Under the pieces are notes generated by a model that was not told the DNA's origin, did no database searches, and saw only the letters and a list, made by a program, of their open reading frames with translations. A stretch of DNA of 31,202 nt from a virus: IMG/VR virus record IMGVR_UViG_3300012988_000034, positions 1 through 31,202 of that record. The stretch is one strand, 5' to 3'. The position numbers were made by a program, and so were the translations under genes. Below are positions 1 through 31,202 of the stretch, in pieces. Position 1 is the stretch's first letter, and every line of letters begins with the position of its first letter.

Positions 1-1951
1 CCGTGGCAAACTGAATCGTTCCGCCTGAAGCGTAGATAGTTATTGACTCTCCAGGCATCTTGCAGCTCCTGAACGTCGTCATTGACGTACCGGACGCGCT
101 GGCCTGGACCGTGTCCCAGCATTTGAGGTCAACCGTCGCCGCCGGAGCTAATGTTCCCGTAACTCCACTGCTTACATAAACATTTGCCGGCGTGGCGCTG
201 TTGAACGTTCTTGCATTGATGACCTTCACGGAAGCGGCGTTGCCGGCAGTGTTCTTCACCAGATTATCCGGAGTCGCATAAACCAGCGGAGTATCCAGCA
301 TCACATCAGCATTCGTCACCGTGTTCGGCACGTTGACGATATACCCATTGCCGGCATTCACTCCCACGTTTGAATTGATATGCGGCCTTTTAAAGTTCAA
401 CCCTACAAGCAACTGTGACGTGTTGGCGAGGTTATAGGCTCCCTTGATGACCTCGAAATGGTCGTCTTCTGTCGTAATGCTTGTCCCGCCATCGAACAGA
501 TAGGCAAAGCCATTCTGGTTCGTCGTGCTGTGGAAGTGGATCGAATAAGGGGCCTGCGTTCCAGTTGTGCCGACAAAGACATTCTGGCCGGTATCGCTCG
601 ATTGACCGTCGAACCAGCAGTTATAGAAATCGAATTGCCCGGCGCCGCCTTCTACGCGTAGCGCATTCTGGGTTGCTCCCGTCGCCCCCGTTGGACGTAT
701 AGCCGTGATGTTGGTAAACGTGTTCCCCTGGGTGCATCCAATCGACCCGGAAACCCCGTCCTGAGTTGCTTTGAAGTGAACTGCCACACCCTTAAAACCA
801 TTCAGAATGATGTTATCGAAGCGCGACAACTCTACTCCGGCATTGGTAAGGTTCGAGCAATCCAAGAAAAACCCGTCTTGCGACGTATTCCCCGCCAAGG
901 CATTCGCGCTGAAGTCGTGGATCTTGACCGTGATCGCGTTGTTGTTAACCTGCGGATTGACAAAGAGCGGCTGAGCGTTGGTCCCAACCGATGTGACATT
1001 GGTGCTTAAGACGTTCGCCCCGCCAAGGTCAAGCCCCTGCCGGACGGTGATCTGTGTCGCAGTGAAGTTGTATGGGCCCAACCGCACCGTCACAGGCTTG
1101 GTATTCGATCCAGTATCGAAAGCGCCCATTGCCAGCGGCACATCCGGCGCCGTCCCATCCAGGATGCAGCCCGTCGATGGACAGGCGGCCAGGGCAAGCG
1201 CCCACGTCGTATAGCCGCAAGCGGCCGAAACCACAACGACAGCTTTGCCATTCTCGAATGTGTAACACTCACCGCCAGGGAATGAGGCCAGCCCATTCGC
1301 CGAAATAGTGCCGCTGAATACAGTGTTGGGGACCACACTGAATGTGGAAGCCCCCGAACTCCCGGAATGGCTCAGCGTGAGCGTGCTCGTCGGATTGCTG
1401 CCGGTTCCCAGCACGTCCTGGAGCGTCCACTGGTCCACCGCCGCGGCCGAGCCGTTCCAGTAGCTTCCCTGGACCCTGAGATTATTGCTGCTCTGGTTCG
1501 CCCCGGACGTCGCGGCCGTGGGTTGCTGCAATGTCACGTCACCACTGCTCAGGATGCTGGCAAAGACCGTGGCCGGCGTGGACCAGGTGATTCCATCTGT
1601 CGTGGTGATCGTAGATCCAGAAGCACAATTCACCCCGCCCGCGCTCTTGACCACAAACTTATAGGCCGCGGAGGTTAGCCAGATCCCGCCCGCCGAAGGG
1701 AACCCGCCCGAATTCAAGATGACCGGGTTAGCGTTCGGCGTGGTCCCCGCGGAATCGCTGTAGGTCACCAGAGGCGTGGTCGTGCCGGCCGCATAGGTAA
1801 ACACGCACCCGGCGCTGTTCGGACTGCCGTTGGTGTTCAGAAATTGCGGGTTAGAGGTCAGAAACGGCGCGACTGTGACCTGCGCCCGGAGAGGAAGACC
1901 CATTCCATACGTCAGGAATGCGAGTGCAATCAATTGAAATAGTTTTTTCAT
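1..1951 (-). CDS. Tailspike / receptor-binding protein with signal peptide (partial)
   Basis: The reading frame is open from the ATG at 1951 to the window edge, 650 codons without a stop, so the C-terminus is missing. Residues 1-23 form a textbook Sec signal peptide (MKKLFQLIALAF start, LRA before Gln24). Residues of about 25-95 (NPQFLNTNGSPNSAGCVFTY, then an LVTYSDSAGTT element) resemble the head-binding domain at the N-terminus of podoviral tailspikes. The rest is rich in Asn, Thr, Gly and Val in the way of a right-handed beta-helix, with segments such as VKIHDFSANAL and FDFYNCWFDG. By family, such proteins bind or cut surface polysaccharide. It is the last gene of the virion operon, the place of gene 9 in P22. 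A weak AAGAG lies before the start. The signal peptide is odd for a virion protein. Enzymatic activity cannot be judged from the sequence. Confidence 0.8.
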   Translation of the reverse strand, partial: MKKLFQLIALAFLTYGMGLPLRAQVTVAPFLTSNPQFLNTNGSPNSAGCVFTYAAGTTTPLVTYSDSAGTTPNANPVILNSGGFPSAGGIWLTSAAYKFVVKSAGGVNCASGSTITTTDGITWSTPATVFASILSSGDVTLQQPTAATSGANQSSNNLRVQGSYWNGSAAAVDQWTLQDVLGTGSNPTSTLTLSHSGSSGASTFSVVPNTVFSGTISANGLASFPGGECYTFENGKAVVVVSAACGYTTWALALAACPSTGCILDGTAPDVPLAMGAFDTGSNTKPVTVRLGPYNFTATQITVRQGLDLGGANVLSTNVTSVGTNAQPLFVNPQVNNNAITVKIHDFSANALAGNTSQDGFFLDCSNLTNAGVELSRFDNIILNGFKGVAVHFKATQDGVSGSIGCTQGNTFTNITAIRPTGATGATQNALRVEGGAGQFDFYNCWFDGQSSDTGQNVFVGTTGTQAPYSIHFHSTTNQNGFAYLFDGGTSITTEDDHFEVIKGAYNLANTSQLLVGLNFKRPHINSNVGVNAGNGYIVNVPNTVTNADVMLDTPLVYATPDNLVKNTAGNAASVKVINARTFNSATPANVYVSSGVTGTLAPAATVDLKCWDTVQASASGTSMTTFRSCKMPGESITIYASGGTIQFAT

Positions 1952-2014
1952 GTTCTCTTTTCTGATCAGCGTCATCAGTGGAAATCAGCGGCAAGAAGTT
2001 GGGTTGGGTTTGGT

Positions 2015-3565
2015 TTAGTAGGGAGGTTTCACGCCGCGCTGAATCAGCGACCGGCGCATCGCGTCCAGCATCGACATTGGCTCGCCCATAGTGGTCTGTA
2101 CCTGGTCGTCCCCCGGCACGGCATTCTGCTCCTGCAGCATGTCGCCGATCCGCTGCCGAATGCCTTTATCGATTCCCCGGATCTTGGTGGCTGCAAAGTC
2201 CACCGTGCTCATCCCCTGGGGATACTGCCGGATCGTCGCCGCGGCATTGCGCAGCGTGGCAATGCGGTAGGGATCGCCCTTGGCCGCCTGCAACTGCGCT
2301 GCTTCTTTGTTCAGCCCGTCGGCGATCAGGTTGTTTTCCGGAAACTGCGACGGCACGGACTTTGCCTGCTGCGCCGCCGCCTGGAATCCCTGGATCTCTT
2401 CCGGCTTCAGGCTGTCGTGGATCTTCCCGATCAGGTCCGCATGCGTGTCTTTGGGGCTCACCGGCAAGCCGCGTTTTTGTGCGATGTAGCGCAGTTCGTT
2501 GATGTTCTGCCGCGTGAGCTGCATCGATGCGGCGTCTTCCCCTGAAAGCCCCGGAGGAAACTGAATGTCCGCGCGCGGCGTCATCTGCGGCGTAGTGCCA
2601 GGCCTTACCGCCCGGATCGACGCCGAAGGCGCCGCCACGCCCGCATTCTTCATCGCCTGCGTTACCCCGGCGTCTTTGAGGACCTGCGCCGTCTTCGGCG
2701 GCTGTGCCGGCACAGCCGCGGGTGTTTCATCCGGCGCCGCGGCAAGCTGCCTCTCTGGGCCAATCAATCGCTTCGGCGTGGCCGTCTTGGCGTCAACGAT
2801 CTGGTCACCGGAGAGACGGTACGGCGCCGGAGTTGGCTCCGGCTCACCAGATACGGCGTTCGCTGCGCTCTCCGCTGCGGCCTGCGTTTCTTCCGCTGGA
2901 GTGAGTTTGCCGGCTACCTTGCCAACTTTAGCCATCCAGCGGAGCGCCGAGGCCGCTCGCGGAGAAAGAAAGCCAAGTAAATCAGGATCAACCGAACTAG
3001 TGATCGCTCCCGCCGCTTTGCCCGCAGTCCTGGCTACGAAGGGCAGGGCTTTCGGAGAATTGGCCCCAGCCAGGCCCGTCAGTACTCCTCCGACGTTGGA
3101 CGCCAGTTCCGCCTGGTCCGGCGTTGCTCCTGCCGCCTTTGCCAGCCCTCCCACAGCAGCGCCTCCGGCAACTCCAGTGCTAACGCCCAGTACGGTTGCC
3201 AGCGGGCGGGTTGCCAGTTGACCAGGCAGCGCCGCCAGCGCGATCGGCGCTGCCGCCTTGAATGCTTCATTGCCTGATTTGGCGTATTGCCCGGACTTCG
3301 CCGCAGCAATTGACGCTTCAGAATGGCTCGTAAACGCATCCGCCGGTTTCTGAATAAAGTCGATTGTCTTATCCAGGAAGTTGCGGTTTTTGTATCTCTC
3401 CACCGCCTGCTGCGGGCTGGTATCGTCTACATGCCCGTAGTGGTCCGTTATCCACTTCAGGTCAGGCAGTTTTTCACCGGATGGCGCGGCTGTTTTCGCA
3501 GGCTCGGCTACCGGCTTCCACGCCGATGCCGTTTCATCAACTGCGGTCCAACCTTGAGTGGCCAT
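2015..3565 (-). CDS. Putative ejection (DNA-transfer) protein, gp16 position
   Basis: This 516-residue protein is encoded between the gp20-like gene and the tailspike, where P22 has gene 16, and it is close to gp16 in length (about 609). Residues 103-145 and 155-190 are Ala/Gly-rich and weakly hydrophobic, as expected of a protein that leaves the virion and enters the envelope. Residues 225-330 are a Pro/Ala-rich linker. Residues 348-386 (LTRQNINELRYIAQKRGL followed by THADLIGKIHDS) look like a SAP/HeH-type helix-extended-helix fold. The start codon follows the stop of the upstream gene directly (TAAATG), so translation is probably coupled. The ejection role is inferred from position, size and composition. 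No lytic-enzyme motif is visible. Confidence 0.6.
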   Translation of the reverse strand: MATQGWTAVDETASAWKPVAEPAKTAAPSGEKLPDLKWITDHYGHVDDTSPQQAVERYKNRNFLDKTIDFIQKPADAFTSHSEASIAAAKSGQYAKSGNEAFKAAAPIALAALPGQLATRPLATVLGVSTGVAGGAAVGGLAKAAGATPDQAELASNVGGVLTGLAGANSPKALPFVARTAGKAAGAITSSVDPDLLGFLSPRAASALRWMAKVGKVAGKLTPAEETQAAAESAANAVSGEPEPTPAPYRLSGDQIVDAKTATPKRLIGPERQLAAAPDETPAAVPAQPPKTAQVLKDAGVTQAMKNAGVAAPSASIRAVRPGTTPQMTPRADIQFPPGLSGEDAASMQLTRQNINELRYIAQKRGLPVSPKDTHADLIGKIHDSLKPEEIQGFQAAAQQAKSVPSQFPENNLIADGLNKEAAQLQAAKGDPYRIATLRNAAATIRQYPQGMSTVDFAATKIRGIDKGIRQRIGDMLQEQNAVPGDDQVQTTMGEPMSMLDAMRRSLIQRGVKPPY

Positions 3566-5110
3566 TTACTTTTCCAGTGTCCAGCCTGGCGGCAGTGCCG
3601 TTCCCGCTGGGGCTTCGTGTAGTTTGCCTTGCTGGTCGCGCGCGCGGATCATTCCTTCCGGCTGGCTTCCGGCGCTGGTCATCGACTTGCCTTCTTTCCC
3701 CAGCTGCTCCTGCTTCTGGCGAAGCGAGAGCTTGCTCTGCGCCAGTGCCTGATAACTGTTCAAGACCTTCATGGTGGTTTCGAAATTTGCGTTATCGGGC
3801 AAGCTGGCGTCGTTCTTCTTCAACTCGGCATCGGTAATGTGGCTGCCGGCAATCATCTTCTGAACTTCGTTTTCGTAAACGTGCTTGATGGCATTGAAGT
3901 TCGTCAGATCGGCATCGCCGAATTCCGTGGCCAGCGTGTTCTTCAGGCTGTTGAGTGTGCGCGTGTCGCCGTTGTTGAGGGCTTGCGCGGCTTTTTTAAG
4001 CAGATCGGCATGCTGAATCGCGGTCTGGAACGCCAACGCTTCCTCGCCGCCCTTGCCGCCAGGCGCCATCGTCTTCGCGGTCTGTACCTGAGTAATCGCC
4101 TCGCCAGAGAATTGTGGAACGGTATACCGCCCCGGCTCTCTCAGTTTGGCATCGTTGATTTCATTCGAATCCATGTACACGGTCTGCTTGGTCTGATTGT
4201 CATAGACCGGGAATTGGCGGATCTTGCCCATGCCCTCCATGCGGATGTTGGCGGAGGCGACCGGCACAAGAAGTTTTTGCTTCTCATAAGCCTTCAAGAA
4301 GTTCTGATTTTCCGGAGAGATGGGCGTTTTAGCAGCCAGCTTTTGTTGAAGGTAGCGATATTTCGCATCCGCCATAGGCTGAGTCATGCCGCCCTGTTTC
4401 AGCATGTCCGCTTCCGCCTGTTTGATCTGACCTTCAGCAACCACGCCAGGCAGCGCGGCCTCCGCCTTCTTTTGGTTTGCTGTGGCCTCTCCCGCGCGCG
4501 CATTTGCCTCTGCCGTCTGTGCCCCTTCCTTCGCTTTAGTGAGCTGTTGAGTTTCGCTCATCAAGCCGGTGTTAAGCAGTTTCAATTGCTCCCGCAGTTC
4601 TTGCGGCGGTAGTGATGTGAGCTGCTGTACAGCTTGAGCGTGCTGCGGATCGAGGAATCCTTGTTTTGTTAAATCGGCTGCGGTTTGGGTAACATGTGCG
4701 ACCAATTGCTCATCAGGCACTCCCATTGCAGCATTGATCGCGCCGCGTATCTGATCGTTCTTTTTGAGTTGTGTGTCTACATTCTTACTCCCGGTTTCGG
4801 CGTCGTCTTTTGCCATCGTGGAGTACTTTTGCTGTATGTCTAACTTGTGAAGTTGGAGCGCCTGGATCTTGTCAGGCATGATTCCCGCCTGCGGCGCATC
4901 GGCAATAACCTTATCCAGGTCGCCGTTGTGCTTCATGTAAAGGCTCTGAAGCGCTTGGCGCTGTTTTAGTTCCATCTGCTGCTGCTGCAGATTGACGTTC
5001 TGGAGCTGTTGCTGCTGCAGCATGCCTTTCATGGCCAGCAGGCGTTGAAAGCCTTCGCCGGGATCGGCGGGCGGATTGACGTGCAATGCAGGAAGAGGAA
5101 TACTGGCCAT
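3566..5110 (-). CDS. Putative ejection (DNA-transfer) protein, gp20 position
   Basis: This 514-residue, Gln/Ala/Lys-rich protein is largely helical. Residues 31-60 are strikingly Gln-rich (LQQQQLQNVNLQQQQMELKQ), and 170-225 form a second long helix rich in Ala, Glu and Lys. P22 gp20 is 471 residues, helical, and sits between gp7 and gp16 as this gene does. In that family the protein is ejected with the DNA and helps form a conduit through the cell envelope. The start has a good Shine-Dalgarno (AGGGAG, about 9 nt upstream) and the next gene begins at its stop. The call rests on synteny and composition and not on a recognisable motif. A long open frame on the opposite strand (3629-4612) is a coding shadow. 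Confidence 0.6.
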   Translation of the reverse strand: MASIPLPALHVNPPADPGEGFQRLLAMKGMLQQQQLQNVNLQQQQMELKQRQALQSLYMKHNGDLDKVIADAPQAGIMPDKIQALQLHKLDIQQKYSTMAKDDAETGSKNVDTQLKKNDQIRGAINAAMGVPDEQLVAHVTQTAADLTKQGFLDPQHAQAVQQLTSLPPQELREQLKLLNTGLMSETQQLTKAKEGAQTAEANARAGEATANQKKAEAALPGVVAEGQIKQAEADMLKQGGMTQPMADAKYRYLQQKLAAKTPISPENQNFLKAYEKQKLLVPVASANIRMEGMGKIRQFPVYDNQTKQTVYMDSNEINDAKLREPGRYTVPQFSGEAITQVQTAKTMAPGGKGGEEALAFQTAIQHADLLKKAAQALNNGDTRTLNSLKNTLATEFGDADLTNFNAIKHVYENEVQKMIAGSHITDAELKKNDASLPDNANFETTMKVLNSYQALAQSKLSLRQKQEQLGKEGKSMTSAGSQPEGMIRARDQQGKLHEAPAGTALPPGWTLEK

Positions 5111-5113
5111 CGT

Positions 5114-6379
5114 TTAAACTCCCTGTCCGCCGGCGCCCGCCGTGCTGCCGCCTTTGTTCAACATCGCCAGAATCGCTGCCAGGTTCGACAGCCCGGAGAT
5201 CCCGCCATTGATTGCATTCGCGCTGCCGACATAACCTGACCCTCGCGCCGCGCCGGCGTTTTGCAGGTCCTGCCCGATCTGCGCTCCAGACGTCAGGAGG
5301 ATGTTGGAATTGTTCCCCGCGGTGCTCAGCCCTGCATTGCTCAGCTGCCCGGCTGAGGTCTGCCCCAGGCCTGAGAGCGTGGCAAAGCGGTTGAACAGCG
5401 TGTTCTGGTCCTGGTTGAAGGCATTGTACCGCGTGGTGTAATCGTTGAGCGCCCGGTTGTAGACGTTACCGAACTCGCTCGAGGCCGAATTCTGCGCATA
5501 GTCGCTGAGCCCCTTGGCGGTATCGCCGGAGAGCAGCTTGCCCCGCGCCGCGGCCGAGTTCTGCAGGGCCTGCAGCCCTTGGTTGATCCGGAACTGGTAT
5601 CCGGGATCGTTGATCTCGGTCACGCCCGTTGGGGCCTGCCACTTCTCGCCAAAGTTGGTAGCGAGCGAGCCAAAACCGCCGCCCGGAACAGGCGCCGTGG
5701 GGTTGCTGGGATCGCCGCCGCCATCCAGCCTCGGGACCATGCCCGGCGAGCCATCGGCCGTGACGGCGCCGCCCGTGCTGGCCTGCACCGCTCCATTGCC
5801 GGCGTCAAAGCTGTGAGCATCGGGATTCTGGAAAGGCACTGAGGCCATGCCGTTCCGCGGCACAAAGCCTGAAGACGCGCTGAATCCTCCGCCCCCGCCA
5901 CCGGCCGTTCCATCCTGGAGCGGCTGCGGAGTCCCGCCGCGGACGTTCGGCGGCAGCGTGCCAAGATTGGGATCGCTGGCCATCGGGTTCGATCCGCCTG
6001 GCAGCGTCGGCATGAAGTTGAAGCGGTTGAACGTTCCGCCGCCTCCGGCAAATATCGGGCTCGAGGTTGCCGGCGCGTTCGGATTAACCACTCCCCCAGG
6101 CAATCCCGTCTGCGGAGAGAGTCCCATCAGGAAACCCAGCCGATTGAGCGATGCCGTCCCCGTGTTGTAATACGGGGCCATCAGGTTCAGCGAATTGCCA
6201 TACTGGAGCTTGTTGAAGTCCAGCGCGGCTTGCGCGTCCTGATGTTGCAGGTTGGCCGCGTTGTTGGCGGCGTCTACCTGCGCGTTAGCGGCGCTCTTGG
6301 CCGCGCTCGATCCGATGGCGGCGGAGGCAACTCCTCCCACCGCGGAACCGATCAGCGCTAATGGAATGGCTGCGGGCAT
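5114..6379 (-). CDS. Putative ejection (DNA-transfer) protein, gp7 position
   Basis: The protein has 421 residues against about 229 in P22 gp7. The N-terminus (IGSAVGGVASAAIGSSAAKS) is a Gly/Ala-rich amphipathic segment of the kind found at the start of podoviral gp7-like and internal virion proteins. It is followed by an Ala/Asn/Gln helix (AANAQVDAANNAANLQHQ). Residues of about 100-230 are low-complexity Gly/Pro/Asn. The C-terminal part (QGLQALQNSAAARGKLLSG, then YNRALNDYTTRYNAFNQDQ) matches a pattern I associate with phage DNA-transfer proteins of this type. A strong Shine-Dalgarno (GGAGG, 8 nt upstream) supports the start. Immediately upstream lies the plus-strand HNH gene, which separates it from the gp14-like gene. 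Confidence 0.65.
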   Translation of the reverse strand: MPAAIPLALIGSAVGGVASAAIGSSAAKSAANAQVDAANNAANLQHQDAQAALDFNKLQYGNSLNLMAPYYNTGTASLNRLGFLMGLSPQTGLPGGVVNPNAPATSSPIFAGGGGTFNRFNFMPTLPGGSNPMASDPNLGTLPPNVRGGTPQPLQDGTAGGGGGGFSASSGFVPRNGMASVPFQNPDAHSFDAGNGAVQASTGGAVTADGSPGMVPRLDGGGDPSNPTAPVPGGGFGSLATNFGEKWQAPTGVTEINDPGYQFRINQGLQALQNSAAARGKLLSGDTAKGLSDYAQNSASSEFGNVYNRALNDYTTRYNAFNQDQNTLFNRFATLSGLGQTSAGQLSNAGLSTAGNNSNILLTSGAQIGQDLQNAGAARGSGYVGSANAINGGISGLSNLAAILAMLNKGGSTAGAGGQGV

Positions 6380-6402
6380 CTATGCGGCCTCCGGCTTTAT
6401 AG

Positions 6403-6408
6403 TAAAAT
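6403..6408 (+). promoter_or_regulatory. -10-like hexamer for a leaderless HNH transcript
   Basis: TAAAAT (5 of 6 matches to TATAAT) ends 7 nt before the ATG of the plus-strand endonuclease gene, and TATAGT overlaps it at 6398-6403. Transcription from either would begin at or next to the start codon. No Shine-Dalgarno and no good -35 box are visible. The same arrangement recurs at the other plus-strand gene (10558-10563). Confidence 0.4.
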
Positions 6409-6415
6409 TCTTCAT

Positions 6416-6907
6416 ATGGAAACATGGAAGCCAATTCCCGGCTATGAAGCTGACTATGAAATTTCTAGCTTGGGTACAGTTAAAAGGCTGACCGGAAACT
6501 TCAGAGGCAGGATGCTGCATCCAGAAATTACTCGCCATGGCTATCAGAGGGTAGTGCTCAGCAGCAACGCGATTAGCCGTAAGTTTATGGTCCACCGATT
6601 GGTGATGCTTGCTTTTTGTGGAGGCGGCGGCAATCTCGACGTAAACCACAAGAATGGCAACAAGGCCGACAATAGTATTGACAATCTCGAATATCTTACG
6701 AAAGAAGAAAATCATCGCCACGCTTCCGCGATAGGACTCAAGGCGCGTGGATCGCGCCATGGAAATGTCAAACTCACCGCAGGGCAAGTGCTGGAAATTA
6801 GGCGTTCCGTAAGTAGTGATACAGTGCTGTCCATTCATTATGGTGTTAGCCGAGCCACTATTTGGCAGGTGAGGAATAATCGCTCTCGCTACTGGGCATG
6901 GGTTTAG
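6416..6907 (+). CDS. Free-standing NUMOD4/HNH homing endonuclease
   Basis: The 163-residue protein has the full architecture of an HNH homing endonuclease. An N-terminal NUMOD4 motif (WKPIPGYEADYEISSLG, residues 4-20) is followed by an HNH_3-type nuclease core at about 58-100 (VHRLVMLAF, DVNHKNGNKADNSIDNLEYL, with His60, Asn77-His78 and Asn90). A C-terminal helix-turn-helix (KLTAGQVLEIRR, then YGVSRATIWQVRN, 119-155) probably binds DNA. Such enzymes cut phage lineages that lack the element and so spread it. It is one of only two supported genes on the plus strand. It sits between the gp14-like and gp7-like genes and overlaps the 3' end of the former by 50 bp. There is no intron boundary to see, so it appears free-standing. 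No Shine-Dalgarno is present; a -10-like box suggests a leaderless mRNA. Confidence 0.92.
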   Translation: METWKPIPGYEADYEISSLGTVKRLTGNFRGRMLHPEITRHGYQRVVLSSNAISRKFMVHRLVMLAFCGGGGNLDVNHKNGNKADNSIDNLEYLTKEENHRHASAIGLKARGSRHGNVKLTAGQVLEIRRSVSSDTVLSIHYGVSRATIWQVRNNRSRYWAWV

Positions 6908-7352
6908 ATATTCCCAATAGAATTACGTCAATTAGGCGGCCGTTCTTCATGTAGCTCTGTGGGTTCAACCCGTATTGCTTCATGCCCGCCCAGCGCGCAA
7001 AGATCGATGCCTGGCGGTTGTATTCAGGCACGTCGGTCACCAGGCGCATGGCCGGCATGTTCTTCCACACCCACTCGATTCCCTGCCGCGCCGCTTCTTT
7101 CGCCTTCTTGCCCCAGGCCAGCGGCAGCAGGCAGGTATGCACCTTCCAGCAGATCGCATTTTCCGGGACCAGCATGAACAGCCCCAGCAGTCCGGGCCCG
7201 TCTTTCACCAGCACATACCAGATGGCATCGCTCTCGGCCGGCTTCCATTCTTCCGCCGGGCAGGAGAAGTCGTCCGCCGCATGCTGCCAGATCGCCGGAT
7301 GGATGACGATCTGGCGCACCAGCCGGTAATCCTGGGTCCGCTCGAAGATCAT
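6858..7352 (-). CDS. GNAT-like protein in the P22 gp14 (DUF2824) position
   Basis: This 164-residue protein resembles a small GNAT-fold protein. Residues 44-60 (DAIWYVLVKDGPGLLGLFML) look like the central strands and 70-110 (VHTCLLPLAWGKKAKEAARQ, then VWKNMPAMRLVTDVPEYNRQ) like the acyl-CoA-side helix and strand. P22 gp14 (about 152 residues, DUF2824) lies at the same point of the P22 order and is described as a head-assembly protein, so this is the likely equivalent. Whether it acetylates anything is unknown. It starts in an ATGA overlap with the Cys-rich gene upstream. Its last residues, after ...IDVILLGI, are encoded inside the convergent HNH gene, so the insertion has probably replaced or extended the original C-terminus. 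Confidence 0.6.
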   Translation of the reverse strand: MIFERTQDYRLVRQIVIHPAIWQHAADDFSCPAEEWKPAESDAIWYVLVKDGPGLLGLFMLVPENAICWKVHTCLLPLAWGKKAKEAARQGIEWVWKNMPAMRLVTDVPEYNRQASIFARWAGMKQYGLNPQSYMKNGRLIDVILLGISKPMPSSESDYSSPAK

Positions 7353-7762
7353 TGGTGTTCGACTTTGCTGCCGCGCAACCGCTCGGCATGTGCGATCGAC
7401 TGTTGAGCCGCTTCATGCTGTGCCGCAATGCGTTGATGGTTCGCGTCGATGAAGGCCTGCAACTCGTCAGTCGATCGGAGCCGTGGCCCGGCTTCTTCGT
7501 GCGCTACCAGGTGAAACGTGTTCCAGGAGCGCGTGTCCGCATCCTTGATAAAACCAGGACGCATCACGGGAAACTGTCCGCCATGCGGGTGCGGCTCTAA
7601 CGCTGTTCTGTGGCACTGCTCGCAACCCTTTTCAGCGTCTTCCTTATCACCGCATCCAGGACACGGCTTCCACTCTCCATGCAGACCGCAACAGGAGATG
7701 CAGACAGAGACAATGCCGTCCGCGATCTGCAACACTTCAACGACTTGGGTTGAATGCGCCAT
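7349..7762 (-). CDS. Cys-rich putative zinc-ribbon protein
   Basis: The protein has 137 residues. Its N-terminal half carries closely spaced Cys pairs (CISCCGLHGEWKPCPGCG, then GCEQCH at about residues 46-51), which probably bind one or two zinc ions. The C-terminal half is a charged helix (DELQAFIDANHQRIAAQHEA). I do not recognise a family. It lies between the gp26-position protein (TAATG overlap at its start) and the gp14-like gene (ATGA overlap at its end), so it is co-translated with virion genes. It has no direct counterpart in P22. Confidence 0.75.
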   Translation of the reverse strand: MAHSTQVVEVLQIADGIVSVCISCCGLHGEWKPCPGCGDKEDAEKGCEQCHRTALEPHPHGGQFPVMRPGFIKDADTRSWNTFHLVAHEEAGPRLRSTDELQAFIDANHQRIAAQHEAAQQSIAHAERLRGSKVEHQ

Positions 7763-8481
7763 TACTGCACATACCCACGGCCGCCCGCGGAGCCTTTCGT
7801 CCCGCCTGTGTTGCCGCCGCCCGTTCCTGCCACGCCTGCAGAGGTCGTAAGTGTGCCGAAGTTGATCGATCCTTCCGCCGAGGTTTGACTCTGCGGCGTC
7901 GTGCTGGCCGAATACGAAACCGCGCCGCCGGCGAACGTGGGGTCCGGAGCGGTGATATATGACTTCTGGAACACTCCGGGATCGACGGAACCCGAATTGT
8001 AGGCAACGCCGCCTGGCGCAAATTGATTTGTGCTCGACGCAATCACAACGGCATGGCTTACGCCGTCATTGGAAAGCGTCGTGCTCGATGTCGGCGTATT
8101 GCTTACGTTGACCGGAGTGCCACGGAAGCTGTTTTGTAGGCGATTGTTCGTATCAAGCGCCTGAAATCCTCTCTTGCCGCCGCTAAGCGGGCTGCCGGTC
8201 CCGTCGGCGATGTTGTCCGTGTTTTTGTTCGCATAGGCTCTAGCAAAATCGACGCCCGGCGCAAGAATTGTTCCCGCTGCGTCCACATTTTGCAGCGTCG
8301 TGCCAATCTGCTCCTGACGTCCGGAAACTTTGGTAGTCGCCTGCACCTGCCCTTGGACGTTCAGCGCCGGCCCGGTCTTCTGCTCCAGGTCCCGCAGCCA
8401 CAGCATGAAGTCCCGCGTGGGATTGCCTTTGGCGTCCACGATGGGGCCGCGCAACTGCCGGAGTGGGAGAGGATTCGACAT
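7762..8481 (-). CDS. Putative virion protein in the gp26 (tail-needle) position
   Basis: The 239-residue product starts PLPLRQLRGPIVDAKGNPTR, followed by a short helix (FMLWLRDLEQKTG). This kind of N-terminus occurs in small structural proteins of podoviruses. The rest is beta-prone and rich in Ser, Thr, Gly and Asn, ending in a Gly-rich tail. It lies directly after the gp10-like gene, as gene 26 does in P22 (gp26 has 233 residues), but I see no trimeric coiled coil of the needle type, so equivalence is by position only. The ATG is the first possible start after an in-frame TGA and has no Shine-Dalgarno. The sequence upstream is the unexplained 547-nt stretch. Confidence 0.6.
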   Translation of the reverse strand: MSNPLPLRQLRGPIVDAKGNPTRDFMLWLRDLEQKTGPALNVQGQVQATTKVSGRQEQIGTTLQNVDAAGTILAPGVDFARAYANKNTDNIADGTGSPLSGGKRGFQALDTNNRLQNSFRGTPVNVSNTPTSSTTLSNDGVSHAVVIASSTNQFAPGGVAYNSGSVDPGVFQKSYITAPDPTFAGGAVSYSASTTPQSQTSAEGSINFGTLTTSAGVAGTGGGNTGGTKGSAGGRGYVQ

Positions 8482-9028
8482 AAGGAAGTTTCAAAACCCG
8501 ATGCTGCGCAGCCTGACTTGCCCCTTAGCGACACAGCACCGGGTTAGGCTCTGGCGATTCTCCGCGACCTCTTTTCTTCCAGCGACTTAATTGCTGAACT
8601 CTTTCCGCAGGATGAGCAGCAACCCGCGTTTCCTCCGCTTTTCATGCCAGGTGACCAACTCGGATCGCTGCGCCCTCAGTTTCCGGTTGTTTGGTATGTC
8701 CCTGGAATCGCCGGTATTGTCCTAGGACCTTCGCGGCGACTGGCAGCCTTCGGCTTTAGAATCTTCGGCTATTTGGCCCGCCCTTACGGTTGCTGCTCTG
8801 AGTAGCACGGGTTATTTCACCGCATCACTAGAGCGACTTTTTACAGACCGACGGGATCTCCGTCAGTTGCCGTCTCTCGGCACGTTGTGTCGGCTAGTCG
8901 TCCAACCGGTGCGTCTGCTTTTTGCGGAAACTGGATTACGAACCCACTGCTCTTTCTCCGGTCGGCGCTTACGTTGAACGCCGTTTTAAAGGCATCTGAG
9001 CTAAGCCAGCACATCTGTATAGAAGTTG
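8482..9028 (-). other. 547-nt stretch without a credible gene; candidate structured RNA
   Basis: In a region where genes otherwise abut, this stretch has no convincing coding sequence. On the minus strand only a 57-codon frame (8841-9014, no Shine-Dalgarno) and a 33-codon frame exist, and the plus strand has a frame interrupted by a TAG at 8803. It holds several short perfect hairpins: 5 bp at 8963-8967/8979-8983, 5 bp at 8850-8854/8860-8864, 5 bp at 8868-8872/8878-8882, 4 bp at 8745-8748/8752-8755, and the palindrome GTCCTAGGAC at 8719-8728. Near 8996-9004 and 8931-8942 (minus strand) are pieces that look like a tRNA D-arm and anticodon arm, but no tRNA can be completed. It could be a phage non-coding RNA, a decayed insertion, or a spacer. 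Transcription would come from read-through of the virion operon. Confidence 0.45.
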
Positions 9029-10555
9029 TTACGCCTGCGCCCTCAACTTGTTCGTCAGGCGGTCCACCGGGTCATTAATATAGGCATCGATCACGCGCCA
9101 GGGGATCGGGTCCGTCGTGCTGACCTCAAACACCCGGCCCTTCTGGGTCGATCCCAGCTTGTTCCTGTAGACCCTGGTCTTAAACTCACCGGCCTGGCCG
9201 CAATCCAGTTGCGCTTCATTGCTCCAGGTCTTGCCGCCATCGTCGGACCAGCGCAACATGATCCGCGGCGCCCGCGCATTGCCCCCTCCATCCACCAGCG
9301 CCGGCACTGGGCCCAGCCCGGCCTCCAGATCGATTACCATGCGGTCGAAATACATGCGCTCATCTTCCAGCGCCAGCACCGGAGCCCGCCGCACTCTGCG
9401 GATCGGATTGCCGTCATCGGTGACAAAATTCCAGCCGCCGGCTAGATTCGGCTTGGGCGTGGACATCTCATAGATGTTCCCCGACGTAGGATCGCCCACA
9501 AGGTGCTTGCCAAAGGCGTTCTCATGGCATTGCGACTTGTGGGCCAACTCAGCGTTGTGCGCCGCGTCCCAGAAGGTCAGCTCAGACCAGGCCTGCGTTG
9601 CCACGTCATATTGCAGCATCGCGCCGTGCCCGTTATTGGCCGCGGGGAACAATGTCCTGTAGAGCGCGTGTCCGTTGTCCTGCAAACCGTAACTCACCGC
9701 CCCGGAGATATCGCCGAAGCCTTGCACCATGGTTTCAATCGCATGGTTGGAAATGCGCTGGGGTGTATAAGCGTTGGCCCTCCAAGCCATGCCAAAGCCG
9801 TCTTCATTCTGCCCCCACCACAGCACGGAGTTGTCCAGCCTCTTCGGTGTGAATGCAGCGTTGGTTCCCATCTCCATGAAGGCCTGCGGTATCGGAGCGA
9901 ACGGGAATACATCGCCCGAAAAATACCAGCCTTCCGCATGCTTGTTCCCGCACAGCCAGACCTCGTTATGGTCCACGATCATCGAAACCAGGTTGTCGGG
10001 GAAGTCTGATGTGGCGCTTTTCTGCGTTGGGTCCCATGTGGTTGCATCGAGCGCCGCCGAGCATTGAAACTTGTTCGAGTTATCCTGCAGCGATACGAAA
10101 AAGCCCTTGATAAATCCAACCATACGCGGCGTGACCAGAAATGGGGGATCAGCAAGAAACGCCCCACCGCCAGCCAGCGTGTAAACGAACCCGCGCCCGC
10201 CCGCCGCGATCAGCACTTGCGATGCCGCTCCCAACAGTGAATCTCCACAGGCGGCAAGCGATGCCGGCTTGCCATCATTAGCCACGGCGCCGATCGGCGT
10301 TACCGCTCCATTTGCCGCAATCTCGCAGAACTCAGACCCGCCCACGGCAAAGCAGCGCCCATTGATCTCCTTGATGCCGCGTACCGGCTTATCCGGCAAC
10401 GTGGCAAAGCGCTTCAGCCCCATCTCCGGATAGAGAGCGAAGGCGCTTTTACCCTGCTGGCTCTCAATCGCCTCCAGACGCCAGTTCACCAACCGCTGGC
10501 AGTCAGCGATGATCGATTGCGACGTGTATCCAGGACCGCAGAGACCAAAACGCAT
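9029..10555 (-). CDS. gp10-like packaged-DNA stabilisation / tail hub protein
   Basis: The protein has 508 residues (P22 gp10: 472). It has the pattern I associate with this family: an N-terminal segment with SIIADCQRLVNWRLEAIESQ, followed by GLKRFATLP and repeated beta-propeller-like stretches (VRGIKEINGRCFAVGGSEFC, LVSMIVDHNEVWLCGN, and a WWGQNEDG-MAWRANAYTP segment). In P22, gp10 forms the hexameric ring between the gp4 ring and the gp26 needle and holds packaged DNA in. It follows a gp4-like gene here too. The ATG at 10555 lacks a Shine-Dalgarno, perhaps because the plus-strand gene at 10570 has been inserted right upstream. Confidence 0.82.
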   Translation of the reverse strand: MRFGLCGPGYTSQSIIADCQRLVNWRLEAIESQQGKSAFALYPEMGLKRFATLPDKPVRGIKEINGRCFAVGGSEFCEIAANGAVTPIGAVANDGKPASLAACGDSLLGAASQVLIAAGGRGFVYTLAGGGAFLADPPFLVTPRMVGFIKGFFVSLQDNSNKFQCSAALDATTWDPTQKSATSDFPDNLVSMIVDHNEVWLCGNKHAEGWYFSGDVFPFAPIPQAFMEMGTNAAFTPKRLDNSVLWWGQNEDGFGMAWRANAYTPQRISNHAIETMVQGFGDISGAVSYGLQDNGHALYRTLFPAANNGHGAMLQYDVATQAWSELTFWDAAHNAELAHKSQCHENAFGKHLVGDPTSGNIYEMSTPKPNLAGGWNFVTDDGNPIRRVRRAPVLALEDERMYFDRMVIDLEAGLGPVPALVDGGGNARAPRIMLRWSDDGGKTWSNEAQLDCGQAGEFKTRVYRNKLGSTQKGRVFEVSTTDPIPWRVIDAYINDPVDRLTNKLRAQA

Positions 10556-10557
10556 GC

Positions 10558-10563
10558 TAGAAT
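10558..10563 (+). promoter_or_regulatory. -10-like hexamer for a leaderless small-gene transcript
   Basis: TAGAAT (5 of 6 matches to TATAAT) ends 6 nt before the ATG at 10570. No Shine-Dalgarno lies between. The spacing would place the transcription start at or next to the start codon, as at the HNH gene. No clear -35 box is seen. Confidence 0.35.
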
Positions 10564-10569
10564 GTGCCT

Positions 10570-10734
10570 ATGAAACCTGATGAAATAGCGAATGAGATTC
10601 TTAAGAACTGGCCGCGTAGCACATATAATCCATCGTGGCCGAAGTATGATGTCCTTGAGCGCGAACTGCTATTACATATCATCGACGAAACCATCAGGCT
10701 TGCTGCTTCGCCAGTTACATCAGAACAAACGTAA
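10570..10734 (+). CDS. Small plus-strand protein (54 residues), unknown
   Basis: The frame encodes 54 residues (start MKPDEIANEILKNWPRSTY, then a helix ERELLLHIIDETIRLAAS). The composition is that of a real soluble helical protein, with well-spread Asp, Glu, Lys and Leu and two Trp. It fills the space between the gp10-like gene (starting at 10555 on the other strand) and the stop of the exported beta-rich gene, and overlaps the 3' end of that gene by 20 bp in convergent orientation. I recognise no family. Its separate promoter-like box and opposite strand suggest a 'moron'-type insertion into the virion operon. The chance that it is a fortuitous frame is reduced by its codon usage and by its exact fit into the gap. 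Confidence 0.6.
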   Translation: MKPDEIANEILKNWPRSTYNPSWPKYDVLERELLLHIIDETIRLAASPVTSEQT

Positions 10735-11497
10735 CCCACCCGTTCACCGTCGGCGTCGTTCCCGCGCTCACAATGCACATGTCCTGCCCCGCCGCGCCGC
10801 TGAAGAGTGTATGACCCGCTCCTACAATCAATCCCTGGCCGGAGGTCACCGGCAGAGCCATCGCGCCGGTCTTGTCAGTAGGCGATGCGCATGTGCCGCC
10901 GGTCCCCACCTGAAACTTGATAGTAGGCGTCGTTCCAGACGTCCAGATAATGGTGAATGCGCAGACATAGACTCTCTTGCCGGCGCTGCCGGCCTGGACA
11001 ACCGTTGTTGTGGATGAACTGATGGCCACCAGAAATGAGCTTTTGTCAATCGCGGCCGATGCGCACGGATCCACCGGCCCTGGAGTCTGCCCGTTGATGC
11101 CATAAGCCAGGCTTACCTGCGCTGCCACGGTTCCGGAGCTGAACGCCGATACGCGGATCCTGACATTTGTAAATCCGGCCGCGTCCGCTTGCCACACTCC
11201 ATTCCCCGTCGCGCTGGTGACTTGCTGGCCGTTCGGCATCGGGCCAACCGCTAGTGCGGTCCAGGTCGTTCCATTGTCCACGCTGAATTCAAACTGCGCC
11301 GTGGCGCTCCACGTTCCGCTTAGCTGAAAGGTGACCGTAGAGGTATCGGAAAATACCGGGATCGACAAGCAATTGGCCGCCAGGCAGCTTGAGCTTGCCG
11401 CGGTCAGGTTGCCCGTCGTAGGCTGGGGCTGCCCCTGGAGCTGCGCCAGGCAGGAGCCCGCCAGCAGCAGGATTGTAAAAAGTAGTCTCTTCAGCAT
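10715..11497 (-). CDS. Exported beta-rich protein of the virion cluster
   Basis: The protein has 260 residues. Residues 1-18 (MLKRLLFTILLLAGSCLA before Gln19) form a clear Sec signal peptide. The Cys16 context (AGSC) is a poor lipobox, so signal peptidase I is more likely than lipoprotein processing. Residues of about 45-135 (VTFQLSGTWSATAQFEFSVD, TWTALAVGP, NVRIRVSAFSSGTVAAQV) resemble an Ig- or jelly-roll-like beta sandwich seen in phage accessory structural proteins. The C-terminal half (VYVCAFTIIWTSG, IKFQVGTGGTC) is a second beta domain with paired Cys. A strong Shine-Dalgarno (GAGGAG, about 6 nt upstream) fixes the start. It lies between the gp4-like and gp10-like genes, where P22 has nothing. 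Oxidised Cys pairs would fit an extracytoplasmic protein. Confidence 0.75.
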   Translation of the reverse strand: MLKRLLFTILLLAGSCLAQLQGQPQPTTGNLTAASSSCLAANCLSIPVFSDTSTVTFQLSGTWSATAQFEFSVDNGTTWTALAVGPMPNGQQVTSATGNGVWQADAAGFTNVRIRVSAFSSGTVAAQVSLAYGINGQTPGPVDPCASAAIDKSSFLVAISSSTTTVVQAGSAGKRVYVCAFTIIWTSGTTPTIKFQVGTGGTCASPTDKTGAMALPVTSGQGLIVGAGHTLFSGAAGQDMCIVSAGTTPTVNGWVTFVLM

Positions 11498-11499
11498 AA

Positions 11500-12294
11500 T
11501 CAGCTCCTCTGGCCCGTCAGGAAATTGAAGTCCGGGATCGCCCGGCCCTTACTGCTCGATGGCGCATCGCTTTTGAGCGCCGGCGCGCCGCTGTTGTTCG
11601 CCTGGATCGCATTGCGGGCTTCGCGGTATTGCAGCATGAAGGAATTGGAGTCCACTACCTGAATGGCCCGCGGTCCATAAGACGGCGCCATGTCCGCGGC
11701 GACCGCACACATCAGGTACGACCAATATGCCGGCGGCATCGCCAGCACGGTATCGCCCGCCAGAGCTTGTGAAAGCCCGCTCCACAGCTGCAGGCGGATG
11801 TTGTTGGCCACGTTCGGGATCGGCAGCAGATAGACGCTTCCCAGCAGTGCGCCGCGGGAATAATAAAGCGCCGTGGGCAACGAACTGGAAAGGTTCTTGA
11901 CCGATACTTGCGCCCATTCCTGATCGTCCAGGATGAGCATCGGCGGGAGGTCTACATTGCCGTTCGTTCCAGGCAGGATCCAATTCGCGCTCTCGATCCT
12001 CACCGGCGGGTCCGGCACTACAAAGTGACCTGCTGGCGCCGCGGGTCCAATGCTGATCGGCTGAACATTAGGCGGGCAGGGAAACACCTGGAAATTGACC
12101 GCATAGATCAGCGGCTTTTGCGCGTTCACCAGGTCGATGCGACGTTGCAGGCATTCCAGACCCCATTGCGAGTCATCCGCCTGGACCGCCCCTCCCAAAG
12201 ACACTGCCCCCAACATCAGCAAGGCCGCGGCACACAGGTCCCCGGCTTTGACTGAGATCGTGCTGTTGGCGGCAGTGAGATTGAGAGGCGGCAT
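11500..12294 (-). CDS. gp4-like head-completion / tail-accessory factor
   Basis: The product has 264 residues; P22 gp4 has 166. The N-terminal helix (GDLCAAALLMLGAVSLGG) followed by SQWGLECLQRRIDLVNAQ is the usual opening of gp4-type adaptor proteins, where it marks the helical body. Later segments (DQEWAQVSVKNLSSSLPTAL, SVYLLPIPN, IRLQLWSGLSQAL, and PPAYWSYLMCAVAADMAPSYG) fit the family pattern as I know it. In P22 the protein forms the ring below the portal after packaging. The hydrophobic N-terminal stretch is a structural helix, not a signal peptide. The start abuts the stop of the upstream gene. Confidence 0.75.
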   Translation of the reverse strand: MPPLNLTAANSTISVKAGDLCAAALLMLGAVSLGGAVQADDSQWGLECLQRRIDLVNAQKPLIYAVNFQVFPCPPNVQPISIGPAAPAGHFVVPDPPVRIESANWILPGTNGNVDLPPMLILDDQEWAQVSVKNLSSSLPTALYYSRGALLGSVYLLPIPNVANNIRLQLWSGLSQALAGDTVLAMPPAYWSYLMCAVAADMAPSYGPRAIQVVDSNSFMLQYREARNAIQANNSGAPALKSDAPSSSKGRAIPDFNFLTGQRS

Positions 12295-12738
12295 TTAGTT
12301 GGCCTTTTTGCCAGCGGCTTCCGTGATGGCCAGGACTATCTGTTCTTTCTTCAGCCCCGGATCGAGCTCGAGGCCGTGGACGTCCTTAGCATGGGCAAGC
12401 AGTTCAGCCTTGGTCATCGCTTCAACCGGCTTACTCTGTTCGCCGCCGGCCACGTCAACCGCATCATCCGCTTCAAAGCCGTCCGGTGCTTCTTCCGGAT
12501 GCTCCTGGACGTGCGGCTGATCGCGCCAGCCCTTCACCTTCAGTGCCTTCTCTTCCTCGGCGTCTTTGGCGATGGCGGTTTTGCTGGTCGGATGCAGCGT
12601 CTTATCTTTTGGCCAGCGGTAAAGCATCTTTGGATAATCCTGATGCGGAATCGCCTTCAGGGGCGGTTTGTTCATGTCAAAGGGCAGGTTCCCTTTGCCC
12701 TTCTGTTGCATTGCTTCTTCATCGATGATGGAAGGCAT
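12295..12738 (-). CDS. Head-region protein with C-terminal SAP/HeH-like domain
   Basis: From the ATG at 12738 the protein has 147 residues; the TTG at 12747 is a less likely start, since AAGGA lies about 10 nt before the ATG. The first two thirds are polar and rich in Lys, Pro and Glu (KGNLPFDMNKPPLKAIPHQD, then RWPKDKTLHPTSKTAIAKDA). Residues of about 108-147 (MTKAELLAHAKDVHGLELD, then KKEQIVLAI) match the helix-extended-helix SAP/HeH pattern, which often binds DNA or occurs in phage head proteins. It lies between the probable decoration gene and the gp4-like gene. The function is unknown; a head-tail or DNA-contacting role is plausible. Confidence 0.7.
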   Translation of the reverse strand: MPSIIDEEAMQQKGKGNLPFDMNKPPLKAIPHQDYPKMLYRWPKDKTLHPTSKTAIAKDAEEEKALKVKGWRDQPHVQEHPEEAPDGFEADDAVDVAGGEQSKPVEAMTKAELLAHAKDVHGLELDPGLKKEQIVLAITEAAGKKAN

Positions 12739-12765
12739 ACAGCACAATCCTTTCGCGGTGGGATA

Positions 12766-12789
12766 GCGGGCCAGTCATAGCCGGCCCGC
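12766..12789 (-). promoter_or_regulatory. Intercistronic hairpin
   Basis: A perfect 7-bp GC stem (GCGGGCC/GGCCCGC) with a 10-nt loop lies between the stop at 12803 and the Shine-Dalgarno of the gene starting at 12738. No T-run follows on either strand, so it is unlikely to be an intrinsic terminator. It may protect the mRNA end or tune expression between the head genes. Confidence 0.45.
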
Positions 12790-12802
12790 CTGCTCTTGAC
12801 GT

Positions 12803-13768
12803 TTAGAACAACGCCACGTACGGCGCCTTCGCCGTGGTGAACGTTGTCGGCAAAGTCACCTTCGCGGCCGTGCCAAAGACCTGGCCCGTCACCGCGCCGC
12901 CAATGATGTTGTCATTGACGGCCGTAATGGCATGCCGGATCGTGTCCGTGGTCCCGTTCAGGCCGTCACAGACGAAATACCTGCTTGGCCCTACGGCGTA
13001 AAACTTGCTCACGAAGTTGATCTTCTGGTAGGTAGAGGCCCCGGAAGTGGTTACGCCGGCCGTCGCCGTATTGGCAAGCACGTTGCCTGATGTGTCATAG
13101 AGAATCAGGAAGTGCTTATTGGTTCCCACCGTGGTCCCATTCAGCACCGCCGCGCCCGTTAGGAGCATACTGAACGGAAGGTTGACTTCCGAGCAGTAGA
13201 TCTCCGTCGAAGCAGCCGCGGCCGTGCCGGCAGTTTCCAGCGCGGTCAGTGCTGTCGCTCCTGGATCCGGGAAACGCGCCAGGCTGTTCAGTGTGCGCGA
13301 GGTCTGCATGGCGTCGCCCTGCACCCACTGGCCGCCGAGGCAATCAGACACCGTTCCCGAGAAAGGCTCAATGCGTGGCAAGGCCAGTTCATTGCCTCGC
13401 GTGCAAGCGCCGTTCGGGATGATCGAAAAGAAGGTGCTCAGGTATGCCGGAATCACAAACACCGGCGCGGCGTTGACGTGGGGCGCGGCCACGGTGTGCA
13501 GATATCCGCGTGTCACGCCGATAGTGGTTGAGTTGACCGAGGTCACTCGCATCGCCTCGTGATCAACATACAAATACGTTGCTTTCGTGTTGTCAGAGGC
13601 GCTCGAAGCGCTGATGCCCGTCGCCGAAGCGACAGTAATCAGCGTGGTTTTCGAGTCGCCCACGGCCGCAGAAAGCGTCGTGTTCGTCAAGATGGTCTGG
13701 CCCATCGCCGGGAGCATGCTTCCCAGCAACAGGACCAGCCCAATCAGAAGAGAGTGAAGTCGTTTCAT
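12803..13768 (-). CDS. Exported head-associated (decoration-like) protein
   Basis: The start chosen is the ATG at 13768, with AAAGGA upstream; a TTG at 13777 lies too close to the Shine-Dalgarno. The protein has 321 residues. Residues 1-23 (MKRLHSLLIGLVLLLGSMLP, with AMG before Gln24) form a strong Sec signal peptide. Residues of about 25-100 (LITVASATGI, TYLYVDHEAMRVTSVNSTTI, VTRGYLHTVAAPH) match a repeat-like beta element of phage head or tail decoration proteins. The remainder is beta-rich, with Cys near IPNGACTRG, SDCLGG, IYCSEVN and YFVCDG. It follows the coat gene directly, where decoration proteins are often encoded. P22 has no such gene. Confidence 0.72.
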   Translation of the reverse strand: MKRLHSLLIGLVLLLGSMLPAMGQTILTNTTLSAAVGDSKTTLITVASATGISASSASDNTKATYLYVDHEAMRVTSVNSTTIGVTRGYLHTVAAPHVNAAPVFVIPAYLSTFFSIIPNGACTRGNELALPRIEPFSGTVSDCLGGQWVQGDAMQTSRTLNSLARFPDPGATALTALETAGTAAAASTEIYCSEVNLPFSMLLTGAAVLNGTTVGTNKHFLILYDTSGNVLANTATAGVTTSGASTYQKINFVSKFYAVGPSRYFVCDGLNGTTDTIRHAITAVNDNIIGGAVTGQVFGTAAKVTLPTTFTTAKAPYVALF

Positions 13769-13813
13769 GTTGCTCAAAGTCCTTTCTGTTTGAAGTTGAT
13801 CTTGCTGGTGGAA

Positions 13814-15049
13814 TTAAGCTCCGGCCACGGCCACGGCGCCGTTGTCCTGATATCCCAGACCAAACCCGAGGCAGCAGTCGTAACGGCTGGTGGTCTTGCG
13901 CTCTTTCTGGTCCCACGCGCGGACATAAGCGATACTCAGCCCGGTTTCATCGTCCTCTGCCATCTCCGCTTTCTCAACGGCCTTGGGGTTGTCGAACTTC
14001 CCGCCGGCCATCAGGAACGCATATTTGGTAAGCAACAGGGAGACCAGCCCGGCCTTGCCGTTGGGCGAAGCCGTGCCAGGCCACATGGTGATTGCCGCGC
14101 CGTTGGTGGGCAGCGAATCCACGTTCTGGTACTGGGAGCCAGGTCCGTAAATTGGCGGATTGATGTTGATGGTGTCGTTGCCGCCTGTCAGAACGTAATT
14201 CTGTGCCACGGTGAAATGCTGCAGGCCCATCGAGCCGGCGCGGCGCGTGCGCGGGTTCACCCCGTTCACGCTGGCGATCGAGAACTTGTCGCCCGCATTG
14301 ATCGTGTCTCCGTTCGATCCGGTGACGATCAGCGCATTGCCTGACTGGTTCGCTCCGGTCACTACCAGCGTGGAAGCGATCGTGCCCGCCGTCTGCTTGA
14401 ACAGCGAATTGGAGCGGTAGAACGTCGAGCCGGCAATCGTTCCGATCACGCCCTTGCGGAACATGTCTGAAACGTCTTTGCTGGGGTTGAATTGCGATGT
14501 GACATTGTTCTTGATGTAGCTCTCGCTCAGTGACGGCGAGACGCACATGTGCCGCTTCAACGTCACCGGGCAGGCCTTCTCAAACAGCCGGCGTTCTGCC
14601 GCGGTGTAAGGAGAAAGCGTGGTCGCGTCCGTGCCCAGCGTTCCTACCACGTTTGACGTGTAGAGCGTCGCCCAGTTCGCGGCGCGGGTGTCTGCCTCCT
14701 GCGCCAGTTGCGCGCCGGCGGGCAGGAAGTAAGCTTCGTCCAGTTCTTCTTCCGTGCGTCCCAGGGCCACAAGTTTTTCGTAGGAGTCCCACTCAAAGTG
14801 AATGCCAAATATCTGGTCCAGGTTGAGCGTGGTCACCAGGCGGTTGATGCCTTGCGGCTGATAACCCAGGCCGTCCGTAACCAGCCAACTCTGGGGAATG
14901 GGGATCTGCACTTGTGATCCCACAGGGAACGACTTGGTAAATTCAGCTTCCCAGTCGGTATTGAATTGCGCGGCCACCTCAAGAGAGTTCTTGAGGAACC
15001 ACAGGATTTTCAGGGCTACCCAATTGGGTAGGGCAAAATTGTTCGGCAC
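13814..15049 (-). CDS. Major coat protein, P22 gp5-like
   Basis: The protein has 411 residues (P22 coat: 430) and starts with GTG, with AAAGGA about 8 nt upstream. The N-terminus (NWVALKILWFLKNSLEVAAQ, then FNTDWEAEFTKSFPVGSQVQ and IPIPQSW) has the N-arm and early beta strands of the P22-type HK97 fold as I know the family. The segment LNLDQIFGIHFEWDSYEK is also typical, and so is the order TerL-portal-scaffold-coat. It forms the icosahedral shell around the scaffold. The downstream gene encodes an exported, decoration-like protein. A 16-bp palindrome lies in codons 7-12. Confidence 0.85.
   Translation of the reverse strand: MPNNFALPNWVALKILWFLKNSLEVAAQFNTDWEAEFTKSFPVGSQVQIPIPQSWLVTDGLGYQPQGINRLVTTLNLDQIFGIHFEWDSYEKLVALGRTEEELDEAYFLPAGAQLAQEADTRAANWATLYTSNVVGTLGTDATTLSPYTAAERRLFEKACPVTLKRHMCVSPSLSESYIKNNVTSQFNPSKDVSDMFRKGVIGTIAGSTFYRSNSLFKQTAGTIASTLVVTGANQSGNALIVTGSNGDTINAGDKFSIASVNGVNPRTRRAGSMGLQHFTVAQNYVLTGGNDTININPPIYGPGSQYQNVDSLPTNGAAITMWPGTASPNGKAGLVSLLLTKYAFLMAGGKFDNPKAVEKAEMAEDDETGLSIAYVRAWDQKERKTTSRYDCCLGFGLGYQDNGAVAVAGA
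15016..15031. repeat. 16-bp palindrome in the start region of the coat gene
   Basis: CTACCCAATTGGGTAG is a perfect palindrome within codons 7-12 of the coat gene. It codes for part of LPNWV, so it may be fortuitous. In the mRNA it could fold only as a tight stem or as an intermolecular duplex near the ribosome-binding site. Confidence 0.3.
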
Positions 15050-15089
15050 TGCCGGTTCCTTTCCCGCCTACGTCGCTTGGAGCAGGGCA

Positions 15090-16214
15090 TTATCCTCGCG
15101 CCATGCGTTCAGCCGCTTTGCGCTTCCAGGTGTCGTCCAGTGTTTTGGTCAACTTGCCCTGGCTGCGCCGAACCTCATCCGCCGCCACGTCGTTCGGCCC
15201 GGTCCCCCGGTTGCCGACCTCGCGCGTTGGTTGTGGCTCTTCGGTTTTTTTGTTAGCAGGAGTTGTCTTGTCTTCAGGCTCGCTTTTGCCTTTGTCATCG
15301 GCCTTCGCCGCGGTCGTGGAATCGGCCTTGGTTTTGCCTTTCTCCAATTCCGCCATAACCAGCTCTTCTGCCTTCATGGCGTACCGGAGCGCGGTGAACG
15401 GATCAGTGCGGGCCGCATCGAGGAATTTCTTCATCGTTGCCGCGTCGCTGCCGATCGCGTACATCACGTCCACCATGACCGCGGACCGTCCGACAAACTC
15501 AGCCACCATGGGGTGAATGGTTTTGTCGCTCGCAATCTCGGTCCAGAGCGGGGCGACTGCCGTGTCAAAGTCTTTATAGCGTTCGCGCGCTGCTTCGAGT
15601 TCCTTATTGAGCTGCTGGGTGTGCGCCTCTTCCGCGGACTGCCGTTTAAAGTCCTCGATCGCCTTCTTGCGGTCGTATTCGCGGCAGTCGTCGTAGTACT
15701 TGTCTTTGGCTGCCTCGAATGCTTCCCAGGCCTTGTCCGGCCCAAGGTTCTCAAAGTCCTCAAACTTGGGCTTGACCGGGGCTTTCAGCTCTACAACCGC
15801 CGCGGGCTTGGCATCGGCTGGCTTTGCGGTTGACGAATCCGCTTTCGTCGTCTTTCCAGCCACCTCAGCTCTCAGGCGCATAAGTTCCGCGTCCTTACCC
15901 TTGCCTTCGGCGATCAACTCAGCAATGCGCTCTTCAGCAGACGGCTTGCGTCTTGAGCCTTTATCTTTGTCCTGCGTTTCCTTAGCCGAGTCCGGGGCGG
16001 CTGCGCTTTTGGATTTGTCATCCTCGGAAGTCGTCTCTTTCGACGTGTCAGCAGGGGCCGGATCCTGCGTTTGCGGCTGTTCTTCTACTGGCTCCCCTTG
16101 CGCCCGCGCGAGAAACTGCCGGCTGATCTGCGGCGTCAATTTGCCGGCGGCGTATGGGTTGACTGGCTGTTGCGCAGCAGACGGGGCTGCGCCTTGGGTT
16201 TTTACGTCAGACAT
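15090..16214 (-). CDS. Scaffolding protein
   Basis: This highly charged, Lys/Glu/Asp/Ala-rich protein has 374 residues (P22 gp8: 303) and lies between portal and coat, the invariant scaffold position. It is mostly helical with low-complexity stretches (TSKETTSEDDKSKSAAAPDS, and a helix AYRKDFDTAVAPLWTE-like region near the middle), and it ends in a basic helix (TKTLDDTWKRKAAERMARG), as coat-binding scaffold C-termini do. Residues 19-42 (NPYAAGKLTPQISRQF...GEP) resemble the N-terminus of the 88-residue protein at 19326-19592. A good Shine-Dalgarno (AAAGGA) precedes the ATG. It should be inside the procapsid and leave or be degraded on packaging. Confidence 0.8.
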   Translation of the reverse strand: MSDVKTQGAAPSAAQQPVNPYAAGKLTPQISRQFLARAQGEPVEEQPQTQDPAPADTSKETTSEDDKSKSAAAPDSAKETQDKDKGSRRKPSAEERIAELIAEGKGKDAELMRLRAEVAGKTTKADSSTAKPADAKPAAVVELKAPVKPKFEDFENLGPDKAWEAFEAAKDKYYDDCREYDRKKAIEDFKRQSAEEAHTQQLNKELEAARERYKDFDTAVAPLWTEIASDKTIHPMVAEFVGRSAVMVDVMYAIGSDAATMKKFLDAARTDPFTALRYAMKAEELVMAELEKGKTKADSTTAAKADDKGKSEPEDKTTPANKKTEEPQPTREVGNRGTGPNDVAADEVRRSQGKLTKTLDDTWKRKAAERMARG

Positions 16215-16280
16215 GTGTTGTGTCCTTTTGTTGGGGTTTGCCCTTACGTCGGGCAGGCGTGAACTCTTGACGTCTGGAAC

Positions 16281-18446
16281 TTAACTGGCCGGTTGCTCCT
16301 GCTCCGCCGGAGCGCCGCCTTGCGGTGCGCTGTTACCGGCCTGCTGTTGCTGATCGGCCAATCCCTGCTCGTGCGCGTGGTCCGCCGCCTGTGTAGCGGC
16401 GGCCGTGCCGGCGCGGTGGTTCTCGATCCAGAATGTCTTATACATCTCAGCTTCCTGGTCGGCCTGGCTGCGTTTCGCGGTAATCAGCGCCGTCAGGACC
16501 TTGATGTCGTTGGTCAACTGGTTCATCTTCTCGTCGCTGGCCGCGCGGATCTGCTCCAGCTGGATCTTGAACTGGTTATCGATGACCTTGCCTTGCTTTT
16601 CCAGTCGCAACTGCTGTAATTCCTGCTGTAGCTCGCCCATGGCCTGCTGCTGTTGTTGTAGCTCGCCCATGGCTTTCTGGGCCGCCGCCATCGGATCGTT
16701 TTCTTTCGGGTCCAGCAGATCGGCAATCGCATCGCCCTTCGGTCCTACGTTCTTCAGACGGATCGCGATCGCCAGTATCTTCGTCGCCACCGCCGGCGGA
16801 ATTGGCAAGGCCTTGAGATTGGCGATCAATGTATCCACGAAGCTGCTGGCCGCGTCGCGCTGGCTGTCCTGGTTCGGCCCCGTAGTCAACGTTACATCGA
16901 AGTCGCCTTTGTCGGCATAGAGCACGCTTTTATCGTCCGTGCCGTCCGGAGCGGGCTTATCGGAGGTCGCCAGATACAGTAGTCCGTCGGAGTCGTCCTT
17001 GTTTTTCACTCCAACATGGCGGCCCGCCGTCATGCCTTTGTGGATCAACTCATTCATCTGCCGGCCGTAGTTCACCAGGGCGCGATCCGCATTGTCGGTA
17101 AAGTGGTAGCTTCCGATGGCCTCCTGGTTCTGAATCTTCTCCAGCGCCACGCCGCTCTTTTCATTCTGCCGCTGGGCCGCGGAAGGTAGCGGCATGACGC
17201 CAATAGCCGATTGCACTCCGCGCCGCCATGCTTCGCGGGCCATTTCATAAGCGGCTGCGTTGGGAACATATTGCGGCCGGCTGGGCAGGGGCAGAACTTT
17301 CTCCGGTTGCAGCGGGTCCGGCATCGCCTCCACTTCAATGTATGGTTTGGGGTTCGTATTGATCGTCGCCCAATCCGGACTGGTAAACTGCCCGCGGTAT
17401 CCAATAAACGGCGCCCGCGGGGCTTGGCCAAACTCCTCCAACTCTTGCGACGCGATAAAGGCCAGCATTTTCTGTGGCGTCCTGGCCCGGCGGATTAACG
17501 AGAGATATTTACGCTTTTGCCGCCCGCCCTCTGTGACATAAATCTCCTCGCCCAGAATGGGCATGAATGGGATCCAGCTTCCCGCCCACTTGATCTTATC
17601 CAGTATTTCCAGCCCATTTGTGATGTACTGGATTACCTCGCCTTCTTTGGTCTTGCTGTCGTAAGCGATATCAAGTTCGCCAGCCACGCGCCATGCCTCG
17701 GCCGTAACGATTTCATCTCCCAGCACCCAATCTGGAGCCAGCTTCGCGTCGTCCGGGCTGAAGCTCCGCTTCTTTGCTTTGGGATATTCACGCGCAAAAT
17801 CGTTCCTACGGATCACATCGATGAGGAAGAAATTTTTCTGGTCGGAATAGTCGGCTTCCTTACAGTAGGGATCGAGTAAAAAAGAGAACTGGTTTGGGAT
17901 CCGCCGCGGCTTAGGCTCAATGTGTCTGTCTTTACCCCTGCGGAGTGATATTCCAAATACTCCCATCCCACTCCATACACAGCATTCAAAGGCCGCTTGA
18001 AATGCCGCCTGGAAGTTGCCGCGGTGGTTCAACCCGCGAAGGATCGCTTCGCGCTTCTCGGCATCCTCTCCATTCGCGTCCTCGCTCGATGGGCTGATCT
18101 TGCAATCGCGCTTATTCTGCCGGAGGTTGTTATTCGTCTGTTTGACATACTGGCTCAACTCGTCAGGCGTCTCGCATGGCCGGTTCAGCCCTTCGCGGAA
18201 TGCGTGTTCGTCCGGAGAGAAGGCGTCCCCGCCGGCGAAGCGCATGTCTGTTTCCATCTCCGCGCGGTTCTCACGCCAGTAATCCTTGAAGTGCTTGTAA
18301 TCGTCCCGGATCTCCTTGACCAACGACTCTTCCGCCGACTCCGCCGCCGTCGGCTTCCGCTTCTGCACGTCAGAGAGGTCCAGCCCTTCCTTCGGCATCA
18401 CGAATCCCGGCACGGGCTTGCCCGCTGATTTCTTTTTAGGTGTCAT
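16281..18446 (-). CDS. Portal protein, P22 gp1-like
   Basis: At 721 residues it matches P22 portal (725) closely. Residues of about 45-160 (IRDDYKHFKDYWRENRAEME, the FAGGDAF motif, SQYVKQTNNNLRQNKRDCKI) and 150-215 (ECCVWSGMGVFGISLR, RRIPNQFSFLLDPYCKEADY) follow the P22-type portal pattern. The C-terminal part from about 590 is a long Gln-rich helix (QQQAMGELQQELQQLRLEKQ and beyond), comparable to the helical barrel of P22 gp1 that extends into the capsid. The portal is the dodecameric channel for DNA packaging and exit. Its start overlaps the upstream stop (TAATG). Confidence 0.88.
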   Translation of the reverse strand: MTPKKKSAGKPVPGFVMPKEGLDLSDVQKRKPTAAESAEESLVKEIRDDYKHFKDYWRENRAEMETDMRFAGGDAFSPDEHAFREGLNRPCETPDELSQYVKQTNNNLRQNKRDCKISPSSEDANGEDAEKREAILRGLNHRGNFQAAFQAAFECCVWSGMGVFGISLRRGKDRHIEPKPRRIPNQFSFLLDPYCKEADYSDQKNFFLIDVIRRNDFAREYPKAKKRSFSPDDAKLAPDWVLGDEIVTAEAWRVAGELDIAYDSKTKEGEVIQYITNGLEILDKIKWAGSWIPFMPILGEEIYVTEGGRQKRKYLSLIRRARTPQKMLAFIASQELEEFGQAPRAPFIGYRGQFTSPDWATINTNPKPYIEVEAMPDPLQPEKVLPLPSRPQYVPNAAAYEMAREAWRRGVQSAIGVMPLPSAAQRQNEKSGVALEKIQNQEAIGSYHFTDNADRALVNYGRQMNELIHKGMTAGRHVGVKNKDDSDGLLYLATSDKPAPDGTDDKSVLYADKGDFDVTLTTGPNQDSQRDAASSFVDTLIANLKALPIPPAVATKILAIAIRLKNVGPKGDAIADLLDPKENDPMAAAQKAMGELQQQQQAMGELQQELQQLRLEKQGKVIDNQFKIQLEQIRAASDEKMNQLTNDIKVLTALITAKRSQADQEAEMYKTFWIENHRAGTAAATQAADHAHEQGLADQQQQAGNSAPQGGAPAEQEQPAS
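16627..16673 (-). repeat. In-frame 30-bp tandem duplication in the portal barrel
   Basis: A 17-bp sequence (TGTAGCTCGCCCATGGC on the plus strand) occurs at 16627-16643 and 16657-16673, exactly 30 bp apart. It encodes two copies of a 10-residue unit beginning MGELQQ in the Gln-rich C-terminal helix. A 10-residue step fits a helix-lengthening duplication. Confidence 0.6.
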
Positions 18447-18721
18447 TAGCGGGTATAGCGGGTCACAACCTGGCGCTTGGGGCGGTTAAAGTCGTAAGTC
18501 GTCGACTTACCCTTATACTTCTTCATGTCGGCGTGCTGTTTTACTAGATGGGAATCGGCTTTGTGCTTTTCTTCCATCTTCACGCCCTTGGCGGTTTCCT
18601 GATTACCGTGCATCGTTCCCATATTGTTCATCGCGCCGTAAACGTACCGATCAGCGGCGCGGCCTTTCTTGCCTTTAGCCGCGGCTTCTTTCTTCAGGAT
18701 GTTTTCCAGGAATTTAGGCAT
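18446..18721 (-). CDS. Small basic head-region protein, unknown
   Basis: The protein has 91 residues and is Lys-rich. It begins MPKFLENILKKEAAAKG and has a middle segment YVYGAMNNMGTMHGNQETAKG followed by KMEEKHKADSHLVKQHADM. I believe this pattern recurs in small proteins next to portal genes of podoviruses, but I cannot name a family. It overlaps the upstream stop by one base (TGATG) and the portal start by one base (TAATG), so the three genes are translationally linked. It could be a minor head protein or an assembly factor. Confidence 0.7.
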   Translation of the reverse strand: MPKFLENILKKEAAAKGKKGRAADRYVYGAMNNMGTMHGNQETAKGVKMEEKHKADSHLVKQHADMKKYKGKSTTYDFNRPKRQVVTRYTR

Positions 18722-19329
18722 CAGTTCAACCTCGTCACCGGCTCTTGCGCTCCGCCCACCAGCGGCGCTCCCGGCTCAACCTTGCCAAGCACTCGGCAAT
18801 CGGGCGCAAAGTGCCGCCGCCCGCATCCCGGACATTTCCTCCGCTTCGTGCGGTCCATGCATTCGCACTTGGGGCAGACTTCTTTGTTCGTCCCCCGCTC
18901 TCTTACCCAGCCGTCCTGCCTGGCCAGAATCACCGCCCCCAGCGGCGACGTGCCGGCATAATTCTTGACGGCTGGACACTTCGAGCATTTCAGCGCGACC
19001 ACAATATGCGTCGCCAGCTCCTTGCAGACTTCATCAAACTGCCTGTCGCCCACAATTATCCGGCGCCGGCTCTCTTCATGTTGCGCAAACTTTTCTGCCG
19101 ACCGGTTCTCATACCACTCGACCGACTCAGCCTTAAAGGACAGATACGGCGCGATGGCCTGGAGCATCGCACCACGCTCCAGGCGTGAGCACTCATTCAG
19201 TAGCGCTCGCAACACTTCATGGTTTGGGATAAGCTTCGCCAACTCCGGGATCAATTCCGGATCATTGATGCCCTTGAACCCCGAGCGGATCAGATTGGTT
19301 TCGAGTTTACGGCGCTCTTCGTCGTTCAT
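18721..19329 (-). CDS. Putative zinc-ribbon protein of the packaging cluster
   Basis: The protein has 202 residues. The N-terminal 85 are helical and polar (LIRSGFKGINDPELIPELAK, VLRALLNECSRLERGAMLQA). The C-terminal half has several Cys pairs (LKCSKCPAVK, EVCPKCECMD, KCPGCGRRHF) that should form a zinc ribbon or two. The start is in an ATGA overlap with the 88-residue gene. It lies between TerL and portal. I do not recognise a family; DNA or protein binding during head assembly is a guess. Confidence 0.7.
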   Translation of the reverse strand: MNDEERRKLETNLIRSGFKGINDPELIPELAKLIPNHEVLRALLNECSRLERGAMLQAIAPYLSFKAESVEWYENRSAEKFAQHEESRRRIIVGDRQFDEVCKELATHIVVALKCSKCPAVKNYAGTSPLGAVILARQDGWVRERGTNKEVCPKCECMDRTKRRKCPGCGRRHFAPDCRVLGKVEPGAPLVGGAQEPVTRLN

Positions 19330-19592
19330 TCCGCTTCCGCCTTGCCTTTGATCCCGAGATGCTTCGCCAGGTGGGTGACCAGCTTCGCGCCTTCGTCCGC
19401 GCCAAAAGTTGCGTTCTCCGGCTCACGATACGGGCCGCTGCTATTGGCAAACCTATGCGTGGCGATAAAGCCGCCATTTGTCGCGCGCTCCACTTCAATC
19501 GAGCGTAGCTTGGGTTTGCCCATCTTCTTCTGGGCAAATTCCGCGCTGACCTCTTTGGTCAGCTTCCCGGATTGATATGGGTTTCCTGCCAT
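19326..19592 (-). CDS. Small head-cluster protein sharing a motif with the scaffold
   Basis: The protein has 88 residues. Residues 4-27 (NPYQSGKLTKEVSAEFAQKK, then MGKP) align without gaps to residues 19-42 of the scaffold (NPYAAGKLTPQISRQFLARA, then QGEP). Identities include NPY, GKLT, Ser, Phe, Gly and Pro. The rest (LRSIEVERATNGGFIATHRF, and a C-terminal VTHLAKHLGIKGKAEAE) looks like a small alpha/beta domain that could hold a peptide or nucleic acid. It lies between the small basic gene and the zinc-ribbon gene, ahead of portal. The function is unknown. Confidence 0.7.
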   Translation of the reverse strand: MAGNPYQSGKLTKEVSAEFAQKKMGKPKLRSIEVERATNGGFIATHRFANSSGPYREPENATFGADEGAKLVTHLAKHLGIKGKAEAE

Positions 19593-19596
19593 CGCC

Positions 19597-19809
19597 TCAC
19601 CCCTTTCCCAGAATCTTGTTTGCCTTCGCCCGGATCCGCGCAGCGGAGGCCGGGGAGAGACGTCCGGCCTTCACCTGCTGCGTGGCTCTGCCTTTTGCGT
19701 TTGCGGCGCGGCCCCTCGTATCCAGGGGATATTTGCGCTCTTGTGGCAGGCCAAACTTGCTGCTCGGTAATGCGTTGCGTCGTGCCGACGTGATCTTCGC
19801 CATACTCAT
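19597..19809 (-). CDS. Small basic protein after TerL, unknown
   Basis: The ATG at 19809 overlaps the TerL stop as ATGA and gives 70 residues; a GTG at 19815 is also possible. The sequence (AKITSARRNALPSSKFGLPQ, then ERKYPLDTRGRAANAKGRAT and LSPASAARIRAKANKILG) belongs to a type of small phage protein with an 'ALP-FALP-ERKYPI' opening that I have seen in many phages near head genes. No function is established to my knowledge. The high Arg/Lys content suggests nucleic-acid binding. Confidence 0.72.
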   Translation of the reverse strand: MSMAKITSARRNALPSSKFGLPQERKYPLDTRGRAANAKGRATQQVKAGRLSPASAARIRAKANKILGKG

Positions 19810-21344
19810 CCCCACTGAAATCCGCGTCCCCTCGGTGCAGCCGGCGGCGGTTCCGGCTTCGCCAGCAGATTCACCGCAAACGTCATCGCCAGTGCATCGC
19901 CGTCGTCCGGAGAATTCAGCCCACGCGCCTTCATGTCGTCTTTCTTCTCCAGTTGGATCTGGTTCTTGGGCGAATAGCCGTATTGCGGGCTTACTAGGTC
20001 CTGCGCCAGTTCGGGATCATTCGGGATTTCCATGCCGGCAATCAGCGCGTCCCGCATCAGGCCCCAGACTTCCGCGCGCCGGTTGAAATACTTATTGAAG
20101 TCAAATGCCGGCTTGCCGCCATGGAACTCATAGAGCAGGCGCTTGTATCCCTGGAACTCCAACTGGTCGTAGACTGTGGCGCCAATGCCGTCTGAGTCCA
20201 CCACGACCGCGTCTGGATTGTGCTCCCGGATGGCCGCAATCACGTGCGCCGTCGTTTCCGCGGTGCTCAACCCGCGCCAGCGTCCCAGACGTCTAGAATG
20301 CCGCCCTTGCCGTAAATAGAGCGTGGTCTTGTCGTCACCATACCGCGCCACATCGCAGGCCAGGACCTTCGGCAGCGCCTGGTAGCCCTGCGCTTTGTAC
20401 TTGCGGCACGCCGCCACGGCGTCGCTCGGAATAAGCTGATTGAACCCCGCCCGCGGAAACTCACCGCGTACCAGAATGCGGAAGTGGTCGCTGTCTTCGC
20501 CGTAATCTTCTTCCCACTTCTTGATCTGGTCCTGGTTCACGCCCTCCACTTTGCGCGAATCGATCTGCCGCGTGATCCAGCGATGCTTGAAGCTGCCAAA
20601 GCATTCCCGGAACCGGCCGGTATTGCGCGTGGGGTTGCCAAACGCCAGCCACAGGATCTCCGTGTTCTCGTCGGTCAGGGCGCCTTCAATTACTTTCCAG
20701 ATCTGGTCATCAATCGAGCTAGCTTCGTCGAAGATGACGACGATCCGCTTCCCCAGGTTGTGCATCCCCGAGAAAGCTTCCGTGTTGTCCACGCTCCATG
20801 GGATCAGGTCCGCGCGCCACGTCCGCTCATGCTTCTTGTCTTTCGAGATAACGATCGTCGTGTAGACATTGAACCAGTGCGAGTTGATCGCCAGCCGCGA
20901 CCACTTGTTGATTTCCGGTGAAGTCTTAGTGCGGAGCTGGGTGTCCGTGTTGGCCGTAATGATGATCTTGGTGTCCGGGAAAGTGCTCAGCCCCCACCAG
21001 CTAATCTGCCCCACCAGCGTGCTCTTGCCAATGCCTTTGCCGGACGCCACCGCCAGCATCAGCGGCTGGTGGCGTGTCTCCGGATTCTGCAGGTGCTTGC
21101 CGATCTCCGTCAGAACGTCGGCCTGCCATACGCGCGGGCCTTTCATCAGTTCCAGATCGCCATGCCCCCAGTCATAGGCATACTTCACAAAGCCCAGTGG
21201 GTCATGCCGAAAGGCCGCTACCTGCTCAATCAGCCGCGCCTGGATCTCAGCTTCACGCTTGCCCGCTTCTACCTGGTCCAGCACTTGCCCAGTCACCGGC
21301 TCACTCATGAGCACCGCCAGACATACCGACAGGAGCCATTTCAT
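19806..21344 (-). CDS. Terminase large subunit (TerL)
   Basis: The 512-residue protein has both enzymatic halves of TerL. ATPase: Walker A SGKGIGKST (101-109), Walker B IVVIFDE (201-207) and a coupling-type motif LWLAFGNPTRNTGRF (231-245). Nuclease: CDVARYGDD (330-338), VVVDSDGIGA (380-389) and SPDDGDALAM (478-487) supply the metal-binding Asp residues. It pumps DNA through the portal and cuts it. The ATG at 21344 is in an ATGA overlap with TerS and has AAGGTGA upstream. The first 19 residues (MKWLLSVCLAVLMSEPVTG before Gln20) look like a signal peptide, which makes no sense for a cytoplasmic motor; an internal ATG at 21308 (MSEPVTGQ) is an alternative start with a weaker ribosome-binding site. 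Confidence 0.93.
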   Translation of the reverse strand: MKWLLSVCLAVLMSEPVTGQVLDQVEAGKREAEIQARLIEQVAAFRHDPLGFVKYAYDWGHGDLELMKGPRVWQADVLTEIGKHLQNPETRHQPLMLAVASGKGIGKSTLVGQISWWGLSTFPDTKIIITANTDTQLRTKTSPEINKWSRLAINSHWFNVYTTIVISKDKKHERTWRADLIPWSVDNTEAFSGMHNLGKRIVVIFDEASSIDDQIWKVIEGALTDENTEILWLAFGNPTRNTGRFRECFGSFKHRWITRQIDSRKVEGVNQDQIKKWEEDYGEDSDHFRILVRGEFPRAGFNQLIPSDAVAACRKYKAQGYQALPKVLACDVARYGDDKTTLYLRQGRHSRRLGRWRGLSTAETTAHVIAAIREHNPDAVVVDSDGIGATVYDQLEFQGYKRLLYEFHGGKPAFDFNKYFNRRAEVWGLMRDALIAGMEIPNDPELAQDLVSPQYGYSPKNQIQLEKKDDMKARGLNSPDDGDALAMTFAVNLLAKPEPPPAAPRGRGFQWG

Positions 21345-21766
21345 TCTTCACCTTTTGCCCGGGACCAGCTGCGCTCCATCCGCTCCGCCAGGTCCTGCGT
21401 CGCGCCCACGTTCAGGTCAATCTGCTGCCGCGGCTTCCCGCCCGTCCGCTCGGCGAATAGCTGCGCCATCCGAGCATTGCCTTTCATGGCGTGCTGGAAT
21501 ACCCCAAGGGACATTGCCTGCGCCACGGTCATATCCGCGCTGATTACCACTTTGCCCTTCGGCCCCAGGACCTCGGCCACGTCGGTTTCCGCCAACTGCT
21601 TCAGCGCGTCGTCTAGGGCGGTCTTCTTCGGTCGGCCGCCGCCCGGATTCCCCGGCTTGAAGTGGTAGGCCGTGCTGTTCCCGGACCGCCCGCGCCCCGG
21701 ATTCTTTCCGTTTTCTTTCCGTTTTCGCGGAGACGCGCTCTTGACGTCAATAAAGCCGGCGCTCAT
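21341..21766 (-). CDS. Terminase small subunit-like protein (DUF5681-type)
   Basis: The protein has 141 residues. Residues 31-48 (STAYHFKPGNPGGGRPKK) match the Gly/Arg-rich 'FKPGQSGNPGGRPKG' signature of DUF5681 proteins, which occur before terminase large subunits. The rest is helical (LDDALKQLAETDVAEVL, AQAMSLGVFQHAMKGNARMA) and ends charged. With TerL directly downstream in an ATGA overlap, it is the best candidate for the DNA-recognition subunit of the packaging motor. A Shine-Dalgarno (AAAGG, about 9 nt) precedes the ATG, and a strong hairpin lies just above it. Confidence 0.72.
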   Translation of the reverse strand: MSAGFIDVKSASPRKRKENGKNPGRGRSGNSTAYHFKPGNPGGGRPKKTALDDALKQLAETDVAEVLGPKGKVVISADMTVAQAMSLGVFQHAMKGNARMAQLFAERTGGKPRQQIDLNVGATQDLAERMERSWSRAKGEE

Positions 21767-21788
21767 GTCTGGAACCTTTGAAATTGAT

Positions 21789-21814
21789 CCCCTGAGTGCC
21801 TGAAGTCTCAGGGG
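21789..21814 (-). promoter_or_regulatory. Hairpin upstream of the TerS start
   Basis: A perfect 8-bp stem (CCCCTGAG/CTCAGGGG) with a 10-nt loop ends 22 nt before the TerS ATG and just above its Shine-Dalgarno. No real T-run follows, so it is more likely a 5'-UTR or processing element than a terminator. It lies in a 253-bp interval (21767-22019) with no gene I can support. A minus-strand frame there is open for about 66 codons, in the -1 frame relative to the gene at 22020-22385, but has no usable start. Confidence 0.5.
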
Positions 21815-22019
21815 TACTACCTGGCCGGTTCTTCCGATGTGAGAGCGCCTGCTGTCTTAGGCTTGGTCGCTGTGTTCAGGCTTGCCCCAGTCAATTCACC
21901 GTCGTACGCCGATGAATCAAGTCCCGTTTTACCCAGCTCTAACGGGAAGCACTCCGTGGTCGCTCTCAGCCATTGGCCTTCTTTGGTGGGTGGAATGTCT
22001 CTCGACGTTCCCGTCGAAC

Positions 22020-22385
22020 TTAAACCTCTGCCTCGCCGCCCCTCAACTCATATAGCAACCGCAAGCGCTCGCTCCGGTAAATCTTCACAAACCTCGGCAT
22101 GTTCGGGTTCGTCTGCGGATCGATAAACTTCAGCCCACCCAGCTCGCTCGGCGGCAGCTTCACCACTCCAGACGCCGGGATCAAACTCTCGCGCCAATCC
22201 CGCTCCGGCGCTTCCATTCTCGGACGCACTGGCCGCGCTCCGTCCAGCATGCGCAACAGCACGTTCTCAATTACCCACTCCGCCACCTGCTGCCGGACAA
22301 GGCTTTGCCCTCCCGCGCGCTTAATTCGCCGGGAAGGGCGGTCTGTTTCTTTTTGGTCGTATTCGAGAACGCCGATGGATGGCAT
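22020..22385 (-). CDS. Conserved-looking protein of unknown function
   Basis: The protein has 121 residues, is rich in Arg and Pro, and is predicted to be mostly alpha/beta: DRPSRRIKRAGGQSLVRQQV, AEWVIENVLLRMLDGARPVR, then SGVVKLPPSELGGLKFIDPQ and FVKIYRSERLRLLYELRG. I recognise no family. It is the first gene of the packaging part, after the hairpin-containing interval, and may be transcribed from there. No Shine-Dalgarno is visible before the ATG. A -1 frame continues open past its stop (see findings). Confidence 0.6.
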   Translation of the reverse strand: MPSIGVLEYDQKETDRPSRRIKRAGGQSLVRQQVAEWVIENVLLRMLDGARPVRPRMEAPERDWRESLIPASGVVKLPPSELGGLKFIDPQTNPNMPRFVKIYRSERLRLLYELRGGEAEV

Positions 22386-22608
22386 TTTTAACGATTTGAC
22401 AATTTAAAGACAAGTTGCCCTACCCGATTGTCCGGGAAGGAATCCTTGAATGCGTCAAGGGTATCGCTTCGCCCTACCGTGCGGCCCCTGGCGGTTTTTC
22501 CAAGGGGCCGCTTCCACAACAGGAGAGGGAGTTACGGAATTAAGAGTAGGGCCATTGCACCTACAAGCGTAAGGGAAAATCTTCTTTACACCACAGCCGC
22601 TAGTGTGT
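22386..22608. promoter_or_regulatory. Hairpin-containing interval between early and packaging genes
   Basis: This 223-bp stretch has no gene on either strand that I can support. It holds a 9-bp perfect inverted repeat (GCGGCCCCT at 22481-22489 and AGGGGCCGC at 22503-22511, 13-nt loop) and a 6-bp hairpin (CCTTGA/TCAAGG, 22444-22460, 5-nt loop). Neither has a proper T-run, so factor-independent termination is not evident. It is the obvious place for a late promoter or an antitermination site, but I see no convincing -35/-10 pair. Confidence 0.4.
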
Positions 22609-22755
22609 TCACTTCGGCTTCTTCGCGTGCCGGCCTCTCTTTTTCGGCTTCCACCAGCCGAGCCGGCTCAATTCTTCCTTCAAAATGCGATACAGACGCT
22701 TTCGCGGCGTCAGATTCCTCAAATCATGTCTCAGGATGTGTTCTTTGTATCGCAT
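22609..22755 (-). CDS. Small very basic protein (48 residues)
   Basis: The frame begins MRYKEHILRHDLRNLTPRKR and ends with a Lys/Arg tail (WWKPKKRGRHAKKPK). The high positive charge and two Trp suggest RNA or DNA binding, for example an antiterminator-like peptide; this is inference. It lies between the LexA-like HTH gene and the hairpin interval, and its ATG touches nested palindromes that could be an operator. No Shine-Dalgarno is visible. At this length a chance frame is possible, but the composition is protein-like. Confidence 0.5.
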   Translation of the reverse strand: MRYKEHILRHDLRNLTPRKRLYRILKEELSRLGWWKPKKRGRHAKKPK

Positions 22756-22780
22756 TAAAACGTCGTTTTAAGCGCTTAAA
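22756..22780. promoter_or_regulatory. Nested palindromes: candidate operator
   Basis: A 15-bp inverted repeat (TAAAACG-T-CGTTTTA, 22756-22770) overlaps a 14-bp perfect palindrome (TTTAAGCGCTTAAA, 22767-22780). Together they cover 25 bp immediately upstream of the 48-residue gene and 33 bp after the stop of an HTH-protein gene. Size and symmetry fit operators of dimeric repressors. Confidence 0.5.
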
Positions 22781-22813
22781 TGGACGATGTTGCACGTGGA
22801 ACGCGAAGAAGTT

Positions 22814-23023
22814 CTACGCTCCAAGGGCCCTCGCTTTGGGGACTGTATATTCCAGTTTCAGTTCGCCGTCTTTTTCCAGCCGTCTGAGATATTTGCCAAG
22901 CGTCCGGTCTGAACCAATGCCCAACGCATCTCGGATCTCTTTCCACAGAGGTTTACGTCCGTGAGTCCTCTGGTACTCCAGGATGAAATCCCGTACCCGG
23001 ATATGCTTCTCGGTCAAACTCAC
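22814..23023 (-). CDS. LexA-like winged-helix DNA-binding protein
   Basis: The 69 residues contain one domain. IRVRDFILEYQRTHGRKPLW, then KEIRDALGIGSDRTLGKYLR and RLEKDGEL reproduce the winged-HTH pattern of the LexA N-terminal domain (recognition helix around residues 38-47). There is no C-terminal protease domain, so it would be a plain repressor or activator. It starts in an ATGA overlap with the gene upstream. The palindromes at 22756-22780, 33 bp beyond its stop, are candidate target sites, possibly controlling the switch from early to late genes. Confidence 0.8.
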   Translation of the reverse strand: MSLTEKHIRVRDFILEYQRTHGRKPLWKEIRDALGIGSDRTLGKYLRRLEKDGELKLEYTVPKARALGA

Positions 23024-23280
23024 GCTGCAACTCCTTCGTCCAGGTCATAGGCTTCAAACGCCACCGCCATCCGTGGATTGGTGGTCCTCACCATCTGCAC
23101 GTTATCCCTAACACTTCCGCAGCCTGCGCATTGCACTTCCGCCAGAAATGTCATCTCCGGCAACACAAGCAGGATCTTATCTTTCTGCTTCACCACTTCC
23201 CGCCATACCGCCTCGCAACAAATGAACCACTCTGGCAGATGGTCAGCCGGTTTCAGTCGCGCACGCACCGTCAGAGGCAT
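23020..23280 (-). CDS. Small Cys-containing protein, unknown
   Basis: From the ATG at 23280 the protein has 86 residues; a TTG at 23295 overlapping the upstream gene is an alternative. It begins MPLTVRARLKPADHLPEWFI and has a central strand-rich part (KILLVLPEMTFLAEVQCAGC). Cys at ICCEA and CAGC could bind one zinc. I recognise no family. It lies between an early gene of unknown role and the LexA-like gene, with overlapping ends, so it belongs to the same translational unit. Confidence 0.65.
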   Translation of the reverse strand: MPLTVRARLKPADHLPEWFICCEAVWREVVKQKDKILLVLPEMTFLAEVQCAGCGSVRDNVQMVRTTNPRMAVAFEAYDLDEGVAA

Positions 23281-23285
23281 CGGCT

Positions 23286-23603
23286 TTATTCCCAATAATC
23301 CCTATCGCTGTCGATCGCTTCTTTTGGCGAGAGGCCCTGGTCATAACTATCAATCCATGCCTCCGGTTGACCTTCGTAATATTCAGCCCGGACTTGATCG
23401 TTCGCCCACACCGTGTCATAAGTTTTTGACGCCGATCCCAGCGCCCCTAACCATTCAACAAATGACATTTTCTGGCTGCTGTGCAGATATTCCTTGCAAG
23501 CTATTTTTTGTCGCGTCAGTTCAGCATCAGCCTTCCAGCGTTTAGGCCCCATTGGAAGCGTCTGCAGGTAAGCATCACGCTTTGTGATTTCATCTAAATT
23601 CAT
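23286..23603 (-). CDS. Early protein of unknown function
   Basis: The protein has 105 residues and is acidic and helical (NLDEITKRDAYLQTLPMGPK, ADAELTRQKIACKEYLHSSQ, FVEWLGALGSASKTYDTVWA), with a C-terminus rich in Asp, Glu and Tyr (QAAWIDSYDQGL-like, ending DSDRDYWE). No known domain is apparent. The upstream region has a run of eight G followed by TAAAGAAAGT and the ATG, so the G-run may act as the ribosome-binding site. Confidence 0.6.
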   Translation of the reverse strand: MNLDEITKRDAYLQTLPMGPKRWKADAELTRQKIACKEYLHSSQKMSFVEWLGALGSASKTYDTVWANDQVRAEYYEGQPEAWIDSYDQGLSPKEAIDSDRDYWE

Positions 23604-23645
23604 ACTTTCTTTACCCCCCCCATTGCGCCCTCTGCAGTTAAATGC

Positions 23646-23828
23646 TCAATTCCCAATCTTCCCGCGCCGCCTGGGGTTCCGGCTCTCGATCACCTGAAAG
23701 CTCTCATTCACCCAAGGCTTAATTCCGGCATTCATCTTCTTCCACGCCTCAAAGCTCGCCGGCTTCGCCTTTAGCGTCCGGCACATCTTCAGGTAGTCCT
23801 GGTAAACTTCTTCGTCCGTCGGCTTCAC
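23646..23828 (-). CDS. Small early protein, GTG start
   Basis: The protein has 60 residues. The GTG shares one base with the TAG stop of the ASCH gene (TAGTG), which implies coupled translation. The sequence (DEEVYQDYLKMCRTLKAKPA, SFEAWKKMNAGIKPWV) resembles a small helical domain in which aromatic residues form the core, and ends basic (RNPRRRGKIGN). I do not recognise a family. Confidence 0.6.
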   Translation of the reverse strand: MKPTDEEVYQDYLKMCRTLKAKPASFEAWKKMNAGIKPWVNESFQVIESRNPRRRGKIGN

Positions 23829-24253
23829 TAGAATGCCCCTTCCAAGATCCGCTTTCCTTCCGGCCAGTAGAAGAATCCCTGATGGCCTTTCAGCGCGAGC
23901 GGCTCCGGAAGGCGCCGTACATTCTCCAGCCGCCAGCCAAAGCGCTCATCGCTCCAATCCCCGTAAAGCCGGTCTCGCTCGGAAATGTGATTGCGCCCCG
24001 TCTCTGCTTGAACGCAAGCCACGATGTCGCATACGCATAACACTGCGCCATATTTCAGCCAGTACGGGTCAACGTCGTCCATTAGCAGTTGCATCCGCGC
24101 TTCCCGCGTCATGTCTTCATCCCGGAATTTCCGCTTCGCCGCATGGATCGCCACTTCCCCGAATTGCTTCACCGGCCAGGACCGCGTTTCCCAGGTCTTG
24201 AGCCCGCGCGCAATCAATTCCGCCCATGGCTGCCATAGTGAAATAACGCGCAT
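23828..24253 (-). CDS. ASCH-domain protein
   Basis: From the ATG at 24253 the protein has 141 residues; a longer reading from 24370 would overlap the upstream Cys-motif gene and is unlikely. It opens with the ASCH signature: SLWQPWAELIARGLKTWETR (residues 4-23+), then GEVAIHAAK (32-40). The rest keeps the small beta-barrel pattern (VLCVCDIVACVQAETG, FGWRLENVRRLPEPLALKG, and a terminal GHQGFFYWP). ASCH proteins are thought to bind RNA or modified nucleotides, and some have nuclease or amidohydrolase activity on modified nucleosides. Whether it acts on phage or host RNA cannot be told. Confidence 0.88.
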   Translation of the reverse strand: MRVISLWQPWAELIARGLKTWETRSWPVKQFGEVAIHAAKRKFRDEDMTREARMQLLMDDVDPYWLKYGAVLCVCDIVACVQAETGRNHISERDRLYGDWSDERFGWRLENVRRLPEPLALKGHQGFFYWPEGKRILEGAF

Positions 24254-24255
24254 AG

Positions 24256-24447
24256 TCAGAATTTCAACTCCCTCTGCAGCACCGGCGGCGCTTCTGCCGG
24301 CTTTTCTTTGTGCTCTTTCTGCTGCCCCTCGAAACACGGGATGCAATAGGTGAGCTTGCGGTTCTCGCACTTGTGCTGGGTAAATGCCTTACACACGTTG
24401 CACCACTTCGAGGCCGATACCGTGTTCCGCGTGAAGTGTTTACCCAT
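24256..24447 (-). CDS. Small CxxC zinc-finger protein
   Basis: The protein has 63 residues. Two CxxC pairs (WCNVCKAFTQHKCENRKLTY, then YCIPCFEGQQ) with an intervening His-Lys-Cys make a single four-Cys zinc site likely. The C-terminus is Lys/Glu-rich. It lies just before the ASCH gene in the early operon. The family is unknown to me; nucleic-acid binding is a plausible role. Confidence 0.7.
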   Translation of the reverse strand: MGKHFTRNTVSASKWCNVCKAFTQHKCENRKLTYCIPCFEGQQKEHKEKPAEAPPVLQRELKF

Positions 24448-24455
24448 ATGCGCGT

Positions 24456-24770
24456 CTACGCTCCCAACGCCTCTCCCGGCGCGTCATTCCTGACGTTTGT
24501 AACCGGCTTCTTCAGCGGGCGTCCGCGCCCTCTCCACTTCACTCCAATCCGCGGCAGGCTCGGCGGCGTGAAGTTAATCTTCCGCGCCCGCCCGATCCAG
24601 ACAAACAGCACCGCGCCCAGCAGCCGGATCTGCAGGTGCTCTACGCCGTGGCTCTGTCCCAGGCTCCGCACGCACGTCGCCGCTACCCCGGCTTCATATC
24701 GGCTCGGCAGGATGAACTCTTTCGGCTCCGCCGAGGCTGCTTCCAAAATGTCCATGTAAGGACTTCTCAT
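24456..24770 (-). CDS. Early protein of unknown function
   Basis: The start at 24770 (MRSPYMDILEAASAEPKEFI) is preferred over a longer frame from 24821, because GGAGGGGAG lies 8 nt upstream and the longer form would overlap the helicase gene. The 104-residue protein has a compact alpha/beta N-terminal part (LPSRYEAGVAATCVRSLGQS, then QIRLLGAVLFVWIG) and a basic tail (VKWRGRGRPLKKPVTNVRND). I recognise no family; the tail suggests DNA contact. It follows the DnaB-type helicase gene. Confidence 0.68.
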   Translation of the reverse strand: MRSPYMDILEAASAEPKEFILPSRYEAGVAATCVRSLGQSHGVEHLQIRLLGAVLFVWIGRARKINFTPPSLPRIGVKWRGRGRPLKKPVTNVRNDAPGEALGA

Positions 24771-24789
24771 TGCTATCTCTCCCCTCCGC

Positions 24790-26151
24790 TCAATTTCCCG
24801 CTCTGGCGGCCAGAGCCGCACTGCGCGAAAAAAACGAATAGATATCCCCCCGGTATTCCACTTCCTCGATCGCGCTCTCTCCGTCGCGCTGTTTGCAGAT
24901 AATCAGCTCGTCGGCGCCGGTGGGCATGTTGTGCTCGTCCACCGGGCGAAACGCCGAAATCAAAAGATGCACGTCGTTCTCGATCGAGCCCGATTCTTTG
25001 GGGTCGAACTTTGTTGGCCTGGTGTTCATGTTCTTCCGCTCAGGCCGCCCCATCTGCGAGAGCCCCAGCATGCGCAGCCTTTCATCCTTCGCCACCCGCC
25101 GCGCGTTTTCTGAAATGTCGGTCATCTTGTCGCGCTGCTCCCGGTATTTGGAGAGCACCTTCTGCAGGTAGTCCACAATCACCAGCCCGTCGTCGTCTTT
25201 TTCGCAGTGGCGGCGCTTCCACATGCGCACCTTCGCCACCATTTGCGCTCCGGTAAGCTCGCGGGAATCGTCAAAGTAGATCGGCAGCCGGTCCAGCGTC
25301 TGCTTGGCCACGGCAATCCGTTCCAGCTCTTTCGGCGTCGGCTCAAAGGTATGCTTGATCAGCACGCGGTTGGTCACCCGGCTCAGCACGCACAACAGCC
25401 GGCGGTACATCACTTCCTTTGACAGCTCCAGGGGAAAGATCAGCACCGGCTTGCCTTTCAGCCCGTTCTCCAGCGCAATCTGGCAGGCGTAGCCGGTCTT
25501 GCCATCGCCCGTGCGCCCCATGATGCAGCCATACTCCTCCGGCAGCATTCCACCGGTTTTGTCGTTGATTCCCGGAATCACCAGGCTGTAGCGATTGATG
25601 CCTCCCGGATCGCTCCATGCCAGTTTCAGCTTCTCCGTTACCTGTTCACTGAATTCGGCAACGTGCTTTGGTTCGTCCGTGCCTCCCGATTGCAACTGCA
25701 AGAGGTCATCGAGCGCCCGGGCCACCATCGACTGCGCGCTTTCCTCCTGGTCATAGGCCGCCGCCATGTTCCGATTGCAGCTGTGAATCAGCCCGCGCAG
25801 CGACGCTTTGTCCCTTACGATTTTTATGTACTGGGAAATATTCTTGATGCGCGGCATCCCTCGCGTGAGCTGGTCGGTTACATATGCGTCTCCGCCCACA
25901 GCCTCAAGTTCTTTGTGTTGCCGCAGGATGTCCGGCAACGTCACGTAATCGATCGGCTTGCCCATCTCAGACAGCTCGGACATGCGCAGGTAAATCCGGC
26001 GATGGGAATCCAGCGAGAAGTGATCGGCCTGCAGCCGCTCCGCCGCTTGGAAGTAAATCGAATTATCCAGCAGGATCGCTCCCAAAATGGCGCGTTCGGC
26101 ATCCGGATTGGCCGGCAATCCGCGGTCTGCCAGGACCTCAATTTTGCTCAT
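24790..26151 (-). CDS. dnaB: Replicative DNA helicase, DnaB-type
   Basis: From the ATG at 26151 (ATGA overlap with the upstream stop) the protein has 453 residues, the usual DnaB length. The N-terminal domain shows PANPDAERAILGAILLDN (13-30) and LDSHRRIYLRMSELSEMGKP (48-65). The RecA-type domain has Walker A GRTGDGKT (212-219), Walker B LVIVDYLQ (323-330), the LGLSQMGRPE switch (362-371), ESGSIENDVHLLI (386-398) and the KQRDGES loop (420-426). It unwinds DNA at the fork as a hexamer. It follows the presumed initiator and one small Cys-motif gene, so a helicase-loader function may be carried by one of these. A longer frame starting at 26295 is not credible. Confidence 0.95.
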   Translation of the reverse strand: MSKIEVLADRGLPANPDAERAILGAILLDNSIYFQAAERLQADHFSLDSHRRIYLRMSELSEMGKPIDYVTLPDILRQHKELEAVGGDAYVTDQLTRGMPRIKNISQYIKIVRDKASLRGLIHSCNRNMAAAYDQEESAQSMVARALDDLLQLQSGGTDEPKHVAEFSEQVTEKLKLAWSDPGGINRYSLVIPGINDKTGGMLPEEYGCIMGRTGDGKTGYACQIALENGLKGKPVLIFPLELSKEVMYRRLLCVLSRVTNRVLIKHTFEPTPKELERIAVAKQTLDRLPIYFDDSRELTGAQMVAKVRMWKRRHCEKDDDGLVIVDYLQKVLSKYREQRDKMTDISENARRVAKDERLRMLGLSQMGRPERKNMNTRPTKFDPKESGSIENDVHLLISAFRPVDEHNMPTGADELIICKQRDGESAIEEVEYRGDIYSFFSRSAALAARAGN

Positions 26152-26411
26152 CGCGCCGTCTCCATCAGCCGTTTGCAATGCGCTGCCAGTTGCCGGCCGT
26201 ATTTTTCTCGCGTCTTGATGCAATCGCGGCATAGCAACCGGCCGCTGGTGATCCAGTGGAAGCGGTCCACCTTCACGCCAGGATGTTCCCGGCATTCCGG
26301 CTGCTTACCGGCTTCCCACTCTTCCCTCCGGCTGCGCCGCAACTGGTTCTTCCATGCCGCGCAAAGGATGCGCTGCAGCGGATCGGGTTTCTCGACGTCA
26401 GGAGCGTTCAC
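26148..26411 (-). CDS. Small Cys-motif protein between initiator and helicase
   Basis: The 87-residue protein starts with GTG in a GTGA overlap with the initiator stop and ends in an ATGA overlap with the helicase start. It is very basic (AAWKNQLRRSRREEWEAGKQ), with Cys/His spaced as a possible zinc site (LCAAW, ECREHPGVK, LCRDCIKTREKYG). Position between initiator and helicase suggests a role in helicase loading or in binding single-stranded DNA, but this is inference; no family is recognised. Confidence 0.7.
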   Translation of the reverse strand: MNAPDVEKPDPLQRILCAAWKNQLRRSRREEWEAGKQPECREHPGVKVDRFHWITSGRLLCRDCIKTREKYGRQLAAHCKRLMETAR

Positions 26412-27493
26412 TGGCTCTGCCTCCTCGACGCCGGCGGCGGCACATATCCCGGCAGGCGCTTACCATCGCTGGTCACATACACGTCGCCTTCAAAATGCCC
26501 GCCGTGTTCGTCGGTTCCGCTCTGCCCTTGTTTGTCCCAGGGCCATTCAGCTTTCCGCATGTACCAGCCATCCTCAAAAAAGCTCTTAAATCCCAGCTTG
26601 AATTCCCGGCCTTTCATTAGCTCCTGGTATTCCCGCCACAGTCCCAGCAGGTCCTCGCCGCAGGCCTTCCAGCTCTTGCCCTGGTTCCGCACCCGATAGG
26701 CCACCAGGGCTTTATCCAGCAGCAGACGGCTTTTGTCGCCCACCAGGCACAACTCGCCACAGATGGCGATCGCCACTTCAATCGAGTTGAATTCTTCAGT
26801 GCTGTCCGGTTGCAGCAGCAGACGCTCCGGCTGGTAAAGATCGTGCTGCTTCGCGGTGGATTGTTTTATGGCTTCGAGCGTAGCCAGGTAGCCAATTGGT
26901 TTATGCCCGTTGCCGGAAGTGGAAGGCGAGCTGCCGGTGTTCTCTGTGTAATCTCTGGTAGTCTCTGAAGGTAGTCTCTGTATATATAGATTTGCCGTTT
27001 CGTCATTTTCCTTTTTCGACAAATCCGGGGCCTGATTTGCCGTTTCGTCATTTTCTATAGATTTGTCGTTTCCGCACTTTCCATTCGTAGCCTGATTTGT
27101 CGTTTCCGCACTTTCCATTTTCGCCCTGCATTTGTCAATATGCGCCCCGATCATCACGTCGAAATTCACCCGGAAATGGAGCGTCGGCGCCCCGTTGATT
27201 TTGTGCTTTTTCACCTGCCAGAAGCCAAGCTTATCGATCATTTCGCGGGCCGTCCGCTGCTCCCTGGATGACAGACACGTTTCCTTTTCCCACTCGGCAG
27301 ATGTCTTCCAAAACCAGCCGCCGCGGGCGATTACATCCTTGTTGCCGCTCCAATAAATTGCCTGGCTCAGCATCAGGCCGGCGGCAGCGCTGCCGCATAA
27401 GCGGGCCAGCGCCGGGAAAAAGCTGATGGGGTCTTCCATCAGCTCACGGAAAGCTTCTGACACTCCTGGAGGTAGTTTGCGCTTTTCGGCCAT
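26408..27493 (-). CDS. Winged-helix replication initiator
   Basis: The protein has 361 residues. Residues 30-112 (AAGLMLSQAIYWSGN, WFWKTSAEWEKETCLSSREQ, TAREMIDKLGFWQVKK, PTLHFRVNFDVMI) form the winged-helix domain common in phage and mobile-element replication proteins. Residues 125-195 are a low-complexity linker (Asn, Glu, Thr), and its DNA contains the repeat arrays described separately. The C-terminal part (RLLLDKALVAYRVRNQGKSW, LGLWREYQELMKGREF) is helical. Together with the DnaB-type gene downstream this resembles the lambda O-P or DnaD/DnaT-like arrangement. AAGGA lies right before the ATG. Confidence 0.82.
   Translation of the reverse strand: MAEKRKLPPGVSEAFRELMEDPISFFPALARLCGSAAAGLMLSQAIYWSGNKDVIARGGWFWKTSAEWEKETCLSSREQRTAREMIDKLGFWQVKKHKINGAPTLHFRVNFDVMIGAHIDKCRAKMESAETTNQATNGKCGNDKSIENDETANQAPDLSKKENDETANLYIQRLPSETTRDYTENTGSSPSTSGNGHKPIGYLATLEAIKQSTAKQHDLYQPERLLLQPDSTEEFNSIEVAIAICGELCLVGDKSRLLLDKALVAYRVRNQGKSWKACGEDLLGLWREYQELMKGREFKLGFKSFFEDGWYMRKAEWPWDKQGQSGTDEHGGHFEGDVYVTSDGKRLPGYVPPPASRRQSQ
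26937..27116. repeat. Iteron-like arrays: candidate replication origin
   Basis: Four copies of a 23-bp repeat (consensus GATTTGYCGTTTCSKCAYTTTCC) start at 26989, 27034, 27060 and 27094, and an inverted core (GATTTGTCG on the minus strand) lies at 27017-27025. Spacings are 45, 26 and 34 bp, so the third copy is out of frame with the others. Next to them, past a TATATATAG tract (26981-26989), are four copies of GTNNTCTCTG at 26937, 26948, 26958 and 26971, that is 10-13 bp apart. Two repeat families flanking an AT-rich box inside an initiator gene is the layout of lambdoid origins. Confidence 0.65.
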
Positions 27494-27517
27494 GGGTCCT
27501 TAGGGGGTCGTGCGCTG

Positions 27518-29578
27518 CTACTTCTTTTTTGCTGTCTTGCCTGCCTTCGTTTTCTTCGCTGCCTTCTTCAATGGCGGAGCTGTGACTGCCCGCGGCGCTG
27601 ATTCCTTGGCTTTAAGCGCGGCCTCTTTCTCTGCCTTGCTCTTCGGCCGCTTCTTCTCAAGCGCTGCCTTGGCATCACTGAGAAATTTCGGCTGGTCCAC
27701 CTTGTAATCGCTGGCCACGATCGCCAGTGGGTCCCCGGCTTTGAGTGCGTCCCCGTAATACTGGTCTTCCAACCCGAGTTCACGTTCCATGCAGCAAATC
27801 AGGATGAAGCGCAGCAGATCATCTCCTTTCAGACTCTTGGCAAACTTATCCAGGCTGGTATTGGAACCAAACATTCCCGTTGGTTCCTTGAGGCCAAAAG
27901 CCCGGCAAATCTTCCTGCCATCGCGGTAGTCCATCTTTTTGAGCACATAATCACAGACAATCTGCGCTTCCTGCTCGCGCCATTCCCGCGGCTTTGCCGC
28001 CACAATGCCCTTGGCCAGGCTATCGCGGTATACCAGCTGCACACGGCTATTCCATATTTGCAGCTTGCGTTCGTAAGTTACTGGAGGATGGCTTGATCCC
28101 CCGCCAGAGCTATGGCTCGAACTGTAACCATGATTTGTGCAGCTCTTGACGTCACAAATAAAGACCGTTTGCCCGATCTTCGGCCCGTCAACCCATATGG
28201 CCTTCTTCTCTTTTTTGCAACCAGGTTTAGCCAGGTTGTAATCTTGATCGTAGAGAACGCCTTTCTGTTTCTGCTTTCCGCGATATCCAAAGCTGTAGGT
28301 GGACTCCGTGCTGATCTTCTGGATCTCGATCACCGGCGCCGCCGGCGCTGCATGCAATGCCTCTGCTTTCTTCCCTGTTGCCCCGGTTCCTGCCAGCGCG
28401 GCCGACTGGCTGAATGCCGCGCCCAGCGGTTTCACGCCTGCGGCAGTCTTAGCTGGAACGTGGACCGTCGCCGCGGCGGGCCCGGCTGCCGGCGAAGGTG
28501 CTCCATGCAATGGCTTCCTTTGCTCCTCGGCGATCCGGATCTGCACAAAAGCCTGCTTCTTGGCCTCATAGCACCCGGAATCCGTGCAGATATCCCCTTT
28601 CTTCATCTCCGCGGCATCGGCAAATAACCCCGGATTGCTCCCTGTCCGCTTGGGACACTTCACGCATGAGGGGACGCCCTTCAGCAGAAATTCGTCTTTG
28701 GTGTCGAACGGCGCATTCCTCAATTCAATGTGGATGTTCTCGGCGATCCAGGCCCGTAATTGACGTACGCTCATCGTCGCCTCTGCATCTTTATCCTTCT
28801 CAATCGATTTAAGACCACCATGGTTGTCAAAGCATTCCAGGAAGATATCCATCTGCTGCGCCGGCGTATACTTCGCGATCTCCAGGACCAGGCTGTCCCC
28901 GATCTTTCCTTCCGCGGCCGCTTTCTGTACTTCCGGGATGGCCTTGTCCGCGTTCAGGATCGCGCACACCAGCGAATAAGACTTATCCACTTCATTCGCA
29001 ATAAACTCGCGGGTATAAGGGCTGCCGTCTTCCTGCTTCTGCTCCAACAGGAATTTGTAGGTCCGGCACAGCTCCAATACCGGCACATCCTCGCGCTGGG
29101 CGTTCTCTATCAGAGTGAGCTTGATCGCCTGCGCATCGGTCAGCGTCCGGACGCTCGCGGTAATTGTGTCGCGCTGGAACCCCAGCTTCTCCCGCGCGAT
29201 CTTTGAGGCCTTCCAGCGCCTCTCTCCGGCCGCAATTTGATACCTTTGCAATGTCACCAGGGCGGCTTCGGCGGCTTGGCGGTTCTTATAGGCCTCGGCT
29301 CCGGTCTTCATGCCTTTCACGTCGATGTAGTACTGCTCCCCCACCAGGCTCTTGCGTAGTACCAACTCCGGACAAGGGCGCAACACGATCGGCTGGACTA
29401 CGCCTTTGGTCTCCACGATGCTGGCGGCCAACTCCTCAAGTTGCGTTTGATTGAATCGTTTGCGGTTCCAGGGCGATGGATCGATCTGGTCCAACAGGAT
29501 CTCCCGCACTGCGGCGACCGGGACAATGGCCGGAGGAGGCGGAGCGGATGTTTCCGGGGTAGTAACACTTGTGCTCAT
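27518..29578 (-). CDS. ParB/Srx-type protein with Cys cluster
   Basis: From the ATG at 29578 (ATGA overlap, GGAGAG upstream) the protein has 686 residues. The ParB/Srx fold begins at about residue 25: REILLDQIDPSPWNRK, LEELAASIVETKGVVQPIVL, then, after a roughly 47-residue insert, the box-II motif YQIAAGERRWKASKIA (113-128) and LIENAQREDVPVLEL (156-170). An HTH-like part follows (YTREFIANEVDKSYSLVCAI). Residues 305-336 hold four Cys (CVKCP ... CTDSGC), probably a zinc site. The C-terminal third is unlike plasmid ParB and ends in a Lys/Ala-rich tail. It may segregate DNA, act as an early transcription factor or be a nuclease. No ParA is in the window, which argues against simple partition. Confidence 0.85.
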   Translation of the reverse strand: MSTSVTTPETSAPPPPAIVPVAAVREILLDQIDPSPWNRKRFNQTQLEELAASIVETKGVVQPIVLRPCPELVLRKSLVGEQYYIDVKGMKTGAEAYKNRQAAEAALVTLQRYQIAAGERRWKASKIAREKLGFQRDTITASVRTLTDAQAIKLTLIENAQREDVPVLELCRTYKFLLEQKQEDGSPYTREFIANEVDKSYSLVCAILNADKAIPEVQKAAAEGKIGDSLVLEIAKYTPAQQMDIFLECFDNHGGLKSIEKDKDAEATMSVRQLRAWIAENIHIELRNAPFDTKDEFLLKGVPSCVKCPKRTGSNPGLFADAAEMKKGDICTDSGCYEAKKQAFVQIRIAEEQRKPLHGAPSPAAGPAAATVHVPAKTAAGVKPLGAAFSQSAALAGTGATGKKAEALHAAPAAPVIEIQKISTESTYSFGYRGKQKQKGVLYDQDYNLAKPGCKKEKKAIWVDGPKIGQTVFICDVKSCTNHGYSSSHSSGGGSSHPPVTYERKLQIWNSRVQLVYRDSLAKGIVAAKPREWREQEAQIVCDYVLKKMDYRDGRKICRAFGLKEPTGMFGSNTSLDKFAKSLKGDDLLRFILICCMERELGLEDQYYGDALKAGDPLAIVASDYKVDQPKFLSDAKAALEKKRPKSKAEKEAALKAKESAPRAVTAPPLKKAAKKTKAGKTAKKK

Positions 29579-29850
29579 GAGTGCTTTTCTCTCCATTCTC
29601 GGGCGCGTCGTAGCGACATGCGCCCTAATTCAAGCTGTGTAACTGCGATCGCGCCGGCGGCAATCGCCAGCTTCTTTTTGGCCAGGCAGATATCAAAGTG
29701 CTCTTGATATGTGCCTGGCTTCTGGATCCACTTCCGACGCACGCCAATCCGGTCCGCCATGCTCAGCAGCTCGTCGGTTGAATCGGCGATCATGTGGCAC
29801 ATCTTCATCCGGCCAAAATCGGCGTCCATGTCATCGACGTAAACAGCCAT
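29575..29850 (-). CDS. DUF4031 protein
   Basis: The protein has 91 residues and shows the DUF4031 pattern from its first residue (MAVYVDDMDADFGRMKMCHM, then IADSTDELLSMADRIGV and HFDICLAKKKLAIAAGAI). The family is common in phages and bacteria; its function is not established to my knowledge. The conserved Asp, His and Lys residues suggest a small nucleotide- or metal-binding enzyme. It precedes the ParB-type gene with a 4-bp overlap. Confidence 0.88.
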   Translation of the reverse strand: MAVYVDDMDADFGRMKMCHMIADSTDELLSMADRIGVRRKWIQKPGTYQEHFDICLAKKKLAIAAGAIAVTQLELGRMSLRRAREWREKHS

Positions 29851-29855
29851 GGCGT

Positions 29856-30374
29856 CTATTCAGCAGGAAACAGCTTGTCGGCCTTCTCCCGCAATGACAG
29901 CCGCGCCCAGAGCGCGTCCAGGTGCGAGGCATGAAGCGGAACCGTAACCGTCGCTTCGCTCCCGTTCGAAGTCTGCCCCCCCCGAATTTTCCGCGGCTTC
30001 TTTTCTTTGCCATTGCCCGCGGCCGCTGCTTTATTTTTCGTGTTGGGGTTGTGGCCTTTCACGTAAGGCGAGGCATTTGATTTGGTAGCTTCGCCGCATC
30101 CGCATGCGCATAGTCTTGGTGGCATCGTCTCTCTCTCCTTTGCCGCCGCTGGCGGCGCTGTAATGTTCTCTTTGTCAGCTTCAGGTTGCGCCGGGCCCCG
30201 TGGCGCTTGCTTAGTCGGTTCGACGGCCGGCGGCGCACTGTTCTTTGTCGTGGCGGGCAGGCCTGTACCCAATGCCTGCCGGTAATGGAGGTCGCACAGG
30301 TCCTCTTCGTCCAACTTTCTGGTGGCCGTGATCGTTTTCTGATTCTGCATCCAGCATTCAATGCACCACGCCAT
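29856..30374 (-). CDS. Protein with two Cys-motif segments and a linker
   Basis: The protein has 172 residues. The N-terminus (WCIECWMQNQKTITATRKLD, then LCDLHYRQALG) has four Cys/His ligands for a zinc site. A Pro/Ala-rich linker (50-90) leads to a second motif (RLCACGCGEATKSNASPYVK, then GHNP) that resembles a short zinc-finger found in phage and nuclease-associated proteins. A basic stretch (GKEKKPRKIRGG) and a helical end (LDALWARLSLREKADKLFP) follow. The gene contains a run of eight G. It probably binds nucleic acid; no family is assigned. Confidence 0.68.
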   Translation of the reverse strand: MAWCIECWMQNQKTITATRKLDEEDLCDLHYRQALGTGLPATTKNSAPPAVEPTKQAPRGPAQPEADKENITAPPAAAKERETMPPRLCACGCGEATKSNASPYVKGHNPNTKNKAAAAGNGKEKKPRKIRGGQTSNGSEATVTVPLHASHLDALWARLSLREKADKLFPAE

Positions 30375-30377
30375 TTC

Positions 30378-30590
30378 TTATCCCTCCAGCCTCGCTTCAA
30401 TCTTTCCCTGCTTCACCGCCTTGCGTCCTGACGTCTGGACTGTCTGCATCCGCGCCCAGTCATAAGGAATTTCCCGGCCGCAATCCAGGCAGACCTGGTA
30501 TGTGGGTAAAAGCCGGCCGCGGACCCGCCGCGTGATCGGGAATGCCGTGTTTTTGTGCCGGCAGCCGAACAGGACCTCCAGTAGCCTCAT
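30378..30590 (-). CDS. Small Cys-rich protein of an Acidobacteria-associated type
   Basis: The protein has 70 residues. The motif CRHKNTAFPITRR followed by TYQVCLDCGREIPYDWARM places Cys and His for one zinc ion. I recall many small proteins with this 'C.H.n.sFP.t....Y.vCLdCG.ef.YDW' pattern from acidobacterial genomes, which supports the host assignment. The start is in an ATGA overlap with the upstream gene, whose stop lies at 30587. Confidence 0.78.
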   Translation of the reverse strand: MRLLEVLFGCRHKNTAFPITRRVRGRLLPTYQVCLDCGREIPYDWARMQTVQTSGRKAVKQGKIEARLEG

Positions 30591-30835
30591 GAGTGACCCA
30601 TCTGCCCGAAATTGCTGGGGGTCTCAGCCCAGAATTGCTCCATCCTCCGGCGCATCGCATCCTCGGGCCCCAGCAGCTCTTTTGGAACTTCCTGCTTAGC
30701 CTGTTCCGATACCCAAATAAAGACCTTCATCGCCACGATCGCCACCCGCGATGGACAATGCACCTCGGTAAGCCGGTCCGTCAGGAAGTCCAGCATGAAG
30801 CACACGGCGAGATGTTCGTCTTCGGTCATTGCCAT
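30587..30835 (-). CDS. Small early protein, unknown
   Basis: The protein has 82 residues and is mainly helical (MTEDEHLAVCFMLDFLTDRL, RVAIVAMKVFIWVSEQAKQE, GPEDAMRRRMEQFWAET). A GAGGA lies about 10 nt upstream. I recognise no family. It is the first gene after the repeat protein and a strong hairpin, so it may open the translationally coupled early set. Confidence 0.65.
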   Translation of the reverse strand: MAMTEDEHLAVCFMLDFLTDRLTEVHCPSRVAIVAMKVFIWVSEQAKQEVPKELLGPEDAMRRRMEQFWAETPSNFGQMGHS

Positions 30836-30857
30836 TGCGGTGGTTCCTCTTTGTGAA

Positions 30858-30881
30858 GCGCGCGGCCGCTAGGCCGCGCGC
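30858..30881. repeat. Perfect 10-bp hairpin with tetraloop
   Basis: GCGCGCGGCC, loop GCTA, GGCCGCGCGC: a perfect all-GC stem between the repeat-protein stop (30899) and the next gene. No T-run follows on either strand, so Rho-independent termination in the usual form is not supported. Strength and position suggest an attenuator, an mRNA-processing site or a recombination/protein-binding site. Confidence 0.55.
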
Positions 30882-30898
30882 GAAATTAGGTTGAAGGA

Positions 30899-31186
30899 TT
30901 AGCCGTCGCCGGAGCCGTCGCCGGAGCCGTCGCCGGAGCCGTCGCCGTAGCCGTCGCCGTAGCCGTCGCCGGAGCCGTCGCCGGAGCCGTCGCCGTAGCC
31001 GGAGCCGTCGCCGTAGCCGTAGCCGTCGCCGGAGCCGTAGCCGTCGCCGTAGCCGGAGCCGTAGCCGTAGCCGTAGCCGTAGCCGTAGCCGTAGCCGTCG
31101 CCGTAGCCGTAGCCGGCGCCGTAGCCGGAGCCGTAGCCGGAGCCGTCGCCGTAGCCGGAGCCGGAGCTTTTTACTTCGCTGTCCAT
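30899..31186 (-). CDS. Gly-Tyr/Asp/Ser dipeptide-repeat protein
   Basis: The frame encodes 95 residues: a short head (MDSEVKS) and then 44 dipeptides X-Gly up to the stop. X is Tyr in 18, Asp in 13, Ser in 12 and Ala in 1, and every Gly is GGC. The N-terminal half is Tyr-rich (13 of 22) and the C-terminal half Asp-rich (10 of 22). It cannot form a normal globular core and should be intrinsically disordered; Gly/Tyr/Ser-rich chains of this kind are known elsewhere to condense or to form fibres. No similar phage function is known to me. It is the first gene at the right edge, upstream of the early set. Confidence 0.7.
   Translation of the reverse strand: MDSEVKSSGSGYGDGSGYGSGYGAGYGYGDGYGYGYGYGYGYGSGYGDGYGSGDGYGYGDGSGYGDGSGDGSGDGYGDGYGDGSGDGSGDGSGDG
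30902..31165 (-). repeat. Hexanucleotide repeat, 44 units, three unit types
   Basis: The minus strand is built from TACGGC, GACGGC and TCCGGC units in irregular order over 264 bp, with a single GCCGGC. There is no interruption of the 6-bp register, so length changes by slippage would preserve the frame. Confidence 0.9.
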
Positions 31187-31202
31187 ATCGGCACAGCCTT
31201 GA

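Follow-up and report, generated by a model that had tools for sequence, protein, structure and literature searches.

The tailspike of a soil phage related to P22, along with other outer proteins of this phage and its relatives, begins with what appears to be a Sec signal peptide. From their sequences, the surface proteins of these phages are very probably exported. An earlier note on this DNA had dealt with the spike. The sequences go further and support export as a repeatedly conserved property of the phage group that would involve several surface proteins per phage. On balance, we consider it somewhat more likely than not that this tailed phage completes its virions outside the cytoplasm. 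The DNA analyzed, referred to here as the window, is the whole of the 31,202-nt IMG/VR virus record IMGVR_UViG_3300012988_000034.

The window encodes a P22-type phage

Nearly all genes of the window are on the minus strand. It encodes a P22-type coat, portal, terminase, head-closure protein, and DNA-ejection protein. The major coat protein (13814..15049, minus strand) matches PF11651 (E 1.7e-15) and phrog_283 (E 3e-47), and the portal matches phrog_156. The head-closure or needle-head protein (9029..10555, minus strand) matches phrog_578 (E 3e-76) as well as the needle-head and stabilization proteins of Pam1 (needle head 7eeq_1, E 1e-18) and Pan3 (9vyg_M, E 2.5e-18). Together, the PF11651, phrog_156, phrog_578, and Pam1/Pan3 needle-head matches identify the phage as a P22-coat podovirus. 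Three ejection-type genes lie upstream of the spike on the minus strand (span 2015..6379). The first (5114-6379) matches the DNA ejection family phrog_598 (E 1e-19), and the other two (3566-5110 and 2015-3565) are assigned to this type by position only. A similar order of genes precedes a leader-bearing spike in G399 and G405.

PDB sequence searches with the regions at 11500-12294 and 7762-8481 gave no match. An ORF resembling an HNH-type homing endonuclease (6416-6907, plus strand) lies antisense inside the structural module. A low-complexity repeat occupies the contig end (30899-31201, minus strand); it reads as GYGDGSGYGSG or, in a second frame, as RLRLRRRL.

The tailspike starts with a signal peptide

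The spike ORF starts with an ATG at position 1951 on the minus strand, and a Shine-Dalgarno-like sequence, AAAAGAGAAC, lies just 5′ of it. Nucleotides 1951..1883 are exactly codons 1 to 23, MKKLFQLIALAFLTYGMGLPLRA, and the next codon is Gln24. The earlier note had read these 23 residues as a Sec-type signal peptide, and our analysis bears this out. The layout is that of a Sec/signal peptidase I leader: a positive n-region beginning MKK, the uncharged hydrophobic core LIALAFLTYGMGL, and a final LRA directly ahead of Gln. The residue at −3 is Leu, which is tolerated, not optimal. The sequence has neither a Cys at +1 nor a twin-Arg motif, so the leader is not of the lipoprotein or Tat type.

We scored N termini with a hand-set von Heijne-type signal-peptide score that was calibrated on 121 E. 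coli K-12 proteins. In that set, 25 of 28 known signal-peptide proteins scored at least 6; so did 5 of the 93 others, all 5 of them inner-membrane proteins. The spike scored 6.2, and two other products of the window's structural module, which we call A and B, scored 8.5 and 7.8. The coat, portal, scaffold, head-closure, and ejection-type proteins scored at most 5.4. By score alone, the spike leader is only moderately significant: 0.3% of random segments of window proteins and 1.65% of composition-preserving shuffles reach its score.

The longest form of the terminase ORF (21344..19806, minus strand) has a good Shine-Dalgarno sequence and a signal-peptide-like hydrophobic start, and it scored 6.1. 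We rejected it as a fourth exported protein because the hydrophobic stretch is absent from relatives, which makes it an internal false positive. One score by itself is therefore no proof, and we accept the spike leader because leaders are conserved in relatives, not because of the score alone. The true terminase start may be an ATG 12 codons further on. The terminase genes of L012, L015, L016, and L027 are interrupted by a sequence that ends in FIVTHN followed by Ser, which resembles the end of an intein.

The domain behind the leader resembles the P22 tailspike head

The spike head-binding domain (1567..1882, minus strand) comprises mature residues 1 to 105 and contains Cys26 and Cys86. The AF2 model of these residues has a pLDDT of 92. 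Its best PDB matches are Pan3 (9vyg, Z 11.0), P22 (1LKT, Z 10.5, 1.8 Å over 84 residues), Pam1 (7eeq, Z 9.8), and also Sf6, and unrelated folds appear from Z 6.3 down. The domain also matches the tailspike heads of Pan3 and Pam1 in sequence. The earlier note had placed a head-binding-like domain directly behind the leader. This agrees with the model, in which that domain has the P22 tailspike head-binding fold.

The tail machines of Pam1 and Pan3 match both the window spike head and the window head-closure protein. Judging from its sequence matches, the latter, which has no leader, is likely the docking partner of the spike and offers the same kind of docking surface.

The left edge of the window cuts the spike gene short, so the rest of the spike (2..1566, minus strand) is partial. 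The right part shares 76% identity with a protein of L002, which has an N terminus unlike that of the window spike yet is also leader-bearing. The C-terminal part of this partial gene looks like a β-helix by eye only, and neither Pfam nor PDB sequence searches gave a significant match to it. Apart from the spike, we recognized no receptor-binding candidate in the window.

Two more proteins of the window carry leaders

Protein A is encoded directly downstream of the coat gene (whole gene 13768..12803, minus strand). Its leader, MKRLHSLLIGLVLLLGSMLPAMG (13700..13768), is followed by Gln, and none of 2,000 null segments scored as high. The mature protein (12803..13699) has four Cys residues and is a candidate decoration or fibre protein. 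Its N-terminal part matches the tail protein family phrog_1101, and its predicted structure has a pLDDT of 57. We found 11 leader-bearing members of this family, each on its own contig; one is that of the window, and two come from contigs binned in Acidobacteria MAGs. All 11 have leader scores of 6.9 to 9.4 and exactly four mature Cys residues, and the one leaderless relative that we found has a single Cys. The predicted cleavage sites align at the same mature start, QTIL or similar. Pairs with 61 to 74% mature identity have leaders that are just 24 to 43% identical. This is the usual pattern of signal peptides, in which the character is kept and the sequence is not. No relatives of A were found among 50,697 phage records.

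Protein B (whole gene 11497..10715, minus strand) has the leader MLKRLLFTILLLAGSCLA (11444..11497), again followed by Gln, and the leader is kept in L003, L005, and L039. The mature protein (10715..11443) is probably a surface protein. It has 6 Cys residues, and relatives have 6 and 8, so that the numbers are even throughout (6, 6, 8). Among the 50,697 phage records, B had one weak partial match only.

Leaders and paired cysteines occur together in relatives

The earlier note had suggested looking for phage tailspikes with the same kind of leader. Relatives of the window spike do have leaders in the same place; in eleven reference phages, the head-binding domain is at the protein start, with no leader. 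Our comparison set was a sample, the best 80 viral loci with the head-binding domain among the matches listed. At most of these loci, there is no leader and the protein begins directly at the domain. The mature start of the leader-bearing proteins aligns with the natural N terminus of their leaderless homologues.

Among the matches listed, reduced to 80% identity, a Cys pair is present in 9 of 12 leader-bearing versus 0 of 50 leaderless head-binding domains (Fisher test, p=1e-8, not corrected for ancestry). At 65% identity, the counts are 8/11 versus 0/24 (p=7e-6, among the matches listed and likewise uncorrected). The tree of the 95-residue domain is mostly poorly resolved and is compatible with a single origin of the leader, so these p values overstate independence. 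The geometry of the pair takes three forms: GC-VFTY plus a loop NC, LC-TY plus a loop NC or TC, and PCTGC. Four leader-bearing heads have no Cys pair: L008, L098, L176, and L177, the last a near-copy of L176. The leader of L098 requires a GTG start codon, and this head entered the count as leader-bearing with no pair. The leaderless tailspike of Shewanella X14 has two Cys residues in its first 110 residues; within the shorter stretch taken for the Fisher test, it does not count as a two-Cys protein.

We rejected the use of Cys number by itself to recognize export, because the head-closure protein contains 9 Cys residues and has no leader. Only Cys residues that are paired and conserved were therefore used. 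The presence of such pairs with leaders, and not without them, implies folding in an oxidizing compartment. The simplest reading of these sequences is that a disulfide was gained repeatedly in a protein that would mature there.

P22-type coat proteins are encoded by 19 of the 22 records tested, leader-bearing and leaderless. Six leader-bearing records each have 2 to 6 leader-bearing fibre-type genes (those of G399 encode 146, 594, 392, 785, 545, and 315 aa), and some have extra small leader-bearing ORFs of other kinds. The leaderless P22-coat relatives G413, G414, G415, and G418 have none, save one 107-aa ORF that is probably spurious. In G399, G400, and G405, the leader-bearing spike adjoins the ejection-type genes, with more leader-bearing fibres close by. 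L095 has three tandem copies of a leader plus head-binding domain (3013, 3507, and 4001; G398 25810-28114). The first two stop soon after the domain, and the third runs on into a 408-aa protein. This arrangement is possibly a tail-swapping cassette.

The hosts appear to be Acidobacteriota

In the GTDB set of bacterial and archaeal contigs, the coat profile matched two genomes, both Acidobacteria MAGs. The deep search of cellular genomes covered Acidobacteriota only; there, 2 of 396 genomes matched the coat profile and 4 of 396 the head-binding profile. Three of these four head-binding loci were read, and all three have a leader. One is in a 6.4-Mb single-contig genome, with two more leader-bearing genes alongside. 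From these matches, the phage group apparently infects Acidobacteriota.

The spike, A, and B all have Gln at +1, as do nearly all leaders of relatives. Among predicted exported proteins of Acidobacteriota, Gln is at +1 in 17/42 (G243) and 11/44 (the two MAGs G001 and G002), compared with 1/17 in E. coli. The Gln of the phage proteins thus matches the substrates of the presumed host signal peptidase, and adaptation to that enzyme would account for it. In G243, G001, and G002 (L048-L088 and L185-L204), Gln is the commonest +1 residue, like the Q-rule described as typical of Bacteroidetes.

A proposed route of assembly

The presence and conservation of leaders, the docking fold of P22 type, and the Cys pairs, all read at the level of sequence or model, lead us to infer export, periplasmic storage, and late attachment. 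In the proposed route, the spike and other outer proteins would be made with Sec signal peptides and exported into the host periplasm. Signal peptidase I would then cleave them and expose the N-terminal Gln, and the proteins would fold with disulfides and be stored there. The capsid, portal, tail-hub, and ejection-type proteins would remain in the cytoplasm, where heads would be filled and closed. Once lysis proteins breach the inner membrane and wall, completed heads would encounter the stored spikes and decoration proteins, and the head-binding domain would attach to the tail hub as lysis proceeds or shortly afterwards.

Because the docking domain and its tail partner are both retained, our best inference is that exported spikes probably join virions during or after lysis. 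For the full division of labor, with heads and tail hub made in the cytoplasm and disulfide-bonded receptor-binding and decoration proteins in the periplasm until lysis joins them, we see slightly better than even chances. The earlier note had proposed a phage that matures its virions outside the cytoplasm. Since no leader is found on the capsid, portal, head-closure, or ejection-type proteins, assembly outside the cytoplasm would be limited at most to adding the outer appendages and would not extend to the virion as a whole.

P22 heads have been completed with tail parts in vitro (Israel et al. 1967, as listed in PMC3741392). A difficulty for late docking is that spikes diluted at lysis would need to dock fast and tightly. 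Export might be of benefit by yielding stable disulfide-bonded adhesins and by separating glycan-active spikes from the cytoplasm.

The main rival explanation is that the leader-bearing proteins are exported and are not virion parts. Acting as adhesins or depolymerases, secreted or on the cell surface, they would strip surface glycan, promote release, or prevent superinfection, and the head-binding domain would be a relic or an oligomerization module. Export itself, which this explanation shares, is well supported by the leader sequences, and the Q-rule exported proteins of Porphyromonas phages were read by their authors as possible envelope modifiers (PMC10367356). We nevertheless consider it rather unlikely, since the docking domain has lost neither its fold nor its conserved core, its tail partner is still encoded, the genes are at the usual spike, decoration, and fibre positions, and the spike is the only receptor-binding candidate recognized in the window.

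Proteins could also be routed both ways. If the leader were inefficient or skipped, through fast cytoplasmic folding or an internal start, a cytoplasmic pool could supply virions and an exported pool could serve another use. Some leaders do have an internal Met that could start translation (M18 in the window; also L008 and L045). However, the leaders of L101 and L125 have no internal Met, and the repeated occurrence of Cys pairs points to a mature form that is exposed to an oxidizing compartment, so we regard dual routing as improbable. Hydrophobic N termini can anchor proteins, and an uncleaved leader could be a membrane anchor or a virion element for entry in place of an export signal. This is highly improbable, given that leaders of unlike sequence share small −3/−1 residues and Gln at +1 and that the mature start coincides with the N terminus of leaderless homologues. 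Least credible of all is a chance hydrophobic stretch or a wrong start codon, as is likely for terminase ORF 21344: despite that ORF's unconserved score and the shuffles that reach the spike score, it is largely refuted by the recurrence of spike, A, and B leaders in many divergent relatives.

Relation to known systems

Tailed phages are taught as assembling entirely in the cytoplasm. If the proposed late assembly is right, a lineage that exports recognized surface adhesins changes this picture, and the origin of disulfide-rich phage adhesins is explained. Post-lysis attachment of tailspikes, so far an in vitro property of P22, would be a natural maturation step. A leader with Gln at +1 and paired Cys residues would also be a practical sequence mark for phages of poorly cultured Acidobacteriota. 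We found no precedent for exported receptor-binding proteins of tailed phages in the literature searched.

Filamentous phages are assembled at the membrane and leave by extrusion, and their coat proteins are virion proteins with Sec signal peptides. Here, by contrast, only outer parts of a tailed P22-coat phage are predicted to be exported. The tailspikes of P22/Sf6, Pam1, and Pan3 share with the window spike the head-binding fold (Z 9.8 to 11), a place after ejection-type genes, a P22-type coat, and a head-closure partner. However, theirs is an N-terminal domain, whereas here a signal peptide lies ahead of it and a Cys pair is present. Xanthomonas phage PBR31, which has a named host, encodes the same head-binding domain and, directly after the tailspike, a leader-bearing putative structural protein (L037 5157-5966, score 7.4). 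Unlike the window spike, the PBR31 tailspike has no leader. The Q-rule signal peptidase I substrates of Bacteroidetes, including Porphyromonas phage proteins, are similar in that predicted cleavage exposes Gln and the phage leaders resemble host leaders (PMC5837995, PMC10367356). The function of those phage proteins is unknown, whereas here they are spikes and fibres, and the apparent hosts are Acidobacteriota.
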